From assembly GCF_040782645.1 (NCBI RefSeq), contig NZ_CP160403.1:6235001-6299000 (forward strand): a stretch of 64,000 nucleotides of DNA, in the 5' to 3' direction. The stretch comes from Streptomyces sp. HUAS ZL42 (GTDB taxonomy: Bacteria > Actinomycetota > Actinomycetes > Streptomycetales > Streptomycetaceae). Below are positions 1 through 64,000 of the stretch, in pieces. The position numbers and the translations under genes are program-made. Positions within the stretch are counted from its first letter, which is position 1; every line of letters begins with the position of its first letter. Under the pieces are notes generated by a model that did not search any database, was not told the DNA's origin, and saw nothing but the letters and a program-made list of their open reading frames with translations.

Positions 1-306
1 GCCCGCCTGGACGCGGACGGTGCGGGCCTCGGGGTCGACGGTCACCCCGTCCATGCGGCCGGTGGTGACGAGCACGCCGCCCTCCGCGGCGCCGGGCAGC
101 CCGTGCCCGGTGGCCTGGACGCCGATCGGCAGCTTCCCGGCGGCCGCGTACCGCACGGCGGCGACCACGTCGTCGGTGCGGGAGGCGGCGACGACGAGGG
201 CGGGGCGCTGAGCGAACCCGGTCTGGAAACCGGCCGTCCCGTCGTCGTAGCGGGGGTCGCCGGGACGGAGGACGAGCAGGTCGGTGGTGTCGGTCGGCGA
301 GTTCAT
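1..306 (-). CDS. FAD-binding (PCMH-type) oxidoreductase, N-terminal part only
   Basis: The gene reads leftward and runs off the window; 102 codons are present, starting at ATG 306-304. The protein shows the N-terminal half of a PCMH/BBE-type flavin domain: a segment RPALVVAASRTDDVVAAVRY (pyrophosphate-binding region) followed by TGHGLPGAAEGGVLVTTGRM, the stretch that holds flavin in berberine-bridge-like oxidases. Family members oxidise alcohols, sugars or alkaloid-like substrates with FAD; the substrate cannot be inferred here. A long perfect inverted repeat lies 13-51 bp upstream of the start. The C-terminal BBE domain would lie outside the window. Confidence 0.85.
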   Translation of the reverse strand, partial: MNSPTDTTDLLVLRPGDPRYDDGTAGFQTGFAQRPALVVAASRTDDVVAAVRYAAAGKLPIGVQATGHGLPGAAEGGVLVTTGRMDGVTVDPEARTVRVQAG

Positions 307-318
307 ACGGCCGATGGT

Positions 319-357
319 GGAGGCATAACCTGACAGCCTCCGTCAGGTTATGCCTCC
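319..357. promoter_or_regulatory. 16-bp perfect inverted repeat, operator or terminator
   Basis: Arms 319-334 (GGAGGCATAACCTGAC) and 342-357 are exact reverse complements separated by 7 nt. It lies between the stop of the leftward LPXTG gene (372) and the start of the leftward oxidoreductase (306). It can fold as a strong hairpin without a U tract, so it may terminate the surface-protein transcript. Its length, AT content in the middle and position just upstream of a start codon also suit a TetR/MarR-type operator. No regulator gene is adjacent inside the window. Confidence 0.6.
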
Positions 358-371
358 TTCGCTTCCGGGGG

Positions 372-1094
372 TCAGGCCTCCTGCCGTTCCGGCCGCCGCT
401 GCGACCACCACAGCCCGGCCACGCCCGCCGCGATCAGACCGGCGCCGGCCGCGCCCAGCGGCAGGACGTCGCGTCCCACACCGGTCTTGGGCAGCTCGTC
501 ACCGCCCGGCGCCACGGGCTTGTTGTCGGTGCCGAGCAGCAGCGGTGTGGCCGGAGCGTTCGGTGACGGGTTCGTCGTACCGAACGGGACCGGGCCCTGC
601 TGCCAGAACGTCTTCTTCCCGTCACCGGTCTGAACGGGCAGACAGATCTTTCCGGTCTTGCTCAGATCGAAGCCGGCGTCGACGTCGTAGGACTTCGACG
701 CGCCGGCCGCGAGATTGTCGATCGGGCAGGCGAAACCGCTGTTCGACCCCGGGGGGAGATTCCCTTTCTCGATCGCCGAGCAGCCTTGAACGTTTTTGAC
801 CGTCAGGCCGTCGAAACCGACGACCAAAAGCTGGATCTTGCCGCTGTCCTTGGTCCCTTCGTTCTTCACGGTGGCCGTAATCGCCGTTTCCTGGGAGCTG
901 TTGTCGACCGAGATCTGCTCGGGCAGCGTCGTCGTCAGCTTTACGCCCGCGGGTGCCTCGTCAACGGCCTTTCCCCCCTTGCTGCTTCCGGGTCCCTGGT
1001 CGTCGGCGCTCGCGGTGAAGGAAAAAATCATCACCGTCGAGAAAGATGCCGCGACCAGCGATCCTGCGATGGTCGTCATACGACGAGAACTCAT
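372..1094 (-). CDS. LPXTG-anchored cell-surface protein
   Basis: A 240-aa secreted protein. ATG at 1094 was chosen because AGGGGG lies 8 nt upstream. Residues 1-31 form a signal peptide (basic MSSRRM, hydrophobic core, cleavage near TASADD). The middle is a beta-rich domain resembling bacterial surface or DUF11/CARDB-type modules, with two cysteines (GCSAIEKG, FACPID) that could form a disulfide. The C terminus has a sortase signal: DELPKTGVG, a hydrophobic segment (LPLGAAGAGLIAAGVAGLWW) and a basic tail SQRRPERQEA. Sortase would attach it covalently to peptidoglycan. Ligand and role are unknown. It is divergent from the kinase gene at 1194. Confidence 0.85.
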   Translation of the reverse strand: MSSRRMTTIAGSLVAASFSTVMIFSFTASADDQGPGSSKGGKAVDEAPAGVKLTTTLPEQISVDNSSQETAITATVKNEGTKDSGKIQLLVVGFDGLTVKNVQGCSAIEKGNLPPGSNSGFACPIDNLAAGASKSYDVDAGFDLSKTGKICLPVQTGDGKKTFWQQGPVPFGTTNPSPNAPATPLLLGTDNKPVAPGGDELPKTGVGRDVLPLGAAGAGLIAAGVAGLWWSQRRPERQEA

Positions 1095-1193
1095 GTTCAC
1101 ATCCCCCTTGCGTCCCCCTGACTGCGCCTGAATTCGCAGCACTTGAAGAGGTACCACAAGATTTCTCCGCACTATGCTGGTACGGCATGAAGT

Positions 1194-3296
1194 GTGACCA
1201 TTGTGTTTCACTCGAGGATGTCCGGGGAACCTGAGGCGTCGTTGAGGGGGTGCAGCGGATTGCCGGGGAGTACGGGAAGTCCGAGGAGTGGTGGTGCTCC
1301 GGGGATTGTGGTGACGGGGCGCTACCGGCTGGTCGAAAGCATTGGCCAGGGGGGAATGGGGCGTGTGTGGCGTGCCACGGACGAAATGCTCGACCGGCCG
1401 GTCGCCGTCAAGGAAATGCGCATAGACGGCCTCGATCCGGAGGACACCCGCACCCGCCGTGAACGAACCCTGCGCGAGGCCCGCGCCACGGCCAGGATCG
1501 ACCACCCCAACGTCGTACGGGTCTACGACGTCGTGGACGAGGGCGAACGCCTGTGGATCGTCATGGAGTTGGTGGCGGGCCGCTCCCTCGAGCGGATCAT
1601 GGCGGAGGACGGACCGCTGGGCCTGGCGGAGGCGGCACGGATCGGACTGGGCCTGGTCGCGGCGTTGCGGCAGGTCCACGCGGGAGGAGTCCTGCACCGG
1701 GACATCAAACCGGGCAACGTCATCGTCGAGACCGGCGCACGCGGTCGCGTCGTCCTCACCGACTTCGGCATCGCCGCCATCCAGGACGCCAAGGCGCTCA
1801 CCATGGTCGGCATGCTGGTCGGCTCCCCGGACTACATGGCTCCCGAACGCGTCTCCGGCCGCCCGCAGGGACCGCCGTCCGACGTGTGGTCCCTGGGTGC
1901 CACCCTCTGCGCGGCCCTCGGCGGCCGCTCCCCGTTCTCCCGCGACACCACCCTGGCCACGCTGCACGCCGTCCTCTACGAGGAGCCGGAACTCCCCGCG
2001 ACGGCGGGCGCGTTGCGGGCGGTCCTGGCCGCGCTGCTGGAGAAGGAACCGTCGGTCCGCCCCGGCCTGGAGGACGTCGAGACGGCGCTGTATCCGGTGG
2101 CGTATCCGGAACCGACTCCAACGGTGGCGGTGGGCGGGGGAGGGGCGGAGCCGGAGGGGGATGCGGGACCGCAGGACGAGGCCGAGTATGTGAGTGAGCC
2201 GGGGCCGGGGCCGGAGCCGGACGCCCGGGCCGTGTCCGGTGACGTGTCCGACTCCGTGCAGGCGCTCGACATGCCGACGCCTCCCCTGCCATGGGTCGCT
2301 CCCAGGGAGTCGCGTACCCCGGCCCTCCTGCAGACGCCGCCGGTAGGGAAACCGGAACAGGAAACGGAACCGGAGCCCTCTCCCGACCGTGCCGCGACCT
2401 CGGCAGCCTCCAGCGCCTCCACCGAAGCCGCCTCCAGCGCCTCCACCGAAGCCGCCTCCAGCGCCTCCACCGAAGCCGCGTCCGAAGTGCGTTCCGAGGT
2501 CAGGTCCGAGACTCCTGCCGGCCGGCCCGGCGTAGCCGGAGCGCACCTCACCGGCCGCGTCACGGCGGCGCGTGCGGAGGCGGTGACCGAGGAGAGGCGG
2601 CCGGGCGGTGGCCAGGGGCCCGTCGGCATGCCGCAGGGTGAACTCCCCGGTCCCGCCGTACCGTCGGCCCCGCGGCGCGGCCGGCGCCGTACCGGACTGG
2701 TCGCCGCCGCGGGAGTGCTGACCGCCGGTGCGGTCGTGGCGGTCGTCCTGACGACGGCCTCCGGATCACCCGGGGACAAACATGCCGGGACCTCGGCCGG
2801 CCCGTCCGCGGTCAGTTCCGGCCCCGGTGACAGCCCCTCGCCCACCGTCGAGGGCACCTCCAGGCCGCAGAGCCTGCCGCCGGGCACGCACCAGGAGGCC
2901 GGCGGGTACGCGTGGGCGACGCCCGAGGGCTGGCGACGGGACGTGAAGACGGGCGCGGAGGTCCACTACACGTCCCCCGACGGCAAACAGGAACTCGTGG
3001 CCAAGTCGTCGCTGGCCCGCGGCGACCTGATGGAGACCTGGCAGACCTCGGAGCAGAACGCCCACCAGGGCCGTGACTATCGCAAGATCCGCCTGGCGGA
3101 GACGACGTTCCGCGGCCACCCCGCGGTGGTCTGGGAGTACACCTTCACCCTCGACGGCGTCTCCTGGCACGCGCGGCTCCTGGGCTTCAACGCGCAGGGC
3201 AAGTCGTACCAGATCAACACCTGGTACCAGCCGGACATGGAGGCCGAGGCCCTGAGGACCTACAACAAGGTCAAGGACGGCTTCGTTCTGCTGTGA
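1194..3296 (+). CDS. Membrane Ser/Thr protein kinase with C-terminal extracellular domain
   Basis: Hanks-type kinase of up to 700 aa. The kinase domain covers about residues 43-305: glycine loop GQGGMG, catalytic lysine in VAVKEM, HRDIKPGN catalytic loop, DFG and MAPERVSG. A Pro/Glu/Ser-rich linker follows, with three exact SSASTEAA repeats, then one membrane segment (LVAAAGVLTAGAVVAVVLTT) and an extracytoplasmic domain of about 130 aa starting YAWATPEGW that could sense a ligand. No PASTA repeats are present. The start is uncertain: GTG 1194 has a weak ribosome-binding site, ATG 1218 is in frame, and the kinase fold itself begins near 1320. The 3' end overlaps the convergent permease gene by 26 bp. 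Confidence 0.9.
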   Translation: MTIVFHSRMSGEPEASLRGCSGLPGSTGSPRSGGAPGIVVTGRYRLVESIGQGGMGRVWRATDEMLDRPVAVKEMRIDGLDPEDTRTRRERTLREARATARIDHPNVVRVYDVVDEGERLWIVMELVAGRSLERIMAEDGPLGLAEAARIGLGLVAALRQVHAGGVLHRDIKPGNVIVETGARGRVVLTDFGIAAIQDAKALTMVGMLVGSPDYMAPERVSGRPQGPPSDVWSLGATLCAALGGRSPFSRDTTLATLHAVLYEEPELPATAGALRAVLAALLEKEPSVRPGLEDVETALYPVAYPEPTPTVAVGGGGAEPEGDAGPQDEAEYVSEPGPGPEPDARAVSGDVSDSVQALDMPTPPLPWVAPRESRTPALLQTPPVGKPEQETEPEPSPDRAATSAASSASTEAASSASTEAASSASTEAASEVRSEVRSETPAGRPGVAGAHLTGRVTAARAEAVTEERRPGGGQGPVGMPQGELPGPAVPSAPRRGRRRTGLVAAAGVLTAGAVVAVVLTTASGSPGDKHAGTSAGPSAVSSGPGDSPSPTVEGTSRPQSLPPGTHQEAGGYAWATPEGWRRDVKTGAEVHYTSPDGKQELVAKSSLARGDLMETWQTSEQNAHQGRDYRKIRLAETTFRGHPAVVWEYTFTLDGVSWHARLLGFNAQGKSYQINTWYQPDMEAEALRTYNKVKDGFVLL
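2406..2477 (+). repeat. Three tandem 24-bp repeats in the kinase linker
   Basis: Three consecutive identical 24-bp units start at 2406, 2430 and 2454. Each encodes the same octapeptide (ASSASTEA in one register) in the juxtamembrane linker of the kinase. Copy number could vary by slippage and would only lengthen the Ser/Thr-rich linker, a plausible autophosphorylation region. Confidence 0.9.
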
Positions 3297-4743
3297 CCCG
3301 GTCCAGGGCCGCCTTGCCGAGGACCTTCTCCTTGACGAAGGCGACGGCGAGCACGACCGCCGCGACGAGCAGCGACAGCAGCACGGTCTCGCGCCCGTCG
3401 TGCTCGGTGTCGGTCAGCATGTAGCCGAGGACGAAGACGATGAGTGCGGCCGTCGCCCAGGTCAGGTACGGATACAGCCACATCTTCACGACCAGCTTCT
3501 CCGGCGCCTCGGCCTGGATGATCCTCCGCATGCGCAGCTGCGAGAAGCAGATCACGAGCCAGACGAACAGGGCCACGGCACCACTGGAGTTGACCAGGAA
3601 GAGGAAGACCGAGTCCGGGAACCTGTAGTTGAAGAAGACGGCGACGAAGCCGAAGACGACGGAGGCGATGATCGCCGCCATGGGCACACCCCGGCTGGTG
3701 GTCCGGGCGAACGCCTTGGGCGCGTCGCCCCGCTCGCCGAGCGAGAAGGCCATGCGGGAGGCGGTGTAGAGGCCGGAGTTGAGGCAGGACAGCACGGACG
3801 TCAGCACGATGAAGTTCATGATCTGGCCGGCGTGCGCGATGCCGAGGGAGTCGAGGGCGGCGACGTAGGAGCCCTCGTCGGCGATGGAGGCGTCGTTCCA
3901 CGGCAGCAGGGACACGACCACGAAGATCGACCCGAGGTAGAAGACGGCGATACGCCAGATGATGCTGTTGGTGGACTTGGTGACGGCCCGCTGCGGATCC
4001 TCCGACTCACCGGCCGCCAGGGTCGCGATCTCACTCCCCATGAAGGAGAAGACGACGAGCAGTACACCGGTGAGGATGGCGCCGGGCCCGTTGGGCAGGA
4101 AGCCGCCGTGGTCCGTCAGATTGCCGAGCCCGGCCTTGTCGCTGTCGACGCCCGGAAGCACTCCGAAGACGGCCAGCCCGCCGACGACGATGAACGCGGC
4201 GATCGCGACGACCTTGATTCCGGCGAACCAGAACTCGAACTCGCCGTACGAGCCGACGGAGACGAGGTTGGTCGCGGTGAGCACGACCATCACGATGAGG
4301 GCCCACCCCCACTGGGGGACGGCGGGGATCCAGGATTCGAGGATCTTGGCACCGGCGGTGGCCTCGACGGCGAGCACGACCACCCAGAAGAACCAGTAGA
4401 GCCAGCCGATGGAGAAGCCGGCCCAGCGGCCGAGGGCGCGGTCGGCGTGCGCGGAGAAGGATCCGGACGTCGGGTTGGCGGCGGACATCTCGCCGAGCAT
4501 GCGCATCACCAGCACCACGAGGGTGCCGACGAGGGCGTAGGAGAGGAGGATGCCGGGCCCGGCGGTGGCGATGCCGGAACTGGAACCGACGAACAGGCCG
4601 GCCCCGATGACACCACCGATGGCGATCATCGAAAGATGGCGGTTCTTGAGCCCTGCCTGAAGTCCTGAACCGGGTTCACCGGTTCCGGTGCCGGGGCTTC
4701 CGTGGCCGCTTCCGGCCTTGGTGACGGTCGGCTGCGAGGTCAT
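3271..4743 (-). CDS. Amino-acid permease, APC/AAT family (GABA permease-like)
   Basis: 490 aa with about 12 hydrophobic segments. After a Gly/Ser/Thr-rich cytoplasmic N terminus of about 27 residues comes the amino-acid-transporter signature LKNRHLSMIAIGGVIGAGLF (TM1, substrate-binding GxG unwound helix). GEMSAANPTSGSF and a GSEIATLAAGESEDP segment in the TM6 region are also typical of AAT-family importers such as GabP, AnsP and CycA. It likely imports an amino acid with protons; the exact substrate cannot be decided. The start at 4743 is preceded by AAGGAA. The stop lies inside the convergent kinase gene. Confidence 0.92.
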   Translation of the reverse strand: MTSQPTVTKAGSGHGSPGTGTGEPGSGLQAGLKNRHLSMIAIGGVIGAGLFVGSSSGIATAGPGILLSYALVGTLVVLVMRMLGEMSAANPTSGSFSAHADRALGRWAGFSIGWLYWFFWVVVLAVEATAGAKILESWIPAVPQWGWALIVMVVLTATNLVSVGSYGEFEFWFAGIKVVAIAAFIVVGGLAVFGVLPGVDSDKAGLGNLTDHGGFLPNGPGAILTGVLLVVFSFMGSEIATLAAGESEDPQRAVTKSTNSIIWRIAVFYLGSIFVVVSLLPWNDASIADEGSYVAALDSLGIAHAGQIMNFIVLTSVLSCLNSGLYTASRMAFSLGERGDAPKAFARTTSRGVPMAAIIASVVFGFVAVFFNYRFPDSVFLFLVNSSGAVALFVWLVICFSQLRMRRIIQAEAPEKLVVKMWLYPYLTWATAALIVFVLGYMLTDTEHDGRETVLLSLLVAAVVLAVAFVKEKVLGKAALDRVTAERSRP

Positions 4744-4949
4744 GGGATGGATTTCCTTTGCGCCGGGTGAGCTGTGTCCCGTACGAGCGGTGTACGAGCC
4801 GGACCAGTGAAACGGAGGTGAACGGATTCGTGAACCTTTGATTCCGGATCGTTATTTGAGCTTTCCCTGAGGTTCCATGGATTTCTCTGAATCCCTCCCC
4901 CCGACCACCCGGCGCTGCTACCCGGCGACACGCATGTCACACTCGTCCC

Positions 4950-5435
4950 ATGCGCGTGTATCTCGGCTCCGACCATGCGGGCTACGAACTCAAGAACCAC
5001 CTCGTCGAACGGCTGAAGGAGGCGGGCCACGACCCCGTCGACTGCGGCCCCCACATCTACGACGCCCAGGACGACTACCCGCCCTTCTGCCTCCGCGCCG
5101 CGGAGCGGACGGCCGCGGACCCCGACTCCCTCGGCATCGTGATCGGCGGCTCCGGCAACGGTGAGCAGATCGCCGCGAACAAGGTGAAGGGCGTACGGGC
5201 GGCCCTCGCCTGGAGCGAGGAGACCGCGTCGCTCGGCCGCCAGCACAACAACGCGAACGTCCTCGCGGTGGGCGGGCGCATGCACACGCAGGACGAGGCG
5301 ACGAAGTTCGTCGAGACGTTCCTCAACACACCGTTCTCCGGCGACGAACGCCACATCCGCCGCATCGACATGCTGACGGCGTACGAAACGACGGGAGACC
5401 TCCCCCCGATCCCGCCGCACCACCCTCAGCAGTGA
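4950..5435 (+). CDS. rpiB: Ribose-5-phosphate isomerase B
   Basis: 161 aa, normal for the LacA/RpiB family. The N terminus MRVYLGSDHAGYELK is the RpiB signature, and GGSGNGEQIAANKVKGVRA carries the phosphate-binding and catalytic region. In place of the active-site Cys of many RpiBs this protein has Ser (GGSGNG), as actinobacterial enzymes do, with catalysis assigned to a nearby Glu. It interconverts ribose 5-phosphate and ribulose 5-phosphate in the non-oxidative pentose phosphate pathway. It is followed 86 bp downstream by the Fpg/Nei gene in the same direction. Confidence 0.95.
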   Translation: MRVYLGSDHAGYELKNHLVERLKEAGHDPVDCGPHIYDAQDDYPPFCLRAAERTAADPDSLGIVIGGSGNGEQIAANKVKGVRAALAWSEETASLGRQHNNANVLAVGGRMHTQDEATKFVETFLNTPFSGDERHIRRIDMLTAYETTGDLPPIPPHHPQQ

Positions 5436-5521
5436 CCTGCGCCCTGGGCCGGACGGGCTGATTTCGGTCGGCTCCTGTCCGGCCCGGGCGGGGTGGGTGG
5501 ACGAGGAAAGGGGAGGGCACC

Positions 5522-6331
5522 GTGCCGGAAGGGCACACGATCCACCGGTTGGCGCTCGACTACGCCAACCGTTTCTCCGGCGCGCCCGCACAGGTCACCA
5601 GCCCCCAGGGCAAGTTCTCCGACGCCGCCGGACTGCTGACCGGAGCGGAGCTCACCCGCACCGAGGCCCACGGCAAGCACCTCTTCCTCGGCTTCCGCGA
5701 CGCCGACTGGATCCACATCCACCTCGGCCTCTTCGGCAAGGTCGACTTCGGTCCGGCCCCCGCCCCTCCGCCCACCGACACCGTTCGCCTCCGCCTCGCG
5801 AACAGCACCTCGTACGTCGATCTCCGCGGCCCCACCACCTGCGCCCTGATCACGCACACCGAGAAGCACGCCATACACGCCCGCCTCGGCCCCGACCCCC
5901 TCCGCGAGGACGCCGACCCCGCCACCGCCTACGCCCGCGTCTCCCACAGTCGTACGACGATCGCCGCCCTCCTGATGGACCAGAAGATCATCGCCGGCGT
6001 CGGCAACGTCTACCGCGCCGAAGTCCTCTTCCGGCACAACATCGACCCGTACCGCGCCGGCAAGGACATCACCCCCACCGAGTGGGACGCGATCTGGACC
6101 GACCTCGTCGAGCTCATGCGCGAGGGCGTCCGCAACAACCGCATCGACACCGTCCGCCCGGAACACACCCCGGAGTCGATGGGCCGCCCGCCGCGCGTGG
6201 ACGACCACGGCGGCGAGGTGTACGTCTACCGCCGAGCCACCCTGCCCTGCCACATCTGCGGCGGCGAGATCCGCACCGCCGGCCTCGCCGCCCGCAACCT
6301 CTTCTGGTGCCCGACCTGCCAACCGGCCTGA
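5522..6331 (+). CDS. Fpg/Nei family DNA glycosylase-AP lyase
   Basis: 269 aa, GTG start with GGGGAGGG 5-6 nt upstream. After removal of Met the protein begins PEGHTIHR, giving the catalytic N-terminal Pro and Glu of the family; TIHR rather than LPEV places it in the Nei branch. A helix-two-turns-helix region with the conserved Asn-containing loop (IIAGVGNVYRAEVLF) lies near residues 155-175. A C-terminal zinc finger follows (CHICGG ... CPTC). It removes oxidised pyrimidines or purines and nicks the AP site in base-excision repair. Actinobacteria carry several paralogues, so the precise lesion range is open. Confidence 0.93.
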   Translation: MPEGHTIHRLALDYANRFSGAPAQVTSPQGKFSDAAGLLTGAELTRTEAHGKHLFLGFRDADWIHIHLGLFGKVDFGPAPAPPPTDTVRLRLANSTSYVDLRGPTTCALITHTEKHAIHARLGPDPLREDADPATAYARVSHSRTTIAALLMDQKIIAGVGNVYRAEVLFRHNIDPYRAGKDITPTEWDAIWTDLVELMREGVRNNRIDTVRPEHTPESMGRPPRVDDHGGEVYVYRRATLPCHICGGEIRTAGLAARNLFWCPTCQPA

Positions 6332-6350
6332 AAGCAGCGGAAACCCGCGC

Positions 6351-7601
6351 TCAGAACCCGTGCGGCAGCCAGGGCGCCGCCACCGACCCGAACCCCACCG
6401 AAGCCTCCGCCAGCGCCCCCTGCCGAAGCTCCCGCACCCGCCCGGCCGCGCCCAGCGAGACGAGCGACACGCCGCCGAGGTACGCCGACCCCAGCTCCCG
6501 CACGGACAGGGACACATCCGCCGCATCCGTCGTACGCCCGCAGGCCGCGCCCTTCGCATCCCCCGTCAGCCGCCAACGCCCCGCGTTCCAGGGGCAGAAG
6601 TCGTCCTCGACCTCGAACACCACGTCCACCGGCGCCTGATAGGTCCGCGCCTCCAGCGCGGCCCCGACGTCCACCAGCCGTACGTACAGCCCGTCCCGCT
6701 GCCGCAGCCCGCAGCGGCGGATGTCGGACACCATGTGCAGCCACGGCTCGTCCACCGGCCGCGCCCGCGCGCTGAGCGTCGACGTCAGGTCGATGTCGAA
6801 CAGGAAGCGGAACAGCGCCGCGTGCGCGGCCGGGTCGAGGGCCTGGGCGTCCTGCAGTTCGACCGTGCCCTTGGGGCCCCTCGCGTCCCAGTCGGGTTTC
6901 ACGCGGAAGCGCGCGTACCCCACGACCTCCTCTCCCCGCTCGGCCACCACGCACTGCAGCGGCGAGGCCCCGCCGCGCTCGCTCTCCGGATCCAGCAGCC
7001 ACAGCCGGTCCCAGCCGGGCATCCGTGCCAGCATGCCCGGACGCTTCGGGACCTGCCGTGCGTACACCGCCTCGCACGCCTCGAGGACGTCGGCCGGTGC
7101 CGCGTACCGCAGCCGTATCCCGTCCGTGCCGGGCGGCACCGACAGCCGTACACGGCTGGTGTCGACCTCGACGTTGAGCTGATGCGTGGCGACGCCGTAT
7201 CCGAAACGGCCGTAGATGTCCGGCTCGGACGCCGTGAGCACCGCCAGCGGCCAGCCCCACGCGCGCACATCCTCCAACTGCCGCCGCATCATGGACCGCA
7301 GCACCCCGCGCCGGCGGTGCGTCGCGGCGACGCTGACCATCGTCACGCCCGCGGCCGGCACGGAGGAACCACCGGGCACCGTCAGCCGGAAGGCGAACGC
7401 CCCCGCCGTGCCCACGCACACGTCGCCGTCCCACGCGCCGATGGAGCGGTCGACCTCGGTCAACGAGCGGAACTTCTCCCGCTCCTCGGCCGCCTCCGGG
7501 ATCCCTCCGAAGGCGCGGAGCAGGTTGTCGTACCACTCGTCCCATTCGTCCTGCCGTAATATCCGCAGGTCGGGCGCACGGCCCGTCGCGTCGGTCGCCA
7601 T
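6351..7601 (-). CDS. Eis-type GNAT N-acetyltransferase
   Basis: 416 aa with the three-part architecture of Eis (enhanced intracellular survival): an N-terminal GNAT fold with acetyl-CoA loop RRRGVLRSM (97-105), a central GNAT-like region and a C-terminal SCP2-like domain. Tyr130 in DIYGRFGYG corresponds to the general-acid Tyr, and the protein ends in Phe (PHGF), matching the C-terminal carboxylate that acts as general base in the mycobacterial enzyme. Eis enzymes acetylate amines on aminoglycosides, peptides or protein lysines; the native substrate here is unknown. It is convergent with the glycosylase gene (19 bp gap) and divergent from the phosphatase at 7764. Confidence 0.9.
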   Translation of the reverse strand: MATDATGRAPDLRILRQDEWDEWYDNLLRAFGGIPEAAEEREKFRSLTEVDRSIGAWDGDVCVGTAGAFAFRLTVPGGSSVPAAGVTMVSVAATHRRRGVLRSMMRRQLEDVRAWGWPLAVLTASEPDIYGRFGYGVATHQLNVEVDTSRVRLSVPPGTDGIRLRYAAPADVLEACEAVYARQVPKRPGMLARMPGWDRLWLLDPESERGGASPLQCVVAERGEEVVGYARFRVKPDWDARGPKGTVELQDAQALDPAAHAALFRFLFDIDLTSTLSARARPVDEPWLHMVSDIRRCGLRQRDGLYVRLVDVGAALEARTYQAPVDVVFEVEDDFCPWNAGRWRLTGDAKGAACGRTTDAADVSLSVRELGSAYLGGVSLVSLGAAGRVRELRQGALAEASVGFGSVAAPWLPHGF

Positions 7602-7629
7602 GGACCATGCCTACCAGGACATTGCGGGA

Positions 7630-7692
7630 CGAGCGAGGGAATTTCTCGCTCGCCCCGACGCAACGGCTTTCTGTGAAGTTCACTGTGAACTT
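7630..7692. promoter_or_regulatory. Hairpin plus 17-bp palindrome in a divergent promoter region
   Basis: Between the divergent Eis gene (start 7601) and phosphatase gene (start 7764) are two symmetric sequences. One is an 8-bp inverted repeat with a 7-nt loop (7630-7637 and 7645-7652). The other is a 17-bp palindrome, AAGTTCACTGTGAACTT at 7676-7692, exact apart from the central base. The second has the form of a dimeric repressor site. A -10-like TAGGGT at 7749-7754 lies 9 nt before the phosphatase ATG, implying a very short leader. The regulator is not identifiable from the window. Confidence 0.6.
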
Positions 7693-7763
7693 GAGTCTCG
7701 GACGGGGGACAAGTGGGACCTCCCGTGCCAAGCACCTGGTCCGATGGATAGGGTCCCGAACTA

Positions 7764-8945
7764 ATGGCAGCAGGACGAGAGCGGCGCGCGGAAGCCGAAA
7801 CGTTGACGGCCCGGTTGAAGCACTTGGTGCACCGGGTCCGCACCGGCGTGCGCAGAAGCGCCGTGGACTACTTCCGCGGTGACGGCTCGGACTGGATCGC
7901 GCTGGCCGGTCTGCTGCTCACCATCCCGCTGATCGCGGCCGCGACGCTCGCCAACTCGGTGTGGTGCTCACCGGCCCTGCTGGTCCTCCCGATCGTCGCG
8001 GGCGGCCTGCTGCTGCGCCCGGCCAGCCTGCTGGGCCTGTACGCGGCGGCGGCCACGGCGCTGATCGTGGAGTCGGTGCAGCTGGGCCCGTACACGGAGG
8101 GGCCGTCGCGGGTGACTCCCGGCGTGGTCCTGGTCGTTGCGGCCTGCGGTTTCTTCGGTCTCCTCATCGCCCAGTTCCGCAGCCGGGTCGGTGTGCCCTG
8201 GCGGCGCGGCGGCACCATGCTGTTCGACCTGCGGGAGCGCATCCGCGTGCAGAGCAAGCTGCCGAAGCTGCCGCTGGGTTGGCACCGGGAGATGGCGCTC
8301 CGGCCGGCCGGCGGCCAGTCCTTCTCCGGTGACTTCGTTGTCGCGGCCCGTACGAACGGCGGCCGCACCATGGAGGTCGTCCTCACGGACGTGTCCGGCA
8401 AGGGCATGGACGCGGGGTCGCGGGCGCTGCTGCTGTCGGGCGCGTTCGGCGGCCTGCTGGGCAGCCTGCCCCCGCACGCCTTCCTCCCGGCCGCGAACGG
8501 CTACCTGCTCCGCCAGGACTGGGACGAGGGCTTCGCCACGTCGATCCACCTGGTCCTCGACCTCGACTCCGGCGACTACGAGCTCTACTCCGCCGGCCAC
8601 CCGCCGGGTCTCCAGCTCAGCGCGGGCAGCGGCCGCTGGGAGGAGAAGGCCGCGGAGGGCCCGCTGCTGGGTGTGTACGAGGGTGCCCAGTTCGACCCCG
8701 TGAAGGGCTCACTGCGCCCCGGTGACGTGTTGATGCTGTTCACGGACGGTCTGGTGGAAACGTCCGACCGCGACATCGTCGAAGGCATCGACCGCCTCAC
8801 GGGCGAGGCCGACCGCTATGTGGCCGGGGGCTTCCAGGGGGCCGCCTGGCATCTGATCGAGGCGGTGGCGAGGGACGTGAACGACGACAGGGCGCTGCTG
8901 CTGATCTGCCGGGAGGGTCCGACGGCTCAGACGACGCTCCGCTGA
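7764..8945 (+). CDS. Membrane-anchored PP2C/SpoIIE-type Ser/Thr phosphatase
   Basis: 393 aa. A basic N terminus (about 50 residues) is followed by three or four hydrophobic segments (residues 45-135), placing the catalytic part in the cytoplasm. The SpoIIE/RsbU-like domain occupies roughly residues 160-385. It shows the metal-binding elements GGQSFSGDFVV, LTDVSGKGMDAG, YSAGHPPG and LFTDGLVE. Such phosphatases usually dephosphorylate anti-anti-sigma factors in partner-switching networks; no such partner is adjacent. ATG 7764 is the first in-frame start and lies close to a -10-like hexamer. Confidence 0.93.
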   Translation: MAAGRERRAEAETLTARLKHLVHRVRTGVRRSAVDYFRGDGSDWIALAGLLLTIPLIAAATLANSVWCSPALLVLPIVAGGLLLRPASLLGLYAAAATALIVESVQLGPYTEGPSRVTPGVVLVVAACGFFGLLIAQFRSRVGVPWRRGGTMLFDLRERIRVQSKLPKLPLGWHREMALRPAGGQSFSGDFVVAARTNGGRTMEVVLTDVSGKGMDAGSRALLLSGAFGGLLGSLPPHAFLPAANGYLLRQDWDEGFATSIHLVLDLDSGDYELYSAGHPPGLQLSAGSGRWEEKAAEGPLLGVYEGAQFDPVKGSLRPGDVLMLFTDGLVETSDRDIVEGIDRLTGEADRYVAGGFQGAAWHLIEAVARDVNDDRALLLICREGPTAQTTLR

Positions 8946-8978
8946 GCACCGGTGGCCGTGCCGGGGGACACTGGACGG

Positions 8979-9428
8979 GTGACGAACACGCTCCCGCTGT
9001 CCGAGGTCGAGGCCATCGCCCGCGCCGCGCACGCCGCCCAGACCGACAAGGCCGGCCGGCCCTACGCCGAACACCTCCAGGCCGTCGCGGAGGGCGTGCG
9101 CGCCCGCGGCGGTGACGACGAGCAGATCGCGGCGGCGTGGCTGCACGACGCCGTGGAGGACGTCGCACTGTCCGAACAGTGGCTGGCACAGGCCCCGCTG
9201 AGCCGTCGTACGAAGGACATCGTGCTCGCCGTCACCAAGCGGGCGGGGGAGACACCCGAGGCGTACGCCGGGCGCATCCTGGCCACTCCCGGCGCGCTCC
9301 TCGTGAAGGAGGCGGACCTGGCGCACAACGCCGATCCCGCGCGTCTCGCTGTCCTCGACGAGGCGACCCGCACACGACTGACCGAGAAGTACGCACGGAT
9401 GCGCGCACTCCTCGGCCTCAGGGCGTAA
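8979..9428 (+). CDS. HD-domain phosphohydrolase, MESH1/SpoT-hydrolase-like
   Basis: 149 aa from GTG 8979 (an in-frame GTG at 8952 would add nine residues). It is a stand-alone HD domain with metal ligands His32, His56-Asp57 (WLHDAVED) and an ED pair at 60-61, the HDxxxED pattern of (p)ppGpp hydrolases such as MESH1 and SpoT. There is no synthetase domain. It may hydrolyse (p)ppGpp or NADPH-like compounds; biochemical activity is inferred only from the motif. It follows the phosphatase by 33 bp in the same direction, so the two may be cotranscribed. Confidence 0.85.
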   Translation: MTNTLPLSEVEAIARAAHAAQTDKAGRPYAEHLQAVAEGVRARGGDDEQIAAAWLHDAVEDVALSEQWLAQAPLSRRTKDIVLAVTKRAGETPEAYAGRILATPGALLVKEADLAHNADPARLAVLDEATRTRLTEKYARMRALLGLRA

Positions 9429-9484
9429 CGGATCCGGGCGTGGATCCAGGGGGGAGCCGCGGGAAGTCGCGGGAAGTCGCGGGG

Positions 9485-10651
9485 CTAAGCGTCGACCTTC
9501 TCGCGCAGTTCCTGCTTCTCGCGCATCTCCCTCGTCTCCCGCCCCTCCTTCTTCTCGCGCTCGCGGGCCAGTTCGGCTGCGCCGGGCTTGAAGGCCCAGC
9601 TCATCCTGGGCTCCATCACGAACCCGAACACCCGCCGCACCGGCCTGGTGCACAGCAACGTGACGGCCGCGGCCGCGAGGACGGTCACCAGGATCTCGCC
9701 GAGCGGCCGGTGCAGCCAGGCATGGTCGAACCAGCCCCGGTACTCGCCGGTCTTGATGAGGAAGCCGTGCAGCAGGTAGCCGTACAGCGTGCCCGCGCCG
9801 AGTGCCGTGAACCACATCCCGCGGCCCGGGACCCACGAGAAGAAGCAGGCGGTCAGCAGCAGCGAGCAGCCGAACAGCGCCGGCACCATGACGGGCCCGG
9901 CCCACCACGGCGCGCCCAACTCCTGCGCGGCGTCACGGTGGTAGAACCACGCGGCGTTCATCCGCGGCACGGCCCACCAGGCGAAGGCCAGCGCGCACGC
10001 GAAGACGGGCACGGCCGCGATCCGCACCGAACGGCGGCGCACCAGCCGGAAGTGTTCGGTCTTCATGCACAGCCCCAGCACGAAGAACGGCAGGAACTGC
10101 AGGACGCGCTGCAGGTCCAGGTCGTCACCGATGTTCGGGGTGACCGACGCCAGCATGGCGACACCGAGCGCGACCGGCAGCGGGTGACGGATCGTCTTCC
10201 AGATCGGGGTGGTCATCCGCCAGACGAACAGCGCGCACAGGAACCAGGTCAGGTACCACGGGTCGAGGAGGCTGATCTCCTGGTCGGGGGCGTTGGCGTG
10301 GTCGACGACGCGTCTGAAGAGCGGGTAGACGGTCTCGAACACGATATAGGGCACCGCGACACCGGTGATCAGCCGCTTCAGCCGGCCGGGAGAGGCGTCG
10401 AAACTCCGGGAGAAGAAGCCGGAGATGAGGATGAACGCCGGCATGTGGAAGGCGTACACGATCATGTACGCGGCCTGCAGGACCCGGCTGTCGCCCTTCA
10501 GAGGTTCCCAGGAGTGGCCGATGGCCACGAGCACGATCGCCAGGTACTTGGCGTTGTCGAAGAACGCGTCACGCTGCTTGGGGGCGGAGGAGGGGCGGAT
10601 GTTCTGTTCGTTCTGCTTCTGCGGCGAACGCGGACTCGGCACGTGGAACAT
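9485..10651 (-). CDS. Acyltransferase-3 family integral membrane protein
   Basis: 388 aa from ATG 10651. It has about ten transmembrane segments with the family pattern RDAFFDNAKYLAIVLVAIGH at the start and an AFHMPAFILISGFF segment, where the histidines typify acyl/acetyl transfer to exported polysaccharides or lipids (fucose-4-O-acetylase-like, DUF1624/Acyl_transf_3). The C terminus is a highly charged coiled tail (LAREREKKEGRETREMREKQ). Promoter elements on the minus strand are TAGGGT (10664-10659) seven nt before the ATG and TTTACG (10688-10683) 18 nt further up, suggesting a leaderless or nearly leaderless mRNA. The acceptor is unknown. Confidence 0.88.
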   Translation of the reverse strand: MFHVPSPRSPQKQNEQNIRPSSAPKQRDAFFDNAKYLAIVLVAIGHSWEPLKGDSRVLQAAYMIVYAFHMPAFILISGFFSRSFDASPGRLKRLITGVAVPYIVFETVYPLFRRVVDHANAPDQEISLLDPWYLTWFLCALFVWRMTTPIWKTIRHPLPVALGVAMLASVTPNIGDDLDLQRVLQFLPFFVLGLCMKTEHFRLVRRRSVRIAAVPVFACALAFAWWAVPRMNAAWFYHRDAAQELGAPWWAGPVMVPALFGCSLLLTACFFSWVPGRGMWFTALGAGTLYGYLLHGFLIKTGEYRGWFDHAWLHRPLGEILVTVLAAAAVTLLCTRPVRRVFGFVMEPRMSWAFKPGAAELAREREKKEGRETREMREKQELREKVDA

Positions 10652-10677
10652 CTGAGGCACCCTAGCGTCGCCTGTGG

Positions 10678-10739
10678 GATTTCGTAAATCCGCCCACGTC
10701 ATTCCTGGTTATCGGCTTCGAGTACCCGCGATTTACGAA
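10678..10739. promoter_or_regulatory. Inverted pair of GATTTACGAA elements
   Basis: TTCGTAAATC (10681-10690) and GATTTACGAA (10730-10739) are exact reverse complements 39 bp apart. The first is part of a small palindrome, GATTT-CGT-AAATC (10678-10690), that overlaps the -35 region of the acyltransferase gene. The arrangement resembles two binding sites of one regulator at a promoter. The factor is unknown. Confidence 0.45.
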
Positions 10740-10938
10740 CTGGACAGCCCGGCAGGTGCCCCGGATGTCACGATTCATCCATACTAAATGGTGCATTTGA
10801 CCCGAGGGTGACGTGTCTCCGATGTGCTTGTGGCAACAATTCGAATTACCTGCGAGCCCGTTGTGTGGGCATGGAAACGATGCCTCTGAATTCCCTGTGC
10901 GGGTGCACTCTCGAATTGCTGTGCGGTAAGCCGGTGTT

Positions 10939-10961
10939 GGGGCCCCGGGGCGCGGGGCCCC
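10939..10961. terminator. Strong GC hairpin inside the 10652-11093 intergenic region
   Basis: Arms GGGGCCCCG (10939-10947) and CGGGGCCCC (10953-10961) flank a 5-nt loop. The surrounding 440-bp spacer carries no convincing coding frame. The stretch 10780-10920 is distinctly A+T richer than its surroundings (for example ACAATTCGAATTACC near 10838) and could be an untranslated transcript ending at this hairpin. Otherwise nothing recognisable is seen here. Confidence 0.45.
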
Positions 10962-11093
10962 GCGGCGGGCGGAGCCGACGACGGGTCACCCGCTGCATAA
11001 GGGGGTCCGGTTGGTGGCACGATGGTTCTGGCGGGGGTGCGCGGGGTTGGCGCCCCCGGGCCGGGAGCGGACCGACCGAGGGTGTGATCAGTT

Positions 11094-11288
11094 GTGGCCA
11101 TTTCGCTGTCAGTGGTGCTGCTGTTGGGGATCATCCTTGTAGTGCTGATGCGAGGAGGGACGATCAAGGCGGGCCCCGCCATCGTCGCGGTGCTCTTCGG
11201 TTTCTTCCTCGCCTCGACCGGCATGGCGCCGTCCATCAACCGGTTCATGAACTCGATAGCCGAGACGATCAACTCGATCAGCTTCTGA
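11094..11288 (+). CDS. Small conserved membrane protein, unknown function
   Basis: 64 aa from GTG 11094, with GAGGG 11 nt upstream. There are two hydrophobic stretches, SLSVVLLLGIILVVLM and AGPAIVAVLFGFFLAS, then an amphipathic C-terminal helix INRFMNSIAETINSISF. Codon third positions are G/C rich, unlike the overlapping shadow frames. I recognise similar short proteins from other streptomycetes but no function. A bidirectional hairpin follows at 11320-11352. Confidence 0.75.
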   Translation: MAISLSVVLLLGIILVVLMRGGTIKAGPAIVAVLFGFFLASTGMAPSINRFMNSIAETINSISF

Positions 11289-11319
11289 CGCCGCAGGGTC
11301 GGCCGCACACAGCCGGTGA

Positions 11320-11352
11320 GTGCCGCACCACTCTCCGGTGTCACTGCGGCAC
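11320..11352. terminator. Bidirectional hairpin between convergent genes
   Basis: GTGCCGCA (11320-11327) pairs exactly with TGCGGCAC (11345-11352), with a nested CACC/GGTG pairing inside. It lies between the stops of the small membrane protein gene (11288) and the leftward gene at 11382, so it can serve both. Confidence 0.65.
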
Positions 11353-11381
11353 GCCCTCGGGTGCTCCGCACCTTCGGGTTG

Positions 11382-11768
11382 CTACGAGGTCCGGGGATCC
11401 GGCTGGGGTCCGATCGCCATGAGGGCGAGGACCAGGCAGCGGACGACGGCACCGCCCAGCAGCGCGGTGACGAACGAGTCGACGTGCATGCCGTAGTCCA
11501 GCCGAGAGCTGATCCAGGAGACGAGCAGCCAGACGAGTGCGTCCTGGAGGATGCCGATGGCGCCGAAGAGCACCCACGGGGAGCTCCTGACGGCGCTCGG
11601 ACAGCAGTAGACCAGCTGGCCGACGATCAGAAGCACGGAACCGCTCAGGAGGAAGTCCCACGACGGTGTGCCGGGCAGGGGCGAGATGCCAGGGAGCAGG
11701 CCGGCGGCGAGGGCCGCTCCCGCGTAGGTACCGAGGACGCGTCTTCGCCTGTACCTGGGAGCGATCAT
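11382..11768 (-). CDS. Small four-TM membrane protein, phage-holin-4-like
   Basis: 128 aa with about four hydrophobic segments after a basic N terminus (MIAPRYRRRR). The C-terminal half (LVWLLVSWISSRLDYGMHVD, then SFVTALLGGAVV) resembles the four-TM phage-holin superfamily IV common in actinobacteria, which despite the name is usually chromosomal and not lytic. The assignment is weak. Coding quality is reasonable, the frame is free of the overlapping longer ORFs on both strands, and it ends 30 bp from a hairpin. Confidence 0.6.
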   Translation of the reverse strand: MIAPRYRRRRVLGTYAGAALAAGLLPGISPLPGTPSWDFLLSGSVLLIVGQLVYCCPSAVRSSPWVLFGAIGILQDALVWLLVSWISSRLDYGMHVDSFVTALLGGAVVRCLVLALMAIGPQPDPRTS

Positions 11769-11916
11769 GCGGGCGGTCCCAATTGCCGGGCAAGAGCCCG
11801 TAGTTCACCGAATGTGCCGGCCATCGGGAACCGGTCGCACGGCGGACTGGCCGGAGGCCCGGGAAACGATCAGGGCCAGGCGGAGGATTGATCCTCTGAC
11901 CTGGCCCTGAACCGTA

Positions 11917-11990
11917 TGGAGCGGGCGACGGGAATCGAACCCGCGTAGCTAGTTTGGAAGACTAGGGCTCTACCATTGAGCTACGCCCGC
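11917..11990 (-). tRNA. tRNA-Gly (anticodon TCC)
   Basis: Reading leftward from 11990, the acceptor stem is GCGGGCG with its pairing CGCCCGC. The D-arm is GCTC-AATGGTA-GAGC and the anticodon stem-loop is CTAGT-CTTCCAA-ACTAG with anticodon TCC. The T-arm contains GGTTCGATTCC, and CCA (11919-11917) is encoded. Total 74 nt. Confidence 0.97.
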
Positions 11991-12166
11991 ACAGGGCGCG
12001 CCGCAGGTCAGATGAACCGCGGCACTGCAGGCATCGTAGCGGGTCGGCCGCCCTCGCCGCACATCCCTTCCCGTACGCCGGGGAGCGCGCCCCGCCGATC
12101 GCCCGGTGCTCTGCAAATGCGGCGGCTCCACTGCCTGCGGGCATGTACCCTACGTGTCGCACCAGA

Positions 12167-12243
12167 CGGGGTGTGGCGCAGCTTGGTAGCGCGTCCGCTT
12201 TGGGAGCGGAAGGCCGTGGGTTCAAATCCCGCCACCCCGACCA
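12167..12243 (+). tRNA. tRNA-Pro (anticodon TGG)
   Basis: The acceptor is CGGGGTG paired with CACCCCG, the anticodon stem-loop is TCCGC-TTTGGGA-GCGGA (anticodon TGG), the T-arm contains GGTTCAAATCC, discriminator A and encoded CCA (12241-12243). 77 nt. It is transcribed toward tig, divergent from tRNA-Gly. Confidence 0.97.
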
Positions 12244-12314
12244 CCGACCGGCCATCCCGGTCATCCGCGCGATCACCTCGCTTGATCGCCTTTGGGGCGT
12301 TCGGCGGCTGCGGT

Positions 12315-12320
12315 TACTAT
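12315..12320 (+). promoter_or_regulatory. Probable -10 element of the tig promoter
   Basis: TACTAT, preceded by GGT (extended -10 context), lies about 120 bp upstream of the tig start. The best -35 match 17 nt upstream (TTTGGG) is poor. A leader of roughly 115 nt would result. Confidence 0.4.
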
Positions 12321-12442
12321 GCAAGCTGCGCGCCCGTGTGTCTCATCCACTGGAAGACCTCTGGAAGTCTCCGGGCGGCGAATCCGCCGGACCAGTCTGG
12401 CTCCGGCAGAAACCAAGAAGTCAGCCACAAGGAGACCGAACC

Positions 12443-13834
12443 GTGAAGAGCGCCGTGGAGACCCTGAACCCGACCCGGGTTCGGCTCACTGTCGAGGTGC
12501 CCTTCGAGGAGCTCAAGGACAGCCTCGACGCGGCGTACAAGAAGATCAACCAGCAGGTCACGGTGAAGGGCTTCCGCAAGGGCAAGATCCCCGCCCGGGT
12601 CATCGACCAGCGGTTCGGTCGCGGCGCCGTGCTGGAGGAGGCCGTCAACGACGCGCTCCCGAAGTTCTACACGGAGGCGGTCAACGAGGCCGAGCTCAGC
12701 GTGCTGGGCCAGCCCGAGGTCGACATCACCGAGCTGAAGGACGGCGAGACGCTGAACTTCACCGCCGAGGTCGACGTCCGCCCCGCCCTCGAGCTTCCGG
12801 AGGACTTCTCCTCCATCGAGGTCGAGGTCGACGCCGTCGAGGTGACGGACGAGGACATCGAGAAGTCGGTGGAGCAGCTCCGCGAGCGCTTCGCCTCCAC
12901 CTCCCCGGTGGAGCGCGCCGCCGAGGACGGCGACGTGGTCACCGTCGACCTGGAGGCCAAGGTCGACGACGAGGTCCTCGAGGACGGCGTCGCGAACGGC
13001 GTCTCCTACACCATCGGCTCCGGCGAGCTGCTGGACGGCATCGACGACGCCGTGAAGGGCCTGGAGGCCGGTGGCGAGGCCACCTTCACCTCCGAGCTCA
13101 AGGGCGGCTCCGCGGCCGGCCGGGAGGCCGAGGTCACCGTCAAGGTCACCCAGGTCGCCGCGCGCGAGCTCCCCGAGCTGGACGACGAGTTCGCGCAGCT
13201 CGCCTCCGAGTTCGACACCCTCGAGGAGCTGAAGGCCGACAGCCGCAAGCGCCTCGAGAACATGAAGCAGTACGACCAGGCCACGCAGGCCCAGGAGCGC
13301 GTCCTGGAGAAGCTGCTCGAGCTGGTCGAGGTCCCGGTCCCCGAGAAGCTGCTCGAGGACGAGATCAACACCCGTAAGCACAACCTCGAGCACCACCAGC
13401 TCGGCCAGATGGGCCTGACCCTCGACAAGTACCTGGAGATCCAGGGCAAGACCGCCGAGGAGTTCGAGACCGAGACCCGCGAGGCCGCGGTCAAGGGCAT
13501 CAAGACCCAGTTCGTCCTGGACGAGCTCGTCAAGCGCGAGAAGCTCAACGTCAACCAGGAGGAGCTCACCGAGCACCTCATGCGGCGCGCGGCCTCCTCC
13601 GGCATGTCCCCCGACCAGTTCGCCCAGGCGGTCGTCGAGGGCGGCCAGGTGCCCCTCCTCGTCGGCGAGGTCGCCCGCGGCAAGGCTCTGGCCGTCGTGG
13701 TCGAGTCCGCCACGGTGAAGGACACCAACGGCGAGATCATCGACCTGGACGACGAGGACGAGGTCGAGACGGCCACGGAGGTCGCCGCCGAGGCGACGGA
13801 GGCCGACGCCACCGACGAGACGACCGAGGGCTGA
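12443..13834 (+). CDS. tig: Trigger factor, ribosome-associated chaperone and prolyl isomerase
   Basis: 463 aa from GTG 12443 with AAGGAG 8 nt upstream; the open frame extends further left but only through the tRNA-Pro region. The N-terminal ribosome-binding domain carries the signature GFRKGKIP (residues 44-51) that docks on protein L23. The FKBP-type PPIase domain is near 155-245, and the C-terminal chaperone arms end in an acidic Glu/Ala/Thr tail. It folds nascent chains emerging from the ribosome. As in other bacteria it stands directly upstream of clpP and clpX, separated here by a strong terminator. Confidence 0.98.
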
Positions 13835-13858
13835 CGCCCACGGCGTTTGTAGGTACGT

Positions 13859-13898
13859 ACGACGGGCCCTGGGGACATCGCATCCCAGGGCCCGTCGT
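13859..13898 (+). terminator. tig terminator hairpin
   Basis: Exact 15-bp arms ACGACGGGCCCTGGG (13859-13873) and its complement (13884-13898) with a 10-nt loop start 25 nt after the tig stop. A short U-poor, C-rich tail follows, the usual streptomycete form. Confidence 0.9.
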
Positions 13899-13905
13899 CC
13901 TCCCC

Positions 13906-13990
13906 CAGGGGCGCGGGGCTGTATGCGACATGCGGCTCCGCCGCGTGGGCGCGAGCAACCCCCACGCGACCCGCAGCCGCCCACTTGCGG
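13906..13990. repeat. Streptomyces dispersed intergenic repeat element
   Basis: GGGGCGCGGGGCTGTATGCG followed by TGCGGCTCCGCCGCGTGGGC and ending in CGCAGCCGC. This is the compact palindromic sequence found between many Streptomyces genes. It contains an 8-bp stem CGCGTGGG (13942-13949) with CCCACGCG (13961-13968). Identification rests on recognition of the motif, not a search. Confidence 0.65.
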
Positions 13991-14035
13991 CACCACCACG
14001 GCGGGTGGAAGGCGGCCCACTCGCCGAAGGCACCC

Positions 14036-14053
14036 GCTACGCCCCCGGCGAAC
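14036..14053 (+). promoter_or_regulatory. Candidate ClgR box of the clpP1P2 operon
   Basis: GCTACGCCCCCGGCGAAC matches the actinobacterial ClgR consensus WNNWCGCYNANRGCGWWS except at the first W and the central A. It lies about 40-55 bp upstream of the -10-like TAGGGT at 14092-14097, a suitable place for an activator. In S. lividans and S. coelicolor the ClgR activator is known to control clpP1P2. Confidence 0.6.
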
Positions 14054-14091
14054 ACCCCCCGCTGCGGGATTCCCCGAAGGGACCCGCGCGT

Positions 14092-14097
14092 TAGGGT
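14092..14097 (+). promoter_or_regulatory. -10-like element of clpP1
   Basis: TAGGGT with transcription expected to start near 14103. This is downstream of ATG 14100-14102, so the longest in-frame reading from 14100 is unlikely to be the translation start. Confidence 0.45.
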
Positions 14098-14150
14098 CCA
14101 TGAATACGGGGGGAGTGGAGTCCCCGACGGCTCCAGCCCCGCAGGGATAC

Positions 14151-14813
14151 GTGAGACGGCCCGGCGCCGTCGTAAGACGAGCAGGTGGATACGTGACGAA
14201 TCTGATGCCCTCCGCCGCCGGCGAGCCTTCCATCGGTGGTGGCCTCGGCGACCAGGTCTACAACCGGCTGCTCAACGAGCGGATCATCTTCCTCGGCCAG
14301 CCGGTCGACGACGACATCGCCAACAAGATCACCGCACAGCTGCTGCTCCTTGCCGCGGACCCGGACAAGGACATTTACCTGTACATCAACAGCCCCGGCG
14401 GTTCGATCACGGCCGGCATGGCGATCTACGACACCATGCAGTTCATCAAGAACGACGTGGTGACCATCGCCATGGGCCTCGCGGCCTCCATGGGCCAGTT
14501 CCTGCTCAGCGCGGGCACCCCCGGCAAGCGCTTCGCGCTGCCGAACGCCGAGATCCTGATCCACCAGCCGTCCGCCGGCCTCGCCGGCTCGGCCTCCGAC
14601 ATCAAGATCCACGCCGAGCGGCTGCTGCACACCAAGAAGCGCATGGCCGAGCTCACCTCGCAGCACACCGGCCAGTCGGTCGAGCAGATCACCCGCGACT
14701 CGGACCGCGACCGCTGGTTCGACGCCTTCGAGGCCAAGGAGTACGGCCTCATCGACGACGTGATCCCCACGGCCGCCGGCATGCCGGGCGGCGGCGGCAC
14801 CGGGGCGGCCTGA
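14151..14813 (+). CDS. clpP1: ATP-dependent Clp protease proteolytic subunit 1
   Basis: 220 aa from GTG 14151 (AGGG just upstream); GTG 14193 gives 206 aa and is nearly as good, and both are preceded by a similar GCAGG...ATAC sequence. The serine-protease triad is visible: Ser in GLAASMGQ, His in ILIHQPSAG, Asp in TRDSDRDRW. The handle region is [21 protein letters not shown]. It assembles with ClpP2 into a barrel fed by ClpX or ClpC and degrades regulators and damaged proteins. The N terminus is expected to be processed. An upstream ClgR-like box indicates control by ClgR. Confidence 0.96.
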
Positions 14814-14883
14814 GGCCCGCCAGGGGCCCGACTGACCCCCCAGCAGCCCTCAGCCGACCGCCTCAGCCCCTAGGAGAGAGACA

Positions 14884-15564
14884 GTGAACGACTTCCCCGG
14901 CAGCGGCCTGTACGACCGCACACGCGCCGAGTACACGGGTCCGGCCGCCGAGTCCCGCTATGTGATCCCCCGCTTCGTCGAGCGCACCTCGCAGGGCATC
15001 CGCGAGTACGACCCGTACGCGAAGCTCTTCGAGGAGCGCGTGATCTTCCTCGGCGTGCAGATCGACGACGCCTCCGCCAACGACGTCATGGCGCAGCTGC
15101 TGTGCCTGGAGTCGATGGACCCCGACCGGGACATCTCGGTCTACATCAACAGCCCGGGCGGCTCCTTCACCGCGCTCACGGCCATCTACGACACGATGCA
15201 GTTCGTGAAGCCGGACATCCAGACGGTCTGCATGGGACAGGCGGCCTCCGCCGCCGCGATCCTGCTGGCCGCCGGTACGCCCGGCAAGCGCATGGCGCTG
15301 CCGAACGCCCGCGTGCTGATCCACCAGCCGTACAGCGAGACGGGCCGCGGCCAGGTCTCCGACCTGGAGATCGCCGCGAACGAGATCCTGCGGATGCGCT
15401 CGCAGCTGGAGGAGATGCTGGCCAAGCACTCCACCACGCCGATCGAGAAGATCCGCGAGGACATCGAGCGCGACAAGATCCTCACGGCCGAGGACGCGCT
15501 GTCGTACGGCCTGATCGACCAGATCATCTCGACCCGGAAGATGAACAACGCGTCCGTCCGCTGA
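14884..15564 (+). CDS. clpP2: ATP-dependent Clp protease proteolytic subunit 2
   Basis: 226 aa, GTG start with AGGAGAGAG upstream, 70 bp after clpP1 and evidently in one operon. The triad is Ser in [10 protein letters not shown], His in VLIHQPY, and Asp in EDIERDK. The longer N-terminal propeptide (about 45 residues before [16 protein letters not shown]) is typical of actinobacterial ClpP2. It forms the second ring of the mixed ClpP1P2 peptidase. Confidence 0.97.
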
Positions 15565-15747
15565 CGCGGAGGGACGTGGTCTCTGCCGCCCTTGGTCCGG
15601 TTCGCCGGCGCGCACCGCAAGGTGCACGTCAAAGTGAACCGTGCCAAGGGGGGCCCGAACGGGGGGCCCGGCAAGGTACCGTCGGACATAAGGCAGCACC
15701 AGGAGCCGCTGGACCTAGGCGTCTCCCAGGCGAAGGGGAAGCACACC

Positions 15748-17034
15748 GTGGCACGCATCGGTGACGGCGGCGATCTGCTCAAGTGCTCGTTCTGCGGCAA
15801 GAGCCAGAAGCAGGTCAAGAAGCTCATCGCAGGGCCCGGTGTGTACATCTGCGACGAGTGCATCGACCTCTGCAACGAGATCATCGAGGAAGAGCTCGCG
15901 GAGACCAGCGAGGTCCGCTGGGAGGAACTCCCGAAGCCCCGCGAGATCTACGAGTTCCTCGAGGGCTATGTGGTCGGCCAGGAGGCGGCCAAGAAGGCCC
16001 TCTCCGTCGCGGTGTACAACCACTACAAGCGCGTCCAGGCCGGTGAGAACGGCGGCGCCCAAGGGCGGGACGACGCCATCGAGTTGGCCAAGTCCAACAT
16101 CCTTCTGCTGGGCCCCACGGGCTCCGGGAAGACCCTCCTCGCACAGACCCTCGCGCGCATGCTCAACGTCCCGTTCGCCATCGCCGACGCGACGGCGCTG
16201 ACGGAGGCGGGGTACGTCGGCGAGGACGTCGAGAACATCCTGCTCAAGCTGATCCAGGCGGCCGACTACGACGTCAAGAAGGCCGAGACCGGGATCATCT
16301 ACATCGACGAGATCGACAAGGTCGCGCGCAAGAGCGAGAACCCCTCCATCACGCGCGACGTGAGCGGTGAGGGCGTGCAGCAGGCGCTGCTGAAGATCCT
16401 CGAGGGCACCACCGCCTCGGTCCCGCCCCAGGGCGGCCGCAAGCACCCGCACCAGGAGTTCATCCAGATCGACACGACGAACGTCCTGTTCATCGTGGGC
16501 GGTGCCTTCGCGGGCCTGGAGAAGATCATCGAGGCGCGGGCCGGCGCGAAGGGCATCGGCTTCGGCGCGACGATCCGCTCCAAGCGCGAACTCGAGGCCA
16601 AGGACCAGTTCGAGGACGTCATGCCCGAGGACCTGGTGAAGTTCGGCATGATCCCCGAGTTCATCGGCCGTCTGCCCGTCATCACCTCGGTCCACAACCT
16701 GGACCGCGAGGCGCTCCTGCAGATCCTCGTCGAGCCCCGCAACGCGCTCGTCAAGCAGTACCAGCGCCTCTTCGAACTCGACGGCGTGGAGCTGGACTTC
16801 GAGCGCGAGGCCCTGGAAGCCATCGCCGACCAGGCGATCCTGCGCCAGACCGGCGCGCGCGGACTGCGGGCCATCATGGAAGAGGTCCTGATGTCCGTGA
16901 TGTACGAGGTCCCGTCCCGCAAGGACGTGGCACGGGTCGTCATCACGGCGGACGTCGTCCACTCCAACGTGAACCCGACCCTGATCCCGCGGGATGCCCG
17001 CGGCCGCGGCCCGGGCGAGCAGAAGACGGCGTAA
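15748..17034 (+). CDS. clpX: ATP-dependent Clp protease ATP-binding subunit ClpX
   Basis: 428 aa from GTG 15748 with AAGGGG upstream; the open frame extends upstream without coding character. The N-terminal zinc-binding domain is CSFCGK ... CDECIDLC (residues 11-38), Walker A GPTGSGKT lies near 121, Walker [10 protein letters not shown] near 184 and the sensor region near RQTGARGLR. It unfolds tagged substrates and feeds them to ClpP1P2. A 183-bp gap from clpP2 leaves room for its own promoter. It ends at a long perfect hairpin. Confidence 0.98.
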
Positions 17035-17049
17035 CCGCCCACGCACACG

Positions 17050-17086
17050 ACGAGGGGGCCCCGGTCGACGACCGGGGCCCCCTCGT
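17050..17086. terminator. Bidirectional terminator of clpX and the convergent gene
   Basis: An 18-bp perfect palindromic stem (17050-17067 with 17069-17086, arm ACGAGGGGGCCCCGGTCG) centred on A17068. It begins 16 nt after the clpX stop and lies 15 nt from the end of the leftward gene at 17101, so it works for both. Confidence 0.92.
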
Positions 17087-17100
17087 GCTCGGCGAGTGCG

Positions 17101-18111
17101 TCAGGCCTTCACACGGACTTCCTCGCGCAGCTTCGTGGTGATGTCGATCGCCGACTCCTTGGTGATGCCCTTGGTGTTGTCACCCGGGGACACCATGGCG
17201 ATGGTGCTGTAGTCGGACCACACACAGAACCAGTCCGTCGACTCCTTCTTGGTGAGGGAGTTGGTGCTCTTGGCCGCCTGGCACTTCATGACCGCACCGT
17301 CGATGTTCGCCTCCTCGGGCTGCCCGAGCAACTCGGTGTCGGACGACGTGCCGTTCGACGAGCTCGAGGAGTCGGAGTTGCTGTCCTCGATCTCCTTCTG
17401 GATGGCGGCGAAGTACTTGTCCAGTGCGGCCTCGGGGTCGGCGATCTTGCCGTAACCGCCCAGCATCGTGATGCCCTTGGCCGTCAGCAACTCGGACGTG
17501 GGCGGCAGGTCCTTGGGGTCGGGGTTCTGCGGGTCGTAGTCACCGAAGTCGGCCGTCGACCACTGGCCGATGACGGCCTTGCCGTCCTTGACGCCGCTGG
17601 CATCCAGATACTTCGTGGTGTCGGAGTCGTTGCTCTCGCCGCCCTTGCCGACCCGCTTGTACTCGCTGATCACCGTGCTCGGCGTGTTCAGCTTGTGGGC
17701 ACCGTCGTCCTCGAGGCCGCCCGCGCCGCCGCTCGCTCCGAGCACGAAGTACGCGCCCACACCGATCGCCGCCACGGCGGCGACGACACCGATGACGATG
17801 CCCGCCTTCTTCCCGCCGCCGGAAGCCGGCGGCTGCGGCGCCCCGTACGGGGCCTGGCCGTAGGGCGGCTGCTGACCGTACGGGGGCTGCTGGCCGTACG
17901 CGGGCTGCTGACCGTAGGGAGGGGTCTGCGGCGGGACGCCCTGCGGGGCCTGCTGCGGGTGGCCGTAACCGGGCTGGGCGGGCGGGGACTGCTGAGGGTA
18001 GCCATAGCCGGGCTGGGGGGCCTGCGGCGGCTGGCCGTAGGGGCCCGGCTGGCCGTACGGTCCGGGCTGCTGGGGCTGCCCGCCGTACGGGCCCGGCTGG
18101 TTGTAGCTCAT
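17101..18111 (-). CDS. Single-TM protein with Pro/Gln/Gly/Tyr-rich cytoplasmic domain
   Basis: 336 aa from ATG 18111 (GGAGGGG 8 nt upstream). Residues 1-110 are low-complexity repeats of the type QPGPYGQ, GYGYPQQ and YGQQP, probably disordered and cytoplasmic. One membrane helix follows ([20 protein letters not shown], about 118-138). An extracytoplasmic domain of about 190 aa starts at [11 protein letters not shown] and includes a Ser/Asn-rich loop ([15 protein letters not shown]) and two cysteines (VMKCQAA, WFCVW) that may form a disulfide. It resembles many streptomycete DUF4190-like envelope proteins; no function is assignable. Divergent from valS. Confidence 0.82.
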
Positions 18112-18247
18112 TTCTGGGTTCCCCTCCAGATGCTTATGTGTTCCTGACATCCTGGCCCAGGCAGCGCGCGAGCAGCGCATCGGGGGGCGCACCGTTACAG
18201 AACAAACGCGTTTCGGGACACGGCTGCGACACCCCTAAACTGAGCGG

Positions 18248-20872
18248 GTGACCGAGAACGCTCAGCAGCAGCCAACAGCGCCCCACACCGAACTGCCGAC
18301 CCAGTACGCGCCGGCCGATGTAGAGGGGCTGCTGTACGAGCGCTGGGTAGAGCAGGGTTACTTCGAGGCCGACGCGAAGAGCGACAAGCCGGCCTACACG
18401 ATCGTCATCCCGCCGCCGAACGTCACGGGCAGCCTGCACCTCGGGCACGCCTTCGAGCACACGCTCATCGACGCCCTCACGCGCCGCAAGCGCATGCAGG
18501 GCTACGAGACGCTGTGGCAGCCCGGCATGGACCACGCCGGCATCGCCACGCAGAACGTCGTCGAGCGCGAGCTCGGCAAGGAGGGCAAGTCCCGGCACGA
18601 CCTCGGACGGGAAGAGTTCGTCGAGCGTGTCTGGCAGTGGAAGGCCGAGTCCGGCGGGCAGATCAGCGGGCAGATGCGGCGCCTCGGAGACGGTGTCGCC
18701 TGGTCGCGCGAGCGCTTCACCATGGACGAGGGCCTCTCGCAGGCCGTCCAGACCATCTTCAAGCGGCTCTACGACGACGAGCTGATCTACCGCGCCGAGC
18801 GCATCATCAACTGGTGTCCGCGCTGTCTGACCGCCATCTCGGACATCGAGGTGGAGTACCAGGACGACGACGGCGAGCTCGTCTCGATGAAGTACGGCGA
18901 GGGGGACGACACCATCGTCGTCGCCACGACCCGCGCCGAGACGATGCTCGGAGACACGGCCGTCGCCGTCCACCCCGAGGACGAGCGGTACAGGCACCTG
19001 GTCGGCAAGCTCATCAGGCTGCCGCTGACCGACCGTTCCATTCCGGTCGTCGCCGACGAGCACGTCGACCCCGAGTTCGGCACGGGCGCCGTCAAGGTGA
19101 CCCCGGCCCACGACCCGAACGACTTCGAGATCGGCCAGCGCCACAACCTGCCGTCCCTGACCGTCATGGACGAGCACGCCGTCATCACCGCCCACGGCCC
19201 CTTCCAGGGCCTGGACCGCCTCGAGGCCCGCTCCGCCATCGTCGCCGCGCTGCGCGCCGAGGGCCGGATCGTCGCCGAGAAGCGGCCGTACGTCCACAGT
19301 GTCGGCCACTGCTCGCGCTGCAAGACCACCATCGAGCCGCGCCTGTCCATGCAGTGGTGGGTCAAGGTCGGCCCGCTGGCGAAGGCGGCCGGAGACGCCG
19401 TCCGCGACGGACGCGTCAAGATCCATCCGCAGGAGATGGAGAAGCGGTACTTCGACTGGGTCGACAACCTGCACGACTGGTGCATTTCGCGGCAGTTGTG
19501 GTGGGGTCACCGGATTCCGGTCTGGTACGGCCCCGAGGGTGAGGTCGTCTGCGTCGGTCCCGACGAGGAGCCGCCGAGCGGCGAGGGCTGGCGGCAGGAC
19601 ACGGATGTCCTCGACACCTGGTTCTCCTCGGGCCTGTGGCCCTTCTCCACGCTGGGCTGGCCCGAACAGACCGAGTCGCTCGCGAAGTTCTACCCGAACT
19701 CCGTCCTGGTCACCGGCTACGACATCCTCTTCTTCTGGGTCGCCCGGATGATGATGTTCGGCCTGTACGCGATGGACGGCACTCCGCCGTTCCACACCAT
19801 CGCCCTGCACGGCATGGTCCGCGACCAGTTCGGCAAGAAGATGTCGAAGTCCTTCGGCAACGCGGTCAACCCGCTGGACTGGATGGACAAGTACGGGTCG
19901 GACGCGCTGAGGTTCACGCTGGCCCGTGGGGCGAACCCCGGTGTCGACGTCCCGATCGGCGAGGACTGGGTCCAGGGCTCCCGCAACTTCGCCAACAAGA
20001 TCTGGAACGCGACGCGGTTCGCGCTGATGAACGGTGCGACGGTGGAGGGGCCGCTGCCGGCGCCGTCAGCGATGTCCGCGACCGACCGCTGGATCCTGTC
20101 GCGGCTCAACTCCGTCGTCTCGGAAGTCGACGCGTTCTACGAGGACTTCCAGTTCGCGAAGTTGTCGGACGCGCTGTTCCACTTCGCGTGGGACGAGGTG
20201 TTCGACTGGTACGTCGAGCTGTCGAAGACGACGTTCGCCGCGGGCGGTGCGGCCGCGGAGGTCAGCAAGCGGGTCCTGGGCGAGGTCCTCGACGTCACGC
20301 TGAAGCTGCTGCACCCGGTGGTCCCGTTCGTCACGGAGACGCTGTGGACGACGCTGACGGGTGGTGAGTCGGTCGTCGTCGCCGAGTGGCCGACGGACAG
20401 TGGCTTCCGGGACGCGGAGGCGGAGCGGGAGATCTCGACCCTTCAGTCGGTCATCACGGAGGTCCGCCGCTTCCGTGCCGACCAGGGGCTGCAGCCGGGG
20501 CAGCGGGTTCCGGCGCGCCTGGAGCTGGGCGGGACGGCGCTCGCCCCGCACGAGGCCGCCATCCGCCAGTTGCTGCGGCTCCAGCCGGAGGGTGAGGCCT
20601 TCTCGGCGACAGCGACCCTGCCGGTCGGCGGTGCCACGGTGGCGCTGGACCTGTCCGGCACGATCGACGTGGCGGCGGAGCGCAAGCGTCTGGCGAAGGA
20701 TCTCGCCGCCGCGGAGAAGGAGAAGGCCCAGGCCAACGCCAAGCTCGGCAACGAGGCGTTCCTGTCGAAGGCACCGGATCAGGTGGTGGAGAAGATCCGG
20801 ACGCGGCTGGCGAAGGCGGACGAGGACATCGCCCGGATTGCTGCGCAGCTGGAGCGGTTGCCGCAGGCGTAG
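18248..20872 (+). CDS. valS: Valyl-tRNA synthetase
   Basis: 874 aa class-Ia synthetase. The HIGH motif appears as SLHLGHAF near residue 62, the KMSKS loop as [10 protein letters not shown] near 530, an editing CP1 insertion lies between them, and the anticodon-binding domain contains [12 protein letters not shown]. The C-terminal coiled coil [20 protein letters not shown] is typical of ValRS (tRNA arm). It charges tRNA-Val and clears mischarged Thr. The start is GTG 18248. It is followed by a 272-bp spacer and then folC. Confidence 0.98.
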
Positions 20873-20979
20873 GTTTCCTTACGTTGCCGAGGGCCCCGGA
20901 GCCGAGACGTTCCGGGGCCTTTGGTTGCCGCGGGTGGGTCGCGCAACCCGGCGCTTACGGGGTGCCGCCCGCGCCCACC

Positions 20980-21100
20980 CTCCCCCCACTCTCGGCTTCG
21001 CTCGAGCGGGGGGACCCCCATCGCCCCTGGGGGCACCTCCCACGCCATTGAGGCAGTGGGGGAGGCACGCATGGGGGCGGAGCCCCCAGGGGCAGCGGCC
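20980..21100. repeat. Streptomyces intergenic repeat forming a long hairpin
   Basis: TCCCCCCACTCTCGGCTTCG followed by CTCGAGCGGGGGGACCCCCA is a sequence seen between many Streptomyces genes. It is followed by a long stem: GCCCCTGGGGG (21023-21033) pairs exactly with CCCCCAGGGGC (21083-21093), with a nested CCTCCCAC / GTGGGGGAGG pairing. It probably terminates valS transcription or stabilises its 3' end. Confidence 0.7.
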
Positions 21101-21144
21101 CCCACCGGGCCGCACCCTTCTCCCTGCCTCCGTAGACTGACCCC

Positions 21145-22629
21145 GTGAGCGATACCGACCCCTTCGAGGAGATCGTCGCCGCCGAGACCGACCGTGATCC
21201 GGATCTCGCGGTGATCGAGGCCGGCAGCCGTACCCTGCGCACCCAGGGCGGTCCGCCGAGCACCGACGTGCCCGGGCGCCCGGAAGACCCCGAGCTCGAC
21301 AAGGCCCTGCGCGAAGTCGAGGCGGAGCTCGCGACGCGCTGGGGCGAGACCAAGCTGGAGCCGTCCGTCAGCCGTATCTCCGCGCTGATGGACGTGCTGG
21401 GGGAGCCGCAGCGGTCGTACCCCTCGATCCACATCACGGGGACCAACGGCAAGACCTCCACCGCCCGCATGATCGAGGCGCTGCTGGGGGCCTTCGAGCT
21501 GCGGACGGGCAGGTACACGAGCCCCCACGTCCAGTCGATCACCGAGCGCATCAGCCTCGACGGCGCCCCGATCTCCGCCGAGCGGTTCGTCGAGACGTAC
21601 CAGGACATCAGGCCGTACATCGAGATGGTCGACTCCCAGCAGGAGTACCGGCTGTCCTTCTTCGAGGTGCTGACGGGGATGGCGTACGCCGCCTTCGCGG
21701 ACGCGCCCGTCGACGTCGCCGTGGTGGAAGTGGGGATGGGGGGCTCGTGGGACGCCACCAACGTCATCGACGGTGACGTCGCCGTGGTCACCCCGATCGA
21801 CCTCGACCACACCGACCGCCTCGGCGAGAACCCCGGCGAGATCGCCACCGAGAAGGCCGGCATCGTCAAGCAGGACGCGACCGTCATCATGGCCCAGCAG
21901 CCGGTGGACGCGGCGCAGGTGCTGCTGAAGAAGGCCGTCGAGGTCGATGCGACGGTGGCGCGTGAGGGGCTCGAGTTCGGGGTCGTGTCCCGGCAGGTCG
22001 CCGTAGGCGGACAGCTGCTCACGCTGCGCGGGCTCGGCGGCGAGTACACCGAGGTGTACCTGCCGCTGCACGGCGCCTACCAGGCTCACAACGCGGCGGT
22101 CGCGCTGGCCGCCGTGGAGGCGTTCTTCGGGGTCGGCTCGCAGCGGCCGGAGCCGCTCGACGCCGACACCGTCCGCAAGGCCTTCGGGGCCGTGTCGTCG
22201 CCGGGCCGGCTCGAGATCGTACGGCGCTCGCCGACCGTCGTGCTCGACGCGGCCCACAACCCGGCGGGTGCCGCCGCCACCGCCGAGGCGATCGGGGAGG
22301 CGTTCGACTTCAGCCGGCTGATCGGGGTCGTGGGCGCCAGCGGCGACAAGAACGTCCGCGGGCTGCTGGAGGCCTTCGAGCCGGTCTTCGCCGAGGTGGT
22401 GATCACCCAGAACTCCAGCCACCGCGCCATGGACGCCGACGCGCTCGCCGCGCTCGCCGTCGAGGTGTTCGGCGAGGAGCGCGTCCAGGTCGAGCCGCAG
22501 CTGCCGGACGCGCTGGAGGCGGCGATCACGCTGGCCGAGGAGGAGGGCGAGTTCGCGGGCGGCGGGGTGCTCGTCACCGGCTCCGTCATCACCGTCGGCG
22601 AGGCCCGGCTGCTGCTGGGGAAGGGCTGA
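21145..22629 (+). CDS. folC: Folylpolyglutamate synthase / dihydrofolate synthase
   Basis: 494 aa with a Mur-ligase fold. The P-loop is HITGTNGKTSTARMIEAL near residue 98, with the second ATP/Mg elements in VEVGMGGSWDATN and the C-terminal domain carrying VVLDAAHNPAGAAATA. It adds glutamate to dihydropteroate and folates. About 50 extra N-terminal residues precede the first conserved helix, as in other streptomycetes. It starts at GTG 21145. DUF4233 follows after 9 bp, so the two are cotranscribed. Confidence 0.96.
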   Translation: MSDTDPFEEIVAAETDRDPDLAVIEAGSRTLRTQGGPPSTDVPGRPEDPELDKALREVEAELATRWGETKLEPSVSRISALMDVLGEPQRSYPSIHITGTNGKTSTARMIEALLGAFELRTGRYTSPHVQSITERISLDGAPISAERFVETYQDIRPYIEMVDSQQEYRLSFFEVLTGMAYAAFADAPVDVAVVEVGMGGSWDATNVIDGDVAVVTPIDLDHTDRLGENPGEIATEKAGIVKQDATVIMAQQPVDAAQVLLKKAVEVDATVAREGLEFGVVSRQVAVGGQLLTLRGLGGEYTEVYLPLHGAYQAHNAAVALAAVEAFFGVGSQRPEPLDADTVRKAFGAVSSPGRLEIVRRSPTVVLDAAHNPAGAAATAEAIGEAFDFSRLIGVVGASGDKNVRGLLEAFEPVFAEVVITQNSSHRAMDADALAALAVEVFGEERVQVEPQLPDALEAAITLAEEEGEFAGGGVLVTGSVITVGEARLLLGKG

Positions 22630-22638
22630 GATCCCGAG

Positions 22639-22995
22639 ATGCGTACGCTCTGTTCCTCGACCCTGATCGGCGAGTTCTTCATCATCGGGTTCGCCGGGCT
22701 CGTCGCCATGAAGGACCCCGACCTGTCCACGAGCACCGTGTGGACGGTCAGCGGGATCGCGATGTTCCTGTGCCTGGCGCTGTGCGGGGTGGTGACGCGG
22801 CCGGGGGGCGTCGCCCTCGGCTGGGTCCTGCAGCTCGCGCTCGTCGCCTCCGGCTTCTTCGTCCCGATGATGTTCTTCATGGGGGTGGTGTTCGCGGCCC
22901 TGTGGTGGGCCTCGGTGCACTACGGGCGCAGGGTCGACGAGGCGAAGGCGAGATTCGCGGCCCAGGCCGAGTCCTCCACGCCTGACGCTGCGTGA
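22639..22995 (+). CDS. DUF4233 small membrane protein
   Basis: 118 aa with four hydrophobic helices (EFFIIGFAGLVAM, TVSGIAMFLCLALCGVV, LGWVLQLALVASGFF, FMGVVFAALWWASV) and a charged C-terminal tail. It is the actinobacterial DUF4233 protein found next to folC. Function is unknown. ATG 22639 lies 9 bp after folC and 64 bp before ndk. Confidence 0.9.
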   Translation: MRTLCSSTLIGEFFIIGFAGLVAMKDPDLSTSTVWTVSGIAMFLCLALCGVVTRPGGVALGWVLQLALVASGFFVPMMFFMGVVFAALWWASVHYGRRVDEAKARFAAQAESSTPDAA

Positions 22996-23059
22996 CGGAC
23001 GCCCGGACGCGCCCGGTAACCTCGTGACCCCGCACCATCGTGTTCTCCAAGGAGCCCTC

Positions 23060-23473
23060 GTGACCCAGCGCACCCTCGTCCTCCTCAAGCCCGACGCCGT
23101 CCGTCGCGGCCTGACCGGCGAGATCATCAGCCGTATCGAGCGCAAGGCGGGCTGGCGGATCACCGCGCTGGAGCTGCGCACCCTGGACCACGACACCCTG
23201 GAGCAGCACTACGGCGAGCACAAGGGCAAGCCGTTCTACGAGCCGCTGGTGGAGTTCATGGCTTCCGGCCCGGTGGTGGCAATGATCGTCGAGGGCGAGC
23301 GGGTCGTCGAGGGCCTGCGCGCGCTCGCCGGGCCGACCGACCCGATCGCCGCCGCGCCCGGTTCCATCCGCGGTGACTACGGTGTCATCGTGCGGGAGAA
23401 CCTGATCCACGCGTCCGACTCCGAGGAGTCCGCCGAGCGCGAGGTGAAGATCTTCTTCCCCGGCCGCGCGTGA
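23060..23473 (+). CDS. ndk: Nucleoside diphosphate kinase
   Basis: 137 aa, the usual length. GTG 23060 is preceded by AAGGAG 8 nt upstream. The N terminus TLVLLKPDAVRRGL carries the ATP-phosphate Lys, and the phosphohistidine is His117 in ENLIHASDS. It equilibrates nucleoside triphosphates by a ping-pong mechanism. It ends at two hairpins. Confidence 0.98.
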   Translation: MTQRTLVLLKPDAVRRGLTGEIISRIERKAGWRITALELRTLDHDTLEQHYGEHKGKPFYEPLVEFMASGPVVAMIVEGERVVEGLRALAGPTDPIAAAPGSIRGDYGVIVRENLIHASDSEESAEREVKIFFPGRA

Positions 23474-23485
23474 AGCTGTCGGGGG

Positions 23486-23505
23486 TCCGGGGGTCGTCCC
23501 CCGGA
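23486..23505 (+). terminator. ndk terminator hairpin 1
   Basis: TCCGGGGG (23486-23493), loop TCGT, CCCCCGGA (23498-23505), starting 13 nt after the ndk stop. Confidence 0.8.
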
Positions 23506-23550
23506 GTATTGCAGCCTGAGGCTCCGTCAACTCTTCTGGACTTCCGACCT

Positions 23551-23578
23551 GGGACGGCCCAACCTTTTCGGCCGTCCC
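23551..23578 (+). terminator. ndk terminator hairpin 2
   Basis: GGGACGGCC (23551-23559), a 10-nt loop containing TTTT, then GGCCGTCCC (23570-23578). It follows the first hairpin by 45 nt. The rest of the 323-bp ndk-mreB spacer holds no gene and must carry the mreB promoter(s). Confidence 0.75.
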
Positions 23579-23796
23579 TTGGCATATGCGTGCCGATCGG
23601 GGGAACGAGTGCCCCCGATGGACCGTCTCCACAAGCGAGGCGGCTGCTCATCTGCTGACAATGGCGAAGACCCTCGCGCAGTGTTCGTGCAGGCGCGTCT
23701 ACGATGGAAGCCTTCACGTCACAGCACCCACTTCGCCGACCTGAAAAGCCCTCAAAAGCTCGTGGGAAGGCCAGACGAATCCTGATGGGGAACTCA

Positions 23797-24816
23797 ATGT
23801 CGTTCATCGGCCGTGACATGGCTGTCGACCTCGGGACCGCCAACACGCTGGTGTACGTCAGGGGTCGCGGGATCGTACTCAACGAGCCGTCCGTCGTCGC
23901 GATCAACACCAACACCGGTGGCATCCTCGCGGTCGGCGCCGAAGCCAAGAAGATGATCGGACGGACCCCTGGCAACATCGTCGCCGTCCGTCCGCTCAAG
24001 GACGGCGTGATCGCCGACTTCGAGATCACCGAGCGGATGCTCCGCTACTTCATCCTGAAGATCCACAAGCGGCGGTATCTGGCTCGTCCGCGGGTCGTGG
24101 TCTGTGTGCCCTCGGGCATCACGGGTGTCGAGCGCCGCGCCGTCATCGAGGCGTCCACCCAGGCCGGTGCCCGGCAGGTGCACATCATCGAGGAGCCCAT
24201 GGCCGCGGCCATCGGCTCCGGCCTGCCGGTCCACGAGGCCACGGGCAACATGGTGGTGGACATCGGCGGCGGCACCACGGAGGTCGCGGTCATCTCGCTC
24301 GGCGGCATCGTCACCGCCCAGTCGATCCGTGTCGCGGGCGACGAACTGGACAACGCGATCATCCAGCACATCAAGAAGGAGTACTCCCTTCTGCTGGGTG
24401 AGCGGACGGCCGAACAGATCAAGATCACGATCGGTTCGGCGTACGACCTCGACTCCGACGAGCACACGGAAATCCGCGGCCGGGACCTCGTCTCCGGACT
24501 GCCCAAGACCGTCGTCATCTCGGCCGCCGAGGTGCGCAAGGCGATCGAGGAACCGGTCAACGCCATCGTCGACGCCGTCAAGACGACCCTCGACAAGTGT
24601 CCGCCGGAGCTGTCCGGCGACATCATGGACCGCGGAATCGTTCTGACGGGCGGAGGGGCCCTGCTGCGCGGGCTCGACGAGCGGCTGCGCCGCGAGACCG
24701 GCATGCCGATCCACATCGCCGAGGACCCGCTGGACAGCGTGGCGCTCGGTTCCGGCAAGTGTGTCGAGGAGTTCGAGGCGCTCCAGCAGGTCCTGGACGC
24801 CGCACCTCGCAGATGA
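23797..24816 (+). CDS. mreB: Rod-shape/actin-like protein MreB
   Basis: 339 aa from ATG 23797, which has GGGGA seven nt upstream. ATG 23785 (adding MGNS) is in frame but lacks a spaced ribosome-binding site. It is an actin fold: phosphate-1 loop [15 protein letters not shown], phosphate-2 [15 protein letters not shown], adenosine motif [13 protein letters not shown]. In streptomycetes MreB filaments organise spore-wall synthesis more than hyphal growth. It is first of the mreB-mreC-mreD-mrdA-rodA cluster; a hairpin 15 nt after its stop suggests partial uncoupling from mreC. Confidence 0.97.
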
Positions 24817-24830
24817 GGTAACTCTTCGGT

Positions 24831-24866
24831 TCCGCCGTACGGGATGACCTCCTCTCGTACGGCGGA
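24831..24866 (+). terminator. Hairpin between mreB and mreC
   Basis: TCCGCCGTACG (24831-24841) pairs exactly with CGTACGGCGGA (24856-24866) across a 14-nt loop. Downstream (24870-24900) an AT-rich stretch, TTGATATAGAGGCATAAG, could hold a promoter for mreC. This may set a higher mreB than mreCD level. Confidence 0.75.
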
Positions 24867-24994
24867 TCGTTGATATAGAGGCATAAGCTCCCATAACGAG
24901 CCCCTCGGCCTTCTCCCGGGGGCTGCCCGGTTTGCTGACAGCTGATCTGAATACTGATCCTGGTTCCTATCGAGGAAGGGCACGGCCGCCGCAC

Positions 24995-25942
24995 GTGAGG
25001 GACACACGAGAGAGCCGGCTGCTCCTGGTGCTGCTGATCGCCATCGCGTTCGCGCTGATCACGGTGGACATCCGCGGCGGGGAGGACTCCCCGGTCGACG
25101 GTGCCCGGCAGGCCGCGGCCGCGGTCTTCGGCCCGATCGAGAACGGCGTGTCGGCGGCGGTCGACCCGGTCGGCAACGCGGTCTCCGCGATCCGGGACTC
25201 AGGGGAGCGCCACGACCGGCTCGCCGCGCTGGAGAAGGAGAACGCGGCCCTCAAGGCGAAGCTCGGCAGCGACGACCGCAACCGCAGCCGCCTCAACCAG
25301 CTCGACAAGATGCTGAAGATCGCGGGCGCGGGCCAGTACGGCATCAAGGGCGCCGAGGTCATCGCGATAGGAGCGGCCCAGGGCTTCTCCTGGACCATCA
25401 CCATCGACGTCGGCGCGAACGACGGCATCCGGCGCGACATGACCGTCCTGAACGGCGACGGGCTGGTCGGACGTGTGACGACCGTCGGCCCCAACACCGC
25501 CACCGTCCTCCTCGCCAACGACCCCGACTTCACCGTGGGCACCCGCATGGAGGCCACCGACGAACTCGGCTTCGCCTCCGGGCAGGGCGACCGCGCGCTG
25601 CGCGTCGAACTCCTCAACGGCAAGGCCGACGTCAAGAAGGGCGACCGCCTGGTCACCTTCGGTTCGCAGGCCGACAAGCCCTTCGTGCCCGGTGTCCCGG
25701 TCGGCGTGGTCTCCCGCGTCGACCCCTCCGGCGGCAACCTGACCCGCACCCTGTACGTCACGCCGTACGTCAGCTTCACCAAGCTCGACATCGTCGGCGT
25801 CGTCGTCGAGGCCCCGAAGAAGGACCCGCGCGACACCGTGCTCCCCGCCAAGCCCAAGCCGACCCCCACACCGACCGTGACGGTGACGGTCACCCCGTCC
25901 GCCGACGCGCCGCTCGACGGCCAGTACCAGCAAGAGCAGTAG
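24995..25942 (+). CDS. mreC: Rod-shape-determining protein MreC
   Basis: 315 aa from GTG 24995. One N-terminal membrane helix (RLLLVLLIAIAFALITVDI), a coiled coil around residues 65-95 (DRLAALEKENAALKAKLGSD), then the periplasmic double beta-barrel domain (NDGIRRDMTVLNGDGLVGRV). A Lys/Pro/Thr-rich C-terminal tail (PAKPKPTPTPTVTVTVTP) may reach the wall. It links the elongation synthase to MreB. The stop is 13 bp before mreD. Confidence 0.94.
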   Translation: MRDTRESRLLLVLLIAIAFALITVDIRGGEDSPVDGARQAAAAVFGPIENGVSAAVDPVGNAVSAIRDSGERHDRLAALEKENAALKAKLGSDDRNRSRLNQLDKMLKIAGAGQYGIKGAEVIAIGAAQGFSWTITIDVGANDGIRRDMTVLNGDGLVGRVTTVGPNTATVLLANDPDFTVGTRMEATDELGFASGQGDRALRVELLNGKADVKKGDRLVTFGSQADKPFVPGVPVGVVSRVDPSGGNLTRTLYVTPYVSFTKLDIVGVVVEAPKKDPRDTVLPAKPKPTPTPTVTVTVTPSADAPLDGQYQQEQ

Positions 25943-25955
25943 GAGCTGATTCCCC

Positions 25956-26627
25956 GTGCGCGTCAACCGGATCCTGCTGTCCACCTCGCTGGTCGTGGTC
26001 GCCCTGGTGCTGCAGGTGAGCGTCCTCGCCCGGCTGCACCTCCCAGGCGCCGTCCCCGACCTCCTGCTGCTCACCGTCCTCGGTCTGGCCATGGTGTACG
26101 GCCACGTCGGCGGCGCGCTCATCGGCTTCGGCGCCGGCCTCCTCGCCGACCTCGCCCCGCCCGCGGACCACGCCGCGGGGCGCTACGCCCTCGTTCTGTG
26201 CGTCATCGGCTACCTCGCCGGACTCGTCAAGCCGGAGAACGGCCAACTGAAGTCCGCCACAGGGCCGATGGCCGTGGTGGTCGCCGCCGCGATCGGCTCC
26301 ACCCTGCTGTACGCCGGCGTCGGCGCCCTCGTCGGCGACACTGCCGCCCGCCATGTCGGGCTCATGAGCCTGCTGTTCACGGCCGCCCTGTACGACCTGC
26401 TGCTCGCGCCCTTCGTGGTCCCCGGGATCATGGCGCTGGCCCGGCGCGCCGAGAACGACCCGCTCGCCGAGACCAACTCGGCGGCCAAGGGCACCGACAT
26501 CTCGTCGGGCTGGCTCTCCGCGGGCACGGGGCTCAGGATCGGCGGGCAGCGCAGCGGGCTGCGGATGAAGGCGGCCCGCTCGCGGGTGGCGCGGGCCGGG
26601 CGCATAAAAGGGGTCAAGCGGCTGTGA
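25956..26627 (+). CDS. mreD: Rod-shape-determining protein MreD
   Basis: 223 aa with five or six membrane helices starting ILLSTSLVVVALVLQVSVLA. The first contains the short conserved PDLLLLTVLGLAMVYG region typical of MreD. A basic C-terminal tail of about 60 residues (MKAARSRVARAGRIKGVKRL) is cytoplasmic. GTG 25956; AGGAG lies at the mreC stop, implying coupled translation. Confidence 0.93.
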   Translation: MRVNRILLSTSLVVVALVLQVSVLARLHLPGAVPDLLLLTVLGLAMVYGHVGGALIGFGAGLLADLAPPADHAAGRYALVLCVIGYLAGLVKPENGQLKSATGPMAVVVAAAIGSTLLYAGVGALVGDTAARHVGLMSLLFTAALYDLLLAPFVVPGIMALARRAENDPLAETNSAAKGTDISSGWLSAGTGLRIGGQRSGLRMKAARSRVARAGRIKGVKRL

Positions 26628-26710
26628 CCGGACGGGGACCGGCCGCCGTACGGCCTCACAGGTCCGTCGGATATGACACGTACACACAGTGAGAGGGGGC
26701 GGCAGCCGCA

Positions 26711-28978
26711 GTGACCAACATCCCCGAGACCGGACGGACCCCACGGGTCCAGATCCGGCTCGTCGTGATCCAGATCCTCGTCCTCTCCCTCCTCGGCACG
26801 CTCGGCGGCCGCCTGTGGTACCTGCAGATCCGTGAGGGCGCGGAGTACGCCAAGGAGGCCAGCGGCAACCACGTGCAGCAGGTCGTCCAGCCCGCCGTGC
26901 GCGGCTCGATCCTGGACGCGCGCGGTGTGCCGCTCGCCGACAACGAGACCCGGCTCGTCGTCTCCGCCTCCCGCACCGAACTCATGAAGCAGGACGACGA
27001 CGGCAAGGCCGTCCTCACCAAGCTCGCGGGCGTGCTCGGCATGGACCCGAAGGAGGTCATGCTGAAGGTGCGGCTGTGCGACGCCAAGACGCCGCAGCCC
27101 TGCTGGAACGGCTCGCCCTATCAGCCGATCCCCATCACCGACGAGGCAACGCCCAAGCAGGCGCTGCAGATCCGTGAGCGCGCCGAGGACTTCCCCGGCA
27201 TCACCGCCGAACCGGAGGCCGTGCGCCGCTACCCCGCCCCCGGCAAGGCCAACACCGCCCAGGTCCTCGGCTACCTCTCCCCGGTCACCGACGAGGAGAT
27301 CCAGCAGGCCAAGGACACCGACTCGCCGTATCTGCGCTCCGACCAGGTGGGCCGCAGCGGTCTGGAGCGCGCCTACGACAAGGTGCTGCGTGGCAAGGCC
27401 GGCGTCACCCGCTACGAGGTGGACAACCTCGGCCGTGTCATCGGCCAGGCCGAGGCCGACGCCTCCGAGCCCGGCTCCAACCTCGTCACCAGCATCGACT
27501 CCCGCGTCCAGCGGGTCGCCGAGTACGAGTTGGACCAGGCGATGAAGACCGCGCGCCAGCAGTTCGACAAGATCACCGGCGAGTACTACAAGGCCGACTC
27601 GGGTGCCGTCGTCGTGATGGAGGCCAAGACCGGCCGCGTCGTCGCCATGGCGTCCGCCCCGACGTACGATCCGAACGCCTGGGTCGGCGGCATCTCCGCC
27701 AAGGACTACAAGAAGCTCACCGGCAAGAACTCCGACTACCCGCTGCTCAACAGGGCCATACAGGGTCAGTCCGCGCCCGGTTCGACCTTCAAGGTGATCT
27801 CCACGGCCGCCGCGGTCGAGGCCGGCTACGACTTCGACGGCCGCTACCCGTGCACGAGTTCGTACTCGGTCGGCGGTCAGGTCTTCAACAACTTCGAGGG
27901 GGAGAGCTTCGGCCCCATCTCGCTCGGCCGGGCGCTCGAGATCTCCTGCGACACCGTCTTCTACGGCCTTGCCCACAGCGAGTGGAAGAGGGACGGCGGC
28001 ATCAACCCGAAGAAGGGTGAGCCCAAGGACTACTTCTTCAAGGCCGCCCACCAGTTCGGCCTCGGCAAGGAGACCGGCATCGACCTGCCCAACGAGGTCA
28101 CCGGCCGCGTCCCCGACCGCCAGTGGAAGGAGAACTACTGGAAGGCCAACAAGGACGGCTGGTGCAGGACGGGCAAGAAGAACGGCACGTACGTCGAGAA
28201 GATCGCCTACGAGAACTGCCTCGAGGGCAACAAGATGCGCGCCGGTGACGAGATCAACTACTCCATCGGCCAGGGTGACACCCTGCTCACCCCGATCCAG
28301 GAGGCCGTGATCTACGGGGCGCTCGCCAACGGCGGCACCATGTACACCCCGACCATCGGCAAGGCGATCATCAGCGCCGACGGCAGGACCGTCCAGGAGA
28401 TCAAGCCCAAGGCCAAGGGCAAACTGCCGATCACCAAGGCGACGCTCAAGGGCATGGACGCCGCCCTCGCGGGCGTCGTCACCCGCGGTACCGCCGCGTG
28501 GAAGTTCGGCGGCTGGCCGCAGAACGAGATCCCGCTGCACGCCAAGACCGGTACCGCCGAGGTCTACGGCAAGCAGACGACGTCCTGGCTGGCCACGTAC
28601 AGCAAGGACTACACGGTCATCATGACGATCGCCCAGGCCGGTACGGGTTCCGGTGCCTCCGGTGAGGCCGTGCGCCGCATCTACAACGCCCTGTACGGCG
28701 TCTCCGCCGACGGCTCGATCGACAAGAAGAACGCGCTGCTGCCGACCCCGCAACAGGGCCTGCCGAAGGTCAGGACGGACGGCACGATCGCGTCCCCGAA
28801 GGTCGCCAAGGACCCGGCGAAGGACCAGCGGGCGAGTCAGCAGGGCGCGCCCGAGCCGGGGCAGACGCAGCAGGCGGCGGCGACCGTGCGGACGCCTGCG
28901 GCGGGGAACCGTGACACGCGCAGGCGACGGCGACGGTCTCGGCGGCAGCGGAGGGGAAGCGGGAGGTTGTTCACATGA
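26711..28978 (+). CDS. mrdA: Class B penicillin-binding protein 2 (elongation transpeptidase)
   Basis: 755 aa with an N-terminal membrane helix (VVIQILVLSLLGTLGGRLWY), a PBP dimerisation domain starting VRGSILDARGVPLADNE, and a transpeptidase domain. The catalytic Ser is in APGSTFKV (about residue 357), the second motif in NYSIGQGD and the third is KTGTAEV (about 611). It is longer than E. coli PBP2 and ends in a Gln/Ala/Arg-rich tail of about 60 residues. It cross-links peptidoglycan together with RodA. The start is 83 bp after mreD, and the stop overlaps rodA by ATGA. Confidence 0.96.
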   Translation: MTNIPETGRTPRVQIRLVVIQILVLSLLGTLGGRLWYLQIREGAEYAKEASGNHVQQVVQPAVRGSILDARGVPLADNETRLVVSASRTELMKQDDDGKAVLTKLAGVLGMDPKEVMLKVRLCDAKTPQPCWNGSPYQPIPITDEATPKQALQIRERAEDFPGITAEPEAVRRYPAPGKANTAQVLGYLSPVTDEEIQQAKDTDSPYLRSDQVGRSGLERAYDKVLRGKAGVTRYEVDNLGRVIGQAEADASEPGSNLVTSIDSRVQRVAEYELDQAMKTARQQFDKITGEYYKADSGAVVVMEAKTGRVVAMASAPTYDPNAWVGGISAKDYKKLTGKNSDYPLLNRAIQGQSAPGSTFKVISTAAAVEAGYDFDGRYPCTSSYSVGGQVFNNFEGESFGPISLGRALEISCDTVFYGLAHSEWKRDGGINPKKGEPKDYFFKAAHQFGLGKETGIDLPNEVTGRVPDRQWKENYWKANKDGWCRTGKKNGTYVEKIAYENCLEGNKMRAGDEINYSIGQGDTLLTPIQEAVIYGALANGGTMYTPTIGKAIISADGRTVQEIKPKAKGKLPITKATLKGMDAALAGVVTRGTAAWKFGGWPQNEIPLHAKTGTAEVYGKQTTSWLATYSKDYTVIMTIAQAGTGSGASGEAVRRIYNALYGVSADGSIDKKNALLPTPQQGLPKVRTDGTIASPKVAKDPAKDQRASQQGAPEPGQTQQAAATVRTPAAGNRDTRRRRRRSRRQRRGSGRLFT

Positions 28979-30174
28979 CCGGGGTCAACAGCTTCTCCGT
29001 CTCCGGGTACGGGCCCGAACGGGCCGGGTGGACGCGGTACTTCGCCCGTGACTCGGTGGCCCGGCGGCTCGACTGGCCGATACTGCTCGCGGGTCTCGCG
29101 CTGTCGTTCATCGGCTCACTGCTGGTCTTCTCCGCGACCCGCAACCGCACCGAGATCAACCAGGGCGACCCGTACTACTTCCTCATCCGGCACGTCATGA
29201 ACACCGGCATCGGGATCGCCCTGATGATCGGCACCGTGTGGCTGGGCCATCGCGCGCTGCGCAACGCCGTGCCGATCCTGTACGGCCTCTCGGTCTTCCT
29301 GATCCTGCTGGTCCTCACCCCGCTGGGGTCGACGGTCAACGGTGCGCACTCGTGGATCGTGTTCGGCGGCGGATTCTCGTTGCAGCCCTCGGAGTTCGTG
29401 AAGATCACGATCATCCTGGGCATGGCGATGCTGCTGTCGGCGCGGGTGGACGCGGGGGACAAGCCCTACCCGGACCACCGGACCGTGCTGCAGGCGCTGG
29501 GGCTGGCGGCCGTCCCGATGCTGATCGTGCTGCTGATGCCCGACCTCGGGTCGGTGATGGTCATGGTCATCATCGTGCTGGGGGTACTGCTCGCCTCCGG
29601 CGCCTCCAACCGCTGGGTGTTCGGCCTGATCGGCGCGGGCACGCTCGGCGCGATCGCCGTCTGGCAGCTGCACATCCTCGACGAGTACCAGATCAACCGC
29701 TTCGCGGCGTTCGCGAATCCGGACCTCGATCCGGCGGGGGTGGGTTACAACACGAACCAGGCGAGGATCGCGATCGGGTCGGGCGGGCTGACCGGGGCGG
29801 GGTTGTTCCACGGCTCCCAGACGACCGGCCAGTTCGTTCCCGAGCAGCAGACGGACTTCGTGTTCACGGTCGCGGGGGAGGAGCTGGGGTTCGTGGGCGC
29901 GGGCCTGATCATCCTGCTGCTGGGTGTGGTCCTGTGGCGGGCGTGCCGGATCGCTCGTGAGACGACCGAGCTGTACGGCACGATCGTCGCCGCGGGGATC
30001 GTGGCGTGGTTCGCCTTCCAGTCCTTCGAGAACATCGGGATGACGCTGGGGATCATGCCGGTGACGGGTCTGCCGCTGCCGTTCGTGTCGTACGGAGGGT
30101 CGTCGATGTTCGCGGTGTGGGTGGCGGTGGGGTTGCTGCAGTCGATTCGCGTGCAGCGCCCCATGTCCGCGTGA
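28975..30174 (+). CDS. rodA: SEDS peptidoglycan glycosyltransferase RodA/FtsW
   Basis: 399 aa, ten membrane helices, ATGA overlap with mrdA giving translational coupling. SEDS features are visible: a large extracytoplasmic loop with DEYQINRFAAFANPDLDP, the catalytic-Asp region WKIxQP-like segment GGGFSLQPSEFVKI, and the C-terminal MPVTGLPLPFVSYGGSS signature. It polymerises lipid II with PBP2 as partner. In S. coelicolor the equivalent gene is called sfr. It is the last gene of the mre cluster, followed by an 820-bp repeat-rich spacer. Confidence 0.96.
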   Translation: MTGVNSFSVSGYGPERAGWTRYFARDSVARRLDWPILLAGLALSFIGSLLVFSATRNRTEINQGDPYYFLIRHVMNTGIGIALMIGTVWLGHRALRNAVPILYGLSVFLILLVLTPLGSTVNGAHSWIVFGGGFSLQPSEFVKITIILGMAMLLSARVDAGDKPYPDHRTVLQALGLAAVPMLIVLLMPDLGSVMVMVIIVLGVLLASGASNRWVFGLIGAGTLGAIAVWQLHILDEYQINRFAAFANPDLDPAGVGYNTNQARIAIGSGGLTGAGLFHGSQTTGQFVPEQQTDFVFTVAGEELGFVGAGLIILLLGVVLWRACRIARETTELYGTIVAAGIVAWFAFQSFENIGMTLGIMPVTGLPLPFVSYGGSSMFAVWVAVGLLQSIRVQRPMSA

Positions 30175-30206
30175 CCGCTGCGCTGGGCTTTGGCGGGTGG
30201 GCTGCG

Positions 30207-30556
30207 GCCTCCGGTGGCTGGGCCGTTGCGCGTTGGGTTTGGTGGGTGGGTCGGGGGTGTGGTGGTGCGGCGAGCCCGTCGCGGGTTGTGCGGTGGCCTC
30301 CGGCGGTTGGGCCGTTTGCGCGTTGGGTCTGGTGGGCGGGTCGGGGGTGTGGTGGTGCGGCGGCGCTGTCGCGGGTTGTGCGGTGGCCTCCGGCGGTTGG
30401 GCCGTTGCGCCTTGGGCCGGGTGGGTGGGTCGGGGGTGTGGTGGTGCGGCGAGCCCGTCGCGGGTTGTGCGGTGGCCTCCGGCGGTGGTGCCGTTTGCGC
30501 CGTGGGTCCGGGGTGGGTCGGGGGTGTGGTGGTGCGGCGAGCCCGTCGCGGGTTGC
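30207..30556 (+). repeat. Four tandem copies of an 89-90 bp repeat
   Basis: Units begin at 30207, 30296, 30386 and 30475 with the shared start GCCTCCGG, a variable centre, and a nearly invariant block GGGTCGGGGGTGTGGTGGTG followed by CGGCGAGCCCGTCGCGGGTT. The last unit is truncated near 30556. The strand is strongly G-biased (G/T rich), so the complementary strand reads CCACCACACCCC. It lies in the spacer between rodA and the CYTH-CHAD gene. Confidence 0.9.
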
Positions 30557-30601
30557 GCCCCTCTGCCCGCTGCCACGGTGGACGGCGTGGGGACCAGCTA
30601 A

Positions 30602-30633
30602 GCGACGGGCTGCGCCGCACCACCACACCCCAC
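30602..30633 (-). repeat. Inverted copy of the repeat core
   Basis: GCGACGGGCTGCGCCGCACC followed by ACCACACCCC is the reverse complement of the conserved core of the upstream repeat (GGGGTGTGGTGGTGCGGCG ... AGCCCGTCGC) with three extra bases. It can pair with any of the four direct copies to make a hairpin of about 30 bp. Confidence 0.8.
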
Positions 30634-30674
30634 TCCGGCGCGCGGGCGACTGCGGGTGCGTGGTGGCGCGGGGC

Positions 30675-30808
30675 GCGCTCAGCCCTGCCGCCCGACCGCG
30701 GGCCCGCGGCGCAGCCGCCGTGTCCATCCGCGGGCGGGCGCGGCGCTCAGCCACCGCGTTCGTCCGCGGGCGCGCACCGCGCTCAGCCACCGCGTTCGTC
30801 CGCGGGCA
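30675..30808 (+). repeat. Second tandem repeat, about 36-bp unit
   Basis: Two nearly identical units begin at 30743 and 30779 (GCGCTCAGCCACCGCGTTCG then TCCGCGGGC). A degenerate relative at 30675 starts GCGCTCAGCCCTGCC and also ends in CCGCGGGC. Together with the 89-bp array they fill most of the 820 bp between rodA and 30995; I see no gene there. Confidence 0.75.
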
Positions 30809-30994
30809 TGTGTGCCGGCTGGGGCGGCACGGGTGGGCGCGGGCGGCGCCCCGTCAGCGGCGGGTTGCGCGACCGCCCCGCGTCGGCCTCAGTGCCGGGT
30901 ACGGCCTGCGAGCCTTCCGACTACCCACCGTTTCCCTGGGATTCACCCCCAGTGGGCCCTGCCATCCCGGCCCGACGCCGACTAGATTCAGGTC

Positions 30995-32506
30995 ATGGCG
31001 GAGACGAAACGCGAGATCGAGCGCAAGTACGAATCCGATGACAGCGGGCTGCCCGACCTGACCGGCGTCGCAGGTGTCGCGGCCGTTCTGGACAAGGGCG
31101 TCGCCGAGCTGGACGCCACCTACTACGACACCCCGGACGAACGCCTCGCCGCATCCTCGATCACCCTGCGCCGCCGAACCGGCGGCTCCGACGCCGGCTG
31201 GCATCTGAAGTTCCCGGTCGGCCCGGACGTACGGGACGAGATCCGGGCCCCGCTCTCCGACACCCTGCCCCGTACCCTCGCCGGCCTCGTCCGCTCCCGC
31301 GTCCGGGACTCCGACCTGCTGCCCGTGGTCCGGCTGCGTTCCAGCCGCGACGTACGCGATCTCGTCGACGCCGAGGGCCGCCTGCTCGCCGAGGTCAGCG
31401 TGGACGCCGTACGGGCGGAACGTCTCGGCGGGGACGGCGGCTCCGCGCAGTGGACCGAGATCGAGGTGGAGCTCGCCGACGGCCGCGACCCGGCCTTCCT
31501 CGACAAGGTGGACAAGCGGCTGCGCAAGGCGGGCGTACGGCCGTCGAAGTCGGCCTCGAAGCTCGCGCGGGCCCTCGCGGAGACCTCCCCCGAGCGGAAG
31601 GGGAAGCGGAAGAAGGCGAAACCTTCCGCCGCGCCCCTCACCGCCGGCGACCACGTTCTCGCGTACGTCCGCGCCCAGCGGGACGCCATCGTCGAGCTGG
31701 ACCCTGCCGTCCGGCGGGACGTCTACGACTCCGTGCACCGCATGCGCGTCGCCACCCGCCGGCTGCGCAGCGCCTTGCGGTCGTACGGGAAGGTCCTCGA
31801 CCGGGCCGTCACCGACCCGATCGGCGAGGAGCTGAAGTGGCTCGCGGGCGAGCTGGGCGTGGACCGCGACCAGGAGGTGCTGACCGAACGTCTGACGGCC
31901 GCCCTCGACGACCTCCCCCGCGTCCTGCTCACCGGCCCCGTCCGCACCCGGCTGCGCACCTGGTCGCACGCCCGCAGCGGCGGATCGCGCCGGCGCCTCA
32001 TCGCCGTACTGGACGGAACACGGTATCTGGCGCTGCTCGAGACGCTGGACGGGCTGCTCGCCGAGCCGCCGCTGCTCGAGGCCGCCGCCGGGAAGCCGGA
32101 GAAGGTGATCGCCAAGGCCGTACGGAAGGACTTCGGGAAGCTGTCCGGCCTGGTGGAGGAGGCGATCGGGCTTCCCCCCGGACACGATCGTGATCTCGCG
32201 CTGCACGAGGCGCGCAAGAAGGCCAAGCGGGTGCGGTACGCGGCGGAGGCGGCCGCGCCCGCGCTCGGCGACCCGGCTGCCGGACTGATCAAGGCGGCCA
32301 AGTCGCTGCAGACGCTGCTCGGCGATCACCAGGACAGTGTCATGACCCGCGAGGCCCTGCGTGATCTCGCAGGTCAGGCGCATGCCGCCGGGGAGAACTC
32401 GTTCACGTACGGCGTGCTGTACGGGCGTGAGGAACAGCGGGCCGCGGCGTACGAGGCGGATCTGCCGGGCCTGTGGCAGGAGATCACGGGCGGGGTGACC
32501 GTCTGA
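30995..32506 (+). CDS. CYTH-CHAD domain protein, polyphosphate-associated
   Basis: 503 aa from ATG 30995; TAGATT (30983-30988) six nt upstream suggests a leaderless mRNA. The N-terminal CYTH domain (1-200) begins with the ExExK-type motif REIERKYE and has the charged tunnel residues typical of triphosphate-binding enzymes (TLRRRTGGSDAGWHLKFP). The C-terminal CHAD domain (220-495) has repeated His/Arg helices (VHRMRVATRRLRSALRSYGK, HEARKKAKRVRYAAE) that bind polyphosphate. The pair is thought to hydrolyse inorganic triphosphate or polyphosphate. Confidence 0.93.
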   Translation: MAETKREIERKYESDDSGLPDLTGVAGVAAVLDKGVAELDATYYDTPDERLAASSITLRRRTGGSDAGWHLKFPVGPDVRDEIRAPLSDTLPRTLAGLVRSRVRDSDLLPVVRLRSSRDVRDLVDAEGRLLAEVSVDAVRAERLGGDGGSAQWTEIEVELADGRDPAFLDKVDKRLRKAGVRPSKSASKLARALAETSPERKGKRKKAKPSAAPLTAGDHVLAYVRAQRDAIVELDPAVRRDVYDSVHRMRVATRRLRSALRSYGKVLDRAVTDPIGEELKWLAGELGVDRDQEVLTERLTAALDDLPRVLLTGPVRTRLRTWSHARSGGSRRRLIAVLDGTRYLALLETLDGLLAEPPLLEAAAGKPEKVIAKAVRKDFGKLSGLVEEAIGLPPGHDRDLALHEARKKAKRVRYAAEAAAPALGDPAAGLIKAAKSLQTLLGDHQDSVMTREALRDLAGQAHAAGENSFTYGVLYGREEQRAAAYEADLPGLWQEITGGVTV

Positions 32507-32576
32507 GCGTACGGAGGGGGTCCGGGACCGCGTTAGTCTTGATGGTCACCCCTGTCAGCTCACGAAGGTTCGCGAG

Positions 32577-34526
<1,950 letters not shown>

Positions 34527-34600
34527 AGCCGGCGGTGATCTCTGCCATGCACAGTCGCGGCGGTCACTCGCTCTGAGGTGTCGGTGATCCTGGACGGGTA

Positions 34601-35080
34601 GTGGGGGCGCTGGACGGTTCCTGGCGTCGACGCTTCGCCGAGGTGGCAGTGGTCGGGCAGCGGATCACCGCCGAGGTGATCGCCGTGGATCTGGATGCGG
34701 GCCGAGTACGGCTGTCGATGGCGGCCACGGAGAATCCGGACGGCACGGTGGCGGCGATCGAGCGATTCGGCGTGTTCGTGGCGCTGGACGAGGGTCCCGA
34801 CCATCCGGTCCATCCCGGCGTCGGCTTCATCACGTATCCCGAGCTGTCCTTGCGGCGCTTCGAGGCGGCGTCCGAGGTGGTTGAGCTCGGGCAGCGCGTG
34901 TCGTGCACGGTCGAGGGCCTGGTTCCGCTGGGCGAGCTCGGACCGGCACCCGTGGCTGCTCCGGAGGACGTCGTACGGCGCGGTGACGAGGTTCTGGTCA
35001 CCGTCACGGACATCGATCGAGAGCGGGGCAGGCTCACCTTGTGCCGACTGGGCCCCCTCAGGACAGGTCCTACGGAATGA
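34601..35080 (+). CDS. Small S1-like (OB-fold) RNA-binding protein
   Basis: 159 aa from GTG 34601; an in-frame stop at 34574 limits extension. It reads as the last third of one S1-like module (VVGQRITAEVIAVDLDAGRVRLSMAA), a central module beginning IERFGVFVALDEG with a VGFITYPELSL middle strand, and a last GDEVLVTVTDIDRERGRLTL strand set. The first module lacks its N-terminal strands, so the gene may be a decayed or rearranged multi-S1 protein. The stop overlaps the convergent terpene cyclase by 11 bp. Role unknown. Confidence 0.65.
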   Translation: MGALDGSWRRRFAEVAVVGQRITAEVIAVDLDAGRVRLSMAATENPDGTVAAIERFGVFVALDEGPDHPVHPGVGFITYPELSLRRFEAASEVVELGQRVSCTVEGLVPLGELGPAPVAAPEDVVRRGDEVLVTVTDIDRERGRLTLCRLGPLRTGPTE

Positions 35081-36065
35081 ACAAGTCCGCCAGATAGGTC
35101 GGTTTGGCCTCTATCTCCGCATAGCGCCCGGTCTCCTTCGACCAGGCGACGTTCCCGGCGGTGAGCGCGTGGAAGTCCCTGACACAGTGCAGCGCGTCGT
35201 CGACGAGGTCGTCGGCGAGGCCGGAACGCGTCAGCCGCCCGGGCAGGACCTGTTCGAGATCGAGGATGCGCTGGACGTATCCGGCCTGCATCACGGCCAC
35301 TTGATCCACCGCCTCCTGGAGGCTGCACTGCTGATGATGGCAGATCACCGTCACCGCGTTGAACGCATAGTCGTGCGCGAGTTCCTTGGGCAGCGAGTAG
35401 AGATCGTTGATGCAGGCATTCGCGTAGATCACCGCCTCACGCATGTCCGAGAAGGCCGGGTGGGCATGCAGCTGGTCGGACAGGTCCACCCCGGTACCGA
35501 TTTCCATCAGGTCGAGGACTGCGTCAAACGCGAACGAGGCGCGGCGGTGGGCGAGATATTGCTGCAGGCCGGGTACGCGCCCTTCCTCCCGATGAATCAT
35601 GTCGGCCCGGTAGCTGTCGAAATACCACAATAGGTGCGGGACAAATCTTCGCTGCCAGACGGAAGAACGGACGGCTGTCGTACGGTCCCACAGGTCGGCC
35701 AGGGAACGCGCCAGTCGCCCAGCCGAAACAGTTCCGTCGAACACGGCGAACAACGGCCCGAACGCCTCCCGCCACCGCTCGGGCTGGTAACCGCGCACCG
35801 GGTCGTCGTCGAACTGGTCGTCCAACTGGAACAGCCATGCGTTCCACTGGGTGATCAGCGTCAGCGCCTCCCGTGAGGCGTTCGGGCACAGCCACGCAGT
35901 GAGCCGGTCCACACGAGTGCGCTGCACATGCCGACGTGTCTCCTCGGTGGGCACCAGGCCGAACTCCTCCAGCCACGCCTCCGCGGCCGCCGTCGACTCC
36001 TGGAGTTCCGGATTGAGCGCTGCCGGTACGGGTACGTAGAGGTCCGGAATCCGGAAATTGTCCAT
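35070..36065 (-). CDS. Class I terpene cyclase, probably sesquiterpene
   Basis: 331 aa, typical of single-domain bacterial cyclases. The Asp-rich motif is DDQFDD at 82-87. The NSE triad is N220-D-L-Y-S224-L-P-K-E228, an Arg about 45 residues before it (HRRASF) fits the pyrophosphate sensor, and an RY pair sits near 314 in the C terminus. All catalytic elements look intact. It ionises a prenyl diphosphate (likely farnesyl diphosphate) with Mg2+. No P450, methyltransferase or prenyltransferase neighbours, so it is an orphan gene. The product cannot be predicted. ATG 36065. Confidence 0.93.
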   Translation of the reverse strand: MDNFRIPDLYVPVPAALNPELQESTAAAEAWLEEFGLVPTEETRRHVQRTRVDRLTAWLCPNASREALTLITQWNAWLFQLDDQFDDDPVRGYQPERWREAFGPLFAVFDGTVSAGRLARSLADLWDRTTAVRSSVWQRRFVPHLLWYFDSYRADMIHREEGRVPGLQQYLAHRRASFAFDAVLDLMEIGTGVDLSDQLHAHPAFSDMREAVIYANACINDLYSLPKELAHDYAFNAVTVICHHQQCSLQEAVDQVAVMQAGYVQRILDLEQVLPGRLTRSGLADDLVDDALHCVRDFHALTAGNVAWSKETGRYAEIEAKPTYLADLFIP

Positions 36066-36333
36066 ACGTCAGCTCGCTTCTCGGTATTTCTCTGCCATTC
36101 GCGACATCCAGCGACATTGCTGATCCTGCGTGCCCACATGGAGCATTGACCGGGCAGTCCCAGCCACCGACGTAAATTACCCTGCATGTCGATGGCGTTC
36201 GGCAGAGGTCTCGGTTCTTTCGCGCTCATTGCCCTGCGCGGGGCAGTACCACAGACCGGGCGAATTCGGTTGGCCGCTGATACAAGTACCCAGCGCTCCA
36301 AGCCTGTTGGGAACGGGTCGGGTCAGGCCCGTA

Positions 36334-38013
36334 TCAGCTGCGGCGCCCGGGCCGGTTCAGACGAGCCAGGAGCAGAGCGACGTCGTCGCCCAGGCCGTGA
36401 GCCTTCTGCGTACTGGCGAGGAGGTCGTCGACGACGGTCTCCAGGTCCGCCGTGGGAGCGCCTCGCAGACCCCGGAGAAACCTCTCGATGCCCTGGTCGA
36501 TGTCCTTGTTCACGGCCTCGAGCAGACCGTCGGTGGTCAGCGCGAGCACGCTGCCCGGAGCGATGCGCATGCGGGTGGTCGGGTACCGCTGCTCCCGGTC
36601 GATCCCCAGAGGGAGACCGCCGGGGACCTCCAGGAGGCGCGGCGGCTTGCGGGGCGTGATCAGCGCCGGGGGCGGATGACCCGCCCGGCACACCCGGAGC
36701 GTTCCGTCGGAGGGGTTGAGCGCGATGTAGCAGCATGTGGCGAACAGGGCCCTGTCCGGGTCGGAGTTCAGCTCGGCCAGCAGGCGGTTGGTGCGTTCCA
36801 GGACGGCCGCGGGCGGGTGTCCTTCGTTCGCGTAGGCATGCACGGCGGTACGCAGCCGCCCCATGAGAGACGCGGCGTGAACGCTGTGTCCCTGCACATC
36901 TCCTATGACCAGAGCCACCCCGCCGTCGGGCAGGCTGATGGCGTCGTACCAGTCGCCACCGATCCACATGCCGGAGGTGGCGGCCTGGTAGCGGGCGGCG
37001 ATGGTCACACCCGGCACCGTGAGCGGCCCGCGCGGCAGCATGCCACGCTGGAGCTCGGTGGCGAGTGCGTGTTCCGACTCGTACATGCCGGCTCGCTCCA
37101 GTGACTGGGCGAGCAGTCCGACGGCGGCGACCAGGAGGGCCCGCTCCTCGGGCAGGAACTCCTGCGGCTCAGGGAAACTGACGAGGCAGGAACTGACGCG
37201 GCCGCGCGAGTCCTCGAGCGGCAGTGCCGCCCACGCCTGCGGGGCCGAGCGCGCGAGTGGCGGCAGATGCGGATAACCGGTGATCAGTGCGTCCGCGGAG
37301 CCGACGAGAACGGGCGCCTTACGGTCGAGTGACTCCTCCACGAGTGTGCGGGCCGTCGCGTCGAGGACTCGCAGGGAGTCCTCACCCTGCTCGTCGTCGG
37401 CGCACGAGGCGACGACGCTCAACCGCTTTCCATCCGGGGCGATCACCGCCAGTGCGTCCGCTCCGAACGTATGCAATCCCGCCTGCGCGGCGGCCATGAT
37501 GTCCTTGACCGTCACCGCGGCGGCCAGAGCCGCGGTCAGCTCCCGCATCCAGCGGTCACGGGTGGCGCGCTCGTACAACCGCCGTCGCTCCGCCTCGTGG
37601 CGTTCATGGACGGCCGTGGTGTCCATGACCACTCCGACCATGCGGGCCGGCAGCCCGTCGGCGCCGGGCAGTACGCGGCCCCGGGCCTCCAGGGACCGGT
37701 TCCGGCCGTCCTCGGAGGTGACGCGGTACTCGATCTGGTAGTTGCCGCAGGACTCCGCTATCACTCCCAGGGCATCGCGCACATCGGCCAGATCGGACTC
37801 GTGCACTGCGGCCAGGAAACTCGAGATGTCCGACGGGCCGTTCTCGGGCATGCCGTGCAGCGCGAGAGTGAGCGGATCGCAGCTCACCTCGCCCGTGGCG
37901 ATCTCCCAGCAGAAGAAGCCCGCCTGCACGATGCTCGCGCTGGCCTGGAAGGCGCCGGGATTGGACTCGTCTTCCCGGACTACGGCAGTACGCACCGACC
38001 CGACGTCTTTCAC
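36334..38013 (-). CDS. PAS-GAF-PP2C (SpoIIE-type) phosphatase
   Basis: 559 aa from GTG 38013 with GGGAG five nt upstream. The domains are PAS (about 25-135), GAF (about 150-310) and an RsbU/SpoIIE phosphatase (about 330-555) with GGDWYDAISL, IGDVQGHS, RAGHPPPAL and LTTDGLLEA. It is soluble. PAS and GAF would sense a ligand or redox state and control dephosphorylation of an anti-anti-sigma factor; no HATPase_c is fused at the C terminus. It is transcribed in the same direction as the terpene cyclase (268-bp gap) and the large TPR protein. Confidence 0.93.
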   Translation of the reverse strand: MKDVGSVRTAVVREDESNPGAFQASASIVQAGFFCWEIATGEVSCDPLTLALHGMPENGPSDISSFLAAVHESDLADVRDALGVIAESCGNYQIEYRVTSEDGRNRSLEARGRVLPGADGLPARMVGVVMDTTAVHERHEAERRRLYERATRDRWMRELTAALAAAVTVKDIMAAAQAGLHTFGADALAVIAPDGKRLSVVASCADDEQGEDSLRVLDATARTLVEESLDRKAPVLVGSADALITGYPHLPPLARSAPQAWAALPLEDSRGRVSSCLVSFPEPQEFLPEERALLVAAVGLLAQSLERAGMYESEHALATELQRGMLPRGPLTVPGVTIAARYQAATSGMWIGGDWYDAISLPDGGVALVIGDVQGHSVHAASLMGRLRTAVHAYANEGHPPAAVLERTNRLLAELNSDPDRALFATCCYIALNPSDGTLRVCRAGHPPPALITPRKPPRLLEVPGGLPLGIDREQRYPTTRMRIAPGSVLALTTDGLLEAVNKDIDQGIERFLRGLRGAPTADLETVVDDLLASTQKAHGLGDDVALLLARLNRPGRRS

Positions 38014-38076
38014 TAGATCTCCCTGCCGCGGCGTGAACGACTTCCCTTCGAGGGATCAACCGTGCTCAACCGGATG

Positions 38077-38100
38077 GGCCACGCACTGCATTGCGTGGCC
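38077..38100. promoter_or_regulatory. 9-bp inverted repeat upstream of the PAS-GAF-PP2C gene
   Basis: GGCCACGCA (38077-38085), CTGCAT, TGCGTGGCC (38092-38100). It lies 64 bp upstream of the phosphatase start in the 337-bp gap 38014-38350. It may be a terminator of the upstream TPR gene or an operator. The rest of the gap holds no credible gene. Confidence 0.5.
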
Positions 38101-38350
38101 GATGGAAACCAGCCAGTGGGGCGACCTGAGAGCCTACTGGTTTGCGACACCATTCCCTCCCAGAGGTGAAGGGGCTCTCACGGCGGAGTGTGCTTCCGCA
38201 CTTCCAGGGAAGATCGCCTGACCGACCCGACCTTGGCCGGATCGTGCGCATGGTAGTGACTTTCCGGATCTTGCGCCAGACACCGCACCCGGCAGACCCC
38301 GTCGGCCGGGCGCGCTGAGGCGTTCCTTCGGCCGGGCCGTGCCTTGACGG

Positions 38351-41300
38351 TCAAGCAGCCGGCCGGGAGGGAGCACACGCACTGATCAGCCGGTCGCGCA
38401 GTGGTGCGAGCCGGGAGCGGTCCATGGCCAGCGCCTCCTGGAAGTCCCTGAGGTCGTCCAGGGCCTCCCGGATGCGCTGCTGCTCGGGGCCGCAGGCCAG
38501 GAAGCGGTCCAGCTCTTCCTCCGCCTCGGTCCATCGGGCCAGAGCGCAGTGGATCACCAGGAGGTTTCCCCGGGCGTGTGCCGCTGCGGCGCCTCCCGCT
38601 GAGCTGTCGGCCGTGAACATCTCCACGGCCGTACGCCAGTGCCCGTGTTCCTCCGGGCGGCCGAGGAGCCTGAGGGTGATGGCGATTTCGACGTGGTACC
38701 AGGCGTCGTCGGGATCGTCTTCGAGGGCGCGGACGAAGTCCGTCAGGGCGTCCTCGTGGTGCCCCAGGAGGCGGTGGGCGAGACCGCGTTCGGCGAGGAC
38801 CCAGTCGAGGGTGTCGTCGAGTTCGAGGGCGCGGGTGAGGTCGGTGAGGGCGTCCTGGCGGTGTCCCATGAGGCGGTGGGTGATGCCGCGTTGGGCCACG
38901 GCCCAGGCGTAGGTGTCGTCGAGTTCGAGGGCGCGGGTGAGGTCCGCGAGGGCGTCCTCGTGGTGCCCCAGGAGGCGGTGGGCGAGACCGCGTTCGGCGA
39001 GGACCCAGTCGAGGGTGTCGTCGAGTTCGAGGGCGCGGGTGAGGTCGGTGAGGGCGTCCTGGTGGTGTCCCATGAGGCGGTGGGTGATGCCGCGTTGGGC
39101 CACGGCCCAGGCGTAGGTGTCGTCGAGTTCGAGGGCGCGGGTGAGGTCCGCGAGGGCGTCCTCGTAGTCGCCCGTGGCCTGGTGGGTCCGTCCGCGTTCG
39201 GCGAGGGCCCACTCGTAGGTGTCGTTGAGTTCGATGGCGCGGTTCAGGTCGGCCAGGGCGTCCTCGTGGCGTTCCAGGAGACGGTGACCGACGCCGCGTT
39301 CGGCGAGGGCCCAGTGCAGCGTGTCGTCGAGTTCGATGGCGCGGGTGAGGTCGGTGAGGGCTTCCTCGTGATGTCCCATGAGGCGGTGGGTGATGCCGCG
39401 GTTGCCGATGGCCCAGGCGAAGGTGTCGTCGAGCTCGACGGCGCGGGTGAAGTCGGCGAGGGACTCCTCGTAGTGCTCCATGGACTGGTGGGTCTTGCCG
39501 CGTTCGGCGAGGGCCCAGTCCAGGCCGGCGTCGAGCGCGAGAGCGTGATCCAGATCGGCGAGAGCCTCCTCGTACCGGTCCAGGAGGCGGTACGTGACAC
39601 CGCGGGCGCCGATGGCCCAGTCAAGGCTGTTGTCCAGTGCGAAGGCGCGGGTGAGGTCGGTGAGGGCTTCCTCGTGATGTCCCATGAGCTGGTGGGCGAT
39701 GCCGCGGTTGCCGATGGCCCAGGCGTAGGAGTCGTCCAGTTCGACGGCGCGGTCAAGGTCGGCCAGCGCCTCGTCGAGGCGCCGCATGACGCGGTGCGTG
39801 ACGCCGCGGTTCGCGAAGGCCCAGTCGAGGGTGTCGTCGAGTTCGATGGCGCGGGTGAGGTCGGTGAGGGCTTCCTCCTGGTGCCCCATGAGGCGGTGGG
39901 TGACACCCCTGTTGGCGACCGCCCACGCATAGGTGCCGTCGAGTTCGATGGCGCGGGTGAAGTCTGTCAGCGCGTCCGCGAGGTTGCCCGCGCGCCGGTG
40001 GGTGATGGCGCGCTCGGCGAAGGCCCAGGTGTACGTGCTGTTGAGTTCGACGGCGCGGTTCAGGTCGGCGAGGGCGTCGTCGTAATGCTCCATGGCCTGG
40101 TGGGTCTTGCCACGTTCGGCGAGGGCCCAGGTGTAGTTGTGGTCGAGTTCGACGGCACGGTTCAGGTCCGCCAGCGCCTCCTCGTACCGCTCCAGGAGGC
40201 GGTGAACGGCGCCGCGTTCGGCGATGGCCCAGTCGAGGGTGCCGTCGAGTTCGAGGGCACGGGTGAGGTCGCGGAGGGCTTCCTCGTGGTGCCCCATCAG
40301 CCGGTGCGTGACACCTCGGTTGCCGAAGGTCCACGCGAAGGTGTCGTCGAGTTCGACGGCGCGGGTGAAGTCGGCCAGCGCGTCCTTGTTCCGCTCCATC
40401 AGGCGGTGGGTGATGCCGCGGGCGCCGAAGGCCCAGACGAGGGTGTCGTCGAGTTCGATGGCTCGGGTCAGGTCGGCGAGCGCCTCCGCGTAGCGCCGCA
40501 GTCCCAGGTGGGCCTGGCCGCGGGTGCCGACGTACTCGGCGTCCTCGGGTGCCAGTTCCATGGCGCGGGCGAGGTGGGGCAGCGCCTCCTCGTGCCGTCC
40601 CATCAGGCGGTACGTCTCGCCGCGGCCGTAGTGGGCCCGGGCGAGGTCGGCATCGAGGGCCAGGGCGGCGGCGTAGTCGTCGAGGGCCTGGGCGTACCGT
40701 TCGGCGTTGCGGTGTTCGCGGCCGCGGACGGTGAGGGCCAGGGCACGGTCGGCGACGGTGAGTTCGGGGGCGGTGGACAGTCGGGTCAGGGCGGCGACCA
40801 GAGCGGTGTCGTCGTCGAGGTCGGTCGGTGGGGTGAGGCGCCGGGCCCAGTCGAGGAGGGCTTCCGTACCGCTGTCGTGGCCTGCCTGTGACAGGGTCTG
40901 AGCCATGCGGCGCAGGGCCGCGGGCCCCTGGTCGCAGGCGTGGATCGCGTCGGCGAGGGCCGCGCGCAGCTGGTGGGGATCGGCGCAGAGCCGATGGTAG
41001 GTCTCGTTGAGCCGGTGCTCGCGCCAGGTGCTGTCGTCCCACAGCTCGTACGCATCGGTCGGCAGCGTCGCTTCGAGCGCCTCGCGGCGTCGGCGGTGGA
41101 TGTCGGCCAGGCCGGTGTGCTGCTGCTGCCAGCGTGACGGGGACTGGGTGCGCTGCAGACGGAGCATGGAGGAGCGGACGACGTCGTGATAGCGGCAGAA
41201 GCCCGCCTGTGTGCTGACGAACGGCAGCCCGCGCAGCCACGCGTACTCGTCGGCCGCCGCGTCGGGCACGGTCGCGCGGTAGACGTCCTCGTCCAGCTGA

Positions 41301-42406
41301 AGCGGCAGGGCGCAGGCCAGAGCGGCGGCGTGGCGGTGCGGATCGGTGATCCACTGCAGGAAGCGGTCGACCGCCGTACCGGACAGGTCACCGACGTCAC
41401 GCGGGTCCTGGGGGCTGGTCTGGGCGAGCAGGTCCACCATGAGCGGCAGCCGTCCGGACAACTGCAGGACGACCTCGATGACGTCCTCGTTCGTGACGCC
41501 CCGGGCGGCGAGCAGCCGCCGGGCCTCGTCCTCGGTGAAGACCTCCAGCGGAACCTGGGCCACCAGATCGAGGCTGTCCGCCCAGTACCGGGCGCTCAGC
41601 CGGCCGCGCCCGGACAGCACGACGACGACGTTGGTCGGCAGGTCCGGGTATTTGTCGGGGCTGACCAGCAGGTCGCTCAGCCACTCGTCGAGCACCGGGC
41701 CGGTCTGTTCGTAGACGTCGAGGAACAGCACCACCCAGGGCCACCGCTCGGCCGCCTCCGCCAGGCCCTCCAGGAACACCGGGGTCAGGACCCGTACGGG
41801 GGACATGACGAGCTGTACGTCGTCGTGATTGCGGAAGCGGGCGCTGAGCACCGCCCGCAACCGGTCGGCGCCCTGGGCCACCTGCTGCGGGTCCATCGCT
41901 CCGGCGACCGCGCCCAGCCCCGGCACCATGCCCAGACCCGCGAGACCGGCCTGCGCCATGACGGTGCTCGACGCGGACGCCGCCGGCTGCTGTCCCGCGC
42001 CGCCCGCGTCGGCCGGCATCGCGGTGCCCAGCGGGGTCTCGGCCTCGTGCCGCCGCTGGCGATAGGTCGTCAGCATCCGGTCGAAGCCCTTCAGAGCCAT
42101 GCCCTGATGGCCCAGCTGGGCGCTGATCGCCTCCATGGCCTCGACAGCGCTGTGCACGCCGTCGTCGAGGTACACGGTCGCCGCCCCGAACTCCCGCGCC
42201 ACGGCGACCCACTGCTGCACCAGCGACGTCTTGCCCACGCCTCCGTCGCCGTGGATGTGGAACAGGTACTGGAACGTGCTGGTGGCGCTGTCCGGGTCCT
42301 GCGCGAAGTTCTCCCGGAAGCCGGTCAGTTCGTTCTGCCGGCCGATGAACCCGGTCCGGCGGCGCAGTCTGTTCAGCTGTTTCCGCGAAGGCCTCTTCTC
42401 GGGCAC
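38351..42406 (-). CDS. STAND-type P-loop ATPase with about 20 TPR repeats
   Basis: 1,351 aa from GTG 42406 (GGGGG seven nt upstream). After a basic N terminus (KRPSRKQLNRLRRRTGFIGR) comes an AAA_16/STAND NTPase: Walker A GDGGVGKTS (53-61), Walker B VVLFLDVYE (from 225), a winged-helix-like region to about 480 and a helical linker. From about 565 to 1240 there are 20 consecutive 34-residue TPRs with the consensus (E/D)ALTDLTRALELDDT...WA...RG.THRLMGHH. A C-terminal helical cap follows. No N-terminal effector domain is fused. STAND proteins act as inducible oligomerising switches; the TPRs would be the sensor. The last repeats are almost identical at DNA level. Confidence 0.92.
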   Translation of the reverse strand: MPEKRPSRKQLNRLRRRTGFIGRQNELTGFRENFAQDPDSATSTFQYLFHIHGDGGVGKTSLVQQWVAVAREFGAATVYLDDGVHSAVEAMEAISAQLGHQGMALKGFDRMLTTYRQRRHEAETPLGTAMPADAGGAGQQPAASASSTVMAQAGLAGLGMVPGLGAVAGAMDPQQVAQGADRLRAVLSARFRNHDDVQLVMSPVRVLTPVFLEGLAEAAERWPWVVLFLDVYEQTGPVLDEWLSDLLVSPDKYPDLPTNVVVVLSGRGRLSARYWADSLDLVAQVPLEVFTEDEARRLLAARGVTNEDVIEVVLQLSGRLPLMVDLLAQTSPQDPRDVGDLSGTAVDRFLQWITDPHRHAAALACALPLQLDEDVYRATVPDAAADEYAWLRGLPFVSTQAGFCRYHDVVRSSMLRLQRTQSPSRWQQQHTGLADIHRRRREALEATLPTDAYELWDDSTWREHRLNETYHRLCADPHQLRAALADAIHACDQGPAALRRMAQTLSQAGHDSGTEALLDWARRLTPPTDLDDDTALVAALTRLSTAPELTVADRALALTVRGREHRNAERYAQALDDYAAALALDADLARAHYGRGETYRLMGRHEEALPHLARAMELAPEDAEYVGTRGQAHLGLRRYAEALADLTRAIELDDTLVWAFGARGITHRLMERNKDALADFTRAVELDDTFAWTFGNRGVTHRLMGHHEEALRDLTRALELDGTLDWAIAERGAVHRLLERYEEALADLNRAVELDHNYTWALAERGKTHQAMEHYDDALADLNRAVELNSTYTWAFAERAITHRRAGNLADALTDFTRAIELDGTYAWAVANRGVTHRLMGHQEEALTDLTRAIELDDTLDWAFANRGVTHRVMRRLDEALADLDRAVELDDSYAWAIGNRGIAHQLMGHHEEALTDLTRAFALDNSLDWAIGARGVTYRLLDRYEEALADLDHALALDAGLDWALAERGKTHQSMEHYEESLADFTRAVELDDTFAWAIGNRGITHRLMGHHEEALTDLTRAIELDDTLHWALAERGVGHRLLERHEDALADLNRAIELNDTYEWALAERGRTHQATGDYEDALADLTRALELDDTYAWAVAQRGITHRLMGHHQDALTDLTRALELDDTLDWVLAERGLAHRLLGHHEDALADLTRALELDDTYAWAVAQRGITHRLMGHRQDALTDLTRALELDDTLDWVLAERGLAHRLLGHHEDALTDFVRALEDDPDDAWYHVEIAITLRLLGRPEEHGHWRTAVEMFTADSSAGGAAAAHARGNLLVIHCALARWTEAEEELDRFLACGPEQQRIREALDDLRDFQEALAMDRSRLAPLRDRLISACAPSRPAA
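38761..39168 (-). repeat. Two near-identical 204-bp tandem units in the TPR gene
   Basis: 38761-38964 and 38965-39168 each encode two TPRs (68 residues). They differ by one base within the array (GCGG versus GTGG, giving His or Arg in GH(H/R)QDAL) and diverge only at the last few bases. Weaker 102-bp and 204-bp periodicity continues to about 40700. Confidence 0.95.
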
Positions 42407-42429
42407 CCCACCACCCCCGCACTCCAGGA

Positions 42430-42840
42430 TGGCAGCGCGTCAACTCACTTGAAAAGCGATGGCACTTCGAGGACTTCGTACGGCACTTCGTCGCGTGGGC
42501 GGAGGAGAACGCGGGCTCGCACCGCTGCACGGTGCTCGTGCGCGACGGCGCGGTCATCGGCATGGCCTGGCCGGCGGTGGTGCGGCGGGTGCCCACCCCA
42601 CGCGTCCTGCACCGGGCGTCGGGTGACGTGAGGTGCGTGTACGTGGAGCCGGAGGCGCGCGACGGCGGGCTCGGCGGGCAGCTGCTCGACGCGGTCCTCG
42701 CCCGGGCACGCGAACTCGGGCTCGAGCGCGTCACCGTGCACTCCTCGTCCCGCGCGTTCCCCGCCTACGCCCGCCGGGGCTTCGAAGCGTCCCCGCGGCT
42801 GCTCCACGCGCGCGTGGCCGGAACCAACTCCTCGTCCTGA
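42430..42840 (+). pseudogene. 5'-truncated GNAT acetyltransferase
   Basis: An open frame read from 42430 to TGA 42840 gives EKRWHFEDFVRHFVAWAEEN followed by VLVRDGAVIGMAWPAVV, the acetyl-CoA loop CVYVEPEARDGGLGGQLLDA and the C-terminal SSRAFPAYARRGFEASPRL. This is the central and C-terminal part of a GNAT fold. No ATG, GTG or TTG occurs in frame before GTG 42532, which already lies within strand beta-2, so the first strand and helix are missing. The frame meets the 5' end of the leftward TPR gene at 42406. A protein of 102 aa from 42532 may still be made but would probably be inactive. Confidence 0.7.
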
Positions 42841-42878
42841 CGCGCATCCGTCCGGGCGATCGAGGCGTCTACGTCGGT

Positions 42879-43967
42879 ATGGACCTGGAGAAACCGCCCG
42901 CGCGGCAGCCCGCGCCGCAGACGCCCGAGGGGTGTCTCGTCGTCGCGATCCGGATACCCGTGCGGATCGTCGTGCTCGTGCTGGTCGTCCCGGTGCGGGT
43001 GGCGTGGGACGCGCTGGTCGTCGCCGGACGGTTCCTGCGGGACACGGTGTTCCGGCCGGCCTGGCGCGCACTGCTGTGGCTCGGGAAGGCCGTGTTCGTC
43101 CTGCCGTTCGTCGCGCTGTGGCGGTATGTCGTCGTGCCCTTCGGCAAGGCGCTCGGGTGGCTCGGGTACGTGCTCGTCGTCGTGCCGCTCGTGTGGTTCC
43201 ACCGGAACGTGCTCACTCCCCTGGGGCACGCCCTTGTGTGGGTGTACGCGCGCGTGCTGACGCCGCTCGGGCACGCCTTCATGTGGCTCCTCAAGGGACT
43301 CGGGGCCGTGCTCGCCGCCGTCGGGACCGGCGTGCACACCGCCGTGGCCTGGCTGGTGCGCCACCTCGTCACCGTGCCCGTCGTATGGCTGTACGAATGG
43401 GTCCTCGCGCCCGTCGGGCGGGCGATCGCCCGGTGTGTCAGCGGGCTCGGCCGGCTGGTTGCCGTGCTCGTCAGCGGGATCGGTGTCGCCCTGTACTGGA
43501 TCGCCTGGGTCCTTGTCGTTCTGCCCGCGCTCGCCCTGTGGCGCTGGGTCCTTGCGCCCGTCGGGCGGGGCCTCGCCGTCATCGGTCGCGAGGTGTGGGA
43601 CGCGCTCGGGCATGCCTGGCGGGTCGCCGGGCACATCTCGCTGGCCGTCGGGCGGTTCCTCGGGAAACTCTTCCGGTGGATCTTCGTGGAGCCTGTGCGG
43701 TGGGTGTACAAGTCGGTCCTCACCCCCGTCGGGCACGCAGTCCGGGACACCGTCCTGCGGCCCGCGGCCCAGATGGCGCGCAGCGTGGGGCGGGCGACCC
43801 GGCAGGCACTGGAGGCCGCCCGCGAGTCCGTGCGGCAGGCCCGCGCCGACTTCCGGCGGATGCTCTTCGGGGAGCAGCGGCAGGCGCAGGCGGTGGCCCG
43901 GCGGGAACCCACGGGCCGCGAGACACGTACTCTTGGTAGCAGCACGACCGCTCTCACGAAGGACTGA
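42879..43967 (+). CDS. Repetitive Trp/Val-rich multi-pass membrane protein
   Basis: 362 aa from ATG 42879 (no clear ribosome-binding site). After a Pro-rich start there is a chain of about eight hydrophobic helices built on a recurring pattern of the form VLxPxGxAxxW (VLTPLGHALVWVY, VLTPLGHAFMWLL, VLAPVGRAIARCV, VLAPVGRGLAVI, VLTPVGHAVRDTV), each separated by about 25-40 residues and bearing Trp/Arg at helix ends. The C terminus is a charged helix (RQALEAARESVRQARADFRR). I do not recognise a characterised family. It lies directly upstream of the TIGR03936 gene (gap 6 bp to its likely CTG start) and is probably cotranscribed. Confidence 0.75.
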   Translation: MDLEKPPARQPAPQTPEGCLVVAIRIPVRIVVLVLVVPVRVAWDALVVAGRFLRDTVFRPAWRALLWLGKAVFVLPFVALWRYVVVPFGKALGWLGYVLVVVPLVWFHRNVLTPLGHALVWVYARVLTPLGHAFMWLLKGLGAVLAAVGTGVHTAVAWLVRHLVTVPVVWLYEWVLAPVGRAIARCVSGLGRLVAVLVSGIGVALYWIAWVLVVLPALALWRWVLAPVGRGLAVIGREVWDALGHAWRVAGHISLAVGRFLGKLFRWIFVEPVRWVYKSVLTPVGHAVRDTVLRPAAQMARSVGRATRQALEAARESVRQARADFRRMLFGEQRQAQAVARREPTGRETRTLGSSTTALTKD

Positions 43968-43973
43968 ACGACA

Positions 43974-44795
43974 CTGGGCAAGCGACAGCCCGAAGGCCCG
44001 CCGCCCGCACCCGCGGTGCAGCGCATCCGACTGCGCTACACCAAGCGCGGCCGCCTCCGGTTCACCAGCCACCGTGACTTTCAGCGCGCCTTCGAGCGTG
44101 CGCTGCGCCGCGCCGATGTACCGATGGCGTACTCGGCGGGGTTCACGCCGCATCCGAAGGTGTCGTACGCCAATGCCGCACCCACCGGCACGGGCAGTGA
44201 GGCGGAGTACCTGGAGATCGCGCTCACCGAGGCGCGCGATCCGCAGAAGCTCCGGCTTCTTCTCGACGAGTCGCTCCCCGCCGGGCTCGATGTCGTCGAG
44301 GCGGTCGAGGCCCGGATCTCCGGGCTCGCCGACCGTCTCACGGCTTCGGTCTGGGAGCTGCGGCTCGACGGAGTGGACCCGGCCGACGCCGACCGCGCGG
44401 TCGGCGCCTTCAATGCCGCCGAGTCCGTCGAGGTCCAGCGCCTGACCAAGAACGGCGTACGGACATTCGACGCCCGCCCGGCGGTCGTACAACTTGAAAC
44501 ACATGCTCAACCGGCTGATAGGCCGACCGACCAGCCCTGTGCGATACTGCGGCTGGTTGTTCGGCACGTGACGCCTGCCGTACGACCCGACGACGTCCTG
44601 TCCGGTCTCCGCGCCGTGGCCGACCTGGCGCCGCCGGTCCCCGCAGCGGTGACCAGGCTGGCGCAGGGGCTGTTCGATGAAGAGACCGGCACGGTGACCG
44701 ACCCGCTCGCGCCCGACCGCGAGGCAGCGGAGGCCCTCTCGACGGCCGCTCTCGCTGCCGCCGCGACGGCGCCGGTGCCGGAAGGTTCCGCGTAG
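43974..44795 (+). CDS. TIGR03936 (DUF2344) radical SAM-associated protein
   Basis: The first conventional start is GTG 44016 (259 aa). The segment before it, GKRQPEGPPPAPAVQRIRLR, has family-like sequence and an AAGGA site (43959-43963) stands 10 nt before an in-frame CTG at 43974, so CTG is the likely start (273 aa). Domain features are IRLRYTKRGRLRFTSHRDFQ and PMAYSAGFTPHPKVSYANA. It partners TIGR03960 radical SAM proteins, usually adjacent to or fused with them; here the partner gene is at 32577. The reaction is unknown, and both genes recur beside rne. Confidence 0.88.
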   Translation: MGKRQPEGPPPAPAVQRIRLRYTKRGRLRFTSHRDFQRAFERALRRADVPMAYSAGFTPHPKVSYANAAPTGTGSEAEYLEIALTEARDPQKLRLLLDESLPAGLDVVEAVEARISGLADRLTASVWELRLDGVDPADADRAVGAFNAAESVEVQRLTKNGVRTFDARPAVVQLETHAQPADRPTDQPCAILRLVVRHVTPAVRPDDVLSGLRAVADLAPPVPAAVTRLAQGLFDEETGTVTDPLAPDREAAEALSTAALAAAATAPVPEGSA

Positions 44796-45051
44796 GGACG
44801 GACGTCGTAGCGCCGCCCTCGTACTCGGGAGCCACCTGGGTCGGGCAGCGCACCGACCAGAAGACTTTCGCCAGGCCGTACGCATTCGGCGTACGGAACC
44901 GGCGAGACAGGACACAGAGAGCTCCCGTGCGGCGCCCGCGCCCCGGACGGCGGCACCGCGCACAGCGCGAGCCGCGGACGTCAACGGCGATCGAACCGAT
45001 CGACGCCGGACCAGGTGCGGCGCCCGGGAGCCTGACGGGAGAACCGCCCGC

Positions 45052-48000
45052 ATGCTCGAGCCGATCGAACCCACCGAGGGTTCCGAACTGACCACACCCA
45101 GCGACACCCTGCCGCCGCGCAAGCGGCGCCGTGCCGCGTCCCGCCCTGCCGGTCCGCCGGCGGCCACCATGGCCGAGGGCGAGGAGGAGAAGAAGACCGA
45201 CGAGAGTGTCGAGGGCTTCGAGAGCCTCGAGACTCCGGTCGTGACGGCCGAGGTCGAGGAGACCGAAGAGGCCGAGGAGATCCAGGAGCCCGAGGTGGCC
45301 GCCGCTGAGGCGCCTGCCGAGGAAGCCGCGCCCGCCGCTCGTACGCGTCGTCGTGCGACCCGCCGTGCGTCCGCGCCTGCCGGTGCTCCGGTGACGGCCG
45401 AGGCCGCCGAGACCGTCGTTCCCGCGGCTGCCGCCACGGAGGAGAGCGCGCCCGCCGCCGAGGCGCCTGCCGAGGAGGCCGCGCCCGCCGCTCGTACGCG
45501 TCGTCGTGCGACCCGCCGTACGTCCGCGCCCTCCGGTGCTCCGGTGACGGCCGAGGCCGCCGAGAGCGCCGAGACCGTCGTACCCACTGCCGAGGTGGCC
45601 GAGGTCACCGAAGTGGCTGAGATCGCCGAAGCCGCCGAGGCGTCCGCCGGTCGTACGCGCCGCCGTGCCACCCGCCGGGCGTCCGCGCCCGCCGGTGCGC
45701 CCAAGGGCGCCGAGATCGAGCAGGCCGCCGAGGCTCAGGTGAGCGCGGAGCCGGAGCCCGAGCCGGCCCTCACCGCGGCCGGTGAGGCCGAGGCCCCCGA
45801 CTCCGACGACGATGCCGCTCCGCGTCGCACCCGTCGCCGCGCCACGCGTCGCGTGTCCGCTCCGGCCGCGGGTGCCGCCGAGGAGACGGAGACGGCTGTG
45901 CCCGCCGCTGCGCAGGAGGAGACCGCCGAGACGAAGGTCCCCGCTGCCGTGGGCGCGGGCGCCGGGGAAGCGGAGGCCGCCGAGGCCGAGGGTGCCGCCC
46001 CGCGTCGTCGCCGCCGTGTCGCCCGCAAGGCCGCCGCCGGGTTCTCCGAGCCGCCCGCGCAGCCCGTCGCGCCGGAGGCCGAGGAGGACCAGGCCCCGCG
46101 CCGGCCCGCGCGGCCCGCGGTCGCCGTGTTCCAGGCGCCCGTGTTCACCGAGCCGATGTTCCAGACGCCGGAGCGGGCCGCCGCCGCAGCCGCCGCCGAG
46201 GCGGCGCAGGAGGCGCCGGAGCCCGCCGAGGCCGAGGAGCTCCCGGAGGAGCAGTCCGGGTCGCGGCGTCGCCGCCGGCGCCGGGGTGCCGGGTACGGCG
46301 ACGAGGCCGAGGCCGCCCAGGTGACCGAGGCCGCCGCCGAGGACGAGAACGAAGAGGCCGAGGAGTCGGCCGAGGACGCCGGCGAGGGTGACGAGAGCGA
46401 GGACACCGGCTCGCGCAGGCGCCGTCGGCGCGGTGGCCGCCGCCGTCGTCGCGGCGAGTCCGCCGAGACCGACGCCGAGACGGGCGAGTCCCTGGACGCC
46501 GAGTCCGAGGAGCTCGCCGCCGAGCAGGCCGAGCAGGACGCCGAGGACACCGCCGAGCAGGTCGAGGAGGACGAAGAGGAGGGCGGCGCCGACGAGGCCG
46601 GGGGCTCGTCCTCCAGCAGCCGTCGCCGCCGTCGGCGCCGTCGCCGTGCCGGTGACACCTCCGTCGACACCGAGCCGGGCGACGGCGACCCGGAGCGCAC
46701 CGTCGTCAAGGTCCGCGAGCCGCGCAAGGCCGCCGAGCCGTCCGACGAAGTGCAGTCCATCAAGGGCTCCACGCGTCTCGAGGCCAAGAAGCAGCGCCGC
46801 AGGGAAGGCCGTGAGCAGGGCCGCCGGCGCGTTCCGATCATCACCGAGGCCGAGTTCCTGGCCCGCCGTGAGGCCGTCGAGCGAGTGATGGTCGTCCGGC
46901 AGAACGGCGACCGTACGCAGATCGGCGTCCTCGAGGACGGCGTGCTCGTCGAGCACTACGTCAACAAGGAGCAGTCGACCTCCTACGTCGGCAACGTGTA
47001 CCTGGGCAAGGTGCAGAACGTGCTGCCGTCGATGGAGGCCGCCTTCATCGACATCGGCAAGGGGCGCAACGCCGTTCTCTACGCCGGTGAGGTCAACTTC
47101 GAGGCGCTGGGCATGGCCAACGGGCCGCGGCGCATCGAGTCCGCCCTGAAGTCCGGGCAGTCCGTGCTCGTCCAGGTCACCAAGGACCCGATCGGGCACA
47201 AGGGCGCGCGTCTGACCAGCCAGGTCTCCCTCCCCGGCCGCTACCTCGTGTACGTCCCCGAGGGCTCGATGACCGGTATCAGCCGCAAGCTGCCCGACAC
47301 CGAGCGGGCGCGGCTGAAGACCATCCTCAAGAAGATCGTCCCCGAGGACGCGGGCGTCATCGTGCGCACCGCCGCCGAGGGCGCGAGCGAGGACGAGCTG
47401 CGCCGGGACGTCGAGCGGCTGCAGGCGCAGTGGGAGGACATCCGCAAGAAGTCCAAGAACGGCGGCAGCTCGAACGCACCGTCGCTGCTGTACGGCGAGC
47501 CGGACATGACCGTCCGGGTCGTTCGCGACATCTTCAACGAGGACTTCTCCAAGGTCGTCGTCAGCGGCGAGGACGCCTGGGAGACCGTCCACGGGTATGT
47601 CTCGCACGTCGCGCCGGACCTGGCCGAGCGGCTGTCCAAGTGGACCTCCGAGGTCGACGTCTTCGCCACGTACCGGATCGACGAGCAGCTCGCCAAGGCG
47701 CTGGACCGCAAGGTCTGGCTGCCCAGCGGCGGCTCGCTGGTGATCGACCGGACCGAGGCGATGGTCGTCATCGACGTCAACACCGGCAAGTTCACCGGTC
47801 AGGGCGGCAACCTCGAGGAGACCGTCACCAGGAACAACCTGGAGGCGGCCGAGGAGATCGTGCGCCAGCTGCGGCTGCGCGACCTCGGCGGCATCATCGT
47901 CATCGACTTCATCGACATGGTGCTGGAGTCCAACAGGGATCTCGTCCTGCGGCGCCTCCTCGAGTGCCTGGGCCGGGACCGTACGAAGCACCAGGTGGCC

Positions 48001-49155
48001 GAGGTCACCTCGCTGGGGCTCGTGCAGATGACCCGCAAGCGGGTCGGGCAGGGCCTGCTGGAGTCCTTCTCCGAGACCTGCGTGCACTGCAACGGCCGCG
48101 GTGTCATCGTCCACATGGACCAGCCGGCGGCTCCCGGTGGCGGCAAGCGCAAGAAGCGCGGGCGCGGCGACGGGCATGTCCACGAGGCCGTGGCCGCGGA
48201 GATCGTCGAGCCCGTCGAGTCCGGTGTGACCGCGGAGGAGGAGGCCGAGACCGAGGCCGAGATCGTCGCCGAGGTCGCCGAGCCGGTCGCTCTGGCGGCC
48301 CCCGACTTCGCGCCGGACGAGGAGCTGTACAGCAGCGTCGCGGAGGCCGAGGCCGCCGCCACCCGCGGTCGGACCCGGCGCCGGGCGAGCCGTCGTGCGT
48401 CGGCTCCGGCGGGTGCGCCGAAGAGCGGGCCCGGGAGGCAGGCGGCCCCCGCCGAGGTGCCGACCGCTCAGGAGGTCACCGCCGAGGCGGAGGCCGAGCA
48501 GCCGGTGCAGCCGGAGGAGGCCGTCGTCGCGCAGGCCCAGCCGGCCGCCGTCGAGGACCCGGTCGTCGAGGCCCCGGCCGCCGAGGAGGCCGCGCCCAAG
48601 GGCCGTACGCGTCGTCGTGCGACCCGGAAGGTGTCCGCTCCGGCAGGTTCCCCCGCGGGGTCGGAGGCCGCCGTGGTGACGGTGTCCGAGTCCGCGGCGC
48701 AGGCGCCCGAGGCTCCGGTGGAGCAGCCCGCGGCCCAGCCGGAGCCCGTGGCGGAGGCGCCGGCCGAGAGTGCCGCCCCGGCCCGTCCGCGGCGCCGCGC
48801 CGTGCGCAAGGCCACCGCGCCCACCGCGTCCGAGGAGACGGCCGTCGTGGTCGTCCCGTCGGCGGAGGTGCCGGAGGCCCCCGCGGAGTCCGGTGCCGAG
48901 GCCGCGGAGTCCGCCGAGTCCGCCAGTGCCGAGGCCGCGGCTCCGGCCAAGAAGACGGCCGCCCGCAAGACGGCCAAGAAGGCCACCGCGAAGAAGGCCG
49001 CGACCAAGAAGACCGCGGCCAAGAAGACGGCGGCGAAGAAGGCCACGGCCAAGAAGGCGGCGAAGACCACCAAGGCGGCCGCGAAGTCGACGTCGAAGAA
49101 GACCGCGGCGGCGCAGCAGACGCTGCCGTCCGTCTCGGCCACGGCGGAGGACTGA
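45052..49155 (+). CDS. rne: Ribonuclease E/G
   Basis: 1,367 aa, the long streptomycete form. The catalytic core spans about residues 600-1015: S1-like segment with HYVNKEQSTSYVGNVYLGKV, 5' sensor and RNase H-like parts, metal ligands in DVNTGKFTG (about 907) and DFIDM (about 951), and the Zn-link CVHCNGRG (about 1010). Flanking arms are Ala/Glu/Arg-rich and carry copies of a motif RTRRRATRRxSAPAGAP: four plus one degenerate before the core and three after it. A C-terminal Lys/Ala tail (KKTAAKKTAAKKATAKKAAK) follows. It cleaves mRNA and rRNA precursors and is known in S. coelicolor to bind PNPase. It ends at a strong terminator. Confidence 0.96.
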   Translation: MLEPIEPTEGSELTTPSDTLPPRKRRRAASRPAGPPAATMAEGEEEKKTDESVEGFESLETPVVTAEVEETEEAEEIQEPEVAAAEAPAEEAAPAARTRRRATRRASAPAGAPVTAEAAETVVPAAAATEESAPAAEAPAEEAAPAARTRRRATRRTSAPSGAPVTAEAAESAETVVPTAEVAEVTEVAEIAEAAEASAGRTRRRATRRASAPAGAPKGAEIEQAAEAQVSAEPEPEPALTAAGEAEAPDSDDDAAPRRTRRRATRRVSAPAAGAAEETETAVPAAAQEETAETKVPAAVGAGAGEAEAAEAEGAAPRRRRRVARKAAAGFSEPPAQPVAPEAEEDQAPRRPARPAVAVFQAPVFTEPMFQTPERAAAAAAAEAAQEAPEPAEAEELPEEQSGSRRRRRRRGAGYGDEAEAAQVTEAAAEDENEEAEESAEDAGEGDESEDTGSRRRRRRGGRRRRRGESAETDAETGESLDAESEELAAEQAEQDAEDTAEQVEEDEEEGGADEAGGSSSSSRRRRRRRRRAGDTSVDTEPGDGDPERTVVKVREPRKAAEPSDEVQSIKGSTRLEAKKQRRREGREQGRRRVPIITEAEFLARREAVERVMVVRQNGDRTQIGVLEDGVLVEHYVNKEQSTSYVGNVYLGKVQNVLPSMEAAFIDIGKGRNAVLYAGEVNFEALGMANGPRRIESALKSGQSVLVQVTKDPIGHKGARLTSQVSLPGRYLVYVPEGSMTGISRKLPDTERARLKTILKKIVPEDAGVIVRTAAEGASEDELRRDVERLQAQWEDIRKKSKNGGSSNAPSLLYGEPDMTVRVVRDIFNEDFSKVVVSGEDAWETVHGYVSHVAPDLAERLSKWTSEVDVFATYRIDEQLAKALDRKVWLPSGGSLVIDRTEAMVVIDVNTGKFTGQGGNLEETVTRNNLEAAEEIVRQLRLRDLGGIIVIDFIDMVLESNRDLVLRRLLECLGRDRTKHQVAEVTSLGLVQMTRKRVGQGLLESFSETCVHCNGRGVIVHMDQPAAPGGGKRKKRGRGDGHVHEAVAAEIVEPVESGVTAEEEAETEAEIVAEVAEPVALAAPDFAPDEELYSSVAEAEAAATRGRTRRRASRRASAPAGAPKSGPGRQAAPAEVPTAQEVTAEAEAEQPVQPEEAVVAQAQPAAVEDPVVEAPAAEEAAPKGRTRRRATRKVSAPAGSPAGSEAAVVTVSESAAQAPEAPVEQPAAQPEPVAEAPAESAAPARPRRRAVRKATAPTASEETAVVVVPSAEVPEAPAESGAEAAESAESASAEAAAPAKKTAARKTAKKATAKKAATKKTAAKKTAAKKATAKKAAKTTKAAAKSTSKKTAAAQQTLPSVSATAED

Positions 49156-49187
49156 CCTGTCCCAGCCGTGGCGCGGCGCGCGTCACG

Positions 49188-49220
49188 AAGCGCGGGACAC
49201 CGTACAGGTGTCCCGCGCTT
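49188..49220 (+). terminator. Intrinsic terminator of rne
   Basis: 14-bp perfect stem AAGCGCGGGACACC (49188-49201) with its complement (49207-49220), loop GTACA, followed by TTTT. One of the few U-tract terminators in the window; it isolates rne from the glycan cluster. Confidence 0.95.
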
Positions 49221-49222
49221 TT

Positions 49223-49650
49223 GCTCATTCCCGGATGTTCACCCTCATTTCCGCAGCGTGTCGCCTTGGCTTTGTCGATCAGTCACTCTGTGTGCCACCT
49301 GTGATCGACCACACGCCGAGCGGAGTGTTCGCTGCGGTAACTCTGAGGAAAATCCACAGCCATGTGCTGGTAACGTTGCTTCGGTCCTGGCTTCTGATGG
49401 CAGCTTCCGATGGCGTCGGCAAGCCATGGATCCAGCCGATGAGCACGACCGGTCGTCAAGCCCGGAGAATACGGCTGACTTCCCGCAAGAGATCTTCTGG
49501 GGGGCGAGGTCTCTCGCGAAAAGCCGTTCGCCGCCGACAGGCACTGGCGAACTTCAGGGTGGCGGACGTGCTGCGCTCGACACACCGTCCCTTCCCGACC
49601 CTTGCTGTACGAGGTGCGCCCAAGAGGTCGCCGAAGAGAGGGGGATGTCG
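49223..49650 (+). promoter_or_regulatory. Leader/promoter region of the glycan cluster
   Basis: About 430 bp with lower G+C than the neighbouring genes and no coding frame I would support. It contains two candidate operators: an 8-bp inverted repeat GTCGATCA (49274-49281) / TGATCGAC (49302-49309), and GTTCGCC (49526-49532) / GGCGAAC (49546-49552), the latter with ClgR-like half sites but a spacing too wide for the consensus. Promoter hexamers are not clear. Confidence 0.45.
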
Positions 49651-50766
49651 ATGACAGACGCCCATGAATTCATACCGGCCGCCAAACCTGTGATCGGCGA
49701 GGAGGAGATCGAGGCAGCGGTACGGGTACTGCGCAGCGGCATGGTCGTACAAGGCCCCGAGGTGGCCGCCTTCGAGGCGGAGTTCTCGGAGCTGGTGGAC
49801 GGCCGTCACTGTGTCGCGGTCAACTCCGGCACCTCCGCGCTGCACATGACCCTCCTCGCCCTCGGCGTCGGCCCCGGTGACGAGGTCATCGTGCCGTCGT
49901 TCTCCTTCGCGGCCTCCGCCAACGCCGTGCGGCTCGTCGGTGCCGACGTGGTCTTCGCCGACATCGAGCCCGACACCTTCTGTCTGGACCCGGCGGCCGT
50001 CGAGGCGGCCCTCACGCCGCGCACCGCGGCGATCATGCCGGTCCACCTGTACGGCCACCCGGCCGCCATGGACAAGATCATGGCGATCGCCGGCCGGCAC
50101 GGGCTGGCCGTGGTGGAGGACGCCTGCCAGGCGCACGCGGCCGCGCTGCACGGCACGCCGGTCGGCGCCTTCGGCTCTGCGGGCACGTTCAGCTTCTACC
50201 CGACCAAGAACATGCACAGCCTCGAGGGCGGCATGGTCACCACCGGGGACGCGGAGCTCGCCCGCACCCTGCGCCTGCTGCGCAACCAGGGCATGGAGAA
50301 GCGCTACGCCAACGAGATCGTCGGCGCCAACGTCCGTATGACGGACGTGTCCGCCGCGATCGGCCGGGTCCAGCAGGCCAAGCTCGCCGGCTGGACCGAG
50401 CGGCGCATCGCCAACGCCGCGTACCTGACGGAGCACATCAGCGCGCCGAACGTGGTCACGCCCCGGGTCGCCGAGGGTGCACGCCACGTCTACCATCAGT
50501 ACACCGTCCGGGTTCCGGGTGACCGGGACGCCGCGATGGCGCGCCTCAGTGAGGCGGGCATCGGCAACGCGGTCTACTACCCGACGCCGATCCACCGGTT
50601 GAAGCCGTACTGGGAGCCCGACCAGAAGGCCGGCCGCACGTGGGAGCTGCCGGAGACGGAGCGCGCGGCCGCGGAGGTCGTGTCGCTGCCCGTTCACCCG
50701 GCGCTTTCCGCGCAGGATCTGGAGCGCATCGTGACCGCTGTGAACGCGCTGGGGGAGCACCTGTGA
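49651..50766 (+). CDS. PLP-dependent sugar aminotransferase (DegT/DnrJ/EryC1/StrS; WbpE-like)
   Basis: 371 aa from ATG 49651 (GGGGG six nt upstream); ATG 49645 is in frame but has no spacing to the ribosome-binding site. It begins FIPAAKPVIGEEEIEAAVRV and has the phosphate-binding SGTSALHM and the PLP lysine in FYPTKNMHSLEGGMV (about residue 186). The sequence style is that of aminotransferases acting on 3-keto or 4-keto UDP-sugars. With a neighbouring 3-dehydrogenase (GTGA overlap), the likely substrate is UDP-2-acetamido-3-oxo-glucuronate. First gene of the cluster. Confidence 0.9.
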   Translation: MTDAHEFIPAAKPVIGEEEIEAAVRVLRSGMVVQGPEVAAFEAEFSELVDGRHCVAVNSGTSALHMTLLALGVGPGDEVIVPSFSFAASANAVRLVGADVVFADIEPDTFCLDPAAVEAALTPRTAAIMPVHLYGHPAAMDKIMAIAGRHGLAVVEDACQAHAAALHGTPVGAFGSAGTFSFYPTKNMHSLEGGMVTTGDAELARTLRLLRNQGMEKRYANEIVGANVRMTDVSAAIGRVQQAKLAGWTERRIANAAYLTEHISAPNVVTPRVAEGARHVYHQYTVRVPGDRDAAMARLSEAGIGNAVYYPTPIHRLKPYWEPDQKAGRTWELPETERAAAEVVSLPVHPALSAQDLERIVTAVNALGEHL

Positions 50767-51782
50767 CCACGGGGACATCGCTGCGGGCCGGACTCGTCGG
50801 CCTCGGTTCCATGGGACGCCACCACGCGCGCGTCCTGGCCGGCCTGGAGGGCGTCGACTTCGTCGGCGTCGTCGACCCGATGGGGGACAAGCACGGTGCC
50901 GCGCAGGGCTCGCCCGTCCTGAACACCGTCGAAGAGCTCGTCGCGCTCGGCATCGACTACGCCGTCGTCGCCTGCCCCACCGCGCTGCACGAGCAGGTGG
51001 GCCTGCAGCTCGCCGAGGCCGGAGTCTGCGCGCTGGTCGAGAAGCCGGTCGCCGACACGGTGGAGGGCGCCCGCCGCCTGGTGGAGGCCTTCGAGTCGCG
51101 CGGACTGGTGGCCGGTGTCGGCCACATCGAGCGGTGCAACCCGGCACTGCGCTCGCTGCGCGCCCGGCTGGAGGCCGGTGAGCTCGGTGACGTCTACCAG
51201 GTCGTCACCCGCCGCCAGGGTCCCTTCCCGCACCGCATCGCCGACGTCGGCGTCGTCAAGGACCTCGCCACCCACGACATCGACCTCACCGGCTGGGTGA
51301 CGGGACGCAAGTACGTGTCCATCGCCGCCCACACCGTCTCCAAGAGCGGTCGCCAGCACGAGGACATGGTCTCCGCGGTGGGCCGCCTCGACGACGGGAC
51401 CATGGTCAACCACCTGGTCAACTGGCTCAGCCCGCTCAAGGAGCGCTTCACCTCGGTCACCGGCGAGCGCGGCTGCTTCATCGCCGACACCCTCACCGCG
51501 GACCTGACGTTCCACTCCAACGCCGCGGTGGCGACCGAGTGGGAGGCCCTGCAGGCCTTCCGCGGTGTCTCCGAGGGCGACATGATCCGCTACGCCATCC
51601 CGAAGCGCGAGCCGCTCCTCGTCGAACACGAGCTGTTCCGGGACGCGGTGCTCGGCAAGCCCGCCGACATCTGCACCCTGCGCCAGGGAATGCGAACGGT
51701 GGAGGTGGCGGCGGCGGTGCTGGAGTCGGCGGCCGCAGGGACGTCCCTGCGCTTCGACGACATCGGCAGTGGAACCGCCTGA
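50763..51782 (+). CDS. Gfo/Idh/MocA oxidoreductase (WlbA/WbpB-like UDP-sugar 3-dehydrogenase)
   Basis: 339 aa; GTG overlaps the TGA of the aminotransferase gene. The NAD-binding Rossmann motif is GLVGLGSMGRHHARV, the catalytic EKP motif lies in ALVEKPVADTVEGA, and the C-terminal domain has GHIERCNPALRSL, GPFPHRIADVGVVKDLATHD and NWLSPLKERFTSVTGERG, all characteristic of the UDP-GlcNAcA 3-dehydrogenase branch. It oxidises C3 of the UDP-uronic acid before transamination. The adjacent aminotransferase and distant acetyltransferase complete the step series. Confidence 0.88.
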   Translation: MTTGTSLRAGLVGLGSMGRHHARVLAGLEGVDFVGVVDPMGDKHGAAQGSPVLNTVEELVALGIDYAVVACPTALHEQVGLQLAEAGVCALVEKPVADTVEGARRLVEAFESRGLVAGVGHIERCNPALRSLRARLEAGELGDVYQVVTRRQGPFPHRIADVGVVKDLATHDIDLTGWVTGRKYVSIAAHTVSKSGRQHEDMVSAVGRLDDGTMVNHLVNWLSPLKERFTSVTGERGCFIADTLTADLTFHSNAAVATEWEALQAFRGVSEGDMIRYAIPKREPLLVEHELFRDAVLGKPADICTLRQGMRTVEVAAAVLESAAAGTSLRFDDIGSGTA

Positions 51783-51881
51783 CACCTGCCCGGCGTGTCC
51801 CTCACCGCTCGTCCCCGGTTCCGCGCAGATCGTGGAACCGGGGACGCCGAACTCCTGTCTTCCACCAAGAGGAACTTGTAG

Positions 51882-54470
51882 ATGGAATCCCCTGGCCGCC
51901 GGCCGCGCCTCGCCGTGATTGTCGCCAACGGCATCACCGGCGACTCCCGCGTACAGAAGACCGCTGTCGCCGCGGCGCGGGACGGGTGGGACGTGACCCT
52001 GATCGGCAGGAGCGACGGCAAGCGCGTCCAGCGCTCGAAGATGGGTCCGATCCAGGTGATCCGTGTCCCGGTCGGCACGGAGTTCCTGCGCGAGGTGAAC
52101 GCCCGCAAGGCCCACCCGCTGCGGGCCGCGGCCACCCAGTTCCGCATCCAGGACCCGGCGGCCCTGAAGCGTTACACCGCGAGCTACCGGGCGTGGGTCC
52201 GTCAGAAGTCCGCCGAGAGCAGCTGGGCGGGCACCCCGCGCCGGGCCTCCATCAAGGCGGCGCTGCGCGCCCGCCGGTCCGTGCACCGCCTGCGGGTCAG
52301 GGCGTTCAAGTGGGAGCAGCGCCGGCGGCCCACGGACCCGGCCCCGGTGCGGGACTGGCGTCGTGACTGGCCCCAGGTGGTCGATCTCGACCTCGCCTTC
52401 GGGCCGGTGATCGAGGAACTCGAGCCGGACGTCATCCACGCCAACGACGTGACGATGATCGCCACGGCCGCGCAGAGCGCCGCCCGGCTGCGCGCCAGGG
52501 GTCACAAGTGCGCATGGCTGTACGACGCGCACGAGTACATCAAGGGTGTGGAGTGGCCCAACGCCCGCCAGGCGTACGCGCTGCCCGCCGTGGAGGCCGA
52601 GTTCATCGGCCGCGCCGACGCGGTCGTCACCGTCTCCCCGCAGATGGCGGAGCTGCTCGCAGGCGACCACAAGCTGAAGGAACTGCCCCTGGTGGTGGGC
52701 AACTCGCCGGTCCGCGAGGTGATCGGCGGCGGCAGGTCGACCTCGTCGGTGCGTGAGGCCTGCGGCCTCGGCCCCGAGGTGCCGCTGATGGTGTATTCGG
52801 GCTGGATCGGCCGGGAGCGCGGTGTCGACGCCGTCATCGACGGTCTGCCCGACCTGCCCGGCTTCCACCTCGCCCTGGTGCACGGCCGGATGACGCCGCT
52901 GCTGGAGGAACTGCTCGCGCAGGCCGAGACCCTCGGTGTGCGGGACCGTGTCCACCTGGTGCCGTACGTGCCGCAGCACGAGGTCGCCGACTACCTCTCC
53001 TCCGCCGACCTCGGCCTCACGCCCTTCAAGCGCGTCCCCAACTGCGAGGTGTCGCTGCCGACGAAGGTCTCCGAGTACCTGCAGGCGGGGCTGCCGCTGG
53101 TCACCAGCGACGTGAAGGTCATCAAGGCGTACGTCGAGGAGCACGGCCTCGGCGAGGTGTGGACCTGGGACGACCCCAAGACGTTCGCGAAGGCCGCCGC
53201 ACGGGCCATGGAGAACCGCGACAAGCATGCCGCGGCCATTACCGAGGACGTCCTGACGGACCTGTCCTGGGAGGCCCAGAGCGGCAAGCTGCTGAAGCTG
53301 TACCGCGAGCTGTCGCAGAAGACCCCGCCCGGCCCGCGGCCCGAGGTGTCCTGGACCGTCCAGGAGACCCCCGACGCCGTCCGGACCGTGGAGATCACGG
53401 ACGGCGACGGCCAGCCGACGTGGAAGAAGCTCGGCGAGACCCGCATCCGGCTGGGCCTCGGTCCCGCCAACTACGCGGGCCAGGGCGCCGCGTACGCCCA
53501 GGCGATCACGCGCCTCAACCCGGACGTGTCCGTCGAGGTCGTGATGAACAAGCGCCCGGAGTCCTTCGACTACCCGGCCGACGTGTACGTCGACGCGACC
53601 CGGCTGCGTGAACTCGCCGTCCAGTTCCAGCAGGTGGAACGGATCGTCGGCCGCTACACGCACCTGCTGGTCGACGCGTTCATGCCGGTCTTCGGCTACC
53701 TCAACGGCTCGTCCATCGCCGGTGACCTCGACGCGCTGAAGCAGGCCCGGATCAAGGTCGCGCTGCTCGCTCACGGCAGCGACATCCGTCACCCCGAGAA
53801 CCACATGGCGCGCCACCCCTTCTCGCTCTTCCACGACGCCCCCGAGGGCGTCGTGGACAAGCTCCAGGACAAGGCCGAGCTGAACAAGCGGATCGCCATG
53901 GAGGCCGGTCTGCCGCTGTACGTCACCACGCCGGACCTCCTGGAGGACCTGCCGTCCGCGAAGTGGGCGCCGCTGGTGGTGGACGTGGCCGCCTGGGCCA
54001 CGGACCGTCCGGTGATGGAACGGAAGCGCCCGCTGGTGCTCCACGCACCGTCCAAGCGGTGGACCAAGGGCACCGACCGGATCATGCCGGTACTCACCGA
54101 GCTCCACGACCAGGGGCTCATCGAGTTCAGGCTTGCGGAAGGCATCCCGTGGGCCGAGATGCGCGAGCTGGTGCAGAGCTGCGATCTCGTGCTCGACCAG
54201 TTCACCACCGGGAGCTACGGCACCTTCGCCGTCGAGGCGATGGCGGCGGGCAAGCCCGTCGTCGCCTACATCAGCGACGGTGTGAAGGCGGCGACGGACG
54301 GCGCGCTGCCGATTCTCGGCGCCACCCCCGACACCCTGCGCGAGGTTGTGCAGTCTCTCGTCGACGACCGCGAGGGCACGGCCCGCATCGGCCGGCAGTC
54401 CGTCGAGTTCGCCCGCACCTACCACGACGGGTCCTGGACCGCGCAGGTCCTGAGCGATTTCCTGAAGTGA
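51882..54470 (+). CDS. Two-headed GT-B glycosyltransferase
   Basis: 862 aa. Residues 1-470 form one GT4-like unit (AVIVANGITGDSRVQKTAVA, DVIHANDVTMIATAA, LMVYSGWIGRERGVDAVIDG, acceptor/donor motif VSEYLQAGLPLVTSD). Residues 490-862 form a second GT-B-like unit with RIRLGLGPANYAGQGAAYAQ, ALLAHGSDIRHPE, VLHAPSKRWTKGTDRIMPVL and a donor-site segment GSYGTFAVEAMAAGKPVVAY. Two complete domains in one chain suggest it adds two successive sugars. The first half is paralogous to the next gene. ATG 51882 with AGGA 9 nt upstream. Confidence 0.9.
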   Translation: MESPGRRPRLAVIVANGITGDSRVQKTAVAAARDGWDVTLIGRSDGKRVQRSKMGPIQVIRVPVGTEFLREVNARKAHPLRAAATQFRIQDPAALKRYTASYRAWVRQKSAESSWAGTPRRASIKAALRARRSVHRLRVRAFKWEQRRRPTDPAPVRDWRRDWPQVVDLDLAFGPVIEELEPDVIHANDVTMIATAAQSAARLRARGHKCAWLYDAHEYIKGVEWPNARQAYALPAVEAEFIGRADAVVTVSPQMAELLAGDHKLKELPLVVGNSPVREVIGGGRSTSSVREACGLGPEVPLMVYSGWIGRERGVDAVIDGLPDLPGFHLALVHGRMTPLLEELLAQAETLGVRDRVHLVPYVPQHEVADYLSSADLGLTPFKRVPNCEVSLPTKVSEYLQAGLPLVTSDVKVIKAYVEEHGLGEVWTWDDPKTFAKAAARAMENRDKHAAAITEDVLTDLSWEAQSGKLLKLYRELSQKTPPGPRPEVSWTVQETPDAVRTVEITDGDGQPTWKKLGETRIRLGLGPANYAGQGAAYAQAITRLNPDVSVEVVMNKRPESFDYPADVYVDATRLRELAVQFQQVERIVGRYTHLLVDAFMPVFGYLNGSSIAGDLDALKQARIKVALLAHGSDIRHPENHMARHPFSLFHDAPEGVVDKLQDKAELNKRIAMEAGLPLYVTTPDLLEDLPSAKWAPLVVDVAAWATDRPVMERKRPLVLHAPSKRWTKGTDRIMPVLTELHDQGLIEFRLAEGIPWAEMRELVQSCDLVLDQFTTGSYGTFAVEAMAAGKPVVAYISDGVKAATDGALPILGATPDTLREVVQSLVDDREGTARIGRQSVEFARTYHDGSWTAQVLSDFLK

Positions 54471-54490
54471 CCGGTTCAGAAAGGCTGTTC

Positions 54491-56074
54491 ATGGAAGCGC
54501 AGAGTGCCGACGCACCCCGCCCCGTCAAGGGCCGCGTCGTCATGCTGGTCGACAACAAGGTCGACGGCGACTCGCGAGTGCAGAAGGCCGCCGAGTCCGC
54601 CGCGGCCGCCGGGTGGGACGTGGTGCTGCTCGGCCTCGTCCGCTCCGGCAACGGCCGCACCTGGAAGCTCGGTGACGCCGAGGTCCGGCTGCTGCCGCTG
54701 AAGACGCCCCTGGCGAAGCGGCACGCCGAGCGGCACCGCTCGCTGCTGCGCCGTCCGTTCGCCTACCCGCCGGGGCCGATGGCCGCCTACCGCCGCCAGT
54801 GGGTCAAGGCCTGGCGGGCGGACGTGGCCACCCGCCGGGCGGCGCTGAAGGTGGCGCCCCAGGCTGTCGGCTCGCCCGTGTTCCGGAAGGCCGAGAAGGC
54901 CCGCCTCGCGGTGGCCGGCCCGGTCTCCAGGTTCATGCAGAAGTGGGTCGGGTTCCGCGCACGCCAGAGCAGCCAGGCGCAGAAGGCGGGCCGCGCCCTG
55001 CGCGGGCCGGTCGACCGTGCCTTCACCGCCGGCTGGACGGCCCTCAAGGGCAATCGCGCCTGGCGCCGCCTCGAACCGGTGCTGTGGGACTACGAACTGA
55101 CCTACGGCAAGGAGATCGACGCCCTCGAGCCCGATCTCATCCACGCCAACGACTTCCGGATGCTCGGTGTCGGCGCCCGCGCGGCCGTCCGCGCACGTGC
55201 CAAGGGCCGCACCGTCAAGCTGGTGTGGGACGCCCACGAGTTCTTGCCCGGGGTGCGCCCCTGGGAGGACAACGCCCACTGGATTCCCGGCAACACCGCG
55301 CACGAGAGCGAGTACGCCCCGTTCGCCGACGCCGTGGTCACCGTCTCCGAGGGCCTGGCCGACCTGCTGCGCGAGCGCCACGGCCTCAAGGAGCAGCCGA
55401 CCGTCGTGCTCAACGCCCCCGACCGTCCCGTCGAGCGGGACCAGGCGATCGAGGACGGCGAACCGGAGCCGGACCTGCGCGAGCTGTGCGGCATCGGACC
55501 GGACGTACCCCTCGTCGTCTACAGCGGCTCGCCCGGCCCGCAGCGCGGCCTCGGCGACATGGTGGAGGCCCTGCCGAAGCTGGACGGCGTCCACATGGCG
55601 TTCGTCGTCCCCGCGCCCGCGGCCGCCTACATCCAGGGCCTGCTCGGCCGCGCCCAGGAACTCGGCGTCGGCGACCGGCTGCACGCCGTCCCGTACGTCA
55701 AGCACTGGCAGGTGGTCCGCTTCCTGTCCGCGGCGAACGTGGGCTGCATCCCGATCCACCACTGGCCCAACCACGAGATCGCCCTCATCACCAAGTTCTT
55801 CGAGTACTCGCACGCCCGGCTGCCGCTGGTGGTGAGCGATGTGAAGACCATGTCCGAGGTGACCCGCGCCACGGGCCAGGGCGAGGTCTGCCGGGCCGAG
55901 GACGTCGACGACCTCGTACGCGCGATCAAGGCCGTGCTGGCCGAGCCCGACAAGTACACGGCGGCCTACGACAAGCCCGGTCTGCTCGACACCTGGACCT
56001 GGGAGGCACAGGCCGAGGTCCTGGACGGGCTCTACACCCGTCTCGTCTCCAGATCACCGAAGGTGGGCTCATGA
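54491..56074 (+). CDS. GT4-like glycosyltransferase
   Basis: 527 aa from ATG 54491 (AAAGG seven nt upstream); GTG 54467 overlapping the previous stop is a possible longer start. The N-terminal RVVMLVDNKVDGDSRVQKAA, the middle LIHANDFRMLGVGARAA, DAHEFLPGVRPW and LVVYSGSPGPQRGLGDMVEA, and the donor-side FEYSHARLPLVVSDVKTM run parallel to the first half of the 51882 protein, so the two arose by duplication. An inserted basic helical region (about 80-190) is peculiar to this pair. The stop overlaps the next start (ATGA). Confidence 0.9.
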   Translation: MEAQSADAPRPVKGRVVMLVDNKVDGDSRVQKAAESAAAAGWDVVLLGLVRSGNGRTWKLGDAEVRLLPLKTPLAKRHAERHRSLLRRPFAYPPGPMAAYRRQWVKAWRADVATRRAALKVAPQAVGSPVFRKAEKARLAVAGPVSRFMQKWVGFRARQSSQAQKAGRALRGPVDRAFTAGWTALKGNRAWRRLEPVLWDYELTYGKEIDALEPDLIHANDFRMLGVGARAAVRARAKGRTVKLVWDAHEFLPGVRPWEDNAHWIPGNTAHESEYAPFADAVVTVSEGLADLLRERHGLKEQPTVVLNAPDRPVERDQAIEDGEPEPDLRELCGIGPDVPLVVYSGSPGPQRGLGDMVEALPKLDGVHMAFVVPAPAAAYIQGLLGRAQELGVGDRLHAVPYVKHWQVVRFLSAANVGCIPIHHWPNHEIALITKFFEYSHARLPLVVSDVKTMSEVTRATGQGEVCRAEDVDDLVRAIKAVLAEPDKYTAAYDKPGLLDTWTWEAQAEVLDGLYTRLVSRSPKVGS

Positions 56075-57777
56075 GCACGGCTCCGGACGTCACCGTCGTC
56101 GTCGCTGTCTACAACACCATGCCCTACCTGACGGAGTGCCTGAACTCCCTGATCGGGCAGAGCATCGGCCGCAAGCGGCTGGAGATCGTCGCGGTCGACG
56201 ACGGCTCCACCGACGACAGCGGCGCCGAGCTCGACCGCTTCGCCGAGCGCTACCCGGACACCGTCAAGGTGATCCACCAGGCGAACTCCGGCGGCCCGGC
56301 CGCCCCCAGCAACCGCGCGCTGGAGGTGGCCACGGGCCGCTACGTCTACTTCATCGGCTCCGACGACTACCTCGGCGAGGAAGCGCTGGAGCGCATGGTG
56401 AAGTGCGCCGACAAGAACGGCTCGGACGTCGTCGTCGGCAAGATGGTCGGCACCAACGGCCGGTACGTGCACCAGGCGCTGTACAAGGAGAGCGACCCGG
56501 ACGTCAGCCTCTACGACTCCGCGCTGCCCTTCACCCTCGCCAACACCAAGCTGTTCCGCCGTGAGCTGGTCGAACAGCACAAGCTGCGCTTCCCCGAGCA
56601 TCTGCCCGTGGGCAGCGACCAGCCGTTCACCATAGAGGCGTGCGTCCGCGCGAAGAAGATCTCCGTGGTGGCCGACTACACCTGCTACTACGCGGTGAAG
56701 CGGGGCGACGCCAGCAACATCACCTACCGCGCCGACCATCTGGCGCGCCTGCGGTGCACGGCCGAGATCATGGACTTCACCGCCGACCTCATCGAAGCGG
56801 GCCCGAAGCGCGACGCGGTCCTGCGCCGGCACTTCACCTGGGAGCTGGCCAAGCTCGTCCAGGACGACTTCCCGGCCCTGGACGGCGCACTGCGGCGCGA
56901 GATCTGCACGGGCATCGCGAAGCTCGCGGACACCTACTTCACCGACGGCATCCGCGACGCCATGGACGTCAAGCGCCGGGTGCGGATCTGTCTGGCCCGG
57001 GCCGGCGCGGTCGACGAGCTGTGCGAGGCCATCACCTCGGAGAAGGAGAATGGCGCGCCCCCGTTCGTCGTCGAGGGCGACCGCGCCTACGCCCGCTACC
57101 CGGGCTTCCGCGACCCTCGCATCGGCCTGGCCGACCGCTGCTACGAGCTGGTGGGGGAAGCCGTCCCGGGCCGGCTGGCCGGCGGCACCGAACTGCTCGC
57201 CTCCGGCTGGGAGCAGGAGGACGACCGGATGGCCTACACCGCCTCGGTGAAGGTGGGCGTCCTCGGTGACGTGGACGGCGCCGTCCTGCGGCTGATGCGG
57301 GGCGCCATGCCCAAGTCGGCGGACAAGCCCAAGGCCCGGAGGCTGAAGGCCGACCACCAACTGCCGGCGCCGGTGGGCACGTTCACGTCGGAGCCCGCGC
57401 AGGACGGCACCGGCACGGTGCTGCACGCCCGCGTCCCGCTGGAGCAGCGCACCGTCAAACTGGGCGTCCGGCTGTACGTCGACGTCGCGGGATCGACGTA
57501 CGAGATCCCCGTGCGCGGCCAGGGGCTGCCCATGCCGCTGGCCCGGCTGTGGGGTCCGGAAGGCGATCCGTACCGCGCGTCGGCCGTGGTCAACCCCAAG
57601 GGGCGTGTCGTGATCGACACCGCCCAGCTGTATCCCCCGAAGCGGGCTCTGGTCCGGCGGGCACTGGGGGGGCTCGTCCGGAAACTGAAGTCCAAGGCCG
57701 TCGCCCTGAGGTCGAGCGGTGCCAAGAAGTCGAAGTCGATCGGCTCCAAGAAGCCGAACGGTTCCAAAAGGAAGTAG
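56071..57777 (+). CDS. GT2 glycosyltransferase with long C-terminal extension
   Basis: 568 aa. The GT-A domain covers about 1-230: TVVVAVYNTMPYLTECLNSL, EIVAVDDGSTDD, the DxD-like GSDDY, and GSDQPF. The remaining 330 residues are a helical bundle (to about 330) and then a beta-rich domain, ending in a Lys/Ser-rich tail (KKSKSIGSKKPNGSKRK). The layout recalls GT2 proteins of teichoic-acid-like clusters in streptomycetes. ATG 56071, coupled to the preceding gene by ATGA; the following dehydrogenase starts 9 bp after its stop. Confidence 0.9.
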   Translation: MSTAPDVTVVVAVYNTMPYLTECLNSLIGQSIGRKRLEIVAVDDGSTDDSGAELDRFAERYPDTVKVIHQANSGGPAAPSNRALEVATGRYVYFIGSDDYLGEEALERMVKCADKNGSDVVVGKMVGTNGRYVHQALYKESDPDVSLYDSALPFTLANTKLFRRELVEQHKLRFPEHLPVGSDQPFTIEACVRAKKISVVADYTCYYAVKRGDASNITYRADHLARLRCTAEIMDFTADLIEAGPKRDAVLRRHFTWELAKLVQDDFPALDGALRREICTGIAKLADTYFTDGIRDAMDVKRRVRICLARAGAVDELCEAITSEKENGAPPFVVEGDRAYARYPGFRDPRIGLADRCYELVGEAVPGRLAGGTELLASGWEQEDDRMAYTASVKVGVLGDVDGAVLRLMRGAMPKSADKPKARRLKADHQLPAPVGTFTSEPAQDGTGTVLHARVPLEQRTVKLGVRLYVDVAGSTYEIPVRGQGLPMPLARLWGPEGDPYRASAVVNPKGRVVIDTAQLYPPKRALVRRALGGLVRKLKSKAVALRSSGAKKSKSIGSKKPNGSKRK

Positions 57778-57786
57778 CGACCCTCC

Positions 57787-59070
57787 ATGAACATCTGTGT
57801 AGTAGCGCTCGGCAAGATCGGTCTCCCGCTGGCCGTGCAGTTCGCCTCCAAGGGCCACCGGGTCATCGGCGCGGACGTCAACGAGAAGGTCGTCGAGCTG
57901 GTCAACGCCGGTGTCGAGCCGTTCCCCGGTGAAAACGACCTGGACGTCAAGCTGAAGCAGGCCGTCGACGCCGGGCTGCTGAGCGCGACGACGGACACCA
58001 CGGACGCGGTCGCGCAGTCCGAGGCCGTCGTCGTGGTCGTCCCGCTGTTCGTCGACGCCGAGGGCGTGCCGGACTTCGGCTGGATGGACGCCGCGACCAA
58101 GGCGATCGCCCAGGGCCTCAAGCCGGGCACGCTCGTCTCGTACGAGACCACGCTGCCGGTCGGCACCACCCGCACCCGCTGGGCGCCGATGCTGGCCGAG
58201 GGCTCGGGCCTGACCGCCGGTGAGGACTTCCACCTGGTCTTCTCGCCGGAACGGGTGCTGACCGGCCGGGTCTTCGCCGACCTGCGCCGCTACCCGAAGC
58301 TGGTCGGCGGCGTCGACGAGGCGTCGACGGCCCGCGGTGTGGAGTTCTACGGGCAGGTCCTGGACTTCGACGCCCGCGACGACCTGCCCCAGCCGAACGG
58401 TGTGTGGGACCTGGGCACGGCCGAGGCCTCTGAGCTGGCCAAGCTCGCCGAGACGACGTACCGCGATGTCAACATCGGCCTCGCGAACCAGTTCGCCCGG
58501 TTCGCCGACCAGAACGGCATCGACGTCAAGAAGGTCATCGAGGCCTGCAACTCGCAGCCGTACAGCCACATCCACCAGCCGGGCATCGCCGTCGGTGGCC
58601 ACTGCATCCCGATCTACCCGCGGATGTACCTGTGGAACGACCCGGCGGCGACCGTCGTGCGCTCCGCCCGCGAGGCGAACGCCGCGATGCCGGAGTACGC
58701 GGTGGACCTGCTGGCGGCCGCGTACGGCGACCTGACCGGCGTGAACGTCCTCGTCCTGGGCGCGGCCTACCGCGGCGGCGTCAAGGAGACGGCCTTCTCG
58801 GGCGTCTTTCCGACGGTCGAGGCGCTCAAGGCGCGGGGCGCCGTCCCGTTCGTCTCGGACCCGATGTACACGGCCGACGAGCTCGCGGCGCACGGCCTCA
58901 CCCCGCACCGGGGCGAGAAGGTCACCGCGGCGGTCCTGCAGGCGGACCACGCCGAGTACCGCTTCCTCACGCCGGCCGACCTGCCGGACGTCAAGGTGCT
59001 GGTCGACGGGCGCCGGACCACCGATCCGGAGGCCTGGAAGGGCGTTCGCCGGGTAGTCATCGGCGGCTGA
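57787..59070 (+). CDS. Nucleotide-sugar 6-dehydrogenase (WbpA/WecC-like)
   Basis: 427 aa UDP-glucose/GDP-mannose dehydrogenase family. The NAD loop reads VVALGKIGLPLAVQFA, so the first Gly of the usual GxGxxG is Ala. Catalytic Cys273 stands in GGHCIPIYPRMYLW, and the structural Lys/Asn region is KLAETTYRDVNIGLANQF. It is closer to UDP-GlcNAc 6-dehydrogenases (WbpA, WecC partner type) than to UDP-glucose enzymes by these motifs. It would produce UDP-GlcNAc uronic acid, the first step of the pathway continued by 50763, 49651 and 61977. A terminator hairpin follows. Confidence 0.9.
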   Translation: MNICVVALGKIGLPLAVQFASKGHRVIGADVNEKVVELVNAGVEPFPGENDLDVKLKQAVDAGLLSATTDTTDAVAQSEAVVVVVPLFVDAEGVPDFGWMDAATKAIAQGLKPGTLVSYETTLPVGTTRTRWAPMLAEGSGLTAGEDFHLVFSPERVLTGRVFADLRRYPKLVGGVDEASTARGVEFYGQVLDFDARDDLPQPNGVWDLGTAEASELAKLAETTYRDVNIGLANQFARFADQNGIDVKKVIEACNSQPYSHIHQPGIAVGGHCIPIYPRMYLWNDPAATVVRSAREANAAMPEYAVDLLAAAYGDLTGVNVLVLGAAYRGGVKETAFSGVFPTVEALKARGAVPFVSDPMYTADELAAHGLTPHRGEKVTAAVLQADHAEYRFLTPADLPDVKVLVDGRRTTDPEAWKGVRRVVIGG

Positions 59071-59090
59071 CAGCCGACCGTCGTACGATG

Positions 59091-59116
59091 CGGCCCCGGC
59101 CATCCGGCCGGGGCCG
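59091..59116 (+). terminator. Hairpin after the sugar dehydrogenase gene
   Basis: CGGCCCCGGCC (59091-59101), loop ATCC, GGCCGGGGCCG (59106-59116), starting 20 nt after the stop at 59070. It lies inside the segment between ATG 59088 and GTG 59142, which favours the latter as start of the next gene. Confidence 0.8.
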
Positions 59117-59141
59117 TCCTCCTACCGCTCAGGAACCGTAC

Positions 59142-60440
59142 GTGCCCGTCGTCCGCCCCGCTCCCTCCGCACCGCCGGCGGTGCGGATCGCCGTGCGCGT
59201 GCGCCGCAGCAGGGCCGCCCTTCCGCTGCTGGTCTGCGTCCTGTACGCGGTGCTCCAGTTCGCGGCAGGGCCCCATTGGACGCTCTTTCCCGACTCCTAC
59301 CGGTACGCCCGCACGGCCGAGCGGTACCTCGGCGCCTCACCCGCGGAGGCGCACCGCACGGCGCTTGCCGCGTTCTGCGCGGCCCGCGCCGACCGCTCGG
59401 CCCACGACCTGCGGCTCCAGCCGACGACCCGGCGGAGCGAGCACGCCCTCAAGGCCGCCGCCGAACGCGCCTGCCTCGACCGCTGGGCCGATGCCGAGGA
59501 CGTGACCACGGCGGACCCGCGCTACCAGTCCATCTTCGCCGGCCGGCCCGGCTACCCCTTGCTCGCGGCGCCGTTCATCAAGGCCTTCGGTGTGTCGAAG
59601 GGCATGCGGCTGCTGGGGCTGCTCACGGCCGAGGCCGGCGCGCTGCTCGTTTTCGGTCTGCTCCGTGCGGCAGGTCTGACCCGGCCTGCGGCTCTCCTCG
59701 GCCAGGTCGCGTTCCTCGCCACACCACTCGGTTGGTGGAGTGCCCAGGCACTGAGCGAGGGACTGTTCACGGTGTGCGTGCTCGGCGTGCTGTGGGGCGG
59801 ACTTCTGCTGCTCAGGCGCCGCTCCCTGCCGAAAGCCGCCGCCTTCACCGCCGTCGCCTACGTGGCGGGCGCGGTCACCCGCTACTCGTCGGTGCTGGTG
59901 CTGGGGGCCTTCCTCGCCGCTGTCACGGCAGGCGCCCTGTGCTTCTCCGCCCCGCTGCGGCACCGGGGAACGGTCGTTCTCGCGGGACTGTCCGCGGTGG
60001 CGGCAGGCGGTGTCGCCGTGGCGATGAAGGTCCTCGGGCTGCCGTCCTCGCAGGTCACCCTGCAGGACACCTTCACCCACCACTTCGACACCCCCGAGGT
60101 CGCCGACCCCTGGGGTAGGCTGCTCCGCCTCGCCGCGGGATTCTGGCGGGACTGGGCCGCCCAGCAGGCCGAGCTGCCCTATTTCCTCGTGCTCACGGCT
60201 CTCGCCGTGTGGGCGCTGGTCAGGTACGGCGAGGGCCTCGGCCTGCTGGCCCTGGCGACCGCGCTCACCGGGGTGTGCCTGGTCACGGCCCATCCACTCG
60301 TCCAGGAGTCGGAGCGTCTTGGCATCCTGATGTGGACGCCCCTCGTCCTGGGTCTGCCACTCGTCGTCGATCGGCACTGGACCGCGCGTCCGGTGCGGGA
60401 ACTGGAGCTACGCTGTGCCGGTGTCTCGGATTCCCGCTGA
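59142..60440 (+). CDS. Polytopic membrane protein, GT-C-like
   Basis: 432 aa from GTG 59142 (AGGA 8 nt upstream); ATG 59088 is in frame but is followed by a hairpin. A basic N terminus precedes about nine or ten membrane helices. The first large extracytoplasmic loop (FPDSYRYARTAERYLGASPA to about residue 150) begins with an Asp next to aromatic residues, as in lipid-linked-sugar glycosyltransferases (GT39/ArnT-type), and has a Cys pair (AAFCAARA, AERACLDR). It might transfer a polyprenyl-linked sugar outside the membrane. Function inferred from topology only. It overlaps the next gene by 26 bp. Confidence 0.75.
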   Translation: MPVVRPAPSAPPAVRIAVRVRRSRAALPLLVCVLYAVLQFAAGPHWTLFPDSYRYARTAERYLGASPAEAHRTALAAFCAARADRSAHDLRLQPTTRRSEHALKAAAERACLDRWADAEDVTTADPRYQSIFAGRPGYPLLAAPFIKAFGVSKGMRLLGLLTAEAGALLVFGLLRAAGLTRPAALLGQVAFLATPLGWWSAQALSEGLFTVCVLGVLWGGLLLLRRRSLPKAAAFTAVAYVAGAVTRYSSVLVLGAFLAAVTAGALCFSAPLRHRGTVVLAGLSAVAAGGVAVAMKVLGLPSSQVTLQDTFTHHFDTPEVADPWGRLLRLAAGFWRDWAAQQAELPYFLVLTALAVWALVRYGEGLGLLALATALTGVCLVTAHPLVQESERLGILMWTPLVLGLPLVVDRHWTARPVRELELRCAGVSDSR

Positions 60441-61980
60441 GCGGTTGGTCACTCCCGTGCGTTGGCTGAGCTCCGGCCTGGCCAGGGCAGGAGCACCGAC
60501 TCTGGCGGCCCGCCTGCTGAACGTCCTGGCCAAGGAGGCCGGGGAGCCCAGACTGAAGGCCGATCTGCTGTCCGAGGCCGCGGAACTGGAGCTGTCCCAC
60601 GGCCTCACGCCGCGCCGCCTCAAGGCGGCCTACGCGGCCGAGCTCTCCTGCGCCGACGCGCTGTACAAGGAGGGACAGCGGGCGGCCGCGGCCGGGGCGG
60701 CGGCCAAGGCGCTGCTGCTCGCCTTCCACCGCATACCGCACGTCGACGGACTGGCCTCGCCGCTGGCCGAGGACCCGAAGGGCTTCACCGCCCCGATCCA
60801 CCGCAGCCGTGTCATGCGCGTGATAGCCAAGCCGCGCGGCCGCAAGGAGCCCGCCGCGCCGCCCCCGGACGACCGTCCCCTCAGGCTTCTCGTCGTCAAC
60901 CGGGGCAACGCAAACTTCCTGCAGCTCATCACCGAGCGGTACGAGCAGCACGCCGACGTCGAGGTCCGCACCCTCGACCTGGCCACCGACCCTGAACTGG
61001 CCCCCCTGGCCAAGGGCCTGCAGCGGATGATGGGGCGCTTCGCCGGAGGCCAGGGAGCCTACGGACGTGCGATCGAGGAAGCGTTGCGGCCCCACTTCGA
61101 CTGGGCCGACACGGTCTTCGTCGACTGGTGCTCGGCCGGTGCGGCGTTCCTGACCCTGGTCGACCCGGGCACCACGCGAGTGATCGTGCGGCTGCACAGC
61201 TACGAGGCCTTCAGCTACTGGCCTCACATCACGGACTTCTCCCGGGTCGACGACCTGATATTCGTCGGTGACCACGTGCGCGATCTCGTCACGGCCGCCG
61301 TGCCGCGGCTGTCGGCCGACGGCGCCCCACGGCTGCACGTGATCCACAACGCCATGAACCTGTCCGTGTACCGGCGCCCCAAGCGGCCCGAGGCGCGGTT
61401 CACGCTCGGCCTGGTGGGCGTCGGCCAGGTCGCCAAGGACCCCCGCTGGGCGATCGAGGTCCTGCGGCATCTGCGCGAGCAGGACGACCGTTACCGGCTG
61501 CTGCTCGTCGGCAGTGGGCTCAATCCCGAGGCCGGACCGGCCGTACGGGCCTACCACGACAGCCTGGAGCGGGACCTCGCCCGGCTGGAACCCTCGGGCG
61601 CGGTCCGCCGCGTCGGCCAGACCGGCGACGTGCCCGCCGTGCTCGAGGAGGTCGGGGTCATCCTCAGCTCCTCGGTGCGGGAGAGCTTCCACTGCGGATT
61701 CGTGGAGGGCGCCGCCAGCGGTGCCGTCCCCGTCACCCGTGACTGGCCGTTCTTCGCGGGCGGGGAGCACAGCGCCCGCACCCTCTTCCCGGCGGAGTGG
61801 GTGGCCGGCACGCCTCAGGAGGCGGCGCGGCGGATACTCGCCTGCACCGCGACCGAGGAGGCCTGGGTCAAGGCGGGCCAGGCGGCCGCCGAACACGCAC
61901 TCTCCGCCTGGGACTGGACCGTCGTACGCGACGATTTCGACCGGCTGCTGCTCGGCAGTCACAGGAAGGTTCAACAGTGA
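60415..61980 (+). CDS. GT4-family glycosyltransferase
   Basis: 521 aa from GTG 60415 with GGAG 7 nt upstream, inside the end of the preceding gene. An N-terminal helical domain of about 145 residues (ALYKEGQRAAAAGAAAKALL) precedes the GT-B fold: VIVRLHSYEAFSYWPHI, VIHNAMNLSVYRRPKRPEAR, FTLGLVGVGQVAKDPRWAIE and the donor-site segment SSSVRESFHCGFVEGAASGA with its Glu. The helical N-terminal domain is not in the other GTs of the cluster. The stop overlaps the acetyltransferase start (GTGA). Confidence 0.88.
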   Translation: MPVSRIPAERLVTPVRWLSSGLARAGAPTLAARLLNVLAKEAGEPRLKADLLSEAAELELSHGLTPRRLKAAYAAELSCADALYKEGQRAAAAGAAAKALLLAFHRIPHVDGLASPLAEDPKGFTAPIHRSRVMRVIAKPRGRKEPAAPPPDDRPLRLLVVNRGNANFLQLITERYEQHADVEVRTLDLATDPELAPLAKGLQRMMGRFAGGQGAYGRAIEEALRPHFDWADTVFVDWCSAGAAFLTLVDPGTTRVIVRLHSYEAFSYWPHITDFSRVDDLIFVGDHVRDLVTAAVPRLSADGAPRLHVIHNAMNLSVYRRPKRPEARFTLGLVGVGQVAKDPRWAIEVLRHLREQDDRYRLLLVGSGLNPEAGPAVRAYHDSLERDLARLEPSGAVRRVGQTGDVPAVLEEVGVILSSSVRESFHCGFVEGAASGAVPVTRDWPFFAGGEHSARTLFPAEWVAGTPQEAARRILACTATEEAWVKAGQAAAEHALSAWDWTVVRDDFDRLLLGSHRKVQQ

Positions 61981-62594
61981 GCTACACCATCAAGCCCACC
62001 GCCCAGGTCGACGAGAGCGCCGAGCTGGGTGACGGGACGACCGTGTGGGAACTCGCCCAGGTCCGCGAGAAGGCCCGCCTCGGTGAGGGCTGCGTCATCG
62101 GCCGCGGCGCCTACGTCGGTACGGGCGTGCGCATCGGCGACAACGTCAAGCTGCAGAACTACGCCCTGGTGTACGAGCCTGCCGAGCTCGGTGACGGCGT
62201 CTTCGTCGGCCCTGCCGTCGTCCTCACCAACGACCACTACCCGCGTTCCGTCGACCCCGAGGGCAAGCTCAAGCGCGGCGGCGACTGGGAGGCCGTGGGC
62301 GTCAAGGTGGCCGAGGGTGCCTCGCTGGGTGCCCGTTCGGTCTGTGTCGCACCGGTCCACATCGGCCGTTGGGCGCTGGTGGCCGCGGGCGCCGTCGTGA
62401 CCAAGGACGTCCCCGACTTCGCCCTGGTGGCCGGTGTCCCGGCCCGCCGGATCGGCTGGGTCGGCCGGGCCGGCGTACGGCTGGCCGAGCGCGAGGGCGA
62501 GGCGGGCGTGTGGGAGTGCCCGCAGACCGGCACCCGGTACGAGGAGCGGGAGGCCGACGGGGTCACCGAGCTGGTGGAGCTGCCGGGCGACTGA
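61977..62594 (+). CDS. Left-handed beta-helix N-acetyltransferase (WbpD/WlbB-like)
   Basis: 205 aa; GTG overlaps the TGA of the GT4 gene, with AGGAAGG 7 nt upstream. Hexapeptide repeats run through residues 10-150 (VDESAELGDGTTVWELAQVR, VGTGVRIGDNVKLQNYALVY). VVLTNDHYPRS supplies the acetyl-CoA-side His typical of sugar 3-amino N-acetyltransferases, and WALVAAGAVVTKDVPDFAL is the C-terminal coil. A 50-residue C-terminal addition has one cysteine (VWECPQTG). It would acetylate the 3-amino group of UDP-2-acetamido-3-amino-glucuronate using acetyl-CoA, the last step of the pathway. Confidence 0.88.
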   Translation: MSYTIKPTAQVDESAELGDGTTVWELAQVREKARLGEGCVIGRGAYVGTGVRIGDNVKLQNYALVYEPAELGDGVFVGPAVVLTNDHYPRSVDPEGKLKRGGDWEAVGVKVAEGASLGARSVCVAPVHIGRWALVAAGAVVTKDVPDFALVAGVPARRIGWVGRAGVRLAEREGEAGVWECPQTGTRYEEREADGVTELVELPGD

Positions 62595-62654
62595 TCCTGC
62601 GAGCCGCGGCCGGTTTGCGGGACGAACCGGTGCGGGGCTTCACGCCGCCTTCTG

Positions 62655-62690
62655 TCGGTGCCGTCCGGGCCTTGTCCCGGGCGGCACCGA
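62655..62690 (+). terminator. Hairpin after the acetyltransferase gene
   Basis: A 15-bp stem TCGGTGCCGTCCGGG (62655-62669) / CCCGGGCGGCACCGA (62676-62690) with one T-G pair and a 6-nt loop, 61 nt after the stop. The remaining 62691-62914 has no gene; a weak promoter-like pair TTGCCT (62731) and TATGCT (62752) could start the next transcript. Confidence 0.75.
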
Positions 62691-62914
62691 ACTCGTTCGG
62701 GCCCGCTCCGCCTCCTCCTGTGCCCCCTCGTTGCCTTCGCTGTGTCTCCCGTATGCTCGCCCGGGGGCGGAGCCGTGCGCCCGAGGCGCGGAAGTGAGGC
62801 TCCGTGAGGGGGCGGGCACGGGACACCGGAGCCGTTGGTCCTCCATCCGGACCGGCGTACGACCTCGTTGCCGAGGGTCAAGGCGCCCAGGACACACAGC
62901 GAGGACGACGACAG

Positions 62915-64000
62915 ATGTCCCAGACCGACGTCACGGTCGCGGCCCAGCCGCATACGCCGAACGCACCGGACGCACCGGACACACGCGGCCCCGTGCCGCC
63001 CGCGAAGGCGCGCGGCTCGCGGCTCTACGCACTGGACGCGCTGCGGGTGATAGCGGCCCTCTCTGTCCTCATGTTCCACTTCACGGGCGTGGACGCGGCG
63101 ACCAAGGCGAACTGGGGCATCAACCCGAAGGCGCTGTTCCCCTCGATCTTCCCGTACACCTCGTACGGCTCCTACGGCGTCCAGCTCTTCTTCATCATCA
63201 GCGGCTTCGTCATCTGCCTGTCCGCCTGGGACCGCACGCCCGGCCAGTTCGTGCAGGCCCGTTTCCTGCGGCTCTTCCCCGCCTACTGGTTCTCGGTCGT
63301 CGTCGCCGTCCTCGTCTGGCGGGGGCTGCCCGACGGTGCGCGCAAGGCGCCGAGCTTCAGCGAGTCGCTGACCAACCTCACGATGTTCCAGGTGCCGCTC
63401 TCGGCCCGGCACCTCGTCGGTGCCTACTGGACGCTGTGGGTGGAGCTCACCTTCTACCTGATCTTCCTGGTCGTGCTCTGGAAGGGCCTGAACTACACCC
63501 GTGTCTCCGTCTTCTGCTGGCTGTGGCTGCTCGCGAGCATCCTGGTGCAGCAGAACGAGGTTCCGCTGCTCGGGGTCTTCGCACAGCCGCTGAACACCGC
63601 GCTGTTCGTCTCCGGCATCGCCATGTATCTGATGTACCGGTTCGGTCCGGACCTCAAGCTGTGGGGCCTGCTCGGCGCGAGCTGGCTGGTGATGCAGAGC
63701 GACCTCGTCCAGCACGCCGACCATCTGCGCCACGACAAGGGCATGGACCGCGACCCGTACGTCGCTCTGGCCCTCGTCACCGTCTTCTACCTGCTGGTCC
63801 TCGCCGTCGCCCTGCACAAGCTCGACCGGATCGGCTGGAAGTGGCTGAGCACGGCGGGTGCGCTGGTCTACCCGCTCTATCTGCTCCACGAGGAACTGGG
63901 CTGGGCGATGATCCGAACCCTGTACGGGCACCTGGGCGCGTGGGCCACGCTGGGCATCACCACGGCGGCGCTGCTTCTCCTGTCCTGGCTCGTCCACCGG
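62915..64000 (+). CDS. Acyltransferase-3 family membrane protein, 3' end outside window
   Basis: The frame from ATG 62915 (GAGGA 9 nt upstream) stays open for all 362 codons to the edge. After a Pro/Ala/Thr-rich N terminus it shows the OafA/Acyl_transf_3 pattern: RLYALDALRVIAALSVLMFH (TM1 with the first catalytic His), GVQLFFIISGFVI, ARFLRLFPAYWFSVV and AYWTLWVELTFYLI (the family's WTLxxE segment), then about six more helices. It probably O-acetylates the exported glycan. Ten or so TMs are visible; the C terminus and the rest of the cluster lie beyond the window. Confidence 0.92.
   Translation, partial: MSQTDVTVAAQPHTPNAPDAPDTRGPVPPAKARGSRLYALDALRVIAALSVLMFHFTGVDAATKANWGINPKALFPSIFPYTSYGSYGVQLFFIISGFVICLSAWDRTPGQFVQARFLRLFPAYWFSVVVAVLVWRGLPDGARKAPSFSESLTNLTMFQVPLSARHLVGAYWTLWVELTFYLIFLVVLWKGLNYTRVSVFCWLWLLASILVQQNEVPLLGVFAQPLNTALFVSGIAMYLMYRFGPDLKLWGLLGASWLVMQSDLVQHADHLRHDKGMDRDPYVALALVTVFYLLVLAVALHKLDRIGWKWLSTAGALVYPLYLLHEELGWAMIRTLYGHLGAWATLGITTAALLLLSWLVHR

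Follow-up and report, generated by a model that had tools for sequence, protein, structure and literature searches.

The window analysed here, a stretch of 64,000 nucleotides from Streptomyces sp. HUAS ZL42, holds a block of genes that all read on the + strand and follow an RNase E/G gene (45052-49155; PF10150, 345 bits), itself on the same strand. The original prediction had picked out four enzyme genes in this block; all four are open on the + strand and their Pfam domains agree, those of three of the four being scored on slightly longer ORFs. utrA (49651-50766, 371 aa, with an alternative start possible at 49645) encodes a PLP aminotransferase of the DegT family (PF01041, 411 bits when scored on the longer ORF), whose predicted role is amination at C-3; among PDB entries it matches WbpE 3nyu with 230 bits and, best of all, chain 7b0d with 306 bits. 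utrB (50763-51782, 339 aa) encodes a putative Gfo/Idh-family sugar 3-dehydrogenase matching NF040723 and GnnA 7bvj, utrD (57787-59070, 427 aa) a predicted UDP-HexNAc 6-dehydrogenase (TIGR03026, 282 bits), and utrJ (61977-62594, 205 aa) a predicted hexapeptide N-acetyltransferase. The best solved match of the latter is 3mqg, presumably WlbB, which it matches over its full length (151 bits, residues 4-196). The motifs FYPTKN (Lys186) in UtrA, EKP (Lys94) and THD (His171) in UtrB, GGHCIP (Cys273) in UtrD and TNDH (84-87) in UtrJ contain what we take to be the catalytic residues of the four enzymes.

The four glycosyltransferase genes previously noted in the block were also recovered. We counted the relatives of their neighbours and of several of these genes across 80 loci, the best 80 of 210 relatives, with flanks of up to 10 kb, so that the counts are lower bounds. 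The first (51882-54470) encodes a tandem GT4-type enzyme of 862 aa with two Glycos_transf_1 stretches and belongs to the variable part of the locus, with relatives in 13/80 loci. The second (54491-56074, within a longer ORF at 53963-56074) encodes a GT4-type enzyme of 527 aa with Glyco_transf_4 and Glycos_transf_1 domains, and has relatives in 42 of the 80. The third, utrC (56071-57777; longer ORF 54799-57777), combines a GT2 domain (PF00535, 102 bits) with a TarS linker (PF22181, 47 bits), and the fourth (60415-61980, 521 aa, Glyco_trans_1_4) is utrF-like, sharing 54% identity with S. griseus UtrF over 510 aa. Downstream of utrJ, an acyltransferase-3 membrane protein, a candidate utrI-like O-acetyltransferase, is encoded at 62915-64000 (L009:47-1099; PF01757, 82 bits); its gene, whose start is inferred, extends past the window to genome position 6299099, and the protein is 28% identical to S. 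griseus UtrI, with relatives in 11/80 loci. The block also contains a membrane ORF that the original prediction did not mention (59088-60440, starting at 59088 or 59142), with six hydrophobic stretches and relatives in 6/80 loci. It is possibly a GT-C glycosyltransferase: the leading Foldseek matches of its low-confidence model (pLDDT 57.8; best E 0.035) are presumably GT-C enzymes for the most part.

The order aminotransferase, Gfo, UtrC-type glycosyltransferase, dehydrogenase (A-B-C-D) was kept in 80/80 fetched loci, in some of them with other transferases between. RNase E lay upstream of utrA in 74/80; in the remaining six, less than 2.5 kb precedes the Gfo match. Moreover, the hexapeptide, aminotransferase and Gfo genes occurred in the same fetched stretch in 15/15 loci, four from the same genus and 11 from other families. 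The dehydrogenase gene was there as well in 11 of these 15; in the other four (L039, L041, L042 and L045) the Gfo gene is followed by just 0.05 to 6.2 kb of contig. This co-occurrence of the pathway genes is more than chance, and the four enzyme genes belong together as one set.

A teichuronic-acid (TUA) locus of this kind, utr, is known from S. griseus and S. antibioticus (PMC13274773, Cell 2025). By NMR, the S. griseus TUA consists of ManNAc3NAcA repeats with GlcNAc3NAcA at the reducing end, that of S. antibioticus is a beta-1,4 GlcNAc3NAcA homopolymer whose synthesis does without utrE, utrF and utrH, and the GlcNAc3NAcA-containing polymer of these relatives is carried on ribitol teichoic acid (PMC13274773). 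Deletions showed that utrC is required in both species and utrG in S. antibioticus, and the D181N substitution in S. griseus UtrC abolished toxin sensitivity (PMC13274773). The enzyme pathway was labelled speculative by its authors, none of its enzymes having been assayed there, and the gene content around the utr core was found to be variable (PMC13274773).

The proteins of the window are closely related to those of S. griseus NCTC13033, a strain that differs from the one in PMC13274773: UtrA is 85% identical, UtrB 90%, UtrC 67% (over 525 aa) and UtrD 88%, and UtrJ has an 84% match adjoining utrI in that genome (locus L144, which overlaps the end of L082). Asp183 of UtrC, in the shared motif GSDQPF, corresponds to S. 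griseus Asp181. The published landmarks SGR_4953 (L21), SGR_4954 (L27), SGR_4956 (TarIJ) and SGR_4957 (TagF) (PMC13274773) have counterparts in a downstream stretch (L127), where we found L21 (12134-12580), L27 (12595-12849), Obg (12986-14422), a TarI/TarJ (IspD+SDR) fusion (15935-17479) and a TagF-like Glyphos_transf gene (17639-19798); this group lies about 46 kb beyond RNase E. The family match of the TagF-like gene beside TarIJ is weak (25.1 bits against a cut-off of 22.1), and the four strong matches of TagF type are some 0.47 Mb off, which counts against the utr reading. UtrG had no match in the strain's own genome, and nearly the same query matched 39/80 loci by tblastn; chain extension must therefore use other enzymes. 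We did not treat this absence as excluding, because the paper calls the gene content around the core variable. Orthology, gene order and setting are established for this strain, and on sequence grounds the block is very probably a utr-type teichuronic-acid locus in its Streptomyces version. The published locus thus already explains most of what is seen here; what is new is this strain's version of it. The original prediction of a surface glycan with a rare diacetamido uronic acid in the gluco form is supported, since the locus is orthologous to one whose product was solved by NMR. Its "wall glycan" holds as a surface glycan by the same orthology, amended in that the polymer is probably a teichuronic acid borne as a branch on ribitol teichoic acid.

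The gluco form had been predicted because no 2-epimerase was seen in the block, and the genome-wide inventory, which is established for this strain, agrees: a single Epimerase_2 protein is encoded in the whole genome, and its residues are of the UDP-GlcNAc type. Trp307, Tyr96 and Ala18 mark UDP-GlcNAc3NAcA 2-epimerases (PMC10622841 section 10). Read by motif, the single protein has Arg, Val and Ile in their place, and TERP where UtrH has TEW. Among 46 UtrH proteins, Trp was present in 43 (one Lys, two unread) and Tyr in all, while position 18 was Leu rather than Ala in 46/46. On these residues we rejected the possibility that the genome encodes a WbpI/UtrH-type epimerase outside the block. It is very unlikely that the strain makes the manno form through this distant epimerase, even though the protein shares 41% identity with UtrH across 358 residues and its scores with the two solved kinds are level, 278.1 bits for the UDP-GlcNAc3NAcA and 278.6 bits for the UDP-GlcNAc 2-epimerase, values that do not decide between them. 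Its gene lies 4.86 Mb from the cluster with its own dehydrogenase alongside.

The setting of this epimerase also bears on what UtrD makes. UtrD was rejected as a UDP-glucose dehydrogenase: two UDP-ManNAc dehydrogenase models gave 245 and 190 bits, both under those models' cut-offs, against 77 for TuaD (AglM, TviB and PRK15057 gave 122, 101 and 38 bits). With UDP-ManNAc dehydrogenase as its top substrate-specific model, and one 2-epimerase in the genome, UtrD might make another uronic acid, UDP-GlcNAcA or, via the distant epimerase, UDP-ManNAcA, while the other three enzymes make neutral UDP-GlcNAc3NAc, giving two separate unusual sugars in the glycan. This would be most improbable, as the epimerase already has a dehydrogenase next to it, 4.86 Mb away, and the NMR sugars of S. 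griseus and S. antibioticus include GlcNAc3NAcA (PMC13274773).

The lineage of UtrB was less expected from the original prediction, which held that the Wbp and Wlb systems use exactly this set; that wording goes too far. The same chemical steps are indeed predicted and UtrJ is WbpD/WlbB-like, but UtrB falls outside the WbpB and WlbA lineages and UtrA and UtrD are nearer to haloarchaeal proteins than to those Gram-negative ones that we compared. The prediction had named as jointly contrary outcomes of a phylogeny a Gfo/Idh protein outside the WlbA clade, which is what we found, and a dehydrogenase grouping with UDP-glucose enzymes, which we did not find. The best NCBIfam model of UtrB is NF040723, the archaeal UDP-GlcNAc 3-dehydrogenase (191 bits, under the 450-bit cut-off), and its best PDB sequence match by profile is GnnA 7bvj, a UDP-GlcNAc 3-dehydrogenase (97 bits), against 66 bits for WlbA 3q2k. 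A WbpB-lineage protein gave 574 bits with 3oa2 and only 26 with NF040723; UtrB had no blastp match to it at E 1, and WbpB chain 3oa2 was not among the 60 of 81 PDB matches of UtrB listed. A WlbA-lineage protein likewise gave 534 bits with 3q2i. In the tree, UtrB and haloarchaeal rows split from WlbA and WbpB rows at 92/93 (not starred). By these comparisons UtrB belongs to neither characterised lineage, so the order of steps in Pseudomonas should not be taken for granted here.

GnnA and GnnB make UDP-GlcNAc3N directly from UDP-GlcNAc for lipid A. By the same logic UtrB and UtrA could form UDP-GlcNAc3N from UDP-GlcNAc, UtrJ acetylate it and UtrD oxidise C-6 last. The GnnA and archaeal model matches of UtrB favour this order, as do UtrA/UtrB relatives on Streptomyces plasmids (UtrB 59-60%), around which no UDP-sugar dehydrogenase is annotated over 8-10 kb in 5/5 loci (five read of seven such records, with an incomplete gene table). 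We regard it as a serious contender, though less likely than not. The product would be the same by a route different from WbpA-B-E-D. A wider reading is held only tentatively and is rather unlikely as a whole: UtrA, UtrB and UtrD would represent a third diacetamido-uronate lineage, distinct from Wbp/Wlb and shared with haloarchaea (order hexapeptide-DegT-Gfo-dehydrogenase), with C-3 oxidised before C-6, an actinobacterial acetyltransferase closer to WbpD/WlbB, and a GT-C enzyme that in this strain attaches one more sugar extracellularly.

In the scheme that we prefer, UtrD, UtrB, UtrA and UtrJ would convert UDP-GlcNAc into UDP-GlcNAc3NAcA by C-6 and C-3 oxidations, in either order, transamination and N-acetylation. 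UtrC would then attach the first GlcNAc3NAcA to a ribitol phosphate of the wall teichoic acid; lengthening of the chain would fall to the UtrF-like, tandem 862-aa and 527-aa glycosyltransferases. Outside the cell, the membrane GT-C-like protein may attach a sugar; O-acetylation of the chain is probably the task of the acyltransferase-3 protein and, with no UtrH-type epimerase, the uronic acid should remain gluco. Every enzyme activity, this strain's repeat unit and the step order are what we infer, and the enzymatic route in the source paper is itself still a proposal (PMC13274773). Teichuronic acids of the utr kind are docking sites for the umbrella toxins of rival Streptomyces, and thus the gene content of such loci helps to predict who attacks whom.

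Compared with the utr loci of S. griseus and S. antibioticus, the window strain shares the utrA-B-C-D order after RNase E, utrJ, a utrF-like gene, acyltransferase-3 and the L21/L27/TarIJ/TagF-like landmarks. It differs in that no utrE, utrG or utrH was found, in two additional glycosyltransferases, the 862-aa tandem and the 527-aa enzyme, encoded between utrB and utrC, in a membrane GT-C-like gene, in a utrJ codirectional with utrA-D, and in FG-GAP, laminin-G and RHS genes that separate the cluster from rplU. WbpA-WbpB-WbpE-WbpD of Pseudomonas aeruginosa has the same four predicted chemical steps and a WbpD/WlbB-like counterpart of UtrJ; however, UtrB is not WbpB-like, UtrD has 33% identity with a protein annotated as WbpA and 38-41% with its haloarchaeal counterparts, and the window strain is without a recognised WbpI-type epimerase. 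With Bordetella Wlb (WlbA, WlbB) the likeness lies in UtrJ, through its 3mqg match, whereas UtrB and a WlbA-lineage protein share 24% identity over 196 residues. By sequence, haloarchaeal cassettes resemble UtrA, UtrB and UtrD more than the compared Gram-negative enzymes do, and UtrJ is closer to WbpD/WlbB: the haloarchaeal acyltransferase in these operons of putative function is 35-38% identical to UtrJ (141-144 residues), against 40-46% for Gram-negative WbpD-like proteins, whereas identities reach 46-49% for UtrA, 30-34% for UtrB and 38-41% for UtrD, and the acyltransferase-DegT-Gfo-dehydrogenase gene order is that of the other-family actinobacterial loci L035-L038.

The window (bases 6235001-6299000) lies in a genome assembled as one contig of 9.87 Mb. 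The original prediction had assigned four genes of a surface-glycan cluster to the synthesis of UDP-2,3-diacetamido-glucuronic acid. All four reading frames were open where predicted and encoded the expected domains, and the single-direction block with glycosyltransferases was confirmed: the genes at 49651-62594 all lie on the + strand and overlap or are closely spaced. In order, they encode an aminotransferase (UtrA, 49651-50766), a Gfo/Idh protein (UtrB, 50763-51782), an 862-aa tandem glycosyltransferase (51882-54470), a 527-aa glycosyltransferase (54491-56074), a GT2 with a TarS linker domain (UtrC, 56071-57777), a dehydrogenase (UtrD, 57787-59070), a membrane protein (59088-60440), a 521-aa glycosyltransferase (60415-61980) and a hexapeptide protein (UtrJ, 61977-62594). 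An RNase E gene lies upstream of the aminotransferase gene, and an acyltransferase-3 gene (putative start 62915) follows the hexapeptide protein gene and crosses the window end.

In the published account of the S. griseus utr locus, utrA-E are described as encoding an aminotransferase, an oxidase, a TarS-like transferase, a dehydrogenase and a 4-epimerase, utrF-J form a divergent operon, and genes for L21, L27, TarIJ and TagF lie nearby (PMC13274773). Among the papers listed by literature searches, judged by title and abstract opening, no other described a Streptomyces locus of such kind. We compared the window with S. griseus NCTC13033, a strain differing from the published one: UtrA, B, C and D shared 85, 90, 67 and 88% identity with their window counterparts, UtrF 54% with the 521-aa transferase and UtrI 28% with the acyltransferase. 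The hexapeptide protein has an 84% match in that genome, immediately past the end of the fetched S. griseus locus. A genome scan with the Gfo protein gave 210 relatives, from which 80 loci were kept, and the utrA-B-C-D order was conserved in all 80. Approximately 46 kb past RNase E, the window strain's own genome carries the genes for L21, L27 and Obg, then a TarIJ-like IspD+SDR fusion gene and one with a weak resemblance to TagF. From these identities, the conserved order and the landmarks, we therefore conclude that the block is, by sequence, the S. griseus utr locus, which supports the main inference of the original prediction, with a product known in relatives. This type of locus, that product and a biological role had been published before; the new elements here are a gene-content variant of the locus and the mosaic kinship of its enzymes.

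Within flanks of at most 10 kb, the 80 loci contained RNase E (74), UtrH (46), UtrJ (44), the 527-aa transferase type (42), UtrG (39), the UtrF type (34), UtrE (30), the 862-aa transferase type (13), the window-type acyltransferase (11), the UtrI type (8), FG-GAP proteins (6), the membrane protein type (6) and laminin-G (3). No utrE, utrG or utrH was found in the window cluster, where two other transferases are present. The membrane protein may, tentatively, be a GT-C transferase; a Pfam search of the longer ORF 58632-60440 gave no match. Just past the window, between the utr cluster and rplU, L009:1293-15277 (genome 6299293-6313277) encodes two FG-GAP proteins, whose relatives adjoin six of the 80 loci, together with a laminin-G protein of 1246 aa and an RHS protein of 2332 aa that carries a pretoxin HINT domain; another stretch of the same genome (L127) holds more ORFs, RHS-like by eye.

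The Gfo protein was found at 87% identity or more in 4 of 24 same-genus relatives, the remaining 20 giving at most 38% among the matches listed. It was present at 65% or more in all 15 genomes that belong to the order's other families, and was not found at that level in the sole genome from outside the order (n = 1). Hexapeptide, aminotransferase and Gfo genes occurred together in all 15 loci read (four from the same genus, 11 from other families), and the dehydrogenase gene was seen in 11, the other four being interrupted by contig ends.

The S. griseus polymer, a teichuronic acid with a structure determined by NMR, is reported to contain ManNAc3NAcA with a reducing-end GlcNAc3NAcA on ribitol phosphate, and S. 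antibioticus, lacking utrE, utrF and utrH, to make a beta-1,4 GlcNAc3NAcA homopolymer (PMC13274773). The UDP-GlcNAc3NAcA 2-epimerase is described as having Trp307, Tyr96 and Ala18, where UDP-GlcNAc enzymes carry Arg at the first position, His or Gln at the second and Leu or Met at the third (PMC10622841). Among the 46 UtrH proteins, position 307 was Trp in 43, Lys in one and unread in two, and Tyr96 and Leu18 were invariant; S. griseus UtrH scored 328 bits to the solved UDP-GlcNAc3NAcA epimerase versus 232 to a UDP-GlcNAc enzyme. The one Epimerase_2 protein of the whole genome, at 1.43 Mb and adjoining a different dehydrogenase, has Arg, Val and Ile, unlike UtrH, and scored equally (278 versus 279 bits). 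The genome therefore appears to lack an enzyme of the UtrH type, which makes the gluco form, as originally proposed, the better prediction.

UtrD, UtrB, UtrA and UtrJ would convert UDP-GlcNAc to UDP-GlcNAc3NAcA (no order of oxidations being implied), UtrC would transfer GlcNAc3NAcA to ribitol teichoic acid, and the remaining glycosyltransferases would then extend the chain. Seven Streptomyces plasmid records list UtrA/UtrB-like genes (UtrB 59-60%); in the five loci read, no UDP-sugar dehydrogenase was annotated within the 8 or 10 kb of flank covered by gene tables that are themselves incomplete, which would fit a UtrA/UtrB-type pair that may act without prior C-6 oxidation. Four of these loci (L133, L139, L141, L142) share a cassette of TauD/TfdA dioxygenase, FAD oxidoreductase, NUDIX hydrolase, DegT, Gfo and a hexapeptide-like protein annotated as phosphopantetheine-binding; of this cassette, NUDIX, DegT and Gfo alone were seen in L140.

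Solved structures and curated models identified UtrJ as WlbB-like (best solved match 3mqg, a WlbB structure), UtrA as a DegT-family transaminase and UtrD as the UDP-HexNAc type of dehydrogenase, not the UDP-glucose type. UtrB best matched GnnA and an archaeal UDP-GlcNAc 3-dehydrogenase model (191 bits, far under the 450-bit cut-off). In four comparison cassettes from plasmid records (L128-L131), DegT, acyltransferase and dehydrogenase genes adjoin a Gfo protein, which in L131 is of the WlbA lineage and in L130 of the WbpB lineage. UtrB was 24-26% identical over 116-199 residues to the proteins of L128, L129 and L131, and no match was reported to that of L130; five haloarchaeal proteins reached 30-34% over 298-326 residues. 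UtrA was similarly closer to four haloarchaeal (46-49%) than to four Gram-negative proteins (39-41%), as was UtrD (38-41% to five versus 29-33% to four); UtrJ showed the opposite trend (35-38% versus 40-46%, four each). Haloarchaeal L136 has Gfo and dehydrogenase as the only annotated genes of the operon, L132 has DegT-Gfo-dehydrogenase with an acyltransferase approximately 4 kb away, and plasmid locus L137 also carries an annotated 2-epimerase. In the haloarchaeal plasmid loci L134, L135 and L137, acyltransferase, DegT, Gfo and UDP-sugar dehydrogenase genes are consecutive, an order shared with the loci of other actinobacterial families (L035-L038).
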